From Clostridia bacterium (GTDB taxonomy: Bacteria; Bacillota; Clostridia; Oscillospirales; Acutalibacteraceae), in contig JAKSQM010000003.1 in assembly GCA_024404115.1 (NCBI GenBank), positions 164,171-228,170 on the forward strand: a stretch of 64,000 bases of DNA, in the 5' to 3' direction. Made by a program: the position numbers and the translations under genes. The notes beneath the pieces are model-generated. The model was not told the origin of the DNA, ran no database searches, and saw only the letters and a list, made by a program, of their open reading frames with translations. Positions 1 through 64,000 of the stretch are shown here, one piece after another (position 1 is the stretch's first letter; each line of letters begins with the position of its first letter).

Positions 1-115
1 AGGTCTTTTTGATAAGGTAATTCAGATTAAAAACAATGTTACAAATGAAAATGCCGCAGATATTGACCTTTATGATAATGAAATTAAATCAGTGCTTTCA
101 GGCATCAGAGAGTAA
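1..115 (+). CDS. atpA: V-type ATPase subunit A, C-terminal fragment
   Basis: The window opens inside a reading frame that reads from base 2 to a TAA at 113-115 and gives about 37 residues ending LSGIRE. It lies 12 bases before the start of the B subunit, and in clostridial V-type ATPase operons the catalytic A subunit precedes B and D. The assignment therefore rests mainly on position; the fragment is too short to show the nucleotide-binding motifs. In the complex, subunit A is the catalytic ATP site of the V1 head, driving H+ or Na+ transport across the membrane. Confidence 0.7.
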   Translation, partial: GLFDKVIQIKNNVTNENAADIDLYDNEIKSVLSGIRE

Positions 116-127
116 GGGGGAGCTTAA

Positions 128-1495
128 ATGATAATAGAATACAGCGGATTAAGAGAAATCAACGGCTCTCTCGTTGTTCTTGACGGTGTTAAAGGTGCTT
201 CTTATGACGAAATGGTTGAGCTTCGCCTTGATAACGGAACTGTCAGAACAGGCAGAATCGTTCAGATTGAGGGCGAAAGAGTTGTTGTTCAGGTCTTTGA
301 GGGCACAAAAGGTATTTCACTTGTAAATACCAACACCTCTTTCAAGGGTCATCCCATTGAATTAAGCCTTTCACCCGAAATTATGGGTCGAGTTTTTGAC
401 GGACTTGGCAGACCTGCTGACGGTTTGGGTGAGGTTTATCCCGTTGAAAAAAGAGATGTAAACTCTTCACCAATCAACCCTGTTTCAAGAGTTTACCCCA
501 AGAACTACATCAACACAGGCATTTCTTCAATTGATGCACTGACAACTCTTATCAGAGGTCAGAAGCTGCCTATTTTCTCTGGCTCAGGTATGAAGCACAA
601 CGAGCTTGCCGTTCAGATTGTTAAGCAGGCATCTGTTGCAGACGGTGAAGATTTCGCAATCGTTTTTGCCGCCATGGGCGTTAAGAATGACGTTGCAGAT
701 TACTTCCGCCAGTCTTTTGAAAAGGCAAATGTTATGGACAGGGTTGTTATGTTCCTCAACCGTTCAAATGACCCCATTATTGAAAGAATTATTACACCCC
801 GATGTGCTCTTACTGCGGCTGAATACCTTGCTTTTGAGCTTAATATGAATATCCTTGTTATTTTAACGGATATGACATCTTATGCCGAGGCTCTTCGTGA
901 ATTCAGCTCATCAAAGGGTGAAATCCCCGGCAGAAAGGGCTACCCCGGTTATCTTTATTCTGACCTTGCTTCAATTTATGAAAGAGCAGGTATCATCAAT
1001 TCATCAAAAGGCTCTGTTACACAGATTCCCATTCTCACAATGCCCAATGATGATATTAACCATCCTATTCCCGACCTTACAGGCTACATCACAGAGGGTC
1101 AGATAGTTCTTGACAGAACTCTTGATTCTGTTGGAATTTATCCTCCCATCGGTGTTCTTGCTTCACTTTCCCGTCTTATGAAAGACGGTATCGGCGCAGG
1201 CTACACAAGAGAGGACCACGCAAAGCTCTCTGACCAGCTTTTCTCATGCTACGCTATGGTGCAGGATGCAAAATCACTTGCAGGTGTTATCGGTGAAGAT
1301 GAGCTTTCTGCAAAGGATAAGCGAATCCTTGAATTTGGCAAACGCTTTGAAAGCGAATTTATTGCACAGAGCCAGTCAGAAAACAGAACGATTCTTCAGA
1401 CTCTTGAGCTTGGCTGGGATTTGTTAAGAATGTTACCAAGAGAAGACCTTGACCGAATTGATGATAAAACATATCAGAAATATTATCTTAAATAA
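128..1495 (+). CDS. atpB: V-type ATP synthase subunit B
   Basis: A 455-residue protein of normal length for the non-catalytic B subunit of bacterial V/A-type ATPases. The loop that is a Walker A motif in subunit A reads [11 protein letters not shown] here, as is typical of B, and the segment [14 protein letters not shown] (about 248-261) is the conserved B-subunit/ATPase signature. It forms the alternating hexamer with subunit A in the V1 head and contributes to the nucleotide interface. The ATG at 128 follows a GGGGGAG ribosome site. It is followed after 21 bases by subunit D, so the A-B-D order of the Enterococcus/Clostridium operon is kept. Confidence 0.96.
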
Positions 1496-1516
1496 AAACG
1501 AAAGGAGTTGACGCAT

Positions 1517-2122
1517 ATGGCGCAGATATTTATTACAAAGAATAATCTGACAGCTCAAAAAAAATCTCTTGAGCTTGCAAAGCTTGGCTATGACCTTATG
1601 GACAGAAAAAGAAATATTCTCGTTCACGAAATGATGAGCCTTGCAGAGAAAGCGTCAACCATTCAGAAAGATATTGATGCCGCATATGTTCAGGCTTATG
1701 ATGCACTTGAAAAGGCATTTATGACCCTGGGCGATTGCAGTGTTTTTGCAGAATGTGTTCCTGTTGATAACAGCGTTGAGCTTAAAATCAGAACAGTTAT
1801 GGGCGTTGAGCTGCCGGAAATTTCAATCAGTGAAAAAACACCGAGGATTTACTACGGAATGAACGAAACCAATTCACAGCTTGATGAAGCATATATCCAG
1901 TTTGAAAAGGTTAAGGTTCTCACTGTTGAGCTGGCGCAGATTGAAAGTAGCGTTATGCGTCTTGCAGACGCTATTAAGAAAACACAGAAGCGCACCAACG
2001 CCCTGAGCAATATTATGATACCGAAATTTACGGCAACAATTAAATTTATTTCAGACGCTCTTGACGAAAAAGAAAGAGAAGATTTCTCAAGGCTGAAAGT
2101 TATAAAGCGTCAAAAACTTTAA
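1517..2122 (+). CDS. atpD: V-type ATP synthase subunit D
   Basis: A 201-residue, largely helical protein with the N-terminal pattern of subunit D (PTK/ITKNNLTAQKKSLELAKLGYDLMDRKRNIL) and a C-terminal helix (about 165-190) that pairs with the N-terminal one. Subunit D is the central stalk that turns inside the A3B3 head and couples ATP hydrolysis to ion transport. An in-frame TTG at 1508 would add three residues, but the AAAGGAG at 1501-1507 is spaced correctly for the ATG at 1517. It is the last ATPase gene here; a repeat-rich spacer follows. Confidence 0.95.
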   Translation: MAQIFITKNNLTAQKKSLELAKLGYDLMDRKRNILVHEMMSLAEKASTIQKDIDAAYVQAYDALEKAFMTLGDCSVFAECVPVDNSVELKIRTVMGVELPEISISEKTPRIYYGMNETNSQLDEAYIQFEKVKVLTVELAQIESSVMRLADAIKKTQKRTNALSNIMIPKFTATIKFISDALDEKEREDFSRLKVIKRQKL

Positions 2123-2126
2123 AGAC

Positions 2127-2478
2127 GGGCTGTTGCTTTTGGCGCAGACCAAAAACAAAGACGAAACAGTTATTAGACGGTTATGGAAACATATCCGTCT
2201 TTGTTTTTTAAGAATTTTTTCGCCTTAGCAGTATCAACATACAGCGTCAGACGAGAAAAATCCTTTCTGCATCCAAAATCGGCAGCCCTTTTGTTGGTTG
2301 CTTTTGGCGCAGAACGAAAAGAAAAAACTATTTAATGGCTATAAGATAAACCTTGTAGCCATTTTTCTTTTCTAAGAATTTTTTCGCCTTAGCAGTATCA
2401 ACATACAGCGTCAGGCGAGAAAAATCCTTTCTGCATCCAAAATCGGCAGCCCTTTTTGTTGACTGCTTTTGGCGCAGA
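2127..2478. repeat. Tandem repeat, 164-bp period, with variable hairpins
   Basis: Two nearly identical blocks, 2209-2313 and 2373-2478, differ at only a few positions. A third partial block (TGCTTTTGGCGCAGACC) lies at about 2134-2150. Between blocks sit different self-complementary segments: one with AAAAACAAAGACG (from 2149) pairing with CGTCTTTGTTTTT (to 2208), and one with an inner stem ATGGCTA/TAGCCAT (2334-2362). The first can act as the terminator of the ATPase operon. On the minus strand each block stays open and reads ...DFSRLTLYVDTAKAKKFL followed by a different tail, but neither frame has ATG, GTG or TTG. This stretch (2123-2551) holds no gene I can support. Confidence 0.8.
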
Positions 2479-2551
2479 CCTATATAAAAAATCTGGAGTA
2501 CTTTTGCGCTCCTTCTTTATTTGCAATTTTTTAACAAATTTCCCTCCCAAA

Positions 2552-2580
2552 TTGACAATAATAATCATTGTTGGTATAAT
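2552..2580 (+). promoter_or_regulatory. Sigma-A promoter of the galactosidase operon
   Basis: TTGACA (2552-2557), a 17-bp spacer and TATAAT (2575-2580): a perfect consensus promoter. Transcription would start near 2587, about 20 bases before the HAD gene, leaving a very short leader with the GAGGTG ribosome site. Confidence 0.88.
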
Positions 2581-2608
2581 ATTTTTAATTTCAAATGAGG
2601 TGATAACA

Positions 2609-6401
<3,793 letters not shown>

Positions 6402-6404
6402 ATT

Positions 6405-8408
6405 ATGGATAAATTTTTTAATCATATCGTCCACGGCGGGGATTACAACCCCGACCAGTGGATTAAAACAAAAGAAGTATGGGACGAAGATATGCGCCTT
6501 ATGAAGCTGGCACACATCAACTCCGCCACAATCAACATTTTTTCATGGGCAATGCTCGAACCGCAGGAGGGTGTCTATAACTTCCAGTGGCTTGACGAAA
6601 TTATGGATAAGCTCTACGAAAACGGCATTGATGTTATTCTTGCCACTCCCTCAGGTGCAAGACCCCCTTGGATGGCACAGAAATATCCCGAAGTTCTCCG
6701 TGTGGAAGAAAACGGAATCAGAAACGAATTTGGCGTAAGGCACAATCACTGCCTTACTTCGCCGATCTACCGCCAAAAGGTAAGAGAAATTAACCGAAAG
6801 CTTGCCGAACGCTACAAAAATCACCCTGCCCTTAAAATGTGGCATATTTCAAATGAATACAGCAGTGAATGTCATTGCGAGCTTTGTCAGGAGGCTTTCA
6901 GAAGCTGGGTCAAGGATTATTACAACGGTTCACTTGACGACCTTAACGAAAGATGGTGGAATGGCTTCTGGAGCCACACCCTCACCGATTGGAGTCAGAT
7001 CAGCTCACCAAAATCAAGAGGCGAAAACCATGTTTCTGCCCTCAAGCTTTGCTGGAAACGCTTTGTAACCGACAACCACATTTCTTTTTATGAAAACGAA
7101 ATCGCTCCTTTGAGAGAGATTACACCCACCATCCCCATAACCACCAACTTTATGAGAATGTATTCGGGCATAAATTATCAGAAATTCGCAAAGCATGTTG
7201 ACCTCATTGCGTGGGATAATTACCCGTTTTGGGATGAGGACGATACAGAAAAAATCGCAGTTGGCACAGCATTCTGCCACGATGTGAATCGCTCATTGCG
7301 TGGCGGTCAGCCATTCTTTATGATGGAAAGCACACCCTCAAATGCAAACTGGCACCCTGTGAATAAGCTCCACAAGCCAAACACACTGGGTCTTACCTCA
7401 ATTCAGGCAATTGCCCACGGTGCAGACAGTGTGCAGTATTTCCAGTGGAGAAAATCCCGTGGCGGACACGAAAAATATCACGGCGCAGTTGTTGACCATT
7501 GCGGACACGAAAACACAAGGGTTTTCAAAGAGGTTGCAGACCTTGGCGAAACTCTCGAAAAGCTCAGCAGCGTGGTTGGCGAAAGGTGCGAAAGCAAGGT
7601 TGCCGTTATCTGCGATTGGGAAAATATGTGGGCAACAGAGTATTTCTGCGGATACAACAACCTTCACAGGGATTATGTTGATGAGTGCATCAAATGGTAT
7701 AAGCCTTTCTGGAAGCGTGGCATCCCCGTTGATGTAATTTCAATGAATGATGATTTTAAGAAATATGACCTCGTTCTTGCTCCCTTTATGTATATGATAA
7801 ATAACGATACCGAGGGCAAAATCAAGAACTTCGTTGAAAACGGCGGTCAGTTTGTTATGACCTATTTAAGTGCCGTTGCAGATACTGACGACCGTTGCTT
7901 CTTTGGTGGACTTCCCTCCAACAGCCTTAAAGATGTTTTTGGCATCTGGTGCGAAGAAACAGACTCACTTCTTGAAAATTCCAATAACAAAGCCACATTT
8001 AACGGCAAAGAATATGATGTAAATGTTGTGTGCGATATTATCCACGCAAACACCGCCAAGGTGCTTGGTACATACGAAAGTGATTTCTATAAGGGTGAGC
8101 CGTCTGTAACTGTCAATAGCTGCGGCAAGGGCAAGGCATATTATGCCGCATTCAGAAATGATGGCGATTTCACAGACGATTTCTGCAAAATGCTCATTGA
8201 TGATATGGGCGTTTCAAGTGATGCAGATTTCGCTATCCCCAACGGCGTTGCAGCTAAAAAGAGAGGGGACTATACATTTATAATGAACTTCTCTGACGAA
8301 GAACGCACCGTTGACCTCGCAGGCGAATACGAAAATATCCTCACAGGCGAAAAATCAGCAGATAAAATCCACCTCCCCGTTCGTGGCTATGCGGTGGTTA
8401 AAAAATAA
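6405..8408 (+). CDS. Beta-galactosidase, glycoside hydrolase family 42
   Basis: A 667-residue protein of normal GH42 length: a TIM barrel (1-about 380), a trimerisation domain (about 390-590) and a short C-terminal beta domain. The N-terminal HGGDYNPDQW is typical. The acid/base Glu151 lies in WHISNEY, and the nucleophile Glu308 lies in FMMESTPSNANW. The cysteines around residues 155-161 (ECHCELC) match the metal-binding cluster of many GH42 enzymes. No signal peptide is seen. GH42 enzymes prefer beta-galactosides of plant or milk oligosaccharides, so this enzyme probably complements the GH2 enzyme in the same operon on different linkages. Start and operon spacing (3 bases) are clear. Confidence 0.94.
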   Translation: MDKFFNHIVHGGDYNPDQWIKTKEVWDEDMRLMKLAHINSATINIFSWAMLEPQEGVYNFQWLDEIMDKLYENGIDVILATPSGARPPWMAQKYPEVLRVEENGIRNEFGVRHNHCLTSPIYRQKVREINRKLAERYKNHPALKMWHISNEYSSECHCELCQEAFRSWVKDYYNGSLDDLNERWWNGFWSHTLTDWSQISSPKSRGENHVSALKLCWKRFVTDNHISFYENEIAPLREITPTIPITTNFMRMYSGINYQKFAKHVDLIAWDNYPFWDEDDTEKIAVGTAFCHDVNRSLRGGQPFFMMESTPSNANWHPVNKLHKPNTLGLTSIQAIAHGADSVQYFQWRKSRGGHEKYHGAVVDHCGHENTRVFKEVADLGETLEKLSSVVGERCESKVAVICDWENMWATEYFCGYNNLHRDYVDECIKWYKPFWKRGIPVDVISMNDDFKKYDLVLAPFMYMINNDTEGKIKNFVENGGQFVMTYLSAVADTDDRCFFGGLPSNSLKDVFGIWCEETDSLLENSNNKATFNGKEYDVNVVCDIIHANTAKVLGTYESDFYKGEPSVTVNSCGKGKAYYAAFRNDGDFTDDFCKMLIDDMGVSSDADFAIPNGVAAKKRGDYTFIMNFSDEERTVDLAGEYENILTGEKSADKIHLPVRGYAVVKK

Positions 8409-8432
8409 ATACCATTCTCCTACGTTTTAATT

Positions 8433-8470
8433 TGTGCAATTTATTCCGTTATTGTGCATATCATTCCGTT
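8433..8470 (+). promoter_or_regulatory. Direct repeats, probable LytTR operator
   Basis: Two direct copies of TGTGCA-N4-ATTCCGTT (8433-8450 and 8453-8470), exactly 20 bp apart, end 4 bp before the -35 box. LytTR regulators bind pairs of direct repeats about two helical turns apart upstream of the -35, so autoregulation of the next gene is likely. This is inferred from layout. Confidence 0.65.
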
Positions 8471-8474
8471 TTTA

Positions 8475-8503
8475 TTGACTATCAGCTTTTTAAGATGTAT
8501 ATT
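8475..8503 (+). promoter_or_regulatory. Promoter of the LytTR gene
   Basis: TTGACT (8475-8480), a 17-bp spacer and TATATT (8498-8503), placed just after the direct repeats. The start of transcription would be near 8510, directly before the GGGAGGTG ribosome site. Confidence 0.78.
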
Positions 8504-8523
8504 AGTTTACGGGAGGTGCCAAT

Positions 8524-8970
8524 ATGAGAATAAAGTTAAAACTGAATCCCGACAGGGTGGAAGCCACACGCAATGAACTTACAGCGTTGGGGATTGAAAT
8601 CAGCGAAACCGCAGATTTGATTCTGACAGAAGAAAATTATAACGAAGGCAAGCTTCTCTGCCGTAAAGATGATGACCGTTTTCTTGTATCAATCGAAGAT
8701 ATTATTTATATTGAAACACTGGGCAAGGATGTTTTTGTTTACACAGAAAACGACAGGTATTCCACGGCTGTGCGCCTGTATGTATTGGAAAGAACCCTCC
8801 CTGCTGAAAAGTTTATACGAATCAGCAATTCTGTGATTATAAACCGAAATGCCATAAAAAAGATTCGACCTGCATTAAGTCAGAAGTTTTATCTGACACT
8901 TAAAAATGATGCTGTTGTTGATGTTACCCGTTCATACTATATCCGTTTCAAGGATTATTATGGCATATGA
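8524..8970 (+). CDS. LytTR-domain transcriptional regulator, stand-alone
   Basis: A 148-residue protein with a short N-terminal region (1-45) and a LytTR DNA-binding domain (about 46-146). The domain's hallmarks are seen in DIIYIET, the RLYVLERTLP segment, FIRISNSVIINRNAI and the final strand. It has no receiver domain, so it belongs to the single-domain LytTR class that is usually controlled by a partner membrane protein rather than by phosphorylation. The next gene, 12 bases downstream with its own GAGGAGG site, encodes a two-helix membrane protein and is the obvious partner. The direct repeats upstream suggest self-regulation. Confidence 0.88.
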   Translation: MRIKLKLNPDRVEATRNELTALGIEISETADLILTEENYNEGKLLCRKDDDRFLVSIEDIIYIETLGKDVFVYTENDRYSTAVRLYVLERTLPAEKFIRISNSVIINRNAIKKIRPALSQKFYLTLKNDAVVDVTRSYYIRFKDYYGI

Positions 8971-8982
8971 GGAGGTAAAGAA

Positions 8983-9747
8983 ATGTTCAATATTTCAAGA
9001 ATTATTTTTCTGATTGCGATTGTTGCGGTGCTTGTGGTGGCTGTGTATTACATTTTCTATTCCCGCCGTATCAATGCAAAAATTGCAAAGGGAGAAATTG
9101 AGGGAAGACGCTTAATTGATATTCCCAGTGTGGTTTGTTCGGTGATTATCGTTGCTTTGATAGCTTACGGTGTGATTGTTACCGCTGCTTTAATGACAAA
9201 AGAAAAGCAGCCTGTTACAGAAAATCGAAATAGTTTTTCTGTCATTGATTTGTCAGACTATACTTATAGTGCCTATAATGGCAATCTTGTTGATAAAGAC
9301 GCTTCGTATGCCAAAAGCTATTCAAAAGAAAGCAATGATGGCTATGAGAAAAGCGTTTCACAGGATGGAGATTTTACTTTCACCGTATTCACCCGAACAG
9401 GTGTTCACGATAATTATCACCCCGATTTCTTCTGCTTTATAGATTACACTGGCAAAAAGTCCTCAGAGCTTTCCATGTATGAGTCATACGGATTTTCAAA
9501 TTCTCCTACAAAAGACAGCGGCGGTGAAGTGGGCTCAGGCGGCGGCTATATTAAAGATAGCTCTCTTGTAATAGGGAATATAAATGATGACGATTCCTTT
9601 AAGATTACTTTGTCGCTTCTTGACGGCAAGGGAGAAGAAGAGTATTTTGAAGCCGACAGCAAAGCTTATAAAGAAGATAAGGGCAATTTCCCATCCGCAG
9701 CGGATTATGCTTTATCAAAAAGCAGTGTTGTAATTACTGTGAAATGA
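8983..9747 (+). CDS. Membrane protein with extracellular domain, LytTR partner candidate
   Basis: A 254-residue protein that I do not recognise as a named family. Visible are two hydrophobic segments (about 5-27 and 49-71) joined by a short basic loop (YSRRINAKIAKGEIEGRR), then about 180 hydrophilic residues that should lie outside the cell. The outer part is rich in Ser, Asp and Tyr and contains a Gly-rich stretch (SGGEVGSGGGYIKDSS). It is not the four-helix DUF3021 protein that often accompanies LytTR genes. Position directly behind the LytTR gene suggests it senses an outside signal or restrains the regulator; this is inference. Confidence 0.6.
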   Translation: MFNISRIIFLIAIVAVLVVAVYYIFYSRRINAKIAKGEIEGRRLIDIPSVVCSVIIVALIAYGVIVTAALMTKEKQPVTENRNSFSVIDLSDYTYSAYNGNLVDKDASYAKSYSKESNDGYEKSVSQDGDFTFTVFTRTGVHDNYHPDFFCFIDYTGKKSSELSMYESYGFSNSPTKDSGGEVGSGGGYIKDSSLVIGNINDDDSFKITLSLLDGKGEEEYFEADSKAYKEDKGNFPSAADYALSKSSVVITVK

Positions 9748-9814
9748 ATTGAAACACATATTCTATTTGTGTATATAAAAATCAAGGCATTGATAAATCA
9801 GAAATTGTCAATAT

Positions 9815-9912
9815 AAAGCCTCCCTTGGGGGAGGTGGCAAAATCTTTGATTTTGACGGTGGGGGTAACCCCCTCAGTCTGCTCCGCAGACAGCTCCCCGA
9901 AGGGGCGCCTTT
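9815..9912 (+). repeat. MITE-like dispersed repeat, full copy
   Basis: A roughly 98-bp element with imperfect terminal inverted repeats (AAAGCCTCCCTTGGGGGAG at the left, the complement of AAAGGCGCCCCTTCGGGGAG at the right) and a centre containing GGCAAAATCTTTGATTTTGACGG. Its left half recurs at 35785-35831 and 46854-46901. No reading frame. Confidence 0.75.
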
Positions 9913-9941
9913 GTTTCTGCAAATCTTAATTATCAAAACAA

Positions 9942-9980
9942 AACACCTGCTGAAAGAGTGCGTTTCTTTCAGCAGGTGTT
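9942..9980 (-). terminator. Rho-independent terminator, bidirectional
   Basis: A perfect 15-bp stem (9942-9956 with 9966-9980; AACACCTGCTGAAAG) with a 9-base loop. On the minus strand it follows rhaA by 16 bases and runs into a T-rich tract; it can also end plus-strand transcripts. Confidence 0.9.
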
Positions 9981-9996
9981 ATTTTATATATAATGT

Positions 9997-11244
9997 TTAT
10001 CTTTTCAGCAGAACGTCATTTTCGTATGCTTTGATTTCATCATACCAGCTTTCGTCAGCTGTGATGTTCTGACGGGCGCAGAACTCTGCCCAAACATCAG
10101 CATAAGGATAGAATTTATACTCTTCGCTCAGTGCAAGAACCTTTGTGAAGTCAGCCTCATCCTGTGCCTTTTTAAGCTCCTCATAGGGGATAAGCATTGC
10201 GCAGAGAAGAGCTTTTCTCAGGTTTCTTGAACCGATTACCCAAGCGGCAATTCTGTTGATTGAAGCATCAAAATAGTCAAGCGCAATAAACACCTTGTCA
10301 AGTGCATCACAGCGGATAATCTCTTTTGCAATTTCCTTTGTTTCGTCATCAAAAATTACAACATGGTCGCTGTCCCAACGAACAGGGCGGGTAACATGAA
10401 GTGCAATCTTCTCATTAAAAAGAAGCAAAGAGGGGATTTTATCTGAAACGACCTCTGTGGGGTGGTAATGACCGTTATCCATAAGGGGAGTGATGCCCTT
10501 GTAATCTGAATATGAAAGGCAGAATTCAGCAGAACCAACAGTGTATGACTCAAGACCGATGCCGAAAACCTTTGACTCGAGTGTAACATAAACCTTGCTC
10601 TTGTCATAAGGCTCTGCAAGAATCTCGTCAAGTGATTTCTTAAATCTTGCTCTTGGTGCAAGGCGGTCAGCAGGAATATCCTTGTATCCGTCGGGAATCC
10701 AGAAGTTGATAACGCAGGGGATGCCTGTTTCTGTTGCAAAATATTCAGCAATCTTTATGCAGGCTTTGCCGTGGCGAACCCAGAATGCACGAACCTCTTC
10801 GTCGGGTGAAGAAAGTGTAAGGTTATCCTTAACCATTGCGTGTGAAAAGAATGTGGGGTTAAAGTCAATGCCCATTCCACGCTCTTTTGCAAAGTCAACC
10901 CATTTTTTGAAGTGCTTTGGCTCAAGAGCATCTCTGTCTGCAAATTCGCCATCCTCAAAAATAGCGTAGCTTGCGTGAAGATTCAGCTTGTTTTTGCCCG
11001 GCATAAAAGAAAATGCCTTGTCAAGGTCAGCCATAAGCTCTGCGGGGCTTGTTGCCTTGCCTGGGTAGTTGCCGGTTGTCTGGATTCCGCCAGAAAGTGC
11101 CTCACGGCTGTCAAATCCTGTAACATCATCGCCCTGCCAGCAGTGAAGTGAAACAGTAACATCACTGAGCTTTTTTATAACTTCTTCTGTGTCAATGCCG
11201 ATTTTGGCATACATATCTTTTGCGTATTCGTAACGGTTGCTCAT
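9997..11244 (-). CDS. rhaA: L-rhamnose isomerase
   Basis: A 415-residue protein of normal RhaA length. It converts L-rhamnose to L-rhamnulose with a divalent metal in a TIM barrel. Family landmarks include VSLHCWQGDDVTGF near the N-terminus, SGGIQTTGNYPGKA, LNLHASYA, GMGIDFNPTFFSH, the VINFWIPDG segment, and the metal-ligand stretches VTLESKVF and PLMDNGHYHPTE. The usual partners (rhamnulokinase, rhamnulose-1-phosphate aldolase, a regulator) are not in this window, so the gene stands apart from a full pathway operon. A terminator hairpin lies only 21 bases upstream of its start, between it and the BMP-lipoprotein gene, with no evident promoter in between. Confidence 0.96.
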   Translation of the reverse strand: MSNRYEYAKDMYAKIGIDTEEVIKKLSDVTVSLHCWQGDDVTGFDSREALSGGIQTTGNYPGKATSPAELMADLDKAFSFMPGKNKLNLHASYAIFEDGEFADRDALEPKHFKKWVDFAKERGMGIDFNPTFFSHAMVKDNLTLSSPDEEVRAFWVRHGKACIKIAEYFATETGIPCVINFWIPDGYKDIPADRLAPRARFKKSLDEILAEPYDKSKVYVTLESKVFGIGLESYTVGSAEFCLSYSDYKGITPLMDNGHYHPTEVVSDKIPSLLLFNEKIALHVTRPVRWDSDHVVIFDDETKEIAKEIIRCDALDKVFIALDYFDASINRIAAWVIGSRNLRKALLCAMLIPYEELKKAQDEADFTKVLALSEEYKFYPYADVWAEFCARQNITADESWYDEIKAYENDVLLKR

Positions 11245-11264
11245 AATATAAACTCCTTTTAATT

Positions 11265-11293
11265 AAAAATGCCCCGTTTGACAGGGGCATTTT
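11265..11293 (-). terminator. Terminator between the BMP lipoprotein gene and rhaA
   Basis: Stem AAAATGCCCC with GGGGCATTTT around an 8-base loop; on the minus strand it is followed by TTTTTAATT. It lies downstream of the BMP gene and ends just before the ribosome site of rhaA, so rhaA must be transcribed by read-through or from a start I cannot see. Confidence 0.83.
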
Positions 11294-11313
11294 GTTATTT
11301 TGTTTTGATTTGA

Positions 11314-12342
11314 TTAAAGAACAGTAACGTTTGAAGCAAGCTTCTCTGAATCAACCTTGATTGAGTCGCCCTTGAGGAACTTATCCTTCTGAGCGTCAAC
11401 AGCTGACTTAACTTTTTCATCTGTTGAGGGGAATACATCAAACACGCCGTCTTTAATGCCCCATGTGTATTTAGCAAGGTCTGCAAAGCTTTCGTTAACA
11501 GTGTTAAGAACAATCTTTGTGTAAAGGTAATCAAAGTTGTATGCTGTGCCTGTAACAAATTCGTTGCCGTCTTTGCCAATCTTGTTAACTGTCATAGCAG
11601 ATGCCATTGATTCGGGAACAGTGAAGAATTTTTCGCCTGTTTCTTCATCCTTAACATAGTTTGTTGAATATACAACATCACAGCCCTTTTCAGTTGCCTT
11701 GTCGATACCAGCCTTAACATCCTCTGTTGATGTAAGGAAAATCTTAGCGTCAGATTTAACGCTCTTTGCACCCTCAGCGAATGCGTTGATGTCAGCGTTG
11801 AATACTGTGCCGTATGTCATATCTGCAACATAAGCGATTTTGCCTGATTCTGTTGAAAGACCAGCTGCGATACCTGCAAGATATTCAGCCTCATACTTGC
11901 CTATATTAAGGATAGCAAGGTTATCTTTAACAGAGCCCTCTTTTGCAACATCGCCGGGGCAAACAAAGAAGATGTTGCTGTTTTCTGCAGCGTACTTTGC
12001 AAACTCGTTTGCATATGAGGGGTCAACGCCAACGATAAGGCGGCAGCCTCTTGCAATAAGGTCTGCAATTGCAGTTTCCATTTTCTTGGCATCGCCTGCG
12101 GTAACATCTTTTTCAATTGTTACCTGACCGTCGCCAGCGCCTGCAAGCTTGTAGGCTGATTTGAACTGTTCGTACTGAAGAGCTGAATATGCGTCTTCGT
12201 CAACATCACCTGTTGCAATAAAGCCGATATTGATTGTGCCTATATCAAGCATTGCTTCAGCCTCTTCGTTGCTACAGGCTGCGAAGCAGAGTATCATGGC
12301 AATCACAAGAAATATAGCGGTTAATTTTTTTGCAAGATTCAT
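11314..12342 (-). CDS. BMP-family substrate-binding lipoprotein
   Basis: A 342-residue lipoprotein. The signal peptide (about 1-22) ends in the lipobox FAAC, with Cys22 as the lipidated residue. The mature part has the two-lobed periplasmic-binding fold of the basic membrane protein (BMP/Med/TmpC) family, with GFIATGDVDEDAYSALQYEQFK near the start and GKIAYVADMTYGTVFNADINAFAEGAKS in the middle. Relatives bind purine nucleosides for an ABC importer. The permease and ATPase genes are not nearby, so it either works with a transporter encoded elsewhere or acts as a sensor. The AGGAGG ribosome site fixes the ATG at 12342. Confidence 0.88.
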   Translation of the reverse strand: MNLAKKLTAIFLVIAMILCFAACSNEEAEAMLDIGTINIGFIATGDVDEDAYSALQYEQFKSAYKLAGAGDGQVTIEKDVTAGDAKKMETAIADLIARGCRLIVGVDPSYANEFAKYAAENSNIFFVCPGDVAKEGSVKDNLAILNIGKYEAEYLAGIAAGLSTESGKIAYVADMTYGTVFNADINAFAEGAKSVKSDAKIFLTSTEDVKAGIDKATEKGCDVVYSTNYVKDEETGEKFFTVPESMASAMTVNKIGKDGNEFVTGTAYNFDYLYTKIVLNTVNESFADLAKYTWGIKDGVFDVFPSTDEKVKSAVDAQKDKFLKGDSIKVDSEKLASNVTVL

Positions 12343-12368
12343 AAATCTTACCTCCTGAAGGAAGATAT

Positions 12369-12423
12369 AGGTTAAGTCCGTGGACTACCTTTAAATTATA
12401 GTTGAAATCTTTGTGAAAATCAA
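12369..12423 (-). promoter_or_regulatory. Promoter and inverted repeat before the BMP gene
   Basis: Read on the minus strand: TTGATT (12418-12423), a 17-bp spacer and TATAAT (12395-12400). Right at the predicted start, 12369-12390 forms an inverted repeat, AGGT-TA-AGTCC-GT-GGACT-ACCT. This could be an operator or a 5' leader hairpin. The rest of the gap to the 6S-like gene (12424-12663) is AT-rich, with no gene seen. Confidence 0.75.
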
Positions 12424-12663
12424 GCATTTTTATCATATTTTATATATTTTAGCAAAAGTTTAGAAAATAAACACGGTGTTATGTATATATATAATAAATG
12501 TATAAGAAAAATCGGTCAAGCAATATGCCTTTACACCTCTTTTTAAATGTGAAGTAAAACTGCTTTACAATACACAAAATTATTATGTGTACAAAAACAG
12601 GGGCGTTTTATGTGTAAACTGCACAAATCTTGTTTTTGGGGTATATTTCTTTGCATTTTTTTA

Positions 12664-12692
12664 TTGACAAAAGCCCTGCGGTAGAGTATATT
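12664..12692 (+). promoter_or_regulatory. Consensus promoter of the 6S-like RNA
   Basis: TTGACA (12664-12669), exactly 17 bp, TATATT (12687-12692). Transcription should start close to 12700, which coincides with the base where the closing stem of the RNA begins. Confidence 0.85.
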
Positions 12693-12699
12693 TAAAATA

Positions 12700-12957
12700 A
12701 CCATAGTAATGGTGTAATTGGACTCGTGCGCCCTGATGTGTCTACTGGAGCGCTGAGCCGTTTCACCATCCTGAAAATCAGGGGATTTTGGTAGATGCTC
12801 TGCCTCATGGCGGTAGTGCTGAACGGTGCGATTTACATACTTATCAATAAGCGCATTATTGATGTGTTAATTGCCTCGCCCGCAAGGTACCTTAGCCTGT
12901 TGAGCAGACTTCATCGTAATCACGCTGCGATGTAAAATTTTGCGTGAATCGTATGGT
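12700..12957 (+). ncRNA. ssrS: Probable 6S RNA
   Basis: No reading frame crosses this stretch, and it folds on paper into a long closed rod. 12700-12705 (ACCATA) pairs with 12952-12957, and 12721-12730 pairs with 12941-12950 with one mismatch. The 5' half resembles E. coli 6S RNA as I remember it, in matching order: CTGAGCCG, then TTTCA and ACC, a short hairpin (CCTGA-AAA-TCAGG), then TTGGT, GATGCTC. The 6S RNA binds RNA polymerase holoenzyme by mimicking an open promoter, and controls transcription in stationary phase. At about 258 bases it is longer than most; further inner hairpins include TCAATAA/TTATTGA. Another structured leader RNA is the main alternative. Confidence 0.62.
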
Positions 12958-12997
12958 ATTTTTAATACCAAATATTTATGGAGGTGTATCCAATAAT

Positions 12998-15900
12998 ATG
13001 AGACAGTTCAAAAAATTGTTAAGCGTCATTTTGGCGGTTATCATGGTATTCTCATCTGTTTCAGTTCTTGCAAGTGCATACGGTACTGCATGGAAAGATT
13101 CTGGTATCAAAACAAGCCAGTACAACACCATCGACGTACCTACTCTTACAACAGAGCAGTATGCAACAGCAGCACTTGATGAAGTTGACCGTATGCTCGA
13201 TGTTGAACAGATTATGTTAACAAAAGACGATATCTTCGTTGGTGACCTTGATGTTACATCAGTTAACGCAGCTCTCGACAGTGTTAATACCATCCTCAAT
13301 GGTTCTCTCTGGACTCAGTTTAAGAACATGCTTGGTGATTTACAGAACCTTAATATCAGTGCTCTTACAGTCCGCAGATCCAACGGCGGCAGTGATGTTG
13401 CAGTTATCAACTCACTCCTCAAATTCCTCTATGACAACAAAGGTCTTCTTTCAGGTTTCGTAAAGGGCGAAATTGACCTCGGTTCAATCGTTGCTCAGTT
13501 CGTTGACCTCAGCGACTTTGAAGTTCCTGGCCTTCTTAAAGGAATGCTTTATGAAGCAGCATACAACACAGATGCTCCTGATAAAGTAACACAGACAGTA
13601 GACACAATGGCACAGGATCTTATCGATGCGCTTGTAGTAACAGGCTATAACGGAGATGAGCCGCTTCTTCCCGAACTTGCTGGTCATACCAACATTTCAA
13701 ACGGCTCAATGCTTACATTCATTGATGACGCACTCAAGATTCTCTACAATGACCTTCTTGTTCCCCGTGCAAATCGTTTATGGATTGATGACATCAATGA
13801 GCTCCTCGCTGACTATTCTGATGAGATTTCAAAGTATCAGACATACTTCAATCTTACAGACGACGGCAAGGTAAACTTCCAGTTCCAGCCTTACAACTTC
13901 GATAACAGCAAGCTTGTTCTTGAGCAGCTCAATGACGTTCTTGCTTCAATCATCAACCTTGCTCTTTCTCCCAACCTTGACTTCAAGTGGGAAAAAGGCG
14001 ACAACTCAATGATCGTTAAGAACATCATCACTATCGGCAGAGAAGTTCTTTCTGCAACAGGTCGTGATTTCTTCGCATCATATGTTGAGATTTATGACAA
14101 AGCTAAGCTCGACACAATGACAGACATGCAGGTTGTAGCTTATGTTGCTCGTACAATCCTCAACTCTTCAATCGAAGGCGTTTGGATCCCCAACACAGCT
14201 GATAACCTTGTTAAAGTTGGTTCTTACCTTGTTAAGGATCTCATGGCAACTCAGCTTCCCGAGAGAGATTATTCAAGCGAAACAGCATACCCTGTAGATG
14301 ATATAAACACTGTTTATACTATCCTTTCAGATTTCGGTATCAAAGCTCTTAACGAGAACCCCGGCCTTAACCTTGAATATGGTATTGGCATTGACGCTCT
14401 TGCAAAAGCAGGCGCAAACTGGGTAATCAATAAGTACGGCGGACTTCTTTCAGGTATCAACCTCAGCACAGCTGATTCTGGTTGGGCTAACCTTGATAAG
14501 ATCATCTTCAGAATTATCGATAAGAGCTGGTTTGATGCATCAGCTTTCGGCGGTAATGTAACAACCGAAAAGCTCGTTAAAGATGTTCTCGTTAAAAACA
14601 TCCTTGACCTCAAATTTGAGAATCTTATTGATCTCCTTTGCAATAAGAGCTCTTCTTCAGAATTTGTTGCTTCTTCACCCAAGCAGCTTATTCTCAACAT
14701 CGTTACAAGAGTTCTCAACACTGTATTCCCTGGCCTTCTTAAGACTGGTATGACTACACTTGAAGAAATCATCACAGCTCAGAACCTTGGCAACACAGTT
14801 GACGCTCTCTTCTCAGATCTTTACAACAGCAGAGCAACACTCGTTCCCGCTGTTCTTCCTCTTGTTTGTGATATCCTTGACCTCACAACAGAAGAAACAT
14901 TCAAGAAGCCCACATTCTCAGTTGACAAGTTCTACTATCGTTCAGGTGCTATCAACGAGAGCTTCACAATCACAAACGGTTCTTATGGTATCAACACTGG
15001 TTACACAGATCCTGTAACTGGTCAGTTCCATCAGGACTCACTCTTCAAGATTAAGCTTGAAGATGTTACAATGGATGTTTACAGAACAGGTACTACAACT
15101 AAGATGACTGGCTTCACAGTTAAAATGCCTGAAAACCGTGTTATAAACGGCGGCGAAAAGGTTAAGGTTAACTTCAGCGGTTCAGTTAATGCTATTCTTG
15201 ATGTTATCTTCACAATCAAGTATAATGTAATCAAAGAGGACGGTCAGAATCTTACAAGTGCTCCTCTTACAGCTCGTATTTATACTTGCTTCTCAGGCAC
15301 AAACTCAGATGATGCTATTGAATGGACATCAACATCAGGTGCTGTTCAGGGTGCTGGTGGTCTTAAGAACCTCTTCATCACAAGCCCCAAGGGTCTTGAT
15401 GACCTTGAATTTAAGGTAAGAAATAAGACTGGTGCTGATAATACTCTTACAGCAACATTCACAAGTGCGACAAATGATGCAAGAAATATTTCTTTCGTTA
15501 TTGCAAATCCCGAGACAAAGACAGTTCTTAAAGACGGTACTGCAATTCTTAAGCCCCTTGCTCTTGACGGATACGAGGGAACAGAGGCTCAGGATTTAGA
15601 GGCATTCACCGCTAACGGATATAAACAGTATCAGTTAAAGACTGCTCCTACAATAGGTTCAGCTAAAGCAACAGCTATTACAAGCTACATCAACCTTTAT
15701 AAGGACTATGGTCTTATCGACCTCTTTACAAAGGAAGTTAATGCTCAGCGTCAGGCATCTGACTATGATGCAACAGCTTACAACGCATATCTTACAGCTA
15801 TGCAGCAGGCAGCATCTGTTGTTTTAACAAAGAAGACTGCTGCAACATACTGCGCAGCTACAGGTGTTGCAAAGAACTTCAAGGGATACGCAGAAGCTCT

Positions 15901-16927
15901 TGAAACAGCAGTTGAAAACCTTGAAGCAACAGCAGTTGGCGGCGTTACAGCTCTTAGAGATCGCCTTACAGAAATCGATCCTTCAAACAAGGGTAAGGAT
16001 TTCATGACAGATAGCGATTACTCATTCTTCAGCTCAGATAACTACCTTATGTACACATGGTCAAACTTCCGTGATAAGTACAAGGCAGCTGACAGATTTG
16101 CTTCTGAGTACGAAGAGGGCGGCAAATATTACGAACTCGGTGAGAAGCCCGAAGCTCTTGATGTTATCTACAAGACTTGGGAACTTAACAACTACTATGC
16201 AAGACTTCGTCCCGTTGACGATAGCAAGGTTAACCTCGCTCGTGCAATCAACGAAGCTAATGCAAGAAACTACGATAGCTCAAAATACACAGAAGAGAGC
16301 TTCGATAGATATGAAAACGCAATCGCTTTCGCTAACAGCGTAAACAGCGATGCAAGTGCAGTTCAGCACAAGATTAACCTCTCTTACATCGAGCTCATCG
16401 AAGCTCAGAAGAGACTTATCGCAGCAGAAGCAGAAGAGGAAGACGAGCTCGTTCTCGTTGCAGCAGAGGTTAGCCCTGTTAACCCCGACTGCGCTCCTCA
16501 GATCGTTACAAATTCTGCTGGTGAAAAGCTCCTCCTTGGTGTAGCTCCTGAAGATTACGAAATCGACATCGCTGAGTACTTTGCAGCAGAAGCTGGCGAT
16601 ATGAGCAAAGTTGAGTTTGTTTACGAAGAATTCGGAACAGGCAAAACAATTCAGGTTGTTGATAAGGCAACTGGCGATGTAATCGACGAATATGTAATTG
16701 CAATCAAAGGCGATATCAATGGCGATGGCGAAATTTCAGCATCAGATATGATGGCACTTTCACGTTCACTTTCCGGTCTTTCAGCATTCAGTGATGAAGG
16801 CGATTCAGCATTTGATTTTGCTGCAGATATTAACGGTGACGGTGAAGTTTCAGCATCAGATATGATGGCACTTTCACGTTCACTTTCTGGTTTGTCAGAT
16901 TATGACTTCGCAAAGTTAGACTTCTGA
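12998..16927 (+). CDS. Secreted dockerin protein with a large uncharacterised helical domain
   Basis: A 1309-residue secreted protein. The ATG at 12998 follows GGAGGTG and opens a signal peptide (MRQFKKLLSVILAVIMVFSS..., cleaved near ASA, residues 25-27). Residues about 30-620 are mostly helical and match no family I know. Beta-rich segments follow (about 650-860), then a helical FIVAR-like region (about 900-1180), and a type I dockerin at about 1238-1300. The dockerin has two Ca-binding repeats, each D-x-NGDGE followed by the same helix SASDMMALSRSLSGL. Dockerins attach proteins to cohesins on scaffoldins or the cell surface. It directly follows the 6S-like RNA and heads a run of related surface genes. 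Confidence 0.85.
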   Translation: MRQFKKLLSVILAVIMVFSSVSVLASAYGTAWKDSGIKTSQYNTIDVPTLTTEQYATAALDEVDRMLDVEQIMLTKDDIFVGDLDVTSVNAALDSVNTILNGSLWTQFKNMLGDLQNLNISALTVRRSNGGSDVAVINSLLKFLYDNKGLLSGFVKGEIDLGSIVAQFVDLSDFEVPGLLKGMLYEAAYNTDAPDKVTQTVDTMAQDLIDALVVTGYNGDEPLLPELAGHTNISNGSMLTFIDDALKILYNDLLVPRANRLWIDDINELLADYSDEISKYQTYFNLTDDGKVNFQFQPYNFDNSKLVLEQLNDVLASIINLALSPNLDFKWEKGDNSMIVKNIITIGREVLSATGRDFFASYVEIYDKAKLDTMTDMQVVAYVARTILNSSIEGVWIPNTADNLVKVGSYLVKDLMATQLPERDYSSETAYPVDDINTVYTILSDFGIKALNENPGLNLEYGIGIDALAKAGANWVINKYGGLLSGINLSTADSGWANLDKIIFRIIDKSWFDASAFGGNVTTEKLVKDVLVKNILDLKFENLIDLLCNKSSSSEFVASSPKQLILNIVTRVLNTVFPGLLKTGMTTLEEIITAQNLGNTVDALFSDLYNSRATLVPAVLPLVCDILDLTTEETFKKPTFSVDKFYYRSGAINESFTITNGSYGINTGYTDPVTGQFHQDSLFKIKLEDVTMDVYRTGTTTKMTGFTVKMPENRVINGGEKVKVNFSGSVNAILDVIFTIKYNVIKEDGQNLTSAPLTARIYTCFSGTNSDDAIEWTSTSGAVQGAGGLKNLFITSPKGLDDLEFKVRNKTGADNTLTATFTSATNDARNISFVIANPETKTVLKDGTAILKPLALDGYEGTEAQDLEAFTANGYKQYQLKTAPTIGSAKATAITSYINLYKDYGLIDLFTKEVNAQRQASDYDATAYNAYLTAMQQAASVVLTKKTAATYCAATGVAKNFKGYAEALETAVENLEATAVGGVTALRDRLTEIDPSNKGKDFMTDSDYSFFSSDNYLMYTWSNFRDKYKAADRFASEYEEGGKYYELGEKPEALDVIYKTWELNNYYARLRPVDDSKVNLARAINEANARNYDSSKYTEESFDRYENAIAFANSVNSDASAVQHKINLSYIELIEAQKRLIAAEAEEEDELVLVAAEVSPVNPDCAPQIVTNSAGEKLLLGVAPEDYEIDIAEYFAAEAGDMSKVEFVYEEFGTGKTIQVVDKATGDVIDEYVIAIKGDINGDGEISASDMMALSRSLSGLSAFSDEGDSAFDFAADINGDGEVSASDMMALSRSLSGLSDYDFAKLDF

Positions 16928-16962
16928 TTTACTGTTAAGTAAGCGTTAATTTCAGAAATATG

Positions 16963-16986
16963 CTCAGGGGGAGCAATCTCCCTGAG
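16963..16986 (+). terminator. Hairpin after the first dockerin gene
   Basis: CTCAGGG pairs with CCCTGAG around a short loop, 36 bases after the stop codon. No T-run follows, so it may be a weak terminator or an mRNA-stabilising hairpin between cotranscribed genes. Confidence 0.5.
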
Positions 16987-17017
16987 TGTATATAATAATT
17001 AAAGGAGGAATTCAAAG

Positions 17018-18100
17018 ATGAAAACAGCAAAAAGAATTTTAGCAATCTCTCTTTCTATCATTCTTGCAATCGCTGTGTTTGCATTCCCCGCCAGCGCAGT
17101 GGAAGGTACTATGACATTTAGCCTCACAACTGATCAAAACACATATGCTCCTGGCGATACTGTTACAGTTAGTGTTTCTGTAAGCTCAACTTACAAAGCA
17201 ACATGTATGCGTATCCCGATCCTTTTCAGCAGTGATGTTTTTGAAGTTGTTGAGGGTAGTGGTGTAAGACTTACCGCTTATGGTTCATGCCTTGAATCAA
17301 AAGGCGCACTCGACTATAATACAGACACTTCAGACACTCCCATCGACCTTATGAATGTAACAGACTATTATGATTCCGGATCATATGGTATCATTGCTAT
17401 TCAGTGGGTTGCAAATATCACAGCAGCTGGTATTGGCAGTTTCTATAGTGCTGATTCAGTTAAGTGCTTCAGCTTCCAGCTCAAGGTTAAATCAGGCGCA
17501 AGTGGCGAAGGCACTATTCTTATTCCCGCAGCCGAAGAGCTCAAACCCGCATTTGCTTTCTATAATCAGACAGTTTTAGATCCCGCAGATGCAACAACAA
17601 TCTGCCGTGTTAACGCAACCTTCAATGTTGACGAATGGTCAGTTTCAATTGCTGGTGGCGAAGAGGACGGCATCACAACTTTCCCCGATTCAGATGTCAT
17701 TATTGATTATGACGAACATATCATCAAGAACTGGGAAGATGGTATGGACAAAGCAATGATTGAAACAAACGTTATGCCTACAGGTAATGCAACTCTTCAG
17801 TTCGTTCCTTCTGAAAAGAGCGGTGAATATGGCACTGGCTCATCTGTTAAAGTATGGGTTGGAACAGACTTAATTGATGAGTATGTAAATCTCCTTTACG
17901 GTGATGTTAACGGAGATGGTGTTATATCCGCTTCCGATATGATGGCATTGTCTCGTTTTGTATCAGGTCTTGCAGATATTGAAGAAGAGATATTTATACT
18001 TGCAGGTGATGTTAACGCCTCATGCGAAATAACTGTATCTGATGTAATGAATATTTCTCGTTACATTTCCGGACTTACTGACATCAGTCAGGCTATTTAA
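17018..18100 (+). CDS. Secreted cohesin-like plus dockerin protein
   Basis: A 360-residue protein. The signal peptide (1-28, ending PASA) is followed by a beta-rich domain (about 30-200) with the YAPGDTVTVSVSVSS pattern of cohesin/carbohydrate-binding type folds. A linker follows, and then a type I dockerin (about 293-358). The first dockerin repeat is intact (GDVNGDGVISASDMMALSRFVSGL read in pieces), but the second reads DVNASCE where DxNxDGx is expected, so one Ca site is probably lost. AAAGGAGG precedes the ATG. It probably belongs to a surface assembly with its neighbours; whether the beta domain truly binds dockerins is not shown. Confidence 0.78.
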   Translation: MKTAKRILAISLSIILAIAVFAFPASAVEGTMTFSLTTDQNTYAPGDTVTVSVSVSSTYKATCMRIPILFSSDVFEVVEGSGVRLTAYGSCLESKGALDYNTDTSDTPIDLMNVTDYYDSGSYGIIAIQWVANITAAGIGSFYSADSVKCFSFQLKVKSGASGEGTILIPAAEELKPAFAFYNQTVLDPADATTICRVNATFNVDEWSVSIAGGEEDGITTFPDSDVIIDYDEHIIKNWEDGMDKAMIETNVMPTGNATLQFVPSEKSGEYGTGSSVKVWVGTDLIDEYVNLLYGDVNGDGVISASDMMALSRFVSGLADIEEEIFILAGDVNASCEITVSDVMNISRYISGLTDISQAI

Positions 18101-18157
18101 TGCATTTTTAAAAGGCGTATGCTTTTTAAAATAATAAAACTTTAGGAGGAAATCAAC

Positions 18158-21100
18158 TTGAAAACAGCTAAAAAAATTCTGAGTGTTGTTCTTGCTGTTA
18201 TTCTTGTTCTTGGCACAGTTGTAGTTGCAGCTAATGCTGCTGTTCCTGCTTCCGCAAAGATCGTATCAAGCTTCAAAATCGAAGTTTTAGATCCAAGCGA
18301 AGGTTGCGAGAATATTGCAACTGAGGTTAAGAACGGTGGTCGTGAATTCGGCGCAAGTGGTTCTGCAACAACTACACTTCAGAAGGCAGACATCGCAGCA
18401 TATAAAGAGCTCGAAGAGCACAATTATGCTGACACAACAAAGCCTGTTGAGGTAAAAGCAGGTCAGGTTGTTTGGTTAACTGTTAACATCAAACACAATG
18501 ACTTTTACCTTGGCGGTATCGAAACAACAGTGTTCTATTCAGTAGGTAAAGATGCTGATAACACTACCCTGTTCTCTGGTACATTAAGTGGTGCAGCTCA
18601 GACCGTAAACTGTGATAGTGAATGGAATGAGTGGGGCTTCACCAATACTGTAACATATTGGTCAAAGATTATTGCTACAAAGAGAACTTCATTCACAAAG
18701 TTACTTGCTGATCCTTCAGCATACCATTGCGTATCAGTTACTTCACTTCACTCTGCATATGATGAAGTTGAAGGTATACTTGTTCCTGATGCAGATATCG
18801 ATTTAGTTACATTCCCTCTTTTCGTATCTCCTGATGCAAAAGTAGGCGACACAGTAACATTGGATTATTATCTTGGTAAAAAGCCTGACTATGCTCAGTT
18901 TGCAGATGGCGATGTTACAGGTGATATCGAATCTATGCCTCTTTCACAGATGTCAACAGTACCAGTTACTCTTGTAGTTGTTGACGACGTAGCAGAACTC
19001 GACTACACAGAACTCGATGCTCAGATCGCAGCATTCGATGCTCTCAAAGAGGCTGATTACACAGCTGATACATGGGCAGAAGCTAAAGAGTACTACGATG
19101 CAGCAGTAGCAGCTAAGACAGATGCTGAAACACAGGACGAAGTTGACGAAGCAGCAGGTAATCTTGCAGATGCTATCGAAAATCTTGAAAAAGCTCCCGT
19201 ACTTTCATTCGACGCTCTTGAGAAAGCACTTGAAGATGCAGCTAAGGTTGATAAGGATACATTAACAACATCTTCAGCAGCAGATCTTGATGCAGCAGTT
19301 GCAGCAGCAGAAGCAGCTAAGTCAGCTACTACTCAGGAAGAAATCAACAAGGCAACAGCAGATCTTTGCGATGTTCTTGATAACCTTTCAACAAAGGCAG
19401 ACCTCACAGCACTTAACAATGCTCTTGCAGAGGCAGCTGAAGTAGATAAGGATAAGTACACAGCTGATACAGTTAAGGCTCTTGAGGATGCAGTAGCAGC
19501 TGGTCAGGCAATCGTTGCTAATGCTGATGAAACATCAGACACAGCAGCAGTTGCAAAGGCAACTAACGATATTAACACAGCTATCAGTGGTCTTAAACTT
19601 AAGGGCGCTGATTACACAGCAGTTGATACAGCAGAATCAACAATCGCTGGTCTTAAAGAAGCAGACTACACAGCAGCTTCATGGGCAAAGCTCAAGGAAG
19701 CTGAGAAGGCAGTAGTTCGTGGTTATGACATCGAGAAGCAGGCAGCAGTTGACGCTATGGCAACAGCTCTTAACAATGCTATCGATGGTCTTAAGAAAGT
19801 AGCTGATACATCAGCTCTTGAAGAAGCTATCGCAGCAGCAGCAGATGCTGATAAGACAGCTTATGCAGCAGACGTTTGGGAAGCAATCCAGAACGACGTT
19901 GCACTTGCTAACACATATGTTGGCGCTGGTCTTGCAGCAGACGATGTTCAGAATGACATTGATGCTCTTACAGCAAAGATCAATAGCGAACTCGCTAATA
20001 CAATGGGCGCAGCAGACTACTCAAAGGTAGATGCAGCTCTTGAAAAGATCCCCGCAGACCTTTCAGGTTACACAGACGCTTCTGTAGCAGCTCTTAACAA
20101 TGCTGTTAACGCAGTTGCTCGTGGACTTATGGAAGACAAACAGGCAAGCGTTGATAAGATGGCAGCTGACATTGAAGCAGCTATCAACAACCTTGAAGTT
20201 AAGAAGGCTGACTACACAGCTCTTAACGCAGCTATCGCAAATGCTGACGCAAAAGTTGGCGACGAAGCTCTCTACACAGCTGAAACATATTCAGCATATA
20301 AGACAGCTTATGATGCAGCTAAGGCTGTTCCCGCTGGTCAGGATTACACAGCACAGGATTCTATCGATGCAGCAGCAAAGGCTCTTAACGATGCAGTTGA
20401 CGGTCTTGCATATGCAGGTGCTGATTGGACAGCTCTTGACGCAGCAGTAGAGAAAGTTAACGGTGTTGACAGATCTCTCTACACTGACGATTCACTTGCT
20501 AAGATGGATGCAGCAGCAGCAACAGCACTTGAGATGTATAACGCAAAGAGCGATTATGACATCAATTCTCAGTCAGTTATCGATGCAGCAGCAGAAAAAG
20601 CTGACGGTTCACTTAAACTCCTTGTTCTCAAGGATGCTGACTATGCAAAGGTAGATGCAGCTAAGGAAGAAGCAGCAGCTATCACAAGATCACATTACAC
20701 AAGCGATTCTCTTGCAGCTCTTGATGCAGCTCTTGCAGCAGTTCCCAAGAATGCAAAGATCGACAAGCAGGCTGATGTTGACGCAGCAGCAGATGCTATC
20801 TCAGAAGCAGTTAAGGCTCTTGTTCTTAAAGATGCTGACTATTCATCAGTTGACAGCCAGATCACACGTGCTGGCAAGCTCAGCGCTAAGGATTATACTA
20901 AGGATTCATGGGCAGCTCTTGAAGCAGCTATCGACGCAGTAGTTCGTGGCTACAAAGCTGACAAGCAGGCTGATGTTGATAACATGGCTATCGCAATTGA
21001 AAAGGCTATCAACGCTCTTGTTAAGGTATCAGGCGCTGACTATTCAGAGATCCTTGCTCTTAACGAGCAGTATCAGCAGCTCAACCCCAACCTTTACACA

Positions 21101-22261
21101 GATGAGACATATGATGCATACGAAGCAGCTATCAACGCTGTTGACTATTCACTTTCAAGCAACGACCAGGATAAGGTTGACGCTATGGCTAAGGCTATTA
21201 AGGATGCATATGCAGCTCTTGAACTCAAGGATGCTGACTACACAGCAGTTAACACAGCTAAAGACAACTTCGCAGCAATGGATACAGCTAACTACACAGA
21301 TGATTCTGTAAAGGCAGTTGAAGATGCAATTGCAGCAGTTGTTGAAGGCAAGAAGATCGACGAGCAGACCGCAGTTGACGATATGGCTAAGGCTATCAAC
21401 GATGCTATTGACGCTCTTGAACTCAAGGATGCTGATTACACAGCAGTTAACGAAGCTATCGCTAAGTTCGACGCTCTTGATAAGTCAATCTACACTGGCG
21501 CTTCAGTAAGAAACGTTGAGAAGGCTATCGCAGCAGTTGTTGAAGGCAAGAAGATTGACGAGCAGGCTGACGTTGACGCAATGGCACAGGCTATTAACGA
21601 TGCTATTGCAGCTCTTAAGGAGCCCGCAGGCGTTGTTACTAACGTAGTAGTTGCTGAATCACCCACAAATACTAAGGATCTTACAATCACAGTTGAAAAC
21701 AGAGCTTTCAAAGTTCAGCTTATCGACGAAAACGGTAACACTGTAACTAAGAGCAGAGTTGATCATCCTGAGTACATCACAAGCTATGATAAGGACGGCA
21801 ATGTAGTTGACTACATGTCAAGAGATATCGCTTATGAGGAATGGAACTTCACTGCAACACTTAAGCCCGGTAAATACACTGTAATTTCAAGAGATTCTCA
21901 GGATGGTTGGGAAACAAAGGATCTCGGTTATGAAGTAGTAATCGAGAACTCAGTTAAGTATATTGACGTTGTTTCTCTTACTCCTTCAGCTGGCACAGCT
22001 AAGGTTTCAACAGAGCTTCCTCTTACAGTTGTAACTGGTAAGGATATTACAAAGATCCAGATCCTTGTTGACGACGCAACAGAAGGTGCAAAGACATTCT
22101 ATGCATCATCAAGCGGCACAATCGAGGGCGACCAGTGCACATACAACATCTATGTTAAACTTTACAGCAAGGGTGATCATACTCTTAAAGTTAAGTATAG
22201 AACAGCAGAGGGTTGGGAAGTTTGCGATGACGTTACAGCTACAGTAACAGCAGTTAAATAA
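18158..22261 (+). CDS. Giant secreted FIVAR-repeat surface protein
   Basis: A 1367-residue protein that starts at a TTG behind AGGAGG, with a signal peptide nearly identical to that of the previous gene (MKTAKKILSVVLAVILVLG..., ending ANA). Residues about 30-280 form a beta domain of the same general type as in the flanking dockerin proteins. Residues about 282-1158 hold 13 FIVAR repeats of 65-72 residues, each starting D-Y/W-T/S-x-(V/L) and containing YT-x-D/E-S/T and a D-x-(M/A)-A helix. Two small beta domains close the protein (1160-1367). It has no dockerin, LPXTG or S-layer motif, so attachment is unclear. FIVAR modules act as helical stalks or sugar binders. Confidence 0.85.
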   Translation: MKTAKKILSVVLAVILVLGTVVVAANAAVPASAKIVSSFKIEVLDPSEGCENIATEVKNGGREFGASGSATTTLQKADIAAYKELEEHNYADTTKPVEVKAGQVVWLTVNIKHNDFYLGGIETTVFYSVGKDADNTTLFSGTLSGAAQTVNCDSEWNEWGFTNTVTYWSKIIATKRTSFTKLLADPSAYHCVSVTSLHSAYDEVEGILVPDADIDLVTFPLFVSPDAKVGDTVTLDYYLGKKPDYAQFADGDVTGDIESMPLSQMSTVPVTLVVVDDVAELDYTELDAQIAAFDALKEADYTADTWAEAKEYYDAAVAAKTDAETQDEVDEAAGNLADAIENLEKAPVLSFDALEKALEDAAKVDKDTLTTSSAADLDAAVAAAEAAKSATTQEEINKATADLCDVLDNLSTKADLTALNNALAEAAEVDKDKYTADTVKALEDAVAAGQAIVANADETSDTAAVAKATNDINTAISGLKLKGADYTAVDTAESTIAGLKEADYTAASWAKLKEAEKAVVRGYDIEKQAAVDAMATALNNAIDGLKKVADTSALEEAIAAAADADKTAYAADVWEAIQNDVALANTYVGAGLAADDVQNDIDALTAKINSELANTMGAADYSKVDAALEKIPADLSGYTDASVAALNNAVNAVARGLMEDKQASVDKMAADIEAAINNLEVKKADYTALNAAIANADAKVGDEALYTAETYSAYKTAYDAAKAVPAGQDYTAQDSIDAAAKALNDAVDGLAYAGADWTALDAAVEKVNGVDRSLYTDDSLAKMDAAAATALEMYNAKSDYDINSQSVIDAAAEKADGSLKLLVLKDADYAKVDAAKEEAAAITRSHYTSDSLAALDAALAAVPKNAKIDKQADVDAAADAISEAVKALVLKDADYSSVDSQITRAGKLSAKDYTKDSWAALEAAIDAVVRGYKADKQADVDNMAIAIEKAINALVKVSGADYSEILALNEQYQQLNPNLYTDETYDAYEAAINAVDYSLSSNDQDKVDAMAKAIKDAYAALELKDADYTAVNTAKDNFAAMDTANYTDDSVKAVEDAIAAVVEGKKIDEQTAVDDMAKAINDAIDALELKDADYTAVNEAIAKFDALDKSIYTGASVRNVEKAIAAVVEGKKIDEQADVDAMAQAINDAIAALKEPAGVVTNVVVAESPTNTKDLTITVENRAFKVQLIDENGNTVTKSRVDHPEYITSYDKDGNVVDYMSRDIAYEEWNFTATLKPGKYTVISRDSQDGWETKDLGYEVVIENSVKYIDVVSLTPSAGTAKVSTELPLTVVTGKDITKIQILVDDATEGAKTFYASSSGTIEGDQCTYNIYVKLYSKGDHTLKVKYRTAEGWEVCDDVTATVTAVK

Positions 22262-22277
22262 TTTCCAAGATTTTTTC

Positions 22278-22312
22278 GAGGGTCGTGGGTAAAACCACGG
22301 CTCTCTTTTTTT
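22278..22312 (+). terminator. Terminator after the FIVAR gene
   Basis: A GAGGGTCGTGG / CCACGGCTCTC stem with the bases GTAAAA in the loop, followed by a run of T residues (22304-22312), 17 bases after the stop codon. It separates the surface-protein run from the next promoter. Confidence 0.85.
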
Positions 22313-22321
22313 AGTTATCAC

Positions 22322-22350
22322 TTGCTTTAAGTTGATGTTTGTGATAAAAT
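22322..22350 (+). promoter_or_regulatory. Promoter of the third dockerin gene
   Basis: TTGCTT (22322-22327), 17 bp, TAAAAT (22345-22350), immediately after the terminator. It probably drives both the 289-residue dockerin protein and the GH89-like gene. Confidence 0.7.
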
Positions 22351-22381
22351 AAAGCTGATATATTTTGAAAGGATGACGGCA

Positions 22382-23251
22382 TTGAAGCTATTTAAAAGAA
22401 TAATTGCTTTGGCAATGTGTGCGGTGTTGGTTTGTGCAGTTTCAGGGGTTTATGCTCAGCCGTTGTTTAATGCTTCCGTATCCTTGAATTCAGATGTAAC
22501 ATATCTCTCTTATAACGAGGATTTTGATGTTACCCTCAGTTTAAAGACAGGGAAGAATTATTTTGCGGGACCTTTCTCTGCTCAGGTTTTCTATACAAAT
22601 TCGTTGTTAAAGGTTACCTCCGCAGAGCTTAACAAAACAGGGAAACTTTATTCCTGTGCAAAAACCTATAGCGATGCTGTTCTGTCAAAATCTATGACAG
22701 ATACCGCAAAGCAGAAATTTTATCCAATTAGCTGGAGCGATTCCAATAAATCGAAGAACGATTTTTGCAATATTGTAATGGTGCCGAATGTTACTGACCG
22801 CACCACTTCTTACGATAATCTTGATGAAAATATTGCCGTTCTTCATCTGTCATCTGGCTCTGCCACAGGCAGCGGAACAGTTTTTGTTTCGGCAGACAGC
22901 GTAAAATCCAGTGTGAATGTTGGCGGTGAAACTTACCTTTCAGCGTTGACCGATAACGGCAAAATCTCATCTGTAAGATACGATTATGGCTCAGATGTTG
23001 CTCTTGATACCTCAAATGCAAAGCTCAGTTTTGTTGTAACCGACCTTGGCGATGTAGATAACAGCAAGACGGTTAATTCAATTGATGCGCTGATGATTTT
23101 GCAGCATGTAACCGAAATAAAAGTGCAGACAGGCGATGCACTGAAGCGTTGCGATGTCAATGGTGATGGCACAGGCAATTCCGCCGATGCACTTGCCGTT
23201 TTGCAGATTGCAACAGGACTTTTACATTTAAACGATATTTATAAAAAGTGA
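22382..23251 (+). CDS. Secreted cohesin-like plus dockerin protein
   Basis: A 289-residue secreted protein. I place the start at TTG 22382 because GAAAGGA (22367-22373) is correctly spaced for it; the ATG at 22373 touches that ribosome site. A signal peptide (about 1-25, ending YAQP) is followed by a beta domain (about 28-205) and a type I dockerin (about 218-282) with repeats DVDNSKTVNSIDALMILQ and DVNGDGTGNSADALAVLQ. The first repeat lacks the usual DG pair, so its Ca site is imperfect. The architecture matches the 17018 gene although the sequences differ. The GH89-like gene starts 10 bases downstream. Confidence 0.75.
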   Translation: MKLFKRIIALAMCAVLVCAVSGVYAQPLFNASVSLNSDVTYLSYNEDFDVTLSLKTGKNYFAGPFSAQVFYTNSLLKVTSAELNKTGKLYSCAKTYSDAVLSKSMTDTAKQKFYPISWSDSNKSKNDFCNIVMVPNVTDRTTSYDNLDENIAVLHLSSGSATGSGTVFVSADSVKSSVNVGGETYLSALTDNGKISSVRYDYGSDVALDTSNAKLSFVVTDLGDVDNSKTVNSIDALMILQHVTEIKVQTGDALKRCDVNGDGTGNSADALAVLQIATGLLHLNDIYKK

Positions 23252-23261
23252 TGGATTGTAT

Positions 23262-25361
23262 ATGAATAACTTTGTTTTAAGAAACACACCAAAAATTGCA
23301 GATGCCTTTGAGTTCAGAACTTGTGCGGACGATAACGGCTGCGACACTTATTCTGTTTTTGGCGAAAACAAAAAGGTAGTTATCTGCGGCAACAACAAGG
23401 TTGCAATGGCAATGGGATATTACCGCTACCTGCACGATTACTGCAATGTTTTGCTCACAGACGGCAATTTCGATATTTCTTATATCAAATATGCCCCCAT
23501 TCCAGAGAAACAAGTGTCTTTCACCGTCAAGCAAAAAATCAGAATGGCAATGACCAACGAGCGTTTTGCCGCTGAGGCTGACGGCTGGGGCTTTGACAGA
23601 TGGGAAAAAGAAATTGACTTTATGGCAATGCAGGGCGTCAACACTCCTCTTGCATTGGTGGGCAGTGATGGCGTGCTTTTTAAAATGCTCACAGATATGC
23701 GCATTAAAGAAGAAACTGTTTCTGCATTCATCAGCGGCTCATCTTATTGGTATAAACAGCTGACAGGCAATCTTTTCGGTTATCTCCCCATAAATCATGC
23801 AGATTATTTCAACAAAAAAATTGCCGTTGGCAAAATGATAACAGAGCGTGAAAAAGAGCTTGATATGAGCCCCGTTCATCAGGGATTGCTTTTGACAGTG
23901 CCATTCTCTTTCAGAAGGCATTACCCCAAAACCGACCTCATTAAGCTGCCTGCATGGAATGCTTTCCCCCCTGCTATGACAATTTCGTCAGATGATTTTG
24001 GCTACCTGCGTATTTTTAATAAAACCTTCCTTGAAACTCAGCGTGAGCTTTTAGGCGAGGTACATAACTATATTTTTGACCCGCTCACCGATGTTGATTA
24101 CAAAGGCTACCTTACTTTTATTGAAGAAATCGGCGATGACTTCCTTGAAATTCTTGAGGAGGTTGACAGCGAGGGCAAATGGTTTGTAAGGTCAAAATCA
24201 ATCCCCACCGTTAAAGAAAAAATGGCAAACACCATTATCATTGATGAGGATGGCACAGATTATGAAAGCCGTGATGGATTCGCTGGCAATGACTTCGTGC
24301 TTGGTTTAAGGGGCAACCTTTACGGCAGAACTGTCCTTTGCGGTGATATGGAAACCATGAGCGAAAATCCGTACATTGCCTGCAAAGAAAAATACGAAAA
24401 CGCAGTTGGTACAGGACTTTTCTTTGACAGCGACAGTGAAAATCCATATTTCTATGCCCTTTCTGCAAAGGTGCTTACTTTAAGCGAAAAGGTGAATCTT
24501 GACGATTTCCTCACTGATTTTTCAAAATGCAGATATGGCACAGATGCTTTTGCCGATGATCTCAAAAAACTCGTGGAGCTTTGCTATTGCAAGGGCAGTG
24601 CACTCAATCAGGCATCCGCTCTTTGCGCCCGCCCCTGCACACAGATTAAGCACACCGCTCCCTTTGATACTTTCCAGCGTCCTTATGATAACAAGGATTT
24701 GCTTGCATTTGTTAAAAATTCACTGGCAAGCGACACTAAAAAGAACGATAACTACCGCAAGGATATGTCGTCTGTGCTTCGTCAGGTAATGAGCAACGCT
24801 CTTTTCCCGCTTTATGAGCAGGCAACAAAGTGCTTCTTCAATCAGATGATTGCAGAGTTTGAGCAGACATCCAACGCATTCCTTGAAATTTGCGAGGATA
24901 TTGACCGTTTACTTCGCACTGTTCCCGAAAACAATCTTTATTATCACCTTGATGCCGCCCGTCAGCTTGGCGATACAAAGGAACTTCGTCAGAATCTTGA
25001 AATCAATTTCCTTATGTATCACACAATGTTCGGACCTATCAAGAACTCAAAGATTTATGACACCTCATGGAGAGAGTGGGGCGGAATGGTTGGTCATTTC
25101 TACACTAACCGCTGGTATAAATATTTTAGAATGATGGCGGCATATTTCAGCAAGCCTAAAAAATTCAAGGATATTTCAAAGCACTGGTACTATGAGCGCA
25201 ACGCTTATAACGGCGAGCTTCTGGGCAAGCGACTTGAGTTCTTTGAAACTGAGTGGATAAGGGACTATGTTCCAAGACCCGCAGGCATTGGCGAAGAGGA
25301 CACAATTGCCGTAATGAACGATATAATTTCAAAATACGAAAGTATCATAAACGAATTTTAA
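23262..25361 (+). CDS. GH89 alpha-N-acetylglucosaminidase-like protein, altered active site
   Basis: A 699-residue protein with the GH89 (NAGLU) layout: small N-terminal alpha/beta domain (1-80), TIM barrel with RWEKEIDFMAMQGVN-type motif (about 108-122), and an all-helical C-terminal domain (about 400-690). GH89 enzymes release terminal alpha-GlcNAc from heparan-type glycans or mucin. By eye-alignment to human NAGLU, the acid/base position (YGADTFNE) reads YIFDPLTD here (Asp277) and the nucleophile position (VGTGMAPE) reads VGTGLFFD (Asp389), so both catalytic Glu are Asp. There is no signal peptide, so it is cytoplasmic. The ATG at 23262 was chosen over a TTG two codons earlier; the ribosome site is weak. 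Confidence 0.8.
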   Translation: MNNFVLRNTPKIADAFEFRTCADDNGCDTYSVFGENKKVVICGNNKVAMAMGYYRYLHDYCNVLLTDGNFDISYIKYAPIPEKQVSFTVKQKIRMAMTNERFAAEADGWGFDRWEKEIDFMAMQGVNTPLALVGSDGVLFKMLTDMRIKEETVSAFISGSSYWYKQLTGNLFGYLPINHADYFNKKIAVGKMITEREKELDMSPVHQGLLLTVPFSFRRHYPKTDLIKLPAWNAFPPAMTISSDDFGYLRIFNKTFLETQRELLGEVHNYIFDPLTDVDYKGYLTFIEEIGDDFLEILEEVDSEGKWFVRSKSIPTVKEKMANTIIIDEDGTDYESRDGFAGNDFVLGLRGNLYGRTVLCGDMETMSENPYIACKEKYENAVGTGLFFDSDSENPYFYALSAKVLTLSEKVNLDDFLTDFSKCRYGTDAFADDLKKLVELCYCKGSALNQASALCARPCTQIKHTAPFDTFQRPYDNKDLLAFVKNSLASDTKKNDNYRKDMSSVLRQVMSNALFPLYEQATKCFFNQMIAEFEQTSNAFLEICEDIDRLLRTVPENNLYYHLDAARQLGDTKELRQNLEINFLMYHTMFGPIKNSKIYDTSWREWGGMVGHFYTNRWYKYFRMMAAYFSKPKKFKDISKHWYYERNAYNGELLGKRLEFFETEWIRDYVPRPAGIGEEDTIAVMNDIISKYESIINEF

Positions 25362-25365
25362 TTAA

Positions 25366-25410
25366 AAAAGATGATTATGAGATAGCGTTTTGCTTTCATA
25401 ATCATCTTTT
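25366..25410. terminator. Bidirectional terminator
   Basis: A perfect 15-bp stem (AAAAGATGATTATGA, 25366-25380, with 25396-25410) flanked by A-rich and T-rich runs. It lies between convergent genes and serves both the GH89-like gene (plus) and the spore germination gene (minus). Confidence 0.92.
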
Positions 25411-25414
25411 CTTT

Positions 25415-26842
25415 TTATGTGTTTTCTCTGCTGATTGGCTTTCTTATAAGCAGGCTTATAAGCGATTTTCGGTTAAACGGCTTCACAGGGTAAAGGTAAC
25501 TTTTGCCCATGGAGGTGTTGGTGAATGCAATCAGCGCAATAACAACCGCAACGCCTGCAACGAATCCCCATAAGCCAAAAATGCCAGTGAGAATCAGTAT
25601 AAACACCCTCGAAAGCTTAAAGGCATAGCCTAATTCAAGGCTGGGCTGTGCAAAGTTTGCAATTGCAACGAATGCCATAAACAGCACCGCCTCTGCTGAA
25701 AATAACCCTGCCGAAACTGCCAGCTCGCTTAAAACCAACGCACCGATTATGCTTAGGGAATTGCTCAAAGAATTTGGTGTGTTTAACGATGCTAACTTCA
25801 AGGCATCTATTACAAGTTCAATTATAAGAAGCTGAAAAAGTAACGGCAGTGCAGACGGTTCTTTCACATTAAAAAGGCTGAACCACGCTGGTGCAATTTC
25901 GGGATTGCTTTCAAAAAGATACCACACAGGTGTCAGAAACATTGCAAGGGCAAATATTATTGCACGGATGCACCGCAAAAATGTGCCCACAACTGGCGCA
26001 AAATAAAAATCGTTTGTGTCCTGCAAAAATGCCATAAACCCTGTTGGGATAATCATTGCCGACGGTGAATTGTCTGTGAAAATAATTATATCGCCCTCAT
26101 AAACGCAGGCGGCGGCAGTGTCGGGTCTTTCCGTGTATCGCACTTTTGGGAACGGATTAAACCACTGCTTTTTTATAAGACATTCCGCAAGGCTTTCCTG
26201 CCCCATAGCAAGGGATTTCACATCAATGCTGTCTAACTTTTTTTGCAGATTTTTAAGAAGCTTTTTGTCAACCTTATCTTGCAAATAGCAAAGCACAACA
26301 TCTGTGTGCGAACGCTCGCCAACCTGATGAATCTCCATAGTGAGATTTCTGTCCCTTATTCTTCGGCGAATGAGGGAGGTGTTAAAAATCATCGTTTCCA
26401 CAAATCCCTCGTGAGAGCCACGAAGCACCTTGTCATTGTCTGGCTCTTCAATGCCACGGGATGGATAAGTTCGTGCGTCAACAAGCATACCGCCCTTGAA
26501 GCCCTCCACCACAAGACCGATTGCACCCGAATACACAAAGGTGGAAAAGGGAATAACATTCTCGTGAACATCCACCTCAATGTATGGCAAAAATTTGTTG
26601 GCAAATTCTCTCGTTTCAGTTACAGAGTCCACATCCTTGTCGGTCAGCTTCATAATAAATTCAAGCACCTTTTCAAGGATTTCATCCTTAGCATAACCGT
26701 CAATGAAATAAAGCTTTGCCGAGCGTGAAGCTATTTTGATTTCTCTTGCAACCACATCAAAATTTTCACTTGTTCTGAAAAAATCATCAAGCTGTTTAAC
26801 TCTTTTTGTATAATCAATTTCAAAAGGAATAGTTTCAGGCAT
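25415..26842 (-). CDS. Spore germination protein, GerA family (SpoVAF-like)
   Basis: A 475-residue membrane protein of the GerA/SpoVAF family. The cytoplasmic N-terminal half (1-about 265) contains the conserved VYSGAIGLVVEGF and PSRGIEEPDNDKVLRGSHEGFVETMIFNTSLIRRRIRD blocks (read in parts). The C-terminal half (about 275-455) has five or more hydrophobic helices. GerA-type A subunits sit in the spore inner membrane and form part of the nutrient receptor; SpoVAF is the paralogue that goes with the DPA-channel proteins. No B or C subunit genes are nearby, which favours the SpoVAF type. It lies 60 bases downstream of the peptidoglycan-binding gene and is probably expressed in the forespore. Confidence 0.88.
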   Translation of the reverse strand: MPETIPFEIDYTKRVKQLDDFFRTSENFDVVAREIKIASRSAKLYFIDGYAKDEILEKVLEFIMKLTDKDVDSVTETREFANKFLPYIEVDVHENVIPFSTFVYSGAIGLVVEGFKGGMLVDARTYPSRGIEEPDNDKVLRGSHEGFVETMIFNTSLIRRRIRDRNLTMEIHQVGERSHTDVVLCYLQDKVDKKLLKNLQKKLDSIDVKSLAMGQESLAECLIKKQWFNPFPKVRYTERPDTAAACVYEGDIIIFTDNSPSAMIIPTGFMAFLQDTNDFYFAPVVGTFLRCIRAIIFALAMFLTPVWYLFESNPEIAPAWFSLFNVKEPSALPLLFQLLIIELVIDALKLASLNTPNSLSNSLSIIGALVLSELAVSAGLFSAEAVLFMAFVAIANFAQPSLELGYAFKLSRVFILILTGIFGLWGFVAGVAVVIALIAFTNTSMGKSYLYPVKPFNRKSLISLLIRKPISRENT

Positions 26843-26902
26843 ATCAATCTCTCACAATACAATATTCTGAATTTATTATTCTCTCTGAAAATGAAATTAT
26901 AC

Positions 26903-28246
26903 TTATCTGTATTCGTTATAAAGGTTGACTATTGCGTTCCATGTAAGCGGACCAACCTGCCCGTTTTGCGGAAGCCCAGAAAGACGCTGAACTGCCGTAA
27001 CTGCGGCGGCTGTCTGCGCTCCGTAAATGCCGTCAACCGTAACACTCGGCACAGCAGAGTTGTTTCTTGCAATTACCCTCAAAAATGTTTGAATCTGAGT
27101 TACAACATTGCCCGTTGCACCTGTTGTGATGAAATACCCAGGGTAAAGCAGGGAAGCATAGCTTTTGTATTCATTTGGCAGTGCGTTCAAAACGCCGTTA
27201 TAGGCATTTTGAAGCTGATTCCATGTGCCTCTTCCCACAATGCCGTCTGCCTGCAAGCCATAAAGACGCTGGAAGTTGACAACCGCATTGTATGTTTCAT
27301 TGCCAAAAATGCCGTCAACCGTAATCTGCGAAAGTCGGGGATTGAAAAATCCGAGAAAATTGAGATAATACTGAATAATTCGCACCTCGTTGCCTCTGTC
27401 CCCACGGCGGAGCGAAGTGGAATACTGACGCTGACTTTCTGTGATGGTGATGCCCTCTGAATAAAGCTCAGAAAGACGCTTAACGCTGTTGTAAATATAC
27501 TTGATTCTGTACCACGTGTTCCTGCCAACAATGCCGTCGGGCGTTAGGTTAAAAATTCGCTGAAACTCTTTAACCGCCGCCACTGTTCTGCTTTCAAAAA
27601 TGCCGTTGGTGGGGCTGATTCTCGGTATGGCAGGGTAGTTTGAAGCGATTCTGTTAAGCTGTCGCTGAATAGTTCTCACATCTTCGCCTGCGGAGCCTAA
27701 CCTTAAAGCCGTGCCTGGGTATGATGCAATATCTCCACGGACAGGTGCGTTGAACACAATGTTGATGTCATTGCCGTAGTATCTCTGCAAAATCTGATAC
27801 GGTGTCAGACCTCTGTTGGCAAGGGTAACAGTGCCCCACTGCGAAAGACCGGGGCAGGTAACTGTTGTGCCGTTGCAATACTGTGTGAAATACGGCTGAA
27901 TCTGCCCCTGCTTCACAACATAATCATTAAAAAGCTCATCAACGAGCTTGCTGATGTTGCTGAAAACCTCGTTGTTTGGCTTGTATGACTGGTCGTATGC
28001 GGTGGAGCTTGTAATGTCAAAATCATAGCCTTGAGAGCGGTAATGCTCGGTGTAAATTCTGTTAAGGGCAAATGTTGTCTGTGCGTAAATATTGGCTCTC
28101 AGCGCATTCTCTGGCCACGTGGGGTAAATCTCGCTTGATGCCACATTCTTGATGTAATCGGGGAACGGTATGCGTACATTCCTTGCGTTGGATTGCGGTG
28201 TGCCAAGATGCACGGTAATGTATTCTGGTATAACAGGTGTCGCCAT
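26903..28246 (-). CDS. SpoIID-like plus triple peptidoglycan-binding domain protein
   Basis: A 447-residue protein. Residues about 40-165 resemble the SpoIID/LytB domain: ALRANIYAQTTFAL aligns with ALKAQAVAARTYAL, followed by SSTAYDQ, GLSQWGTVTLANRG and YQILQRYYG. Three peptidoglycan_binding_1 modules follow (about 178-255, 275-350, 365-445), each with LRxGxxGxxVxxIQ and FQ...L..DGIVG..TW. Families with these parts act on spore cortex or septal peptidoglycan (SleC, SpoIID). The Glu that precedes ALKAQ and is catalytic in SpoIID is Asn here, with a Glu one residue earlier. No signal peptide is seen. It directly abuts the upstream 248-residue gene and is probably spore-specific. Confidence 0.8.
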   Translation of the reverse strand: MATPVIPEYITVHLGTPQSNARNVRIPFPDYIKNVASSEIYPTWPENALRANIYAQTTFALNRIYTEHYRSQGYDFDITSSTAYDQSYKPNNEVFSNISKLVDELFNDYVVKQGQIQPYFTQYCNGTTVTCPGLSQWGTVTLANRGLTPYQILQRYYGNDINIVFNAPVRGDIASYPGTALRLGSAGEDVRTIQRQLNRIASNYPAIPRISPTNGIFESRTVAAVKEFQRIFNLTPDGIVGRNTWYRIKYIYNSVKRLSELYSEGITITESQRQYSTSLRRGDRGNEVRIIQYYLNFLGFFNPRLSQITVDGIFGNETYNAVVNFQRLYGLQADGIVGRGTWNQLQNAYNGVLNALPNEYKSYASLLYPGYFITTGATGNVVTQIQTFLRVIARNNSAVPSVTVDGIYGAQTAAAVTAVQRLSGLPQNGQVGPLTWNAIVNLYNEYR

Positions 28247-28993
28247 TTACATAACCCCTTTCAGACGCTCAAAGGAGTTACCCTCGTCCGTTTCCACATA
28301 TTTCGGCTCGTTGCCAACGCTCACAAGCGGAATCAGCTCCACGCCTTGAATAGACTTTATGCCAGCAAAAACAGGCACATCGGTGTATCTTGCATCAACA
28401 AAATCGGGATGCTCAACATATGTTGTGTATGAGGCATAGGGCAGGGCAGGGGAATCAGAGGGCGACTGGGAATTTTCCCTTGCAGGGGCAGGCAGAATAA
28501 TATCGTCAACAATGCCGTTGATGTCGGTCAGTCCGTCAAAAAATTCTCTGGTGCCGTTCAGAAGCTCAAGCACCACAACCACCCTTGCGCTGGGCACAGG
28601 GAATGCGTGGTCGGCGGCAAAAACCTGCACTTTAAGCGAGCCGTTCTGCGGATTATTCCTTAAAAATTCCTCATAGTTTCTGAATTTTGGCACTGCCATA
28701 TTGCCCACACTGTTTTCTCTTGAAGCCTGAGAATAATCCACCTCTGCTTTTTCAGCCTTTTCTGTTTCAGTGTCGGCTGTGTCGGTCAGCATTTCGTGGG
28801 TGTCCGCTTCCTCTTTCGGCTGCGTGTTCACAGGCAAAATCTGCTCTTTCTCAACGGGCATTACCTTGCATTCGGTGCAGATTTCTTCCTGATTGCTTTT
28901 TTGCTCTGATACCGCAGGCTTAGAGCAGTTGTTTTTTGAAAATTCCATCAGCTCACGGCGGTATCGTTCAATTAAATTATCAAAATCATCCAT
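28247..28993 (-). CDS. Unrecognised protein coupled to the cortex-protein gene
   Basis: A 248-residue protein. The N-terminal 85 residues are charged and probably disordered. The rest (about 92-235) has a beta-sandwich pattern with SLKVQVFAADHAFPVPSARVVV and a following DGLTDINGIVDDIILPAP stretch, as in carboxypeptidase-regulatory-like (transthyretin-type) domains. I do not recognise a specific family. Its stop is immediately followed by the start of the peptidoglycan-binding gene (no gap), so the two are surely cotranscribed and probably act together on the spore. Its ribosome site lies inside the terminator-like hairpin at 29001-29030. Confidence 0.65.
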   Translation of the reverse strand: MDDFDNLIERYRRELMEFSKNNCSKPAVSEQKSNQEEICTECKVMPVEKEQILPVNTQPKEEADTHEMLTDTADTETEKAEKAEVDYSQASRENSVGNMAVPKFRNYEEFLRNNPQNGSLKVQVFAADHAFPVPSARVVVVLELLNGTREFFDGLTDINGIVDDIILPAPARENSQSPSDSPALPYASYTTYVEHPDFVDARYTDVPVFAGIKSIQGVELIPLVSVGNEPKYVETDEGNSFERLKGVM

Positions 28994-29000
28994 AAAAAAA

Positions 29001-29030
29001 CCTCCTTCGCTTTATAATATGCGAAGAAGG
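29001..29030 (-). terminator. Terminator-like hairpin containing a ribosome binding site
   Basis: CCTCCTTCGC (29001-29010) pairs with GCGAAGAAGG (29021-29030) apart from one mismatch. Read on the minus strand it follows the tyrosine kinase gene, and its descending arm GCGAAGGAGG runs into TTTTTTT. The GGAGG in that arm is the ribosome site of the gene starting at 28993, so the structure would also hide that site. Confidence 0.8.
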
Positions 29031-29050
29031 CTTTTTGTTTACCTGTGATT

Positions 29051-30523
29051 TTATGATTGTTTCTTTTCATTCTCATCGCTGCGGTATGAATAATCATATC
29101 CGCCATAGCCGTAGCCATAACCGCCGTAGCCGCCATATGAGCCGTATGAGCCATAACCGTATGAGCCGCCTGAATAGCGTTTTGATGCAACAGAAGCCTT
29201 GTTATAAACACAGCCGATAACATATGCACCGTTAGCGTCAATATCGTTAATTGCCATTCTGATTCTGCCTGCTGGTGCTCTGTCCTCACTGATAACAAGA
29301 ATAGATGCGTCAGCCAGTGAAGAAATAACAGATGCGTCTGTAACTACGCTTGCAGGGGCAGTGTCGATAATAATAAAGTCAAATTCATTTCTTAAAGCCT
29401 TAACAATATCTGCCATTCTCTTTGTTGAAAGAAGCTCAGATGGGTTTTCTGTGGGCTGAGAATCTGCAATAACAAAGATGTTATATTTTTCGATATATTT
29501 AATAATAGATTCAAGTGGAGCTTTTTGAGCGATTGCATCTGCAAGACCCTTGCTTGAATGTTCAAGACCAAGCGCTTTGCAAACAGCAGGTCTTCTGAGG
29601 TCAGAGTCAATAAGAAGAACTGACTTGCCGTTCTGTGCAAGAGCAACTGCAAGGTTAGTTGAAATAGTTGTTTTACCTTCGCTTTCGCAGGCGCTTGTAA
29701 CCATATAAACCTTGTTGCCCTCTTTGGCGGCGTTGCTTTCAACCTTTGTTCTGATAGCCTTAAACGTTTCAATAAACGAGAAGCCGATTTTCTTATTTGT
29801 AATCAGCATATTTTTCGCTTTCAGATCAATCTTGTTGATTGAGCCGAGAATGTTTATGCCAACCTTTCTTGAAACATCCTCAACGCTTCTTACTGTATCT
29901 GTAACGATATAATAGATAAGAATAATAATAAGACCTGCAATTGCGCCAAGTGCAACGCCGATAACTGCGTCAACAAATACTGTTGATGTGTTGTCTGGCT
30001 TTGTTGCAAGAACAGGGAAGTCGCACACATTAAGTGTTGCGTTAGAATAAATCTTTGTAACGATTCCCTCATAGTTTTCAACAAGAGCCTTTGCAATTGC
30101 GTATGACTGCTCTGCCTTGCCTGTGCTGATAATAACCTCAATAACATTGGAGCCTGTAACAAGGTTAACCTTCATAGCCGCCTTAACTGTTTCATAGGTA
30201 ACAGGGCGTGTGCATTTATCAACAATTGTGTTGATAACAGAGCGGCTCTGAAGAATATATCTGTAAGTGGAGGCAACATTGATTGATGCGTTAATATCTG
30301 AGTTGTCGATTTTTTCTGTGTCAGCTGTAACAGTGTTAACAACAAAAGAAACCTTTGATGAATAAACATCCTCTTCTCTTATCATTGAAACAGTAGTTGA
30401 AATGATACCGCATACAAGAGCAAGCACAAGTATTATCCAAATCTTTTTTGCAACAACACGCAAGAAAGCAAAAATGTTGATTTCAATGCCGTTGTTTGTC
30501 CTTTCCTGTTTTTCGTAAGCCAT
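29051..30523 (-). CDS. Polysaccharide co-polymerase/tyrosine kinase (CpsCD/Wzc-type)
   Basis: A 490-residue fusion of a Wzz-type chain-length domain and a BY-kinase. Transmembrane segments are at about 28-46 and 183-207, with the extracellular part between. The kinase domain starts near 240: Walker A in SACESEGKTT (Lys284), Walker A' in LLIDSDLRRP, and Walker B in FIIIDTAP. The C-terminus is a Gly/Tyr tail with about 12 tyrosines (about 450-480), the autophosphorylation sites. It regulates polymer length and export. It is the last gene of the minus-strand operon that begins with the GT2 gene at 33861. Confidence 0.92.
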   Translation of the reverse strand: MAYEKQERTNNGIEINIFAFLRVVAKKIWIILVLALVCGIISTTVSMIREEDVYSSKVSFVVNTVTADTEKIDNSDINASINVASTYRYILQSRSVINTIVDKCTRPVTYETVKAAMKVNLVTGSNVIEVIISTGKAEQSYAIAKALVENYEGIVTKIYSNATLNVCDFPVLATKPDNTSTVFVDAVIGVALGAIAGLIIILIYYIVTDTVRSVEDVSRKVGINILGSINKIDLKAKNMLITNKKIGFSFIETFKAIRTKVESNAAKEGNKVYMVTSACESEGKTTISTNLAVALAQNGKSVLLIDSDLRRPAVCKALGLEHSSKGLADAIAQKAPLESIIKYIEKYNIFVIADSQPTENPSELLSTKRMADIVKALRNEFDFIIIDTAPASVVTDASVISSLADASILVISEDRAPAGRIRMAINDIDANGAYVIGCVYNKASVASKRYSGGSYGYGSYGSYGGYGGYGYGYGGYDYSYRSDENEKKQS

Positions 30524-30536
30524 TTTTATACCTCCG

Positions 30537-31640
30537 TTATATTCTGCAAATGTTTTTATAAATGTTCATAACTTCGTAAACCCAACTGCCTAAAGAGAAG
30601 TTTTGCATAACATACTCTCTTGATTCAATTCCCATCGCCGCAGTTTCGTTTTTATCTTCATTAACTATTTCGTTAATAGCTTCATAAAGCGAAGCGTAAT
30701 CACCGCTGTTTATTTTTATCGACCACGGTATGTTCAATTCATTTATGCCGGGTTCGTCGCAATAAATAATCGGTATGCCAAGGTAAGCACATTCAATCAT
30801 GGTGTAGGGGCATCCTTGCTGCCTGTTTGCCGAAACAAAAACATCTGCCGCATTGAAATATGTTGCAATGTCATTCCTTGACGGCAAAAACTTAACCCAT
30901 GGGGGAGTCGATTCACAAATCTCTTTCACACGGTTTCTGATTTCGTTTTTATTCTCTCCAACTGCAAGGAACAGCCTGAATTTACGCTCCTTATCGTATT
31001 CATAAAGGGAGCGGACAACAAAATCAACGCCCTTTTTATCAAAGTCATCACCGAACATAAAAATAATTTTCTGGTCGGGGGCTGACATATAATCTTCTTT
31101 TTTAAACCTGCGGTCAACAAAATCAAGCCTTGAAAAATCAACTGCATTTTTTAATTCAACAGTGTTTCTGCCTGTGATTGCAAGGGTGTTTTTGATTGAA
31201 TCAGTAACGGCAATGTAAAGCGTTGCGTTTGTAAAAAATGCCGCCAGCCTGTCATAAAAAGCGCTTCTCTTTTTAGGCTCAGTGTGAACGTGAACAATGT
31301 AGTCCACCTTTTTGTTTCGCCACAATGCAAATGATACAGGTATGTGAATTTTATAATTTGCAAAGTGCGAATGAATTATGCCTATTTTGTGCTTCTTCAC
31401 AATTTTTTTAATAAGTCTGATGTTTTTTAAAATTGAAAATACTGTGGGCTTAAAATAATAAACTGTCTTGCCGTCAGTTTCAATCTGCCTTGCCCATTCA
31501 GTGCTTTGGCTTTCCTGCGGCAAAAGATAAACAGCCTGATAGCCATCAAGCTTCAGCTCCTCAGCCAGAGCGTTTATAGAGCGTATGAAATTTCCTTCGT
31601 AAGGACTGGTGTAATTAAGAATAAACAATACATTTTTCAT
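30537..31640 (-). CDS. Glycosyltransferase family 4
   Basis: A 367-residue GT-B protein. The N-terminal Rossmann domain contains NYTSPYEGNFIRSI and the HSHFANYKIHIPV segment. The C-terminal donor domain has the typical EX7E-like block (ASANRQQGCPYTMIECAYLGIP). It adds a sugar from a nucleotide donor to the growing polysaccharide unit; the sugar is unknown. The start at 31640 (MKNVLFIL) overlaps the end of the ligase/polymerase gene by the ATGA-type junction; the longer upstream frame lies inside that gene. It sits second to last in the operon. Confidence 0.88.
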   Translation of the reverse strand: MKNVLFILNYTSPYEGNFIRSINALAEELKLDGYQAVYLLPQESQSTEWARQIETDGKTVYYFKPTVFSILKNIRLIKKIVKKHKIGIIHSHFANYKIHIPVSFALWRNKKVDYIVHVHTEPKKRSAFYDRLAAFFTNATLYIAVTDSIKNTLAITGRNTVELKNAVDFSRLDFVDRRFKKEDYMSAPDQKIIFMFGDDFDKKGVDFVVRSLYEYDKERKFRLFLAVGENKNEIRNRVKEICESTPPWVKFLPSRNDIATYFNAADVFVSANRQQGCPYTMIECAYLGIPIIYCDEPGINELNIPWSIKINSGDYASLYEAINEIVNEDKNETAAMGIESREYVMQNFSLGSWVYEVMNIYKNICRI

Positions 31641-31641
31641 A

Positions 31642-32916
31642 TCATTCACCACCATCAGATTTATCTGAATAATAATATTTTTTCTGGTCGCTGAATTTAT
31701 CGGTAAAGGTGCAGGCAAATATAAGCGCAATAATAAACTGATTACTCAGGTTATACATTGAAACAACGCCCCATTCAAGGAACAGCTGCGCAAGGAACAT
31801 TACAATTGCCAGTGTCTGAATTTCGCTCAGCTTCTTTTTAAAGAAGTTGCCTGTAAGCTTTAAACCGATATAAGCATAGAACCAGTAATAAACAACAAAT
31901 CCAACAACGCCTAAGTCTGCAAGAATTTCCCAATAATTGTTGTGGGCGTAAATGTATCCGCCGCCAACCTCATGATAAAGCAGGTTGGCAAAGTTTGCAA
32001 ATCCCTGACCCAGAATGGGACTTCTTGCAAATAGTTCGTGAGCATAAAGAATATAAAAATCTCGTTTATAAAGGCTTCCGTCGCCGCCTGTTCCGTCATT
32101 TATAAAGTTGAAAAGGCTTTCAAGTCGGTTGCCGAGAACCTCATAAAGTGATTCATTAGTCATAACAATCAGGTATGCGCTGATAACAACAATTGCGGCA
32201 ATGGCAAGATGAAGAAAATGATTTCTTCTGTTAAATGAAAAGAACATAATGAAAAGTATGCCGAAAACAGACATAAGCGCCGCTTTTCGTGAACTTGAAA
32301 GAACACAGCCTGCAAGCATAATAATCATTGGCAGATACCACCATCGCTTGCCCTTAACATATCCTTTATAAAACGCAATTATTGCACCGAAAAGAAGAAT
32401 GTAGCCGAATGTGTTTGTGTTGCCGCCGCCAATTGCTCTGCCGAAATATCCTGCCATCCAGTCCTCAACAGGAGTGCCGATAAACTCAATAAGTGCAATC
32501 GTAAATGCCGCCGCCGCATAAACCTCAACAAGCCTTTCTGCGTCTGCCACACTTGTGGTGTATTGCGTTACGCCAAAGCAGATAACAACAATCAACAGCA
32601 TAAATCTGATATATCTCAGCGCAGATGTCAGCGGAGCGTATGCCCACAGGGACGATAGCTCAGCGAATGCAATAAAAAGCAGGTACCACGCTGTGTGAGC
32701 AATGTTGTTGAATCTGAATCCGATAACCCTCTTAAAGCCGACCAGAGCCGTGCCCACAAGGAAAAATCCTACACCAAAATAATGAAGGGAGGTTCTTTCA
32801 AGAAAGTAAAAGATAGTTCCGAAATATATGCAGATGTCAAACAGAAGCTGATAAAAATTTCTGTCATTTTTCTTATCAAATTGTATCTTTAAAATACCGT
32901 TTCTGAATGAAACCAC
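31642..32916 (-). CDS. O-antigen ligase/polymerase-type membrane protein
   Basis: A 424-residue protein with about ten hydrophobic helices and the larger outer loop of the Wzy/WaaL family, here around ILYAHELFARSPILGQGFANF (about 295-315), where R/H residues of the active site are expected. In a Gram-positive cell the likely role is polymerisation of lipid-linked repeat units. The start is a GTG at 32916 behind AAGGAGGG; no ATG is available in frame nearby. It lies 42 bases after the GT2 gene and overlaps the GT4 junction. Confidence 0.85.
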   Translation of the reverse strand: MVSFRNGILKIQFDKKNDRNFYQLLFDICIYFGTIFYFLERTSLHYFGVGFFLVGTALVGFKRVIGFRFNNIAHTAWYLLFIAFAELSSLWAYAPLTSALRYIRFMLLIVVICFGVTQYTTSVADAERLVEVYAAAAFTIALIEFIGTPVEDWMAGYFGRAIGGGNTNTFGYILLFGAIIAFYKGYVKGKRWWYLPMIIMLAGCVLSSSRKAALMSVFGILFIMFFSFNRRNHFLHLAIAAIVVISAYLIVMTNESLYEVLGNRLESLFNFINDGTGGDGSLYKRDFYILYAHELFARSPILGQGFANFANLLYHEVGGGYIYAHNNYWEILADLGVVGFVVYYWFYAYIGLKLTGNFFKKKLSEIQTLAIVMFLAQLFLEWGVVSMYNLSNQFIIALIFACTFTDKFSDQKKYYYSDKSDGGE

Positions 32917-32958
32917 ATGCTCCCTCCTTTTCTTAAATATAAATATATGTTGCCCGTT

Positions 32959-33861
32959 TTATCTGATAAGCTGAAGTCCTTCTTTCAGCGTGTCAACAGG
33001 TGAAATGTTAAATGCCTTAAAAAGATTGATAACAGCCTTTGCTTTCATACCGCTTCTGAGATACGAAACCGCAAGCACCGAGAAATGTCTGAAATCCATA
33101 TAGCGAACCTCTTTTTTAGTCAGTGCAGGCTTCTGTGAAGATTTAATTTTAAAAATCTTCTCTTCACTGTCAATCTTATTTTTGCCAACAGAGATTCTGC
33201 CCTCATTGTGAAGATAAACTTTTATGTATGAGCAGGGGATATAGCCGAATTTAATTTCGGGGTGATTTGTTGCGTACTGCAAAGCGTCCCACATCAGCAT
33301 AAATTCCTGACCCATAGGAACTTCTCTGTATCCGCCGAATTTATGAAGAAATTCACGCTTAATCATAAATGTGGGTGTAGCTGTCAGCGAATGAAGCACG
33401 TGAAGCCTTAAAAGATTTTCTGCTGACCAGTCGTCAACAAATCTGCGTGTTCTGTGCTCAACCAGCTTGCCCTCGCCATTATAAATGTGAAGGTCAGAGA
33501 AGCAGAAGTCCAGTTCGTGCATCATCACAAATTTAAGCTCAGCCTCAATTTTGGGAGGTTCAAATTCATCATCGTCATCAAGGAATGCAACATATTCACC
33601 GTCGCAGGCGCTTATGCCAACATTGCGTGAAATTCCGCCGCCGCAGTTTTTCTCATTCTGAATATAAAGAACACGAGGGTCATTTTTGTATTTTGCCATA
33701 ACCTCTTCGGTTTTCTTCCTGCTTTCGGGAAGCTCTGCGTTATCGTCAATAACAACAACCTGAATGTTTTTATAAGTCTGGTTGAGTATTGAGTCAACGG
33801 CTCTTTCAAGAAAATGGGGTCGCTTATAGGTGGGGGTTATGACGCTTACCTTCGGATTCAC
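32959..33861 (-). CDS. Glycosyltransferase family 2
   Basis: A 300-residue GT-A enzyme. VSVITPTYKRPHFLERAVDSIL at the N-terminus, VVIDDNA, and the metal-binding acidic run FLDDDDEF (about 94-101) define GT2. The acceptor side (about 130-250) is typical of polysaccharide transferases. It starts with GTG at 33861 behind GGAGAGG and is the first gene of the minus-strand polysaccharide operon (33861 to 29051), transcribed from the promoter just upstream. Confidence 0.9.
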   Translation of the reverse strand: MNPKVSVITPTYKRPHFLERAVDSILNQTYKNIQVVVIDDNAELPESRKKTEEVMAKYKNDPRVLYIQNEKNCGGGISRNVGISACDGEYVAFLDDDDEFEPPKIEAELKFVMMHELDFCFSDLHIYNGEGKLVEHRTRRFVDDWSAENLLRLHVLHSLTATPTFMIKREFLHKFGGYREVPMGQEFMLMWDALQYATNHPEIKFGYIPCSYIKVYLHNEGRISVGKNKIDSEEKIFKIKSSQKPALTKKEVRYMDFRHFSVLAVSYLRSGMKAKAVINLFKAFNISPVDTLKEGLQLIR

Positions 33862-33898
33862 TATATACCAAACCTCTCCAAATTAAAATAATCACTTT

Positions 33899-33927
33899 AT
33901 TATACATTTTTTTGTACTGTTTGTCTA
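33899..33927 (-). promoter_or_regulatory. Promoter of the minus-strand polysaccharide operon
   Basis: On the minus strand: TAGACA (33922-33927), 17 bp, TATAAT (33899-33904), with the GT2 start about 38 bases beyond the -10 box. Confidence 0.78.
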
Positions 33928-34032
33928 TATAAAATGTAAAAAAAAGTATAGCTCTTTTTTCTTATGTTTAATATTAGTTGAGAAATATAAAACTGATAGT
34001 GCTAAAAAAAGTAAAAATATCATATTATCCTC

Positions 34033-34061
34033 TTTACATCAGTTGCTTTTTAGGTTAAAAT
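34033..34061 (+). promoter_or_regulatory. Promoter of pyrH
   Basis: TTTACA (34033-34038), 17 bp, TAAAAT (34056-34061), giving a short leader before the GGAGGT ribosome site of pyrH. Confidence 0.7.
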
Positions 34062-34094
34062 AACTATGTATATTTGTGTTTGGAGGTAATTAAA

Positions 34095-34793
34095 TTGTAT
34101 AAAAGAATATTACTCAAATTAAGCGGTGAGGTTCTTGCAGGCGCAAACGGTCATGGCATTGACTTTGATATGGTAACAAATGTTTGCTCTTATGTTAAAA
34201 AAGTTGCCGATATGGGCGTTCAGGTTGGACTTGTTGTTGGCGGCGGTAACTTCTGGAGAGGCAGAAGCAGCGGCTCAATGAATCGTACCCGTGCAGATAA
34301 TATGGGTATGCTTGCAACTGTTATGAATTCACTTGCTCTTTGCGAAGCTCTTGAGCAGCTTGGCGTTAAGGCAAGGGTTATGTCAGCTGTTGGTATGCAG
34401 CCAATCGCAGAGCAGTATGTTGCAAGAGATGCAGTGGCTCACCTTAACGATGGCGAAGTTGTAATCTTCGGCTGCGGCACAGGTTGTCCTTTCTTCTCAA
34501 CAGATACAACAGCAGCATTAAGAGCCGCTGAAATCGAAGCAGACGTTATTTTCAAGGCAACAAATGTTGACGGTGTTTATGATAAAGACCCCAACAAGTT
34601 TGATGACGCTGTTAAGTATGATGAGCTCACACATTCAGAGGTTCTTGCAAAGGGACTTAAAGTAATGGACAGCACAGCAGCATCACTTTGCCGTGATAAT
34701 GGCATTTCAATTCTTGTATTCAACCTTGAAGACCCCGAAAATATCGTAAGGGCAGTCAAGGGTGAAAATATAGGCACAATAGTTAAAGAATAA
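34095..34793 (+). CDS. pyrH: UMP kinase
   Basis: A 232-residue amino-acid-kinase-fold enzyme that phosphorylates UMP to UDP for nucleotide and cell-wall precursor synthesis. Recognisable are [11 protein letters not shown] at the start, [10 protein letters not shown] (UMP/phosphate binding), [13 protein letters not shown], the [17 protein letters not shown] block and [13 protein letters not shown]. The best start is TTG at 34095, correctly spaced from GGAGGT; earlier codons would include the ribosome site. It is followed by frr after 24 bases, the near-universal bacterial pair. Confidence 0.96.
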
Positions 34794-34817
34794 TTTATTA
34801 AAAAGGAGAATTTACTT

Positions 34818-35372
34818 ATGAAAGAAGTTTATAATTATACCAAAGAAAAGATGGAAAAAACAGTAGCTCATCTCAAGAGCGATTATGCCTCAATCCGTGC
34901 TGGCAGAGCATCAGCAGCAGTTCTTGACAAAATCACAGTTGATTATTACGGTACACCCACACCCATCAATCAGCTTGCATCAGTATCAGTTGCAGAGGCA
35001 AGAATCCTCACAATCCAGCCTTGGGATAAGTCAGTTCTTCACGGCATTGAAAAGGCAATTCAGGCATCAGACCTCGGCATCAATCCTCAGAATGACGGTG
35101 TAGTTGTCCGCCTTACATTCCCCAAACTTACAGAGGACAGCCGTAAAACAATCGTTAAAGATGTAAACAAAATGGCAGAGGATGCAAAAGTAGCAGTTCG
35201 TGCAATCCGCCGTGATGCAATGGATAAGCTCAAAAAGATGCAGAAAGCATCAGAAATCACCGAAGACGATCTCAAGAACGGTGAAGAAAAAGTTCAGAAA
35301 ATCACCGATGATTTCGTAAAAGAAGTAGATAAAGTAGCCAAGGCTAAGGAAGCCGAAGTAATGGAAATTTGA
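34818..35372 (+). CDS. frr: Ribosome recycling factor
   Basis: A 184-residue protein of exact family length: two domains, a three-helix bundle with SIRAGRASAAVLDKI (about 27-41) and VRAIRRDAMDKLKK (about 126-139), and a small beta domain containing YYGTPTPINQLASV. Together with EF-G it splits the post-termination ribosome. AAAGGAG precedes the ATG. In most Firmicutes uppS follows closely; here about 850 bp of repeats intervene. Confidence 0.97.
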   Translation: MKEVYNYTKEKMEKTVAHLKSDYASIRAGRASAAVLDKITVDYYGTPTPINQLASVSVAEARILTIQPWDKSVLHGIEKAIQASDLGINPQNDGVVVRLTFPKLTEDSRKTIVKDVNKMAEDAKVAVRAIRRDAMDKLKKMQKASEITEDDLKNGEEKVQKITDDFVKEVDKVAKAKEAEVMEI

Positions 35373-35387
35373 CTTTAAACCGTCGTC

Positions 35388-35780
35388 AAATTCCGCAATA
35401 CTGCGTTAGACTTTCTTGAAGTATATTCATACATCTGCGAAAGTCCGTCTTGTCTTGCGAAATTTTACTCTGTTTAAAATTCAAATTTATTCAAGGTTGT
35501 TAATCTTTTTGTTATCTTCTGCGTTATCACTCCTTGAAGTATCTGCATACATCTGCGGAGCAACGCCTTGAATATAAGCAAAAATATTTAGCAAAGGCGA
35601 GCGTGGTTTTTGGATTGTTTCCTGCGTTGATACCGTTTGAAGTATTTTTATACATCTGCACGGTATCGCCTTGTAAATGAGCAAAAATCTGATGCGATGG
35701 CTGGCTTTGTGTATGATTTATACTGCGTTAGACTTTCTTGAAGTATATTCATACATCTGCAAAAGTCCGTCTTGTCTTGC
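35388..35780 (+). repeat. Four copies of a nested hairpin repeat
   Basis: Four units begin with CTGCGTT at 35401, 35519, 35622 and 35723. Each has the same 23-base core, TTGAAGTAT-N4-ATACATCTGC (35416-35438, 35534-35556, 35637-35659, 35738-35760), whose GTAT/ATAC makes a small hairpin. The core is flanked by arms that differ between units yet pair with each other: GACTTTC/GAAAGTC in unit 1, CTCC/GGAG in unit 2, GATACCGT/ACGGTATC in unit 3, and six of seven pairs in unit 4. A conserved CCTTG- or TCTTG-type segment follows each. Unit 1 has a further outer arm (35388-35398 with 35455-35465). No gene is seen here. Confidence 0.85.
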
Positions 35781-35784
35781 AAAT

Positions 35785-36207
35785 GCTTCCCTTGGGGGAA
35801 GTGGCAAAATCTTTGATTTTGACGATAGGGGCAGCTTAAAGTAATAAGTAATAGTGAATAGTGAAAAAGTGAAAAGTCAATCGTAGGGGAGGGGCTTGCT
35901 CCTCCCGAATGAATTGATATTGTCATTGCGAGGTTGCGAGCATAAATATTAGCACATATTCGCCTGATTAAACTGGCTCCCTTGTGTAAAGGGAGCTGGC
36001 AGCGAAGCTGACTGAGGGATTGTTTTCTGAATGTCAGCACAAAGAAAAATTCGTGCGAAGTTTTGTCGGCATTGTCATTGCGAACCTTTGAAAAAGGTGT
36101 GGCAATCCACTTTACACTATGCACATTCCCCATTTCACGGGGTTTATCCCCGTGTACTATAAAGACTAATAAATTAACTGAATCAGGGGGGCGTAGCTCC
36201 CCTGTAA
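35785..36207 (+). repeat. Mosaic of dispersed repeats before uppS
   Basis: This stretch is a string of short repeat fragments. It holds a left half of the 9815 element (35785-35831); a GTAATAAGT...CGTAGGGGAGGGG block (35838-35910); a CTCCCTTGTGTAAAGGGAG-type element (35975-36029); a TCATTGCGAACC...GGTGTGGCAATCC element (about 36073-36110); and a CACGGGGTTTATCCCCGTG hairpin (36136-36154). Related copies occur at 46300-46901. I see no gene, and the short open frames here are repeat-derived. Confidence 0.7.
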
Positions 36208-36225
36208 ATGCATAAGGAGATTGCT

Positions 36226-36939
36226 ATGGAACGAAAACTTCCCGAACATATCGGCATAATTATGGACGGCAACGGCCGCTGGGCAAAACAGCGTGGTCTT
36301 AACCGTTGGGACGGACACAAGGAGGGCGCAAATGTATTCAGAAAAATTTGCTCCTATGCTTGCGACATCGGTATCAAAAGCATAACCTTTTATGCTTTTT
36401 CAACAGAGAACTGGCGCCGTCCTCCCGAAGAGGTTGCCGCCATTATGGATCTTTTCAGAGATTACCTTGGTGAAGCTGAGGACAGAGAAAACGAAAACAT
36501 CAAAAAGGGCATGCAGATGCACTTTATCGGCAGGCGTGATGATATGCCCGATGACATTGTAAGCCTTATGGAAACTGCCGAAGAAAATTCAAAGGATGCC
36601 AACAGAATCAAAGTAAACATTGCCATAAACTATGGCGGCAGACTTGAGATTGTGGAGGCTGTCAGAAAGCTGGCTCAAAAGGTAAAGGACGGCGAAATGA
36701 ATCCCGAAGACATCACCGAGGATTCTATTTCAGATAATGTTTACACAGCAGGTCAGTCTGACCCCGATTTAATCATCCGCCCCAGTGGCGAATTAAGACT
36801 TTCCAACTTCCTGTTGTGGCAGTCAGCATATTCAGAGTTATGGTTCTCTGATATTCTCTGGCCCGATTTCACAACAGACGATTTAGACAAAGCAATAGAC
36901 GATTACAACAACCGCAACAGACGATTTGGCGGAGTATGA
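36226..36939 (+). CDS. uppS: Isoprenyl transferase (undecaprenyl diphosphate synthase)
   Basis: A 237-residue cis-prenyltransferase. The catalytic block IIMDGNGRWAKQRG (about 11-24), SITFYAFSTENWRRP, and the C-terminal DPDLIIRPSGELRLSNFLLWQSAYSE (read in parts) are all present. It makes the C55 lipid carrier for peptidoglycan and for the exopolysaccharides encoded elsewhere in the window. AAGGAG fixes the ATG at 36226. Its stop lies 4 bases before dxr, leaving no room for cdsA, which usually sits between them. Confidence 0.95.
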   Translation: MERKLPEHIGIIMDGNGRWAKQRGLNRWDGHKEGANVFRKICSYACDIGIKSITFYAFSTENWRRPPEEVAAIMDLFRDYLGEAEDRENENIKKGMQMHFIGRRDDMPDDIVSLMETAEENSKDANRIKVNIAINYGGRLEIVEAVRKLAQKVKDGEMNPEDITEDSISDNVYTAGQSDPDLIIRPSGELRLSNFLLWQSAYSELWFSDILWPDFTTDDLDKAIDDYNNRNRRFGGV

Positions 36940-36943
36940 TTTT

Positions 36944-38086
36944 ATGGAAAAGATAATTACTATTTTAGGCTCAACAGGCTCTATCGGCAAGCAGGCACTT
37001 GAGGTTGTGGATATGCAGGGCTATAAGGTTCTTGCGCTTACAGCCAACGGCAGCGTTGATATTCTTGAAGAGCAGATAAGAAAATATAAACCCAAGTATG
37101 CCGCACTTGCAGATGAGAAAAAAGCGGCAGAGCTTGCCGTGAAAGTGGCAGATACAGAAACAAAAATTCTCTCTGGCAGGGAGGGTGTGTGCTTCTGCGC
37201 CGCCTTAAAGGCAGATTATGTTCTCAACAGCATCGTTGGTATGGCAGGTCTTGAACCGACCCTCAATGCAATCGAAAGCGGCAACGAAATTGCCCTTGCA
37301 AACAAAGAAACTCTTGTGGCAGGCGGTTCACTTGTAACAGGCAAAGCAAAAGAAAAAGGTGTCAGCCTTTTACCTGTTGATAGCGAACATTCTGCAATTT
37401 TCCAGTCCTTACAGGGATGCAGAGATAAAAAAGAGGTTAAGCGTCTTATTCTCACAGCTTCTGGCGGTCCTTTCTTTGGCAGAAGCAGAGAATCCCTTTC
37501 AGATGTTACAGTTGAGCAGGCTCTCAACCATCCTAACTGGAGCATGGGCGCAAAAATCACTATTGATTCAGCCTCAATGATGAATAAAGGACTTGAGCTT
37601 ATTGAAGCGGTTTGGCTTTTCTCAATGAAGCCTGCGGATGTTGACATTGTTGTTCACCGCCAGAGCGTTGTTCACTCACTTGTTGAGTATTGTGATAATT
37701 CTGTTATCGCTCAGCTTGGTGTGCCCGATATGCGCATTCCCATTCAGTATGCTCTCACATACCCCAACCGTATTCCGTCCCCTGTTAAACAGCTTTCTTT
37801 AACGGATTACGGCACACTTACTTTTGAAAAGCCTGATTATAATGCGTTTGGCTGCATAAATATATGTAGGGACGCTATTGAAAAAGGCGGACTTTATCCT
37901 GCGGCGGCAAATTCCGCAAACGAGGCGGCAAATCTTGCTTTCCGTCAGGGCAAAATTAAATTTCTTGATATTGAGCGCCTTGTGCGTGGTGTGTGCGAAA
38001 GTGCGCCCTCAAAAACAAACTATACTTTTGCCGATGTGTGCGATATGGATAAATGGGCAAGAGATTATGTTGCGTCAAAAATCTGA
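36944..38086 (+). CDS. dxr: 1-deoxy-D-xylulose 5-phosphate reductoisomerase
   Basis: A 380-residue enzyme of the MEP isoprenoid pathway. It rearranges and reduces DXP to MEP with NADPH and a metal. The NADPH loop GSTGSIGKQAL starts near residue 8; ANKETLVAGG, PVDSEHSAIFQ (metal ligands), ASGGPFFGRS, HPNWSMGAKITIDSASMMNKGLE (in parts) and RQSVVHSLVEY are all typical. ATG 36944 is chosen; an upstream frame begins inside uppS. It is adjacent to rseP and ispG, the common Clostridia order, and supplies precursors for the UppS product. Confidence 0.96.
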   Translation: MEKIITILGSTGSIGKQALEVVDMQGYKVLALTANGSVDILEEQIRKYKPKYAALADEKKAAELAVKVADTETKILSGREGVCFCAALKADYVLNSIVGMAGLEPTLNAIESGNEIALANKETLVAGGSLVTGKAKEKGVSLLPVDSEHSAIFQSLQGCRDKKEVKRLILTASGGPFFGRSRESLSDVTVEQALNHPNWSMGAKITIDSASMMNKGLELIEAVWLFSMKPADVDIVVHRQSVVHSLVEYCDNSVIAQLGVPDMRIPIQYALTYPNRIPSPVKQLSLTDYGTLTFEKPDYNAFGCINICRDAIEKGGLYPAAANSANEAANLAFRQGKIKFLDIERLVRGVCESAPSKTNYTFADVCDMDKWARDYVASKI

Positions 38087-38115
38087 TTTTGCATTATTTT
38101 AAGAGGTGATTATTT

Positions 38116-39210
38116 TTGTCAGTTATTACATGGCTATTAAGTAAATGGACAGTGCTTGTTGCTATTCTGTTTTTTGGTTTTATAATTATGGTTCACGAGG
38201 CTGGGCATTTCTCTTTTGCAAAGCTTTTCGGTGTAAAAGTCAACGAGTTTTCTCTCGGTATGGGTCCCAAGCTTCTCAGCCGAAAGAAAGGTGAAACAAC
38301 CTATTCATGGCGACTTCTGCCCATTGGCGGATATGTAAGCATGGAAGGCGAGGATGAGGCAAGCAGCGACGAGCGTGCATTCAATAAAAAGCCGTGCTGG
38401 CAAAAAATAATTATCGTTGCCGCAGGTGCAATCGTTAATATAATTATCGGTCTTATAATCATCTGCGCAATTCTTGCTGTCAACCACGAGGATCTTTCAG
38501 GCACAACATTTATAAATTATTTCCTGCCGGAGCAGTCTGCAACACAGCAGGCAGAGAATGTAGAAAAGCAGGAGCCTCTCACTGAGTTTGACGGACTTAA
38601 AACAGGCGACAAAATCAAAAAGATTGACGGCAAAAATGTTTTTTATTACGAAGATATTTATTATCTTTCCTCCCGTGATTTTGACGAGGACGGAAAGTTC
38701 ACCGCCACAGTTGAAAGAGGCGGCAAAAAAGTAACAGTTGAAAATATCAGCACAGATGTAATCAACCGCATGATAATCGTTGGTGTCAAAACAACTCCGC
38801 TGACTATTATTAAAGATACATTCAAAGAATCCGTCTGCATTTGCCGAATGGTTTATCTGAGCCTTTTTGATATGATAACAGGCAAATATTCTGTTAAGGA
38901 TATTTCAGGTCCCATTGGCGTTGTGGATGTTGTATCGCAGACGGCGGAGGCTTCCAGCGAAGCTCATGATTACACAGGATTATTCAAAATCCTTGCACTT
39001 ATCACAATCAACATCGGCATAATGAATCTTCTGCCGCTTCCCGCTCTTGACGGCGGCAGGCTCTTCTTCCTTTTCATTGAGCTTATCAGAAGAAAGCCGT
39101 TGAATCCAAAATATGAGGCAATGGTTCATGGCATCGGTCTTGCCCTGCTCCTTGCACTTATGGCAGTTATTTCGTTTAAAGATATATGGGTATTGGTAAC
39201 AGGTGGATAA
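38116..39210 (+). CDS. rseP: Site-2 zinc metalloprotease (RseP/RasP family)
   Basis: A 364-residue integral membrane protease. HEAGH (His27-His31) in the first helix is the zinc site. A PDZ domain (about 130-235) follows a membrane segment at about 95-117, and the second active-site motif LPLPALDGGRLFF lies near 312. It cleaves anti-sigma factors and leftover signal peptides inside the membrane. The start is TTG at 38116 behind AAGAGGTGA. It overlaps no neighbour, and ispG begins one base after its stop codon. Confidence 0.93.
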   Translation: MSVITWLLSKWTVLVAILFFGFIIMVHEAGHFSFAKLFGVKVNEFSLGMGPKLLSRKKGETTYSWRLLPIGGYVSMEGEDEASSDERAFNKKPCWQKIIIVAAGAIVNIIIGLIIICAILAVNHEDLSGTTFINYFLPEQSATQQAENVEKQEPLTEFDGLKTGDKIKKIDGKNVFYYEDIYYLSSRDFDEDGKFTATVERGGKKVTVENISTDVINRMIIVGVKTTPLTIIKDTFKESVCICRMVYLSLFDMITGKYSVKDISGPIGVVDVVSQTAEASSEAHDYTGLFKILALITINIGIMNLLPLPALDGGRLFFLFIELIRRKPLNPKYEAMVHGIGLALLLALMAVISFKDIWVLVTGG

Positions 39211-39211
39211 T

Positions 39212-40261
39212 ATGGAAAGAAAAATTACAAAACAGGTTAAAGTCGGCAATATTTTAATCGGCGGCGGTGCGCCCGTCAGCATTCAGTCAATGCTCAATAA
39301 GCCTGCGGAAGATATTGAAGCAAGCGTTAAGCAGGCACTTGAGCTTGAAAAGGCAGGATGTCAGATAATCAGAAGTGCTGTTCCCAATATGGAAGCTGTG
39401 AAGCTTATTGAAGCACTTAAAAAGAATCTCACTGTGCCAGTTGTGGCAGATATTCATTTTGATTATCGCCTTGCTCTTGCCTGCGCAGATGCAGGTGTAG
39501 ATAAAATCAGAATCAACCCCGGCAACATCGGCTCTGACGATAAAGTTAAAGCTGTTGCAGATAAATGTAAAGAAAAAAATATCCCCATCAGAATCGGTGT
39601 AAATTCAGGTTCTGTTGAAAAAGAAATTCTTGCAAAATACGGCTCACCCACACCCGAAGCACTTGTGGAGAGCGCACTTTATCACGCATCACTTCTTGAA
39701 AAATTTGATTTTAACGATATTGTTATTTCAATTAAATCATCTGATGTTGAGAATATGGTGAAAGCATATACCCTTGCAAGTGAAAGGTGCGATTATCCCC
39801 TTCACCTTGGTGTAACAGAGGCTGGCACTGCAAGAATGGGTCTTATTAAATCAAGCGTTGGTATCGGCTCACTGCTCCTTAACGGAATCGGCGATACAGT
39901 GAGAGTTTCTCTTACAGATGACCCTGTTAAAGAGGTTGAAGCTGCCAACGATATTCTTAAAGCAATCGGTGTTAAAAAAGACGGAGTAAGAATCGTTTCA
40001 TGCCCCACCTGCGGCAGAACTAAAATCGACCTTATTTCACTTGCAAACCGTGTTGAGTCAGCTCTTAAAGACTGCAAAAAGTCAATTAAGGTTGCAGTTA
40101 TGGGCTGTGTTGTTAATGGCCCTGGCGAAGCAAGAGAAGCTGACATCGGCATAGCTGGCGGTGATGGCTGCGCAATGATTTTCAAAAAAGGTGAAATTTT
40201 GCGCAAGGTTCCCGAAAGTGAAGTTGTGGATGAACTCCTTAAAGAAATAGAGAAGTTATAA
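39212..40261 (+). CDS. ispG: 4-hydroxy-3-methylbut-2-en-1-yl diphosphate synthase
   Basis: A 349-residue iron-sulphur enzyme of the MEP pathway that converts MEcPP to HMBPP. SIQSMLNKP opens the TIM-barrel part; DIHFDYRLAL and RINPGNIG are typical. The [4Fe-4S] ligands lie in CPTCGRTKIDL (about 264-267) and GCVVNGPGEA (about 297). ATG 39212 lies one base behind the rseP stop, indicating coupled translation. It sits where proS lies in Bacillus. Confidence 0.96.
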   Translation: MERKITKQVKVGNILIGGGAPVSIQSMLNKPAEDIEASVKQALELEKAGCQIIRSAVPNMEAVKLIEALKKNLTVPVVADIHFDYRLALACADAGVDKIRINPGNIGSDDKVKAVADKCKEKNIPIRIGVNSGSVEKEILAKYGSPTPEALVESALYHASLLEKFDFNDIVISIKSSDVENMVKAYTLASERCDYPLHLGVTEAGTARMGLIKSSVGIGSLLLNGIGDTVRVSLTDDPVKEVEAANDILKAIGVKKDGVRIVSCPTCGRTKIDLISLANRVESALKDCKKSIKVAVMGCVVNGPGEAREADIGIAGGDGCAMIFKKGEILRKVPESEVVDELLKEIEKL

Positions 40262-40274
40262 GAAGAGGATTACA

Positions 40275-43200
40275 ATGCAGGAAAGAAGTTTTTTATCGCT
40301 TTTCGGTGAATGTGTCAATGCCGAGCAGGCTGAATATTTTAAAAGTGCCGTTATCACCGAAATCAGCGCAGATGCTGAAACACGCACAATCGAAATGTCT
40401 GTGCGGTTTGAGGATTATGTGCCTGACGAGCTTGTTGAAAAAGCAAAATCCCAGATAACGCAGTTTATGGTACTTAACGGCTTTGCCTTTGATTATAAAT
40501 ATGCAGGCGAAATGTTCAGCCATAAATGGATTCCCTACCTTGTCAATGAACTGAAAAAGAAATTCAGCGCAGGTTGGCAGTTTCTTGATGGTGCGTTGTA
40601 TTCTGTTGAGGGCAATAACCTTACAATCACCCTTAAACGAAACGGCAAAGAGATTTTAAAACAGCTTGGCGTTGAAGATTACATAAAGAAAATTATAAGA
40701 GACAGGTTTGGTGTGCCTGCTGTGATAAATATTGTTTCATCTTCTCAAAGCTCAGAGGATGAAGCAAAGGCACTGCTTGAATTGCAGAAGCAGGAGGCGG
40801 CAAAAATCAAAGTAGCTGCCCCCGCTCAGAAAAAAGAAAAGGGAGCAGAGGAGGTCAAGAAAAATCCTCTTGAGCAGACCTATGAGGATTTGCCCATCTC
40901 CCTTTCAAATGCCAAAACAATCTACGGCACATTTGTTAATAAAAAGCCTGTCCCCATTGAAGAAATCGGCCCCGATTCAGGCGATGTAATTGTGTGGGGC
41001 GATGTCTTTAAGCTTGAAGTTAAAGACACTAAAGATAAAAAGAAAAAAATCATCAATTTTAATATTACAGACTATACCTCATCATACGCAGTTAAGGCTT
41101 TCGGTCAGAATCAGGTATGCAAAGAGATGACAGAGAAGCTGAAAGACGGCTGCACTGTTATTATAAGAGGACCCGTTATTTACGATACCTTTGCAAAAAC
41201 ATATCTTATTGATTGCAAGTCGGCAACTCTTATTGATAAAATCGGCAAAAAAGACAATGCCCCAGAAAAGCGTGTTGAGCTTCATCTTCACACAAATATG
41301 TCTGCAATGGACGGTGTTTCAAGTGCAAAAGCTCTTGTTTCACAGGCGGCAAAATGGGGTCATAAGGCAATTGCCATAACAGACCACGGCAATGTTCAGG
41401 CATTCCCCGAAGCTATGAACACAGCCGAAAAAGCTGGCATCAAAATCCTTTACGGCATTGAGGCATATTTTGTTGACGATATTACCGAAGCAGGTGCAGA
41501 CCCCCGTCAGCTAAAATATTACCATCAGATAATTCTTGTTAAAAATAATGTAGGTCTTAAAAATCTCTATAAGCTCATCACTGCGTCAAATCTTGAATTT
41601 TTCAGAAAGAAACCGAGAATCCCCAAGAGCCGACTTATTGAGCATAGAGAGGGTCTTATTGTCGGCAGTGCCTGTGAAGCAGGCGAGCTTTACCGTGCAA
41701 TTATCGCTAACGAAAGCGAAGAACGCATAATGGAAATTGCTGAATTTTATGACTACCTTGAAATTCAGCCAAACGGCAATAATATGTTCATGGTCAGAAG
41801 TAACCGTGATGAACACGCACAGATAAGATCAACTGTTGACCTTGAAAATATCAACAGAAAAATTATTGCAATTGCAGATAGACTGGGCAAGCCTGTTGTT
41901 GCAACGGGCGACGTTCATTTCCTTGCAAAAGGCGATTCAATTTTCAGAGAAATTCTTATGGCTGGTCAGGGATTTAAAGATGCTTCCGAGCAGGCACCGC
42001 TTTATCTTCGAACAACTGACGAAATGCTGGCAGAATTCTCATATTTAGGCGAAGAAACAGCCAAAGAGGTTGTTATCACCAACCCCAATAAAATCGCCGA
42101 TATGTGCGAAACAATCAGACCGATTCCATACGGCACTTTCCCGCCAAAAATTGAGGGTGCAGACGAAGAGCTTACAGAAATCTGCTGGCGAAGAATTAAG
42201 GATGAATACGGCGACCCTCTGCCAGAGCTTATCAGCACACGACTTGAAAAAGAGCTTAAATCAATCATTTCAAACGGATTCGGCGTTTTGTATATGATTG
42301 CGCAGAAGCTTGTTTATAATTCAGAGGAACACGGCTACTATGTTGGTTCACGAGGAAGCGTTGGTTCTTCATTCGTTGCCCACGCATCTGGTATTTCAGA
42401 GGTTAATCCGCTTCCGCCCCATTATGTTTGCCGCAAGTGCAAGCACAGTGAATTTTTCACAGACGGCAGCGTTGGCTCAGGCTTTGACCTGCCGCCCAAA
42501 AACTGCCCCACCTGCGGAATACCAATGCACCGAGACGGACACGATATTCCCTTTGAAACATTCCTTGGATTCAAAGGCGATAAACAGCCCGATATCGACC
42601 TTAACTTCAGCGGTGAGTATCAGTTTCAGGCTCACCGATACACAGAAACGCTTTTCGGTCTTTCTCACGTTTTCAAAGCTGGTACAATCGGCACAGTTGC
42701 AGATAAAACCGCCTTTGGCTTTGTTAAAAAGTGGGAGGAGGAGCGAGGCAGAGCACTTAATAAAGCGGAGGAAGACAGACTTTCAGCAGGTTGTGTAGGC
42801 ATCAAGAGAACCACCAGCCAGCACCCTGGCGGAATGGTTGTTGTGCCAGGTGATATGGAGGCAGAGGACTTCACCCCCATTCAGCACCCTGCGGACGATG
42901 TTGAAAAAGGACTTCGTACAACTCACTTCGATTTCCACGCTTTGCACGATACTATCCTTAAACTTGATAACCTCGGTCATGATGTTCCCACATTCTATAA
43001 GCACCTTGAGGATTCAACAGGTGTTTCTGTTATGGATGCCGATGTCTGCGACCCGAAGGTGTATAAGCTTCTCACAACTCCAGAGCCGTTGGGCGTAACA
43101 GCAGAGGATATTGACTGCGAAACAGGTACTCTTTCTCTCCCCGAGCTTGGTACACCGTTTGTTCGTCAGATGCTTCTGGACGCTAAACCGCAGAACTTCT

Positions 43201-44036
43201 CTGATATGCTTCAGATTTCTGGACTTTCACACGGTACTGACGTTTGGCTTGGCAATGCGCAGGATCTTATTAAAAAAGGCACCTGCACCATTTCAGAGGT
43301 TATCGGAACACGAGACAGTATCATGGTTTATCTTATGCACAAGGGTCTTGAGCCTGATATGGCATTTAAAATAATGGAAATTGTCCGTAAAGGTAATGCC
43401 ACAAAGCTTCTTAATGAAACCCACTTCAAGGCTATGAGAGATCATGATGTTCCCGAATGGTACATTGATTCGTGTATGAAAATCAAATACATGTTCCCCA
43501 AGGCTCATGCCGCCGCATACGTTATTGCCGCAATGCGCCTTGCGTGGTATAAAATATATTACCCCAGAGAGTATTATGCAACCTATATGACAGTTCGTGG
43601 TGATGACCTTGACACTGTTGCAATTATGAACGGCAGAGATGCTGTCCGTCAGCTTATGAAAGATATTGCCATTAAGCAAAAAGAAAAGTCGGCAACCGCT
43701 AAGGATGACGGTATGTATGTTGCAATGCAGGTTATCAACGAAATGATGGCAAGAGGAATTGAATTTTTGCCCGTTGATATTTATAAATCTGACGCAACTG
43801 TCTATAGAATTGAGGACGGCAAAATCAGACTTCCGTTCCTTTCAATGTCTGGCACAGGCGAAAGTGCCGCAAAAGCACTTGCCGCCGCAAGAGATGACGG
43901 CGGAGGACAGTTTATGTCTATTGAAGAGCTTCAGCAACGCTCTGGAGTCAGTAAGTCAGTTATTGAAACTCTCAGAAGTGCAGGTGCTCTTGAGGGACTT
44001 CCCGAAAGTGCGCAGATGAGCTTCTTCACATTATGA
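40275..44036 (+). CDS. polC: DNA polymerase III PolC without the exonuclease domain
   Basis: A 1253-residue PolC-type replicative polymerase, about 180 shorter than B. subtilis PolC. Order: N-terminal domains (1-about 215), OB fold (about 220-325), PHP domain beginning VELHLHTNMSAMDG (from 334), then palm and fingers. PolC carries a DEDD 3'-5' exonuclease inserted in the PHP domain; here the PHP text passes from YGIEAYFVDD (about 393) to YYHQIILVKN (about 415) and no DxETTG motif exists anywhere. The zinc cysteines (CRKCK, CPTCG) and catalytic PDIDLNFSG (Asp773, Asp775) are intact. It follows ispG by 13 bases. Proofreading, if any, must come from another protein. Confidence 0.95.
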   Translation: MQERSFLSLFGECVNAEQAEYFKSAVITEISADAETRTIEMSVRFEDYVPDELVEKAKSQITQFMVLNGFAFDYKYAGEMFSHKWIPYLVNELKKKFSAGWQFLDGALYSVEGNNLTITLKRNGKEILKQLGVEDYIKKIIRDRFGVPAVINIVSSSQSSEDEAKALLELQKQEAAKIKVAAPAQKKEKGAEEVKKNPLEQTYEDLPISLSNAKTIYGTFVNKKPVPIEEIGPDSGDVIVWGDVFKLEVKDTKDKKKKIINFNITDYTSSYAVKAFGQNQVCKEMTEKLKDGCTVIIRGPVIYDTFAKTYLIDCKSATLIDKIGKKDNAPEKRVELHLHTNMSAMDGVSSAKALVSQAAKWGHKAIAITDHGNVQAFPEAMNTAEKAGIKILYGIEAYFVDDITEAGADPRQLKYYHQIILVKNNVGLKNLYKLITASNLEFFRKKPRIPKSRLIEHREGLIVGSACEAGELYRAIIANESEERIMEIAEFYDYLEIQPNGNNMFMVRSNRDEHAQIRSTVDLENINRKIIAIADRLGKPVVATGDVHFLAKGDSIFREILMAGQGFKDASEQAPLYLRTTDEMLAEFSYLGEETAKEVVITNPNKIADMCETIRPIPYGTFPPKIEGADEELTEICWRRIKDEYGDPLPELISTRLEKELKSIISNGFGVLYMIAQKLVYNSEEHGYYVGSRGSVGSSFVAHASGISEVNPLPPHYVCRKCKHSEFFTDGSVGSGFDLPPKNCPTCGIPMHRDGHDIPFETFLGFKGDKQPDIDLNFSGEYQFQAHRYTETLFGLSHVFKAGTIGTVADKTAFGFVKKWEEERGRALNKAEEDRLSAGCVGIKRTTSQHPGGMVVVPGDMEAEDFTPIQHPADDVEKGLRTTHFDFHALHDTILKLDNLGHDVPTFYKHLEDSTGVSVMDADVCDPKVYKLLTTPEPLGVTAEDIDCETGTLSLPELGTPFVRQMLLDAKPQNFSDMLQISGLSHGTDVWLGNAQDLIKKGTCTISEVIGTRDSIMVYLMHKGLEPDMAFKIMEIVRKGNATKLLNETHFKAMRDHDVPEWYIDSCMKIKYMFPKAHAAAYVIAAMRLAWYKIYYPREYYATYMTVRGDDLDTVAIMNGRDAVRQLMKDIAIKQKEKSATAKDDGMYVAMQVINEMMARGIEFLPVDIYKSDATVYRIEDGKIRLPFLSMSGTGESAAKALAAARDDGGGQFMSIEELQQRSGVSKSVIETLRSAGALEGLPESAQMSFFTL

Positions 44037-44037
44037 C

Positions 44038-44066
44038 TTGATTTATTTTTCATAATAAGATATAAT
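44038..44066 (+). promoter_or_regulatory. Promoter of the M20 peptidase gene
   Basis: TTGATT (44038-44043), 17 bp, TATAAT (44061-44066), starting right after the polC stop codon. Confidence 0.78.
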
Positions 44067-44116
44067 AAACAGGATACTTAGTCAAAAAAGAAATTCGTAT
44101 AAGGAGTGCGATTCTT

Positions 44117-45604
44117 ATGAATAAAAAACTTAAAAAAATAATTCCTGCAGCAGCTGTTGGCTCATTACTTGCAGCAAATGCTGTGAAAGCCGCAAAGTTC
44201 ACCCCTGAAAAGAAAGATTTCCCCGCAGTTCCAAAAGAGGAAGTTAATTCTGAGCGTGTTCAGAATAATCTTTCAAAGGCTATTCAGTGCAAAACCGTTT
44301 CAAACGAAGACCCCAACCTTGTTGATTGGGCAGAGTTTGATAAGTTCCATAAATTCCTTGAGGAAGCATATCCCCTTGTTCATAAAACAATGAGCAAAGA
44401 GGTTATTTCAAACGCAAGCCTTGTTTATATCTGGAAAGGTGCTAACCCCGACCTTGAGCCAATGGCTCTCCTTGCTCATCAGGACGTTGTTCCTGTTACA
44501 GCTGGTACAGAAAAAGACTGGGAGCACGGCGCATTTGAGGGATATAATGATGGTGAGTTCATCTGGGGCAGAGGCTCAGTTGATATGAAAAACCACCTTA
44601 TCTGCGTTATGGAAGCTTGCGAAACTCTTCTTGAAGAGGGATTCCAGCCCGAAAGAGATGTTTATCTTTGCTTCGGTCATAACGAAGAGGTTGTTTGCTC
44701 CTCAGACCCGGGCGCAGAGGCTATTGTTAAAACTCTTAAAGACCGTGGAATCCATTTTGACAGCCTTGTTGACGAGGGCGGCGCAGTTCTCACAGTTGAC
44801 ATCAAAGGTCTTATTGACACTTACATCATCGGTGTTGGTATGGCAGAAAAAGGCTATTGCGATTACAAAGTAACAGTTAAAGATAAGGGCGGCCATACTT
44901 CACAGTCTCCCAAGCATAACGGTCTTGGCAAGCTTGCTAACGTTATTAAAGATATTGAAGGTCATCAGTGCGATGTTAAGTGGCTTCCTTTCATGGATAA
45001 TTTCCTTGAAACAATCGGTAGAACAGCAAAATTCCCGGGCAGATTTGTTGTTTGCAACTATAAGCTTATGAAGCCCCTCCTCAAGCAGGTTATGAAGTCA
45101 ATTCCTGCATCTGCATGCCTTCTCCGCACAGTAACAGGCGTTTCAATGTGCGAGGGCAGCCCTGCTCCCAATGTTCTTCCTCAGAGAGCAAGTGTTACAG
45201 TTAACTTCCGCCCCATCACTGGCGAAAGCGTTGCAGATGTTGAAAAGCACATCCGTGATGTTGTAAGATATAAGGATATTGAGGTTGAGCTTCTCCGTGG
45301 TAAAGAGCCCTCACGCTTCTCACCTGTTGGCTCAGATGCTTTCAACGCAATTGACGCAATCTGCTCATCAATGTATAGCGACAAGGCAGTTGCCACAACA
45401 CCTTACCTTGTTATGGGCGGCACAGACGCATATTTCTATGAGGAAATCTGCGAAAACGTTCTCCGTTTTGCACCGTTCAGATTCTCTGTTGAAATTCTTC
45501 AGACAACTCACGGCACAAACGAGCGTTGCCCCGTTAAGGTTCTTGATGACGGCGTAGCATTCTTTAAGAGCTACATCCGCCTTGTTTCTAAAGAAAACAG
45601 ATAA
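44117..45604 (+). CDS. M20-family zinc peptidase, membrane-anchored or exported
   Basis: A 495-residue metallopeptidase. A basic, hydrophobic N-terminus (about 1-26) looks like a signal anchor. The catalytic domain shows MALLAHQDVVPV (His and Asp of the zinc site), the RGSVDMKNH segment, HNEEVV (general base Glu and ligand), and the late histidine in TTHGTNERCPV. The inserted dimerisation domain lies at about 250-380. It resembles the long carboxypeptidase S/CNDP-like branch and should cleave dipeptides or N-acyl amino acids. It has its own promoter and AAGGAG site, and is followed after 12 bases by a small surface protein gene. Confidence 0.88.
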   Translation: MNKKLKKIIPAAAVGSLLAANAVKAAKFTPEKKDFPAVPKEEVNSERVQNNLSKAIQCKTVSNEDPNLVDWAEFDKFHKFLEEAYPLVHKTMSKEVISNASLVYIWKGANPDLEPMALLAHQDVVPVTAGTEKDWEHGAFEGYNDGEFIWGRGSVDMKNHLICVMEACETLLEEGFQPERDVYLCFGHNEEVVCSSDPGAEAIVKTLKDRGIHFDSLVDEGGAVLTVDIKGLIDTYIIGVGMAEKGYCDYKVTVKDKGGHTSQSPKHNGLGKLANVIKDIEGHQCDVKWLPFMDNFLETIGRTAKFPGRFVVCNYKLMKPLLKQVMKSIPASACLLRTVTGVSMCEGSPAPNVLPQRASVTVNFRPITGESVADVEKHIRDVVRYKDIEVELLRGKEPSRFSPVGSDAFNAIDAICSSMYSDKAVATTPYLVMGGTDAYFYEEICENVLRFAPFRFSVEILQTTHGTNERCPVKVLDDGVAFFKSYIRLVSKENR

Positions 45605-45616
45605 CAGAGGTAAAAA

Positions 45617-46243
45617 ATGAAAAAATTCGCAGTGTTTATGGCTGTCATAGTGCTTTTGGCAGCGGTTGGTTTTGCGCTGTTTAAAATGGGGAAAATTCCT
45701 CAGATTACATTTGGCGAAGCAACAACCACAACAACATCCTCGGCAACAGAATCCAAAAACGTTCATATCTTTTCTTCAAGAATAGAGGCCGTTTCGGGTG
45801 ATATGCTCACTGTGAATCCCGATAAAAATTCTGATGAATACAAATCGTCAGATAAAATCACTTTCAGCACAAAGGGCATCAAAATCACAGACGAAAAGGG
45901 CACTGCCATAAGAGAAGATGATATAGGCAACTTTGCCTCTGCCAGAGTAAGATATTCAGGTGCAATCCTTGAAACATACCCTGCGCAGATTAAAGCAATA
46001 AATGTTGTCCTTTCAGAAAGAGCGTATTGCAATGTGCATTTTGTGGTAAACGGCAACGAGATTGAAACTCTCACTGTTGAGAAAGGCGCAGGTGTTGATT
46101 CATCTGATATGCCCAACGCAGGGGCGTATTGTAAGGCTGGCACACATTTTGTCAGCTGGCAGAATGAAAACGGCGAGCCGATACTTTCACTTGAAAAAAT
46201 CACCGATACCGTAACCCTCACCGCAAAAATCGCTGAAAATTAA
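45617..46243 (+). CDS. Small exported protein with an InlB-type beta repeat
   Basis: A 208-residue protein of unknown role. It has an N-terminal membrane segment (about 3-20), a Thr/Ser-rich linker (TTTTTSSATES, read loosely), a middle domain (about 48-130), and a C-terminal module (about 135-207) with the pattern CNVHFVVNG...LTVEKGAGV...GTHFVSW seen in Listeria/Bacteroides-type beta repeats. It is cotranscribed with the M20 peptidase and ends at a strong terminator. Confidence 0.65.
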   Translation: MKKFAVFMAVIVLLAAVGFALFKMGKIPQITFGEATTTTTSSATESKNVHIFSSRIEAVSGDMLTVNPDKNSDEYKSSDKITFSTKGIKITDEKGTAIREDDIGNFASARVRYSGAILETYPAQIKAINVVLSERAYCNVHFVVNGNEIETLTVEKGAGVDSSDMPNAGAYCKAGTHFVSWQNENGEPILSLEKITDTVTLTAKIAEN

Positions 46244-46246
46244 ATT

Positions 46247-46274
46247 AACGCAGAGCTTCGGCTCTGCGTTTTTG
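46247..46274 (+). terminator. Terminator after the M20 peptidase operon
   Basis: A perfect 10-bp stem AACGCAGAGC/GCTCTGCGTT with a TTCG tetraloop, followed by TTTTG. Confidence 0.93.
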
Positions 46275-46308
46275 TTTGTGTGAAGTTGATTACAGCCTAC
46301 TCCCGTTT

Positions 46309-46901
46309 GAAGTAATAAGTTGTAGTGAATAGTGAAAAGGTGAACACACCGTAGGGGAAGGGCTTGCTCTTCCCGAATTGAATCAAGAAATATCGTACAA
46401 ATCCATCCGAAACGCACAATAAAACGGCTCCCTTGTGTAAAGGGAGCTGGCAGCGAAGCTGACTGAGGGATTGTTTTTTGAATTTTAAATATCAGTGAAA
46501 AGTAAGCCGAACAATCCTCCCGACTCACTATGTTCGCCACCCTCCTTTACACAAGGAGGGCAGATGTTGCCGTCAAATTTCATCAACAGCCAAAGCAACA
46601 TCTGCGCCCCACGCACCACCGCTTCACGGGGTTCATCCCCGTGTCAACGAAGTGAACTAAATTCACGATCCAACAAAAGCACCGAGCCAACCGTCGCCCC
46701 TTGACAGGGGAGATGTCATCGCAGATGACAGAGGGGTAGAACTTGAAGTAATAGGTTATAATGAATATTGAAGAAGTGAAAGTGGCACGCCGTAGGGGAT
46801 GGCGTCCTCGACATCCCGTGCTGTCTTTTTAAATATCAGCACAAAGTCAAAAAAGCTTCCCTTGGGGGAAGTGGCAAAATCTTTGATTTTGACGATAGGG
46901 G
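46309..46901. repeat. Second mosaic of dispersed repeats
   Basis: Fragments of the families seen before uppS recur: GTAATAAGT...CGTAGGGGAAGGG (46309-46379) and a more diverged copy (46744-46819); the CTCCCTTGTGTAAAGGGAG element (46426-46479) with an inverted relative at 46509-46563; CACGGGGTTCATCCCCGTG (46625-46643); and a left half of the 9815 element (46854-46901). The 750-bp gap between 46244 and 46989 shows no credible gene. Confidence 0.7.
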
Positions 46902-46957
46902 TTCTCTTTGAGTTTAGCAAAAATTTATTGTTTTGTCATTGCAAGCACTCCAAAATA

Positions 46958-46987
46958 AAAAGCCTGCGGTTTTGCTCCGCAGACTTT
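46958..46987 (-). terminator. Terminator of the 102-residue gene
   Basis: On the minus strand, TCTGCGG and CCGCAGG form a stem followed by CTTTTTATTTT, directly after the stop codon at 46990. Confidence 0.85.
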
Positions 46988-46989
46988 CG

Positions 46990-47298
46990 TTAACCAATTC
47001 TTGTTCCCTCTAATTTAATTTTAACTCCCATAGGACCTTTCACAACACCGTGGCACTGGTCGCCGTCAAATTCAACATCAACATGGAGCATTTTGCCCTT
47101 GAGCATATCGCAGGTTGCGTCTGCACCGAGCACATTGTCAACCACTGTTACATTTGAAATTTCCATTTCGGGAACTTTAAATCCGGGCACTTTAAAGCTG
47201 AATTCATATTCATCCTCACTGCCTGCCACAGTTATTTCTGCACTGCCTTTATAAAACATCGAGTTTACGGGAATATCCCACACTCCTAAACCTATCAT
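46990..47298 (-). CDS. Small unrecognised beta-rich protein
   Basis: A 102-residue acidic protein with alternating beta-strand patterns (SAEITVAGSEDEYEFSFKVPG, EISNVTVVDNVLG, HVDVEFDG). No signal peptide, membrane segment or known motif is seen. The ATG at 47298 follows GAGGTG; the 12 extra residues upstream contain that ribosome site. It has its own terminator and is flanked by repeats on one side and the divergent polysaccharide promoter on the other. I cannot assign a function. Confidence 0.65.
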   Translation of the reverse strand: MIGLGVWDIPVNSMFYKGSAEITVAGSEDEYEFSFKVPGFKVPEMEISNVTVVDNVLGADATCDMLKGKMLHVDVEFDGDQCHGVVKGPMGVKIKLEGTRIG

Positions 47299-47374
47299 AT
47301 TGCACCTCACATAGTTTTTTCTAAATATTATCACTAAACCCCATTTTTAGTCAACATATCTTTTAGTGTTTTTA

Positions 47375-47403
47375 TTGACATTTTTATTTATTTATATTAA
47401 AAT
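47375..47403 (+). promoter_or_regulatory. Promoter of the main exopolysaccharide cluster
   Basis: TTGACA (47375-47380), 17 bp, TAAAAT (47398-47403), about 48 bases before the dehydratase gene. The surrounding AT-rich stretch could hold regulator sites, but none is clear. Confidence 0.82.
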
Positions 47404-47450
47404 TACAATTAACTTAGTGTAGTGTTTATTTTTTAGAAAGAGCTGGTACT

Positions 47451-49316
47451 ATGGATTTTAAAAACATCAGGTTCAAAAAAGCTTTGATGATTGTTTACGA
47501 CATACTTTTTATAAATGTTGCTTATATAATTTCATTTCTTCTTGAAAAGGCGAATGTTGATATAGCCCATTATGCAATCAGATGTATTCCTTTGACTATT
47601 GTTTTCCTTATTCTTTATTGGGCGTTTGGTATCTATAAAAGCATGTGGGAATATGCAGGCGCAAAAGAAATGGTCAATATCAGCGTTGCAACGGTGCTTG
47701 GCGGTCTTATAAGCATATCCATTGATATTGTTATGTCTTATCTTGATATAGGTGCGGTTGACCGTGGATTTTTCAGCGCAACATTTTATTTTTACGGAAC
47801 GCTGATGGCTCTTTTGTTTGTGTGTGCTATGCGTGTAGGCTACAGGTCTGTAAGGCGCACTGTCAACGGCTTCAATATTTTCAACCACAAAAAAACTGAA
47901 AGAGTTATGATAGTCGGCGCAGGCGATATGGGTATGATTATCATTAAAGAACTTGAATCCGGCAATTACTGCAAGGGTAAGCCTGTTGTTGCTGTTGATG
48001 ATAACCCGCTTAAACTGGGTCAGAGCATCAGAGGCGTACCTGTTAAGGGCAATTGCAACGATATTCCAACCCTTGCTGAAAAATACAGAATAGACACTAT
48101 CATCATTTGCATACCCTCTGCTTCGGATGAAAGGCAGGCAGAAATTCTTCACATTGCCGTTTCTACTGGCAGGCACCTTAAAATTTCGCCCAGCCTTCTT
48201 GAAATGGTAGAGGATAACAGCTCAGGTGTTCGTGATGTTAATATTACCGATTTACTTTCACGCCCAGAGGTTAAGTTAGATACCAAAATCTGCTCATATC
48301 TCACAGGCAAAAATATCCTTGTAACAGGCGGTGGCGGTTCAATCGGCAGTGAGCTTTGCCGTCAGATTTCAAAATATTCTCCATCTAAAATTATTATATT
48401 TGATATTTACGAAAACAATGCCTTTGTTCTTAAAAATCAGCTGGACAGATATTATGGTGGCGACCCCGAGGTAGTTATCAGAATCGGCTCTGTCCGTGAT
48501 GAAAAAAGACTTAGAGAAATTTTTGACGAATTTCATCCGCAGGTTGTTTTCCATGCGGCGGCTCATAAGCACGTGCCTTTGATGGAGGATAACCCCGGCG
48601 AGGCTGTTAAAAATAATGTATTCGGTACATATAACCTTGCAAAAACTGCTGTTGAATATGGCGTTGAGCGTTTTGTAAGCATCTCAACCGATAAAGCTGT
48701 TAACCCCACAAATGTTATGGGTGCAACAAAGCGTGTAACAGAGATGATTATTCAGCACTTTGAAAGAGAGTGCAAAAATTCCACCAAATTTGCCGCAGTG
48801 CGTTTCGGCAATGTTTTAGGTTCAAGCGGCAGTGTTATTCCTCTGTTTACAGAGCAGATTAAAAATGGCGGTCCCGTTACAGTTACTCACCCCGATATTA
48901 CAAGATATTTTATGACTATTCCCGAGGCTTCACAACTTGTTGTTCAGGCTGGCGGTATGGCTGAGGGCGGCGAGGTGTTTGTGCTTGATATGGGCGAGCC
49001 TGTTAAGATTCTGACCCTTGCAGAGAATCTTATTGTCCTTTCAGGTCATAAGCCTTATGTTGATATCGATATTATTTTCTCAGGACTTCGCCCTGGTGAA
49101 AAGCTTTATGAAGAGCTGGCTCTTGAGGAAGAATATGATAAGCGCAGACTCACTGCAAACAATAAGATTTATGTTACAAGTCCTATTGAGATTGATGATG
49201 ACCTTTTTGTTACTCAGCTTGAAGCACTTAAAACGGCAGATGCTGAGGGCATAAGAAAACTTCTCAAGCTGATTGTTCCCAATTTCCACGAGCCCGAAGA
49301 GGCAAATGCAATTTAA
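47451..49316 (+). CDS. UDP-sugar 4,6-dehydratase, CapD/EpsC/PglF type
   Basis: A 621-residue protein with four N-terminal membrane helices (about 10-130), a CoA-binding-like Rossmann domain (about 145-265), and a C-terminal SDR domain. The latter starts at ILVTGGGGSIGSELC (about 286-300), with SISTDKAVNPTNVMGATKR, where the Tyr of ordinary SDRs is Met as in this dehydratase class. Members turn UDP-GlcNAc into the 4-keto-6-deoxy sugar. With the aminotransferase (59189) and acetyltransferase (60477) in this cluster, a di-N-acetylbacillosamine-type sugar is the likely product. It heads the plus-strand operon. Confidence 0.92.
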   Translation: MDFKNIRFKKALMIVYDILFINVAYIISFLLEKANVDIAHYAIRCIPLTIVFLILYWAFGIYKSMWEYAGAKEMVNISVATVLGGLISISIDIVMSYLDIGAVDRGFFSATFYFYGTLMALLFVCAMRVGYRSVRRTVNGFNIFNHKKTERVMIVGAGDMGMIIIKELESGNYCKGKPVVAVDDNPLKLGQSIRGVPVKGNCNDIPTLAEKYRIDTIIICIPSASDERQAEILHIAVSTGRHLKISPSLLEMVEDNSSGVRDVNITDLLSRPEVKLDTKICSYLTGKNILVTGGGGSIGSELCRQISKYSPSKIIIFDIYENNAFVLKNQLDRYYGGDPEVVIRIGSVRDEKRLREIFDEFHPQVVFHAAAHKHVPLMEDNPGEAVKNNVFGTYNLAKTAVEYGVERFVSISTDKAVNPTNVMGATKRVTEMIIQHFERECKNSTKFAAVRFGNVLGSSGSVIPLFTEQIKNGGPVTVTHPDITRYFMTIPEASQLVVQAGGMAEGGEVFVLDMGEPVKILTLAENLIVLSGHKPYVDIDIIFSGLRPGEKLYEELALEEEYDKRRLTANNKIYVTSPIEIDDDLFVTQLEALKTADAEGIRKLLKLIVPNFHEPEEANAI

Positions 49317-49324
49317 GAAAAGTT

Positions 49325-49951
49325 GTGAAAACATTGTATAAATTTTTTAAAAGATTATTTGATATTGTGGCATCACTTCTGATACTCACCGTTTTTTCTC
49401 CGCTTATGGCGGCGGTGTGTGTTGCTATAAAAATTTCTGACGGAGGGCATATTCTCTTTAAACAGAAACGCCCGGGAAAAGACGGAAAGATTTTCACTGT
49501 TTATAAATTCAGAACAATGAAAGAGCAGACAACAGATAAAAACGGCAACCCCCTTTCTGATATGGAAAGAATGACTGCTTTAGGTTCATTTTTAAGAAAG
49601 ACAAGTGTTGACGAGCTTCCTCAGTTTGTGAATGTTTTAAAGGGCGAGATGAGCTTTATCGGTCCCCGTCCGCTTCTTTGCGAATATTTGCCCCTTTATT
49701 CAAAGGAGCAGATGCGCCGCCATGAGGTTCGACCAGGTATCACTGGCTGGGCGCAGGTAAACGGCAGAAACGCAATTTCGTGGGAAGAGAAATTCGCCTA
49801 CGATGTTTATTATGTTGATAATATGAGCCTTTCACTTGATATAAAAATTATTTTTATGACTATAAAAAATGTTCTCTCTCACAGCGGAATCAACAGCAGT
49901 GAGGCAGACACTATGGAAAAATTTAAGGGAACACCAGTAGAAAAGAGGTAA
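49325..49951 (+). CDS. Priming sugar-phosphate transferase
   Basis: A 208-residue bacterial sugar transferase (PglC/EpsL/WcaJ C-terminal type) with one N-terminal hydrophobic hairpin (about 11-32). Conserved blocks are KQKRPGKDGKIFTVYKFRTM, the SVDELPQFVNVLKGEMSFIGPRPLL run (read in parts) with the catalytic Asp-Glu pair, and RPGITGWAQVNGR. It transfers a sugar-1-phosphate to undecaprenyl phosphate and so starts each repeat unit. The start is a GTG at 49325, 8 bases after the dehydratase stop; the ribosome site is weak. Confidence 0.93.
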   Translation: MKTLYKFFKRLFDIVASLLILTVFSPLMAAVCVAIKISDGGHILFKQKRPGKDGKIFTVYKFRTMKEQTTDKNGNPLSDMERMTALGSFLRKTSVDELPQFVNVLKGEMSFIGPRPLLCEYLPLYSKEQMRRHEVRPGITGWAQVNGRNAISWEEKFAYDVYYVDNMSLSLDIKIIFMTIKNVLSHSGINSSEADTMEKFKGTPVEKR

Positions 49952-49955
49952 GAAA

Positions 49956-51053
49956 ATGAAAAAAATATTGTTCGCCGCAACAATAACAGACCATTTCTAT
50001 TATTTTCATTTGCCATACCTTAAACTTTTTCACGATATGGGTTGGGAGGTTCATGTTGCAGGCAAGGGCGACAGGGAGCTTCCTTTTTGTGATGTTCAGC
50101 ACGATATTCCATTTTCACGCTCTCCCTTTGGTAAGAGCAATATAACTGCGTATAAGCAGCTTAAAAAAGTCATTAACGATAATCATTTTGATATTATTCA
50201 TTGCCACACTCCTATGGGCGGAATGCTCACAAGGCTGGCGGCAAATAAAAAAAATTCGGGCAGTGTTTTATACACAGCCCATGGCTTTCATTTCTATAAA
50301 GGCGCACCGCTTCTCAACTGGCTTATTTATTATCCCATTGAGCTTGTGATGAGCTTAAAGACAGATTGCCTTATTACAATCAACGATGAAGATTACACCT
50401 TTGCAAAAAAACATTTTAAACATCCCGATGTTAAACTTGTTGATGGCGTAGGCTATAATTGCGATAAATTTTTCCATGTTTCTTATGAAGAAAAAATGGC
50501 TCTTCGCAAAAAAGCAGGCTATTCAGAAAATGAAAAAATAATCATCTATGTTGCAGAGATGAATAAAAATAAAAATCAGTCTATGCTGATAAAAGCTCTT
50601 ACAAAAATTCCCGATGCCCGACTTCTGATTGCGGGTGCAGATAATTTTGACGGAGCTTATGTTTCCCTTGCAAAGGAGCTTGGCGTTGATAACAGAGTTG
50701 ACTTTTTAGGTCATTGCGATGATGTTGAAACTCTTGTTAAAATCAGCGATGTCTGCGCCGCTTCCAGCTTGCGTGAGGGTCTGCCCGTTAATGTTATGGA
50801 GGCTATGGCTTGCGGACTTCCCACCGTTGCAGGGGATAACCGAGGACACAGAGCTTTAATCAATAACGGCAAAGACGGCTTTATTGTTGAGCCGAACGAT
50901 TACGAAGCTATGGCAGAAAAAATAAATCTTCTTTTAAATAATACAGATTTATATAATCAGATTTCTAATAGTGCGTCAGAAAATATCAGACGCTTTTCTA
51001 AAGAAAATGTAGCTGTTCAGATGAGCAGTATTTATTTGAATTTACAGAGGTAA
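49956..51053 (+). CDS. Glycosyltransferase family 4
   Basis: A 365-residue GT-B glycosyltransferase of the EpsD-like group. HCHTPMGGMLTRLAA and YTAHGFHFYKGAP in the N-terminal domain are typical of transferases acting second in exopolysaccharide assembly. The donor domain has the EX7E block SSLREGLPVNVMEAMACGLP. It presumably adds the second sugar onto the lipid-linked primer. It follows the priming transferase by 4 bases. Confidence 0.9.
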   Translation: MKKILFAATITDHFYYFHLPYLKLFHDMGWEVHVAGKGDRELPFCDVQHDIPFSRSPFGKSNITAYKQLKKVINDNHFDIIHCHTPMGGMLTRLAANKKNSGSVLYTAHGFHFYKGAPLLNWLIYYPIELVMSLKTDCLITINDEDYTFAKKHFKHPDVKLVDGVGYNCDKFFHVSYEEKMALRKKAGYSENEKIIIYVAEMNKNKNQSMLIKALTKIPDARLLIAGADNFDGAYVSLAKELGVDNRVDFLGHCDDVETLVKISDVCAASSLREGLPVNVMEAMACGLPTVAGDNRGHRALINNGKDGFIVEPNDYEAMAEKINLLLNNTDLYNQISNSASENIRRFSKENVAVQMSSIYLNLQR

Positions 51054-51055
51054 TT

Positions 51056-52201
51056 ATGAGCGGAGTAGATGTTAATTTTTATCTCAGACTTGCGTGGATT
51101 TATACAATAATCTGCTGGGGTCTGGCGCTTTACAGCAGGTACCACCCGCTGCCTAAATTAGGCGGTATTGGTCAGCCGTTGCCCAATCCCGTGAGTTTGA
51201 TTGTCCCAATACTGCTTTATGTTCCTTTTTCGGGTCTGCGTTCAGATTCGGGAGATACATTTTACTATATAAAAGACTTTACAGAAATGATGCCTGACGG
51301 AAAGGTTGATTTCCATATTGGAGAAGAAACCTTGTACCCTATGTTAGCAGATATAGTAAAAGAAACGGTAGACGATTACAAAGTGCTTATCATGATAACC
51401 GCTATTATAGCACTTGTACCTGTTCTGGTTGTTCTTTACAAATATTCGCACCCGTATGACCTTGCAATTTACTTGTTTATGGCAACAGGCTATTTTGGCT
51501 TGTCTATGAATGGTATCAGGCAGTATTGTGCGACGGGTATAGTTTTGCTTGGCACAAAATATCTTTTTTCAGAGAAAAAAAGCGCAATTATCAAATACTC
51601 TATATTTGTACTTATAGCATGGGCGATGCACGGCAGTGCATGGATTATGTTTTTTGTCTTCTGGTTCTCACGGCGCAAAGCATGGAAGCCATCTTCCTTC
51701 CTGCTTCTGTTTATGAGCCTTGTAGGTCTTTCCCTGTTTGACCTTATTCTTCCATCGTTCCTCTCTGCTCTTGAAGAAACATCTTTTGATAACTATGCAA
51801 CTCAGGGCTGGTTCACAAGCGGTGAAGAGGGCGGCTCAAGCTTTATTCGTGTTCTGGTTTCAATGGTTCCCGTTATTATCGCCTATTTCTCACGAGCACG
51901 AATGCGACAATTGGGATTTGTTGGAGATGTTTTGACAAATATAGGTTTTGTAAATGCCGCACTTTATATTATATCAACATATAACTGGATTTTTGCAAGG
52001 CTTGCGATTTATATAAATGTTTATTATATAATACTTCTTGCATGGGTTGTTTATAACGGAGTTCAGAAAAAAGACCGAGGGCTTTATTATGCTGTTTGCG
52101 TTATGTTCTATTATTACTATTCAACATTGCAAAATTACGCATTGTCAAATTATATTTCTGAAGTCTACTTCCCTGGCAGAAAATTTTTTAATTTCGGGTG
52201 A
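51056..52201 (+). CDS. EpsG-family polysaccharide polymerase
   Basis: A 381-residue protein with about ten membrane helices. The FSGLRSDSGDTFYYIKDF stretch (about 60-77) and YFGLSMNGIRQYCATGIVL (about 147-165) are the landmarks of the EpsG/Wzy-like family. It probably polymerises repeat units on the outer face of the membrane. It starts 2 bases after the GT4 gene and overlaps the next gene by 4 bases (GTGA). Confidence 0.87.
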   Translation: MSGVDVNFYLRLAWIYTIICWGLALYSRYHPLPKLGGIGQPLPNPVSLIVPILLYVPFSGLRSDSGDTFYYIKDFTEMMPDGKVDFHIGEETLYPMLADIVKETVDDYKVLIMITAIIALVPVLVVLYKYSHPYDLAIYLFMATGYFGLSMNGIRQYCATGIVLLGTKYLFSEKKSAIIKYSIFVLIAWAMHGSAWIMFFVFWFSRRKAWKPSSFLLLFMSLVGLSLFDLILPSFLSALEETSFDNYATQGWFTSGEEGGSSFIRVLVSMVPVIIAYFSRARMRQLGFVGDVLTNIGFVNAALYIISTYNWIFARLAIYINVYYIILLAWVVYNGVQKKDRGLYYAVCVMFYYYYSTLQNYALSNYISEVYFPGRKFFNFG

Positions 52202-54219
52202 TAACTTTGAAGCCTCTGATTTCTATAATCATTCCTGTTTACAACGCCAAAGAATATCTTCGTGAATGTATTGATTCAATCATTACACAGCGGGGATTTG
52301 AAAACACAGAGCTTATTTTTATTGATGATGGTTCGACAGATGTTTCATCTGCTATCTGTCAGATGTATGCAGAGAGATTCTCTAATGTTGTTTATTACAG
52401 ACAAGAGAACAGCGGTGTATCTGCTGCCCGAAATAAGGGCGTTGAGCTGAGCTGTGGCGAATACATTTTCTTTGTGGATGCTGATGATTTTCTGTTTAAA
52501 GGAATTATTGCAAAGGTTATTGAGTCAATCAGCAAAAATGCTCCTGAAATGGTTCTTTTTGATTTTGTTCACGAATACGACAATTTCAATAATTTTATAA
52601 AATATCCTTTTAAGCAAAGAGAAATTCTGAAGCACAGCTATATTGCAAACGAAATTGCAGATTTTATGCTCAAAGATTCTGCGATGAATTCTGTATGGAA
52701 TAAGGTTATGAAAAAGAGCGTTATAACCTGTAATAATATCAGATTTACAGAGGGCATGAAATACGGCGAAGACAAGCTGTTTGTTTTGGATTTTCTTAAA
52801 TCCTGCGGCAGTGCTTATTACATCCCCGAAAACGGATATTTTTACAGATTTGTGCCGTCAGGTGCAATCCATAAAGAGCGAAACGATTATTTCTATACAC
52901 TGCTTGATGATTATAAAACAACAATTGATTTTTATAAAAATTTTGCTCTTGAAAAATCTTATGTTGAAAAGACATACAGTGAGCGTCTTGCTCAGCAGAT
53001 TGTCGGATATATCGGCCTTGCTTTTCGCAGCTGTTCAAAGCAGGGATTTCAGAAGCTTATAAATAATTCTGCAAAAGATGACACCGTGAAAACATGCGTT
53101 GAAAGGCTTGTTAATGACGGATGCTTTAAAGACAGTGATGATAAAAAAATTGCAGAAATGCTTCTTCACAAAAAAGCAGGCAGAATATACAGAAATTATA
53201 AAATCAATGATGTAAAATCAGCTGCTTATAAAAAGCTTCATAAGGATGACGGTAAAGCAACAGAAAAAGAAAAAATCACTCCTGAATTTGAAGTGAAAGA
53301 AAGACTTGAGTATCCGTTTAAGGTTACAGTTTTCACTCCGTTTTATAATAGAAGAAGAACTATCGACAGAGTGTTTAACAGCCTTGTTTCACAGACATAT
53401 AAAGATTTTGAATGGCTTATTATTGATGACGGCTCAAGTGATGACATTTCAGACATTATTGAGCGTTACAGAAACGAAGCCGACTTTCTTATAAGATATT
53501 ATTATAAAAAGAATGGCGGCAAACACACGGCGGCAAATTATGCCAATTATCTTACAGACAGTGAGTATATAATTATCCTTGATTCTGATGATGCAATACC
53601 GCCCGAAACTATCGAAAAATTCCTTAGCGTGTGGGATTCTATTGATGAGAGCAAGCGTGATGAATACTGGAGCGTTGTTGGCAGATGCCTTGACTCTGAA
53701 ACAAAAGAACCGCTGAGTCCTCCATTCCCCGAAGATATAAATGAATCAGAGAATCCCCGTGAGGTTGCGGCAACCTGCCCTGGGGAGAAATTCAGTTGTA
53801 TCAAAACAGCAAAGCTTAAAGAATTTCCTTATCCGGAACCGGAGGGAACAAACTTTATTACAGAGTGCGTTGTCTGGAATAAAATGGACAAAAAATACAA
53901 ACAGTATTACACCAATAATTTTGTTAGATATTATTATGAAAATGAGCCTGATTCTCTTATGACATCATGGTATAAAAATCATGTTAAAGAGGGTTATGTT
54001 ACCAACTATTATTGGATGCAGTCTGTAATAAATGATGGCTGTGGAAATAAAAAATATAAGGATGCCATAAAGATGTGTTATTACGGCAAGGCTATTGGCA
54101 AAAATCTTAAAACAATGTTTCAAGATATTGAGCCATTCCAGTGTAAGCTTGCCTGCGTTGGTGCGTATCCTTTCTCAAGCATAATAAAAAAATTAAGATA
54201 CGATAAATTTGTCGGATAA
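52198..54219 (+). CDS. Two-domain glycosyltransferase family 2 protein
   Basis: A 673-residue protein with two GT-A domains. The first (about 5-250) has ISIIIPVYNAKEYLRECID, IDDGSTD and the DxD-type FVDADDF. The second (about 373-600) has VTVFTPFYNRRRTIDRVFNSLV, IDDGSSDD and the ILDSDDA block. A helical linker (about 255-370) joins them. Both domains look catalytically complete, so it may add two sugars. The start is GTG 52198 overlapping the upstream stop; TTG 52207 is possible. Confidence 0.9.
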   Translation: MITLKPLISIIIPVYNAKEYLRECIDSIITQRGFENTELIFIDDGSTDVSSAICQMYAERFSNVVYYRQENSGVSAARNKGVELSCGEYIFFVDADDFLFKGIIAKVIESISKNAPEMVLFDFVHEYDNFNNFIKYPFKQREILKHSYIANEIADFMLKDSAMNSVWNKVMKKSVITCNNIRFTEGMKYGEDKLFVLDFLKSCGSAYYIPENGYFYRFVPSGAIHKERNDYFYTLLDDYKTTIDFYKNFALEKSYVEKTYSERLAQQIVGYIGLAFRSCSKQGFQKLINNSAKDDTVKTCVERLVNDGCFKDSDDKKIAEMLLHKKAGRIYRNYKINDVKSAAYKKLHKDDGKATEKEKITPEFEVKERLEYPFKVTVFTPFYNRRRTIDRVFNSLVSQTYKDFEWLIIDDGSSDDISDIIERYRNEADFLIRYYYKKNGGKHTAANYANYLTDSEYIIILDSDDAIPPETIEKFLSVWDSIDESKRDEYWSVVGRCLDSETKEPLSPPFPEDINESENPREVAATCPGEKFSCIKTAKLKEFPYPEPEGTNFITECVVWNKMDKKYKQYYTNNFVRYYYENEPDSLMTSWYKNHVKEGYVTNYYWMQSVINDGCGNKKYKDAIKMCYYGKAIGKNLKTMFQDIEPFQCKLACVGAYPFSSIIKKLRYDKFVG

Positions 54220-54228
54220 AGGTTTGTT

Positions 54229-55374
54229 ATGAAATATTATTTATTTGATCATGCAGGCAGCCTTAACCGTGGCTGTGAAGCAATTATAAGAGGAACTGTA
54301 AATATCATTTCATCTGCTGATGAAAATGCTTCTTTTACCCTCGCATCATATCGCCCCGAAAGCGACTCTGCTCTTAACCTCAACACCATTAAAATGGAAA
54401 CAAGAGAGCTTACATCTTTTGAAAAAATTATCTCAGCTTTCAAAATTAAATTTGCTCACAATGAAAAGTATTTTTTCAAAAAAAAGTATTCTCCTGTTGT
54501 GAAGAATGCGAAGGATAGTGAAATCTGCCTTTCAATCGGCGGTGATACTTATTGCTATGGTGATAACGCATCTGCAAGAGCTATAACAGAAGAACTTCAC
54601 AAAAATAAAAAGAAAACTGTTTTGTGGGGAGCATCAATCGGCGAAGAGGATTTGTCAGAAGAAAAGATTGAAGGACTTAAAAATTTTGACGCAGTTTTTG
54701 CAAGAGAACCGCTCACCTATGAACTGCTCAGCAAGTATGTAAAAGAAGAAAAACTCTTTATGTTTTCCGACCCCGCTTTTTGTATGGAAAAAGAGGAGCT
54801 TCCCTTGCCCGACGGCTTTGAGCCAAACAAAACAATCGGCTTCAATTTAAGCCCGCTGGTTGTTAATAAAAATCCAAGGCTTCTCACTGTTTCTGTTGAG
54901 CTTCTCCGCTCAATTATAAACAATACAGATTTTCAGATTGCACTTATCCCTCATGTAACAGAGGAGGGTAATGACGATTGCACCGTGCTTAATAAAATTT
55001 ATGATGAGCTTGATTGTCCGCAGCGAGTTGTGAAAATTTCTGGCGACCTTAACGCCAAGCAATATAAAGGCTACATCACAAGGCTCAGAATGTTTATCGG
55101 TGCCAGAACTCACGCAACAATTGCCGCTTATTCGGGCTGTGTTCCCACAATCGTGCTGGGCTACAGCGTTAAGTCAAGGGGCATTGCCAAGGACCTTTTC
55201 GGCAAAGAAAAATTTGTTGTGGATTCACTTAACCTTTCCTCTGCCGATGAGCTTATTTCTCAGTTTAAAAAGCTTGCTCAGCACGAAGAAGAAATAAGAG
55301 AAACTCTTCGTGTTGTTATTCCGCAAAAGCTCCAAAGCTCAGCGGAAGCTGGCAAACAGCTTTTAAAATTATAA
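54229..55374 (+). CDS. Polysaccharide pyruvyl transferase family protein
   Basis: A 381-residue protein of the CsaB/WcaK family. LFDHAGSLNRGCEAII near the N-terminus, CLSIGGDTYCYGDN in the middle (about 98-111), and GARTHATIAAYSGCVPTIVLGYSVKSRGI late (read in parts) are family landmarks. It transfers pyruvate ketal groups from phosphoenolpyruvate to a sugar and gives the polymer negative charge. It lies 9 bases downstream of the GT2 gene. Confidence 0.88.
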   Translation: MKYYLFDHAGSLNRGCEAIIRGTVNIISSADENASFTLASYRPESDSALNLNTIKMETRELTSFEKIISAFKIKFAHNEKYFFKKKYSPVVKNAKDSEICLSIGGDTYCYGDNASARAITEELHKNKKKTVLWGASIGEEDLSEEKIEGLKNFDAVFAREPLTYELLSKYVKEEKLFMFSDPAFCMEKEELPLPDGFEPNKTIGFNLSPLVVNKNPRLLTVSVELLRSIINNTDFQIALIPHVTEEGNDDCTVLNKIYDELDCPQRVVKISGDLNAKQYKGYITRLRMFIGARTHATIAAYSGCVPTIVLGYSVKSRGIAKDLFGKEKFVVDSLNLSSADELISQFKKLAQHEEEIRETLRVVIPQKLQSSAEAGKQLLKL

Positions 55375-55396
55375 TCACATTTTTCAGGTGAATTAA

Positions 55397-56563
55397 ATGA
55401 TTTTTTTTCAGATAATTATTCTTTTAATATTCCTTTTCTTTCTTGTTGTTGCATTGTTTGATGCAGTTCCTTTTGTGAAAGATATTTTAAATCGCAGGGG
55501 AATGGGCAGGTTCAATTCTTCAGAAGAGTGGCTGTCAAAAGCAGAAGAAACTGTGCTTAAATGGCTTTCCAAAGGCGTACCAGTTGTGCCCAAAAATTAT
55601 AACGAAAGATTAAGATTTATTGACATTGTAAAGGGCAACTATAAAGGCAACGCAATTCAGAGCTGGCAGGAGGGTTCAGTGCTTCTTTCAGCCAACGAAT
55701 TTTCACCTGAAAAAGCAGAGGATTTTATTGAAAAAGTTTTGTCAGAAAAAGACAGGTTTAATTCAGGCAGAGTTGACATTGCAATGCTCGCCTTTGCTAT
55801 AATGAATAATAAAAAAATCAGCGATGAAAAAATAAAAATTCTTGCCGAAAAAATTGCTCAGCTTCTTTTAAAAAAATATGACGAAACTGGCTCAATTCCT
55901 TATGGCGGAAACAGCAACATTTTGTTTGTTGATACAATCGGTCTTGTTTGTCCGTTTCTTGCAGAGTATGCAGTGAAATTCAACGATAAAAAAGCAATGA
56001 CAGTTGCAATAAAAATTATTGAAGAATATTATCTTCACGGCTTTCATAAAGAGTTGAAGCTTCCCATTCACTGTTTCGATAAAAGAAACGATGCCCCTAT
56101 TGGAATTTACGGCTGGGGCAGAGGATGCGCATGGTGGGCGACAGGACTTGCAGATACATACAGATCTATTGAAAACGCAAGTGAATTTAAAAACGAAAAA
56201 GAAATGCTTTTAAATCTCATTGATTCTTTTGCAGAAACAATGGCGCATTATCAGAGTGAAAACGGAGCGTTTGACAGAAACCTGCTTCTCTTCTCTGGTG
56301 AGGATAGTTCAGCCACTGCGATGCTCGCTTATTTTCTCAGCCTTGCAGGCAAAATAACAGGTAAAGATGAATATTTTTCTTCTGCTCAAAGGGCGATGAA
56401 ATATATTTATTCAGTTACAAGAAAAGACGGAACAGTTGACTGGTCCCAGGGCGATACCATGGGCGCAGGTTTTTATTCAACAGCGTCAATCGTTGTTCCT
56501 GCGGCGCAGGGCTTTGCCATAAGAGCATATCTGATGCTCAGGGAGGTTAATAAAGTTGATTGA
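55397..56563 (+). CDS. Membrane-anchored GH105/GH88-like protein
   Basis: A 388-residue protein with one N-terminal membrane helix (about 3-24) and an (alpha/alpha)6 barrel resembling unsaturated glucuronyl/rhamnogalacturonyl hydrolases. FVDTIGLVCPFLAEYA matches the catalytic-Asp region of GH105, and YGWGRGCAWWATGLADTY matches the WxRGxGW motif. In a synthesis cluster, such an enzyme may trim or release the polymer. Similarity is at motif level only. It is coupled to the next gene by an 8-base overlap. Confidence 0.78.
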   Translation: MIFFQIIILLIFLFFLVVALFDAVPFVKDILNRRGMGRFNSSEEWLSKAEETVLKWLSKGVPVVPKNYNERLRFIDIVKGNYKGNAIQSWQEGSVLLSANEFSPEKAEDFIEKVLSEKDRFNSGRVDIAMLAFAIMNNKKISDEKIKILAEKIAQLLLKKYDETGSIPYGGNSNILFVDTIGLVCPFLAEYAVKFNDKKAMTVAIKIIEEYYLHGFHKELKLPIHCFDKRNDAPIGIYGWGRGCAWWATGLADTYRSIENASEFKNEKEMLLNLIDSFAETMAHYQSENGAFDRNLLLFSGEDSSATAMLAYFLSLAGKITGKDEYFSSAQRAMKYIYSVTRKDGTVDWSQGDTMGAGFYSTASIVVPAAQGFAIRAYLMLREVNKVD

Positions 56564-57320
56564 TATTCACACACACATTCTGCCGGATATGGACGATGGA
56601 GCAAAGAGCCTTGAAGAATCTCTTCGTCTTTGCCTGCTTGGCAGAAATCACCACATAAAAAAAACGGTTGTAACGCCCCATTTTAATTCAATGGGCGATG
56701 TTAACCTCTTTATTGAAAAAAGAGATGAAAGAATAAATCGTTTAAAAAAGAATCTCCAGCTTAACGGAATTGATATGGAAATTTTCGGCGGTGCAGAGGT
56801 CTATGTAAATGACGATGTTTTCTTTGCGCAGAATCTCCGCAGGCTGACAATAAATAACAGCCGTTATCTTCTGGTTGAGTTTGACTTTTCGGGCAAAAGA
56901 CTGAGAGATATTTTTGATTATCTTAACGAGCTTTATTCAATGGATATTGTGCCCATTATTGCACATCCCGAAAGATATGAATATTTTCAGAATGACTACG
57001 ACGCTGTAAATGAGCTTGTTTCAAGAGGAGTTCTTTTTCAGATAAACGCAGGCAGCCTTGCCAGCAGAGATGGCAGAGAGGCCTTTGAGCTTTCATATGA
57101 AATGGCTTATAAGGGTGCGGCGGCGTTTATTGCAACAGATGCACATTCTCTTCACAGGCGACCAAATGATATTGGCGAAATGCTCAGAGCGTTTCCGCAG
57201 GATATTGATGGCAGCCGAATGTTCAAGTTGCTTGAAAGAAACGGTGATTTTGTAATAAACAATCAGGATGTACCACGCCGTTCTTCATATCCAAGGCTTG
57301 AAAAACGCAGAGTTTATTGA
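56556..57320 (+). CDS. cpsB: PHP-type tyrosine-protein phosphatase, CpsB/YwqE family
   Basis: A 254-residue manganese-dependent phosphatase of the CpsB/Wzb family. Metal ligands are in IDIHTHILPDMDDGAKS (about 2-18), VTPHF, the GAEVYVN block, IAHPERY and ATDAHS near 194. It dephosphorylates the BY-kinase encoded next. The start is a TTG at 56556, within the end of the previous gene. It precedes the kinase gene by 55 bases, a gap that holds an extra promoter. Confidence 0.93.
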   Translation: MIDIHTHILPDMDDGAKSLEESLRLCLLGRNHHIKKTVVTPHFNSMGDVNLFIEKRDERINRLKKNLQLNGIDMEIFGGAEVYVNDDVFFAQNLRRLTINNSRYLLVEFDFSGKRLRDIFDYLNELYSMDIVPIIAHPERYEYFQNDYDAVNELVSRGVLFQINAGSLASRDGREAFELSYEMAYKGAAAFIATDAHSLHRRPNDIGEMLRAFPQDIDGSRMFKLLERNGDFVINNQDVPRRSSYPRLEKRRVY

Positions 57321-57346
57321 CAAAGTAATAGTTTATTTGATATAAT
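57317..57346 (+). promoter_or_regulatory. Internal promoter before the second BY-kinase
   Basis: TTGACA (57317-57322), an 18-bp spacer and TATAAT (57341-57346). It begins at the end of cpsB and would allow the kinase to be made separately from the operon. Confidence 0.75.
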
Positions 57347-57375
57347 AACTGGTGGAATTTTAAGGAGCTGATAAA

Positions 57376-59115
57376 ATGCCAAATGAAAATTTTGAATCTA
57401 TGCCCCACAATATATATGAGGATGGCTCGTCTGTTGATATTGTCAGACTTGTAAAAAACATTGTCAGCAAGCTGTGGGCAGTGCTTCTTGTGGGTGTTAT
57501 CTTTGCTGCAGGTGGATATATTATTTCTGAATCCACTTATGTTACAAACTACTCTGCAGAGGCAACACTTGCATTTATGAAAACCAGTTACCAAAGGGTA
57601 ACGGACTATTCAGATACTGGTGAAGCCGAAACAATAGTTACCAAACAAAAGGATTTCTATACAGCAGGTGAGGTTGAGCGTTACCAGTTCCTTTTGCAGA
57701 GCGATAAAATGGTTAAAAGAATCAAAGATGCTCTTGACGCTCAGGGTCTTGAAACAGTTTATTCAGAGAGCTTTATCAGAGGCAGTCTTAGCGTAAGCAC
57801 TGTTAATGATGACCTTAAAGGTTTCTTCGTTCTTAAAGTTAGCAGTGGCGACAGCGGCTATTGCGAAAGAGCACTTGATGTTGTTATTGAGGAATTCCCC
57901 ACATATGTTCAGGGCTTCGATACATCACTTAGTATTGATGTTATTAAAGAACCGTCTGCTCCATATGTAAGCTCATCGTCAAATGCTGTTTCCAGTGCTC
58001 TTTACGGTTTTATTATCGGTGCGGCTCTTGTTGTTATGATTGTATTCTTCTCAGTTCTTGTTACAGATACAATTATGAGCATGGATGAACTTAAAACTCT
58101 TACTCATACAAAAGTCCTCGGTGCTATTCCCATTATCGAAAAGCCCACAGGTCTGTTTATGAAAAAGAAAGTTCCTTCCGGCTCACTGTTGATAACGGAC
58201 GAAAAGAAAGTGGACTTCTCGTTTATTGAAAGCTTTAAGGCAATACGAACTAAAATCGAAAATGTTCACGCTGAAAGAGGATATAAGTGCTTCGTTACCA
58301 CCAGCACATACGAGGATGAAGGTAAAACAACAGTTTCTGTTAATATTGCCTGCGCCCTCGCTCAGAAAGGTAAGTCAGTTCTTCTTATGGACTGCGACTT
58401 CAGAAAGCCTGCTGTCCTCAGAGCCGTTGGTGTTAAGAGCGATACAAGATACGGTCTTATCCCCATCATCAAAGGTACATCAACATATGTTGATTCAGTT
58501 AAATTCATAAAATCTCTTGGTATTTTCGTTTTGCCCACAGGCGGTGTTTCACTTAAATCCACCGAGGTTCTGGATGCTGAAAAGGTTCGCAACATCCTTG
58601 ACCAGGCAAAGAAAGAGTTTGACTATATTATTATCGACTCACCACCCTCACACGTTGTTACCGATAGCTTGGTAATCGCTCCTCTTACAGACGGTATCAT
58701 CTATTGCGTAAGGCGAGATTATGCAAAAACAAACGAAGTAAACAGAACTCTTGATGAAATCAGAGGTGCAGGCGTTGAGATCATCGGCACAATCCTCACC
58801 ATGAGCTCTGGCGAAGAAAACAACCGTTATTATAAGAAGAAAGGCTATTATCGCAGAAGCGGTCGTTATGGCTACGGCAAGAAGAAAGGCACATACGGCG
58901 GCTATGGCAACTATGGCGGATACGGCGGCTATGGCGGATACGGTGGCTACGGTTACTCATCTGGTTATGGCTACGGCAGCAGCTACGGCGGATACGGCTA
59001 CGGCAGCGGTTATGGCTATGGTGGTGGATACAGCGGCTACGGCTACGGCGGTAAGAATGCTGTTGACTCATCAAATCTTATTATTGAAAAAGATAATATA
59101 GACGGTAGAGATTAA
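57376..59115 (+). CDS. Polysaccharide co-polymerase/tyrosine kinase with a very long Tyr tail
   Basis: A 579-residue CpsCD-type fusion. Membrane segments at about 33-50 and 206-230 bracket the Wzz domain. The kinase has Walker A in TYEDEGKTT (Lys317), Walker A' in LLMDCDFRKP and Walker B in YIIIDSPP. The C-terminal tail (about 478-560) is made of Gly/Tyr units such as GGYGGYG and holds about 24 tyrosines, several times the usual number. It is a paralogue of the 29051 protein. Cycles of phosphorylation by itself and dephosphorylation by CpsB control chain length and export. A strong terminator follows. Confidence 0.93.
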   Translation: MPNENFESMPHNIYEDGSSVDIVRLVKNIVSKLWAVLLVGVIFAAGGYIISESTYVTNYSAEATLAFMKTSYQRVTDYSDTGEAETIVTKQKDFYTAGEVERYQFLLQSDKMVKRIKDALDAQGLETVYSESFIRGSLSVSTVNDDLKGFFVLKVSSGDSGYCERALDVVIEEFPTYVQGFDTSLSIDVIKEPSAPYVSSSSNAVSSALYGFIIGAALVVMIVFFSVLVTDTIMSMDELKTLTHTKVLGAIPIIEKPTGLFMKKKVPSGSLLITDEKKVDFSFIESFKAIRTKIENVHAERGYKCFVTTSTYEDEGKTTVSVNIACALAQKGKSVLLMDCDFRKPAVLRAVGVKSDTRYGLIPIIKGTSTYVDSVKFIKSLGIFVLPTGGVSLKSTEVLDAEKVRNILDQAKKEFDYIIIDSPPSHVVTDSLVIAPLTDGIIYCVRRDYAKTNEVNRTLDEIRGAGVEIIGTILTMSSGEENNRYYKKKGYYRRSGRYGYGKKKGTYGGYGNYGGYGGYGGYGGYGYSSGYGYGSSYGGYGYGSGYGYGGGYSGYGYGGKNAVDSSNLIIEKDNIDGRD

Positions 59116-59124
59116 ATTAAAAAT

Positions 59125-59154
59125 AAAACACTCACCGCATCTGGTGAGTGTTTT
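59125..59154 (+). terminator. Terminator after the second BY-kinase gene
   Basis: A perfect stem AAAACACTCACC/GGTGAGTGTTTT with a 6-base loop. It splits the cluster: the aminotransferase and acetyltransferase genes lie beyond it, with no clear promoter of their own. Confidence 0.9.
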
Positions 59155-59188
59155 GCTTGTATATAGCCTTTTGACTGGAGGAATATAA

Positions 59189-60463
59189 ATGTTTAAGGGA
59201 ACTGACATCAAGCCATTTGAGAGTAAGGTTTGGCTTGCTTCACCCACAATGCACGGTGAAGAAATGGATTATGTTAAAGAAGCTTACGACACTAACTGGA
59301 TGTCAACTGTAGGCAAAAATATAAATGAAGTTGAAAAAATTGCCGCTGAAAAGGCAGAGGTTAAATACGGCGTCGGTCTTTCATGCTGCACAGCAGGTCT
59401 TCACCTTTGCTGCAAACTTGCAGGTGAACGTCTTTACGGCAAGCCTGCAATTTCTCACGGCGCACTTGAGGGCAAGCGTGTTTTCTGCTCAGATATGACA
59501 TTTGACGCAACACTTAACCCTGTTGTTTATGAGGGTGGTATTCCTGTTTTCATTGATACAGAGGAAAGCTCATGGAATATGGACCCCGTTGCTCTTGAAA
59601 AAGCGTTTGAGTTTTATCCCGATGTTAAGCTTGTTGTTTCTGCTGAGCTTTACGGCTTCCCTGGCAGAATGGACGAAATCAAAAAAATCTGCGAAAAGCA
59701 CGGCGCACTTCTTATTGAGGATGCCGCCGAGGCAATGGGCGCAACAATTGACGGTAAGCAGTGCGGCTCTTTTGGTGATTACAGTGCTGTCAGCTATAAC
59801 GGCAACAAAATCATCACAGGCTCAGCTGGCGGATGCCTTTTGACAAACAGCCTTGAGGATGCCAACAAAGCAAGAAAGTGGGCAACTCAGGCAAGAGAAA
59901 ATGCCGCATGGTATCAGCATGAAGAGGTTGGCTACAATTACAGAATGTCAAATGTAATCGCAGGTGTAATCCGTGGTCAGTATCTCCACCTTGAGGAGCA
60001 TATTGCACAGAAGAAAAAGATTTATGAAAGATATAAAGAGGGCTTCAAAGGTCTGCCTGTTAAGATGAACCCAATCACTGAGGGCACAGAGCCAAACTAC
60101 TGGCTTTCCGCTCTTATAATTGATGAGGATGCAATGTGCAAGCAGGTTCGTGGTGAAACAGATGCCCTTTATAATAAGGAAGAGGGCAAAACCTGCCCCA
60201 CAGAGATTCTTGAAGCAATCAGCTCAATCAATGCAGAGGGCAGACCAGTGTGGAAGCCAATGCATATGCAGCCCATGTATAGAATGCACGAAGCAATCGG
60301 CAGGGACGGCACAATGAGATGCAGAACAAACGCTTATATCGCTGGCGGTGTTAAGGATGTTGGTGCAGATATATTTGCCCGTGGCGTGTGCTTACCGTCA
60401 GATAATAAAATGACAGAGGCTCAGCAGGATAAGATAATTGAAGTTATCAGAGCCTGCTTCTGA
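59189..60463 (+). CDS. Sugar aminotransferase, DegT/DnrJ/EryC1/StrS family
   Basis: A 424-residue PLP-dependent enzyme of the sugar aminotransferase class. LIEDAAEAMGAT and FGDYSAVSYNGNKIITGSAGG surround the PLP-binding Lys207; GYNYRMSNVIAGV follows. It is about 40 residues longer than most, because of an extra stretch at about 305-350. It would aminate the 4-keto sugar made by the dehydratase at 47451 (a PglE/EpsN-like step). GGAGG precedes the ATG. The acetyltransferase gene follows after 13 bases. Confidence 0.92.
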   Translation: MFKGTDIKPFESKVWLASPTMHGEEMDYVKEAYDTNWMSTVGKNINEVEKIAAEKAEVKYGVGLSCCTAGLHLCCKLAGERLYGKPAISHGALEGKRVFCSDMTFDATLNPVVYEGGIPVFIDTEESSWNMDPVALEKAFEFYPDVKLVVSAELYGFPGRMDEIKKICEKHGALLIEDAAEAMGATIDGKQCGSFGDYSAVSYNGNKIITGSAGGCLLTNSLEDANKARKWATQARENAAWYQHEEVGYNYRMSNVIAGVIRGQYLHLEEHIAQKKKIYERYKEGFKGLPVKMNPITEGTEPNYWLSALIIDEDAMCKQVRGETDALYNKEEGKTCPTEILEAISSINAEGRPVWKPMHMQPMYRMHEAIGRDGTMRCRTNAYIAGGVKDVGADIFARGVCLPSDNKMTEAQQDKIIEVIRACF

Positions 60464-60476
60464 CAGGGAGAATAAA

Positions 60477-61127
60477 ATGAAAGATTTGCTTATTATCGGT
60501 GCAGGCGGAATGGGCAGAGATGTTACATGGCTTGTGAAGAGGATAAATGATAAATGCAAAACATGGAATCTTTTGGGTTTCATTGATGATAACGAAGCCA
60601 TACAGGGCAAAGAGCTGGTTGGCTGCAAGGTTGTTGGCAAAATCAGCGATATTGAAAAATTCCCCGATGCTTATGTTGTCTGCTCAATTGCTAACGCAAA
60701 GGTGAGAAAAAAGATTGTTGAGAGAATCAAAACCGATTTCCCCAACCAAAAGTTTGCAACGCTTATTGACCCCACAGTTGAAATGTCAGATTATGTTGAA
60801 ATCGGCGAGGGCGCAATAATCTGTGCCCATACAATGATAACTATGAATATAAAAATCGGCAATCATCCTATTATCTGCTCTGGCAGCACAATCGGTCATG
60901 ACACCACCCTTGGGGATTATGTAACCTTTTACCCCAATGCAACAGTGTCTGGCTTCACAAAGGTTGGCAGCTGCGTTGAGCTTGGCACAGGTATGCAGGC
61001 TATACAGGAAAAAACTATCGGCGAAAACGCAATTATCGGCGCTGGCGCAGTGGTTGTAACAGATATTCCTGCCAATTGCACAGCAGTTGGTGTCCCTGCT
61101 AAACCGATTAAATTTTCGGCTGTCTGA
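60477..61127 (+). CDS. Sugar acetyltransferase, PglD/NeuD family
   Basis: A 216-residue protein with an N-terminal Rossmann-like part (LLIIGAGGMGRDV) and a C-terminal left-handed beta helix of hexapeptide repeats (about 105-205), as in PglD, NeuD and EpsM. It would N-acetylate the 4-amino sugar made by the preceding gene, completing a di-N-acetylbacillosamine-type donor. ATG 60477 is behind GGGAG; the longer frame begins inside the aminotransferase gene. Confidence 0.92.
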   Translation: MKDLLIIGAGGMGRDVTWLVKRINDKCKTWNLLGFIDDNEAIQGKELVGCKVVGKISDIEKFPDAYVVCSIANAKVRKKIVERIKTDFPNQKFATLIDPTVEMSDYVEIGEGAIICAHTMITMNIKIGNHPIICSGSTIGHDTTLGDYVTFYPNATVSGFTKVGSCVELGTGMQAIQEKTIGENAIIGAGAVVVTDIPANCTAVGVPAKPIKFSAV

Positions 61128-61276
61128 AGTGCCTTTAAAATAAGCATATTTCATTGATTTCAGATGTCGGATTTTGCACTTTTTATGCTAAAATTGTGCA
61201 AAAAATCCACATTTTTCCAATGTTAAATTGCTACAAAAAAATATTCAAAAATTCGTAAAAAATTCCAAAAAAATCG

Positions 61277-61305
61277 TTGACAAATAAGGCGTACTGTGCT
61301 ATAAT
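61277..61305 (+). promoter_or_regulatory. Promoter of the S10 ribosomal protein operon
   Basis: TTGACA (61277-61282), 17 bp, TATAAT (61300-61305): perfect consensus, fitting a highly expressed operon. Confidence 0.92.
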
Positions 61306-61311
61306 CCTACA

Positions 61312-61605
61312 GTACGCTATATTATTTTGTAGTATGGTGTGTAGATATGCGGTGATGTGGGATGTGGCAACTCTCAGAAGTTGGGAACTCTCACGGAGTA
61401 TGTCCGATTTATAAACCGGGCGCAAGAATATCCTGTACATTAAAAGTGCTTATTTCCCTGATGAGCACTGTATGTACTCGTGCGTTTTGAGATGCACACT
61501 ACCCGGAACTAACCCATTCCGGTTTTTAAATGCGAAGGGTTTAAACACCCGGATGCGTTGAAAGAAAAAACTCAGAACGATGCCCGCCAAATTTTAAGGA
61601 GGCAA
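61312..61605 (+). promoter_or_regulatory. Long structured leader of the S10 operon
   Basis: About 295 untranslated bases separate the promoter from rpsJ and contain several hairpins: AGTGCT/AGCACT (about 61446-61469), GTGCGT/ATGCAC (about 61480-61497) and CCGGAA/TTCCGG (about 61503-61522). S10 operons in many bacteria are controlled by binding of L4 (encoded here at 62638) to such a leader; whether this one works that way is inferred. Confidence 0.5.
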
Positions 61606-61610
61606 AACTC

Positions 61611-61922
61611 ATGGCAGTTAAGGGAAAAATCAGAATCAGACTCAAGGGTTACGATCACAGCGTAGTTGATAAGGCAGCAGAGAAGATTGTTGAAACTGCA
61701 AAGCGCACAGGCGCTCAGGTTTCAGGTCCTGTTCCGCTTCCTACAGAGAAAGAGATCGTTACAATCCTTCGCGCAGTTCATAAGTACAAGGATTCTCGTG
61801 AACAGTTTGAACAGCGCACACACAAAAGGCTTATCGACATTATCAGACCGTCTGCTAAGACCGTTGACGCTCTGAAAGGTCTTGAGCTTCCCGCAGGCGT
61901 AGAAATCGAAATTAAACTTTAA
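61611..61922 (+). CDS. rpsJ: 30S ribosomal protein S10
   Basis: A 103-residue protein of normal length with the S10 core: [29 protein letters not shown] (read in parts), [32 protein letters not shown] and [11 protein letters not shown]. It binds the head of the 30S subunit and also serves in transcription antitermination as NusE. AAGGAGG precedes the ATG, and it heads the ribosomal operon. Confidence 0.98.
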
Positions 61923-61988
61923 TCTCGGTTATAATGCCGCAGGTCAAGTTGGCAGAGCCAACCAATAACCTATAAGGAGGAAAAAATA

Positions 61989-62621
61989 ATGAAAAAAGGT
62001 CTTATCGGTAAGAAAATCGGCATGACACAGATTTTCGACGAAAAAGGTAACGTAATCCCCGTTACTGTTGTTGAAGCCGGCCCCTGTGCAGTTGTTCAGA
62101 AGAAAACTGTAGAGAACGACGGTTACAAAGCAGTTCAGATGGGCTACGGTGACCAGAAAGCACAGCGTGTCAACAAACCTATGAAGGGTCATTTCGCAAA
62201 AGGCGATGTAGCTCCCAAAAAGGTACTCAAAGAGTTCCGTTTTGATGACATTGACGCTATCAATGTTGGCGACATCCTCAAAGCAGATGTATTCGCAGTA
62301 GGCGACAAAATCGATGTAATCGGTACAAGCAAAGGTAAAGGTACAGCAGGTGCTATTAAGCGCTGGAACTTCTCCAGACTTAAAGAAACACACGGTACTG
62401 GCCCCGTTGCAAGACACGCAGGTTCATTGGGCGCTTGCTCCGACCCCTCAAGAGTTTACAAGGGAAAGAAACTCGCAGGTCATCTCGGTGCAGAACGCGT
62501 TACAATCCAGAATTTAACAGTTGCCAAGGTTGATGCAGAGAACAACCTCATCGCTATCAAGGGTGCCATCCCCGGCCCCAAAGGCGGAATCGTTGTTATT
62601 GCAGACGCCAAAAAAGCTTAA
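61989..62621 (+). CDS. rplC: 50S ribosomal protein L3
   Basis: A 210-residue protein. [30 protein letters not shown] at the start (read in parts) and the loop [40 protein letters not shown] near the peptidyl-transferase centre are characteristic of L3. It folds early in 50S assembly. It is preceded by AAGGAGG and followed by L4 after 16 bases. Confidence 0.98.
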
Positions 62622-62637
62622 GGAAGGAGTTTGAATT

Positions 62638-63261
62638 ATGCCTAATTGTTCAGTATTTGACAGCAAGGGTAACAAGGTTTCCGATATTGAGCTTGCAGAG
62701 TCAGTATTCGGCATTGAGCCCAATATGTCAGCTATGCATCTTTGCGTAGTTAATTATCTTGCAAATCAGCGCCAGGGCACACAGTCCACCAAAACTCGTT
62801 CCGAAGTTAGCGGCGGCGGCAAAAAGCCTTGGAGACAGAAGGGCACAGGCCGTGCTCGTCAGGGTTCAACAAGAGCAACACAGTGGATCCACGGTGGTAT
62901 TGCTCACGGCCCCAAGCCTCGTGAATACGGCTTCGACATCAACAAGAAAGTTAAGAAGCTTGCTATGAAATCAGCACTTTCTTCAAAGGTTGCTGCTGAT
63001 GAGATGGTAGTTCTTGATTCACTTGAGCTCGAAGCAATCAAGACAAAGAGCGTTGTTGACGTTCTTAAAGCTCTTGAAACAGGTAAGAAAGTACTTTTCG
63101 TTCTTCCTGAAAAGAATGACGTTGTTTACAGAAGCGCACGCAACATCGCAGGCGTTAAGGTTGACATCGTAAACACAGTTAATGTATATGACATCCTTAA
63201 CTGCGACACACTCGTAGTTCTTAAAGATGCCGTTGCAAAACTTGAGGAGGTATTTGCATGA
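62638..63261 (+). CDS. rplD: 50S ribosomal protein L4
   Basis: A 207-residue protein. [35 protein letters not shown] is the tunnel loop, and [24 protein letters not shown] follows. L4 lines the peptide exit tunnel and, in several bacteria, represses its own operon by binding the S10 leader. It overlaps rplW by 4 bases (ATGA), so the two are translationally coupled. Confidence 0.98.
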
Positions 63262-63569
63262 GTAAAGCAGCACAGGATATAATCCTCCGTCCTATCATCA
63301 CAGAAGAAAGCATGATGAACACTGCTGAGAAGAAATACACTTTCGCAGTAGCAAAGAGTGCAAACAAAATCGAAATCGCAAAGGCTGTTGAGGATCTCTT
63401 CTCATCAAAGCCCGGCGATATCAAGGTTGCCAAAGTTAACACAATCAACTGCCTCGGCAAGCTCCGCAGACAGGGTACTTCACAGGGCTTCACAGCATCC
63501 TGGAAAAAGGCAATCGTTACTCTTACCGAAGATTCAAAGACAATTGAGTTCTTTGACGGTATGATGTAA
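63258..63569 (+). CDS. rplW: 50S ribosomal protein L23
   Basis: A 103-residue protein. [11 protein letters not shown] near the start, [23 protein letters not shown] and [13 protein letters not shown] are typical of L23, which lies at the tunnel exit and docks trigger factor and SRP. GGAGG lies inside the end of rplD. Confidence 0.97.
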
Positions 63570-63656
63570 TCTCCCCCAATTAAAAAAGCGGTAATGTATG
63601 GAGTTTGACATCTCCGCTAAGCCGCTCAAATCACTTAATAAAGGAGTGTGGATAAA

Positions 63657-64000
63657 ATGTCGATTAAGTTCTATAAGCCGACTACAAACGCTCGTCGTAA
63701 TATGTCGACTACAGATTATTCAGAACTTTCTAAGGTTGCTCCTGAAAGAAGCCTTCTTGTTCCAGTAAGCAACAAATCTGGCCGTAACAGCTACGGCAGA
63801 ATCACAGTTCGCCATCGTGGCGGCGCAAATCGCAGAAAATACCGTATTATCGACTTCAAGAGAGATAAGTTCGATGTTGCAGCTGAGGTTGCAACAATTG
63901 AGTACGATCCTAACAGATCAGCTCACATTGCTCTTCTTAAGTATGAAGACGGCGAGAAGAGATACATCATCGCTCCCGCAGGTCTTAAAGTTGGCGATAA
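63657..64000 (+). CDS. rplB: 50S ribosomal protein L2, N-terminal part
   Basis: The reading frame begins at ATG 63657 behind AAAGGAG and runs off the window after 114 residues. [16 protein letters not shown], the [28 protein letters not shown] run (in parts) and [17 protein letters not shown] are unmistakable L2. L2 sits by the peptidyl-transferase centre. The order S10-L3-L4-L23-L2 is standard. Confidence 0.97.

Follow-up and report, generated by a model that had tools for sequence, protein, structure and literature searches.

The analysed window, the whole stretch of 64,000 nucleotides, contains an intact reading frame whose product, judged by its sequence, is a PolC-type DNA polymerase III of the published exonuclease-less form rather than a canonical PolC (Table 1). 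The protein scored 1504.6 bits against the NCBIfam family NF001688 (PolC, cut-off 873) and 1349.5 against TIGR01405 (cut-off 1043.45). Pfam profiles for DNA_pol3_alpha, the finger domain, HHH_6 and PolC N-terminus II were matched; N-terminus I and OB fell below their cut-offs, yet were found in place. The domain order is that of PolC, with the N-terminal domains and OB before PHP, followed by palm, fingers and HhH. A previous sequence-only reading of the window had claimed an intact frame with N-terminal, OB, PHP and catalytic parts, all of which were recovered by Pfam or by alignment to the PolC structure 3f2b. Three genes that we take to be dxr, rseP and ispG lie upstream.

Table 1. Features of the polC locus (positions in the window; aa, residues of the PolC protein).
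Feature	Position	Strand	Basis
PolC open reading frame, 1253 aa, ATG start, intact	40275..44036	+	profile and phmmer matches
N-terminal domains NI and NII, PolC-specific (aa 16-195)	40320..40859	+	Pfam; NI below cut-off
OB-fold domain (aa 249-302)	41019..41180	+	Pfam, below cut-off; aligned to 3f2b
PHP, first part: metal ligands H337, H339, D346, H371, E396	41277..41462	+	ligand list as in PMC3666897
Scar loop (aa 397-416), site of the DEDDh exonuclease in other PolCs	41463..41522	+	
PHP, second part (approximate end): ligands H417, C467, D546, H548	41523..42074	+	
D546 codon; PHP ligand 8, corresponding to D226 of M. tuberculosis DnaE1	41910..41912	+	
Polymerase palm, zinc and fingers region (aa 632-1046), including catalytic PDIDLNF stretch	42168..43412	+	
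HhH motif (aa 1161-1243)	43755..44003	+	Pfam
C-terminal sliding-clamp-binding motif QMSFF (aa 1247-1251)	44013..44027	+	likeness to QxxLF motif, PMC3919608
Upstream neighbours dxr, rseP, ispG (presumed names), used as tree markers	36926..40261	+	

The DEDD exonuclease that interrupts the PHP domain of other PolCs is missing, as had been proposed. No RNase_T match was obtained anywhere in the protein in a Pfam search at a threshold of E = 1, at which the HMMER filters discard most matches above about 0.1. The Pfam PHP domain forms a single unbroken stretch (residues 335-498), and no large gap opened when phmmer aligned residues 228-1252 with 3f2b, a construct of Geobacillus PolC that had been designed without the exonuclease. 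The ligands E396 and H417 are separated by 20 residues; the sequence-only reading had given about 20 for the distance between YGIEAYFVDD and YYHQIILVKN, which is in fact 12. In comparison, the E-to-H stretch of 62 exonuclease-containing relatives comprises 209-219 residues with a DxETTG motif. The scar loop and H417 end in DPRQLKYYH, resembling the C-terminal linker of those relatives.

PolCs of this kind have been described for Clostridia and Negativicutes by Timinskas et al. (PMC3919608), who reported the exonuclease to be absent in 6% of PolCs and in 16% of the PolC + DnaE1 set. The likeness extends to the missing Exo insertion, the conserved PHP site and the company of DnaE1. The window's assembly holds one PolC and one DnaE (1153 aa). 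From its class and its intact PHP site, a site equally intact in 8/8 exonuclease-less genomes sampled, this DnaE is probably DnaE1 rather than DnaE3, so that PolC without the insertion and a putative DnaE1 stand in the same genome, which is the published clostridial pattern. Domain order, catalytic and zinc regions and clamp motif are shared with the canonical PolCs of B. subtilis and Geobacillus, which differ by the DEDDh insertion; the Geobacillus PHP domain also carries Asn at ligand 8, and exonuclease activity was not detected there. Laboratory constructs (3f2b; Sau-PolC deltaN deltaExo, PMC3656037) lack the exonuclease at the same site, and the S. aureus PolC with its exonuclease deleted polymerises fast in vitro. 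In contrast to the natural protein in the window, these man-made enzymes are also without the N-terminal domain.

With a draft assembly as the source, 84% complete, an assembly or frameshift artefact had to be considered. Comparison with the genus makes it practically negligible. PolC was found in 17 of 18 genomes of the genus, the window's included; 15 frames measured 1252-1295 aa, and two shorter ones (952 and 591 aa) are probably cut by contig ends. All 15 genus PolCs that were translated lack the DEDDh insert in an open frame; of the 80 named GTDB loci, 65 are likewise without the domain. An assembly deletion, for which close relatives with the domain would have spoken, is thereby ruled out. 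The exonuclease was probably deleted in an ancestor of the window's genus, and losses recurred in the family: the domain is missing from the 15 genus members translated, and its loss maps to many clades. Within this one family the exonuclease state changed at least 8-10 times (fewest changes 11-13; 14-15 losses if no regain is allowed). Different scar loops of 19-39 residues remain after these losses, and one relative (G162) has a PolC carrying a dead, degenerate exonuclease. Repeated loss within one family, loops of 19-39 residues and the dead exonuclease in G162 are new compared to the published exonuclease-less PolC. The available part of Timinskas et al. gives presence and class; repeated in-family losses, scars and a degenerate intermediate do not appear there, nor are the genomes concerned searched for free DnaQ.

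Most of these relatives are known from metagenome assemblies. From roughly 160 listed rows of the family, the short frames and a range of long ones were hand-picked; with those taken from the genus list they make up the 117 family PolCs, 55 without and 62 with exonuclease. The two numbers are therefore not a prevalence; G162 was excluded from both. Frame length served as a guide only, since short frames in families f7, f11, f12, f14 and f15 held the exonuclease; sequences of f2 and f17 were also picked by length. Trees were calculated with FastTree or a quick IQ-TREE run. From one of them 14 of 124 rows were dropped for having fewer than two neighbour genes; another was built on 73 rows, a single one for each genus and state. 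In the tree of the 62 exonuclease domains, 14 rows of the upper clade were not grouped; holding them together gave p-AU 0.28, and holding 10 of the 14 together gave 0.35. With neither constraint rejected, the tree speaks neither for nor against a regain by transfer, which may have occurred.

All nine PHP metal ligands are present in the window PolC. The same set (HHDHEHCDH) is kept in 55/55 exonuclease-less and 62/62 exonuclease-containing PolCs and in the one degenerate PolC of f1, as well as in 11/11 further exonuclease-less main PolCs (f1, f2, f17) and in 65/65 exonuclease-less named GTDB loci, which overlap with the 55. Such retention is not automatic, because ligands are lost and the PHP site is broken in all four of the additional short PolC-like paralogs. 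Ligand 8 is Asp in the window (D546) and Asn in the PDB PolCs 3f2b and 9qpc. M. tuberculosis DnaE1 shares the nine ligands, the catalytic Asp among them, and has a loop in place of the DEDDh insert; there the exchange D226N abolishes the PHP exonuclease (PMC5636811). The loop between the Glu and His ligands counts 29 residues in that enzyme and 18 in T. aquaticus DnaE1, and the loop in the window PolC lies at the same place and in the same size range. DnaE1 is, however, a DnaE and not a PolC, and the PHP activity proven there is predicted from sequence here.

We put the probability at roughly 0.6 that the protein is a working replicative PolC and that the PHP exonuclease of PolC and DnaE1 does the proofreading; the probabilities of this and the other readings overlap, since they are not mutually exclusive. 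The polymerase would have stayed functional after the deletion of its DEDDh exonuclease in the genus ancestor. A zinc-dependent 3'-5' exonuclease activity like that of M. tuberculosis DnaE1 would reside in its PHP domain and in the PHP domain of the cell's own DnaE1, and the DEDDh domain would be redundant and losable because PHP carries the proofreading. The intact frame, the catalytic and clamp motifs and the complete set of nine PHP ligands, with Asp as the eighth, are consistent with this, as are the intact PHP site of DnaE, the presence of MutL, the lack of an epsilon-like free exonuclease in the assembly and the exonuclease-less genomes that give no RNase_T match. Conservation does not show a takeover, as exonuclease-containing relatives keep the PHP site equally well. 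Relative to the palm, PHP evolves no more slowly in exonuclease-less PolCs (1.23 vs 1.14; the difference lies between -0.09 and 0.27 at 95%), and a change in PHP rate after the loss was not detected. The PHP domain has a structural role too, and that of G. kaustophilus PolC showed no exonuclease activity (PMC3666897); in the literature consulted PHP exonuclease activity is reported for no PolC, the Geobacillus enzyme being the one tested.

A separate DEDDh exonuclease could proofread in trans. The sequence-only reading had offered either such a protein or a higher mutation rate, a pair that omitted the PHP option. Free RNase_T proteins do exist in the window's genome, two in number and one of them KapD-like, but with 30 and 37 bits they stay far from the DnaQ epsilon family cut-off of 71.5. 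An epsilon-like free exonuclease was thus not found in the 84% complete assembly, from which a free DnaQ could be missing, a point against the PHP reading. Strong DnaQ-like matches (>=100 bits) occurred in 5/39 exonuclease-less genomes, one being a Cas2 fusion; the other four are G016 and G017 of the window's genus, in which 2/5 other members searched had such proteins, and G107 and G191. The strong matches in G064 and the degenerate G162 are Cas2e-DnaQ fusions. Among exonuclease-containing genomes the number was 3/39, one a Cas2 fusion (fusion status checked for that one alone), and among genomes without PolC it was 5/16 (G060, G096, G092, G312, G321), a larger share than in the two other sets. 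The strong matches in the window's genus and in the genomes without PolC likewise count against the PHP reading. A free DnaQ-like protein may have a role where PolC is gone. As a general substitute in exonuclease-less genomes it was rejected; 7/39 genomes (92-99% complete) gave no RNase_T match at all. In three members of the window's genus (G006, G008, G015; 95-97% complete) the sole RNase_T frame has about 290-307 aa. KapD-like frames of 280-344 aa are present in 29/39 exonuclease-containing genomes and occur with or without a PolC exonuclease. We consider proofreading in trans quite improbable.

The loss might also have remained without replacement, with weaker proofreading, reliance on mismatch repair and a raised mutation rate, perhaps tied to small genomes. 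MutL is kept in the window's genome and in 38/39 exonuclease-less genomes. It exceeded the cut-off in 76/78 genomes overall (below or absent in the exonuclease-less G023 and the exonuclease-containing G018), and a joint loss of mismatch repair and exonuclease was not seen. Exonuclease-less genomes are smaller (median 1.9 vs 2.25 Mb, p 0.005, from rounded sizes of incomplete assemblies), but 8 phylogenetically independent pairs did not bear out this raw difference, and a link of exonuclease loss with genome size was dropped. With the PHP ligands strictly kept as well, we judge this explanation unlikely.

Another possibility is that PolC was demoted: DnaE1 would do accurate bulk synthesis, and a minor PolC would need no replacement for its exonuclease. 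The question has been raised in print by Timinskas et al. (PMC3919608). In six genomes of six genera polC is missing from an otherwise intact locus, the dxr-rseP-ispG block being preserved; they form one clade nested in the exonuclease-less-rich part of the family. They were accepted from 12 genomes looked at among 29/200 family genomes without a PolC match; the others were set aside because PolC was cut by a contig end (G105), ispG lay at a contig end (G124), was not found (G054, G027) or was in pieces (G046), or because the assembly without polC after ispG was 82% complete (G030). In family f9 none of 10 genomes gave a PolC match at 1e-50 in a search at genome rather than locus level, and each has a DnaE. 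G291 has a 227-aa frame, a possible PolC fragment. G242 contains a second DnaE-like frame of 1053 aa, and G280 of f11 gave no PolC match. Against demotion, exonuclease-less PolCs keep the catalytic stretch, a slowly evolving palm and the clamp-binding motif (55/55), and losses also occurred far from the PolC-less clade in the tree. On balance demotion as the whole explanation appears rather unlikely.

Combined with PHP proofreading, exonuclease loss could mark a stage on a path along which PolC was gradually demoted and DnaE1 took over, ending with complete PolC loss in the nested clade. In its widest form, which we hold tentatively and at somewhat less than even odds, this order of gut Clostridia would have seen at least a dozen switches of proofreading from DEDDh to the PHP of PolC, because the catalytic PHP Asp, which is Asn in the two PolCs of known structure, was kept. 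Exonuclease loss would then be the first step in retiring PolC, leading to DnaE1-only descendants, some without any RNase_T-family DEDDh exonuclease.

The literature seen here leaves open why clostridial replicases have several proofreaders that look active. Many losses beside exonuclease-keeping relatives provide a natural experiment on whether the PolC PHP site proofreads. It could also show whether proofreading hinges on a single residue, ligand 8 being Asp or Asn, and whether PolC or DnaE1 does bulk replication in Clostridia. Part of the gut Clostridia has a PolC unlike the model one, or none, and this may matter for which commensals are spared by PolC-directed antibiotics.

The sequence-only reading, that the window PolC has an intact frame from which the proofreading exonuclease is missing, was confirmed by profile searches. 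With NCBIfam profiles the protein scores far above the curated cut-offs for PolC, and Pfam recognizes the PolC N-terminal domains, an OB fold, PHP, polymerase and fingers domains, and HhH; two of these matches fall below cut-off. The PHP domain is matched as a single unbroken unit and the whole protein gives no RNase_T match, so that the DEDDh exonuclease is not found elsewhere in the chain either. The top Protein Data Bank match, 3f2b, is a Geobacillus PolC construct with the exonuclease excised in the laboratory; the alignment covers residues 228–1252 and has no large gap. The proposed search for a second replicase in the genome (2.43 Mb, 44 contigs, 84% complete) gave one PolC and one DnaE. 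The latter comprises 1153 aa with nine of nine PHP ligands, and the PHP sites are complete in both polymerases.

Coordinates of the window PolC and of further genes observed in the window and in related genomes
Feature	Location	Strand	Remarks
PolC without DEDDh exonuclease	window 40275–44036	+	intact open frame, 1253 residues
GH2 and GH42 beta-galactosidase genes	window 3252–8408	+	side by side
Very large protein	window 12944–16927	+	1327 aa; C-terminal dockerin, no other large domain recognized
Very large protein	window 18158–22261	+	1367 aa; weak FIVAR match alone
Divergent extra DnaE-like polymerase	L212:1913–5206 (G096, PolC-less genome)		1098 aa, ~20% identity to PolC
Cas2e-DnaQ fusion	L217:2784–3701 (G162)
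Cas2e-DnaQ fusion	L165:1018–1980 (G064)

An assembly deletion as origin of the gap can be ruled out. PolC is present in 17 of 18 genus genomes including that of the window (15 frames of 1252–1295 aa), and the insert is absent from all 15 translated genus PolCs as well as from 65 of the best 80 named GTDB loci, being present in the other 15. These loci are metagenome assemblies, many from guts of ruminant, deer and horse, labelled Clostridia, Oscillospiraceae, Ruminococcaceae, Ruminococcus sp. or Candidatus Limimonas.

Within the family, the trait has changed repeatedly. In an alignment of 118 PolCs (the window's and 117 fetched), the stretch from E396 to H417, both ends counted, spans 21–41 residues in 55 proteins, 209–219 in 62 and 183 in one, numbers that reflect a choice by hand and not a prevalence. 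On a PolC-core tree with this stretch removed the trait needs 11–12 changes, eight of them forced by well supported branches; a tree of three neighbour genes (dxr, rseP, ispG) needs 12–13, with 9–10 forced. The suggested mapping of the loss to clades therefore reveals many changes inside one family. If regain is disallowed, 14 or 15 losses are required, though some exonuclease-containing lineages may have regained the domain. Genus g15 is itself mixed, with the domain in one genome and absent in another. The leftover loops vary among lineages, and a KxL..YH-like loop end, scored with the same loose pattern, occurs in 34/55 exonuclease-less and 55/62 exonuclease-containing proteins, which would fit deletions that spared the C-terminal linker. 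Outside the family, exonuclease-less PolC was confirmed in 6/6 (family f2) and 3/4 (family f17) fetched sequences picked by frame length.

An INTERMEDIATE was observed in genome G162. Its insert of 183 residues is retained, the first motif DxETTG and the third-motif HHRA are lost, and the insert resembles an exonuclease that became inactive ahead of any deletion. All three exonuclease motif patterns are matched by 61 of the 62 exonuclease-containing proteins; the exception (G123) misses only the third, with SHRAYDD compared to HHRAxDD or similar in the others.

A free DnaQ-like exonuclease was rejected as a general substitute for the lost domain. RNase_T matches are absent from 7 of 39 exonuclease-less genomes (G132, G147, G181, G194, G063, G058, G109; 92–99% complete), and in 20 of the 39 a frame of 283–322 aa is the sole RNase_T frame. 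The comparison set (38 exonuclease-containing genomes and G162) also has free frames of 280–344 aa, in 29 of its 39 genomes. Free matches of at least 100 bits were obtained in 5/39 exonuclease-less genomes versus 3/39 of that set. In G064 and G162 the strong match belongs to a CRISPR system, where Cas2e is fused to DnaQ in a known type I-E arrangement that inflates any free-DnaQ count. The window's genome has two free exonucleases, neither of which attains the cut-off of any listed NCBIfam family; a frame of the 283–322 aa kind in this genome (287 aa) is KapD-like. Against the lack of a free substitute stand one or more strong DnaQ-like proteins in each of 5 of 16 PolC-less genomes and strong small ones in two members of the window's genus (G016, G017; none in G006, G008, G015). 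Three of the six PolC-less genomes of the window's family carry a strong free DnaQ-like exonuclease (G060, L333; G096, L334; G092, L336), which might serve DnaE1.

In these six genomes (95–99% complete) the dxr-rseP-ispG block is intact within its contig and followed by a non-polC gene, and a PF07733 search yields DnaE-type genes only. The six group together as a single clade (support 94 in the three-neighbour-gene tree, 99 with one row per genus and state) in a part of the family rich in exonuclease-less members (27 exonuclease-less, 6 PolC-less and 5 exonuclease-containing rows). The DnaE PHP site is intact in four, carries His→Tyr at ligand 4 in one and is unreadable in one. PolC also seems to have been lost throughout family f9, which belongs to the same order: none of ten genomes (G222, G242, G255, G267, G279, G291, G302, G312, G321, G330) gave a PolC match at 1e-50, with a possible fragment in G291. 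DnaE with an intact PHP site was found in all ten, and six gave no RNase_T match. Clostridia with DnaE1 alone are already described (PMC3919608). The main rival explanation, that DnaE1 performs the accurate bulk synthesis, is compatible with PHP proofreading; the clamp motif is present in 55/55 exonuclease-less PolCs, and the window gene is of replicative type.

The nine PHP metal ligands listed in PMC3666897 read HHDHEHCDH in 118/118 family PolCs, in every further main PolC checked and in 80/80 named loci. Second, short PolC-like proteins (794–862 aa), which lack the N-terminal, OB and exonuclease regions, were observed in G162 (L213), G177 (L214), G089 (L216) and G241 (L365), the first three with 36–53% identity to the window PolC; all four have broken PHP ligands and are perhaps mobile or lesion-bypass polymerases. 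Ligand 8 (D546) is Asp in the PolCs examined here, as in M. tuberculosis DnaE1, where Asp→Asn abolishes exonuclease activity (PMC5636811). In contrast, Geobacillus PolC naturally has Asn, and PMC3666897 reports its PHP exonuclease as undetected; 9qpc, another PolC among the Protein Data Bank matches, has Asn as well. Judging from these residues, loss of the DEDDh domain took place in PolCs whose PHP site has the appearance of being catalytically complete. The same site is equally retained in exonuclease-containing relatives, and neither slowing nor speeding of PHP relative to the palm was detectable in exonuclease-less lineages, which cautions against over-reading the conservation.

Exonuclease-less clostridial PolC has already been published, at 6% of PolCs (PMC3919608); our search of a collection of open-access papers found no account of repeated loss in one family, none of an inactivated intermediate and none of the contrast at ligand 8. 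MutL is retained in 38/39 exonuclease-less genomes. On the model of mycobacterial DnaE1, the PHP site would excise mismatches using zinc, and we consider it somewhat probable (about 0.6) that such excision makes the DEDDh domain dispensable in this family.
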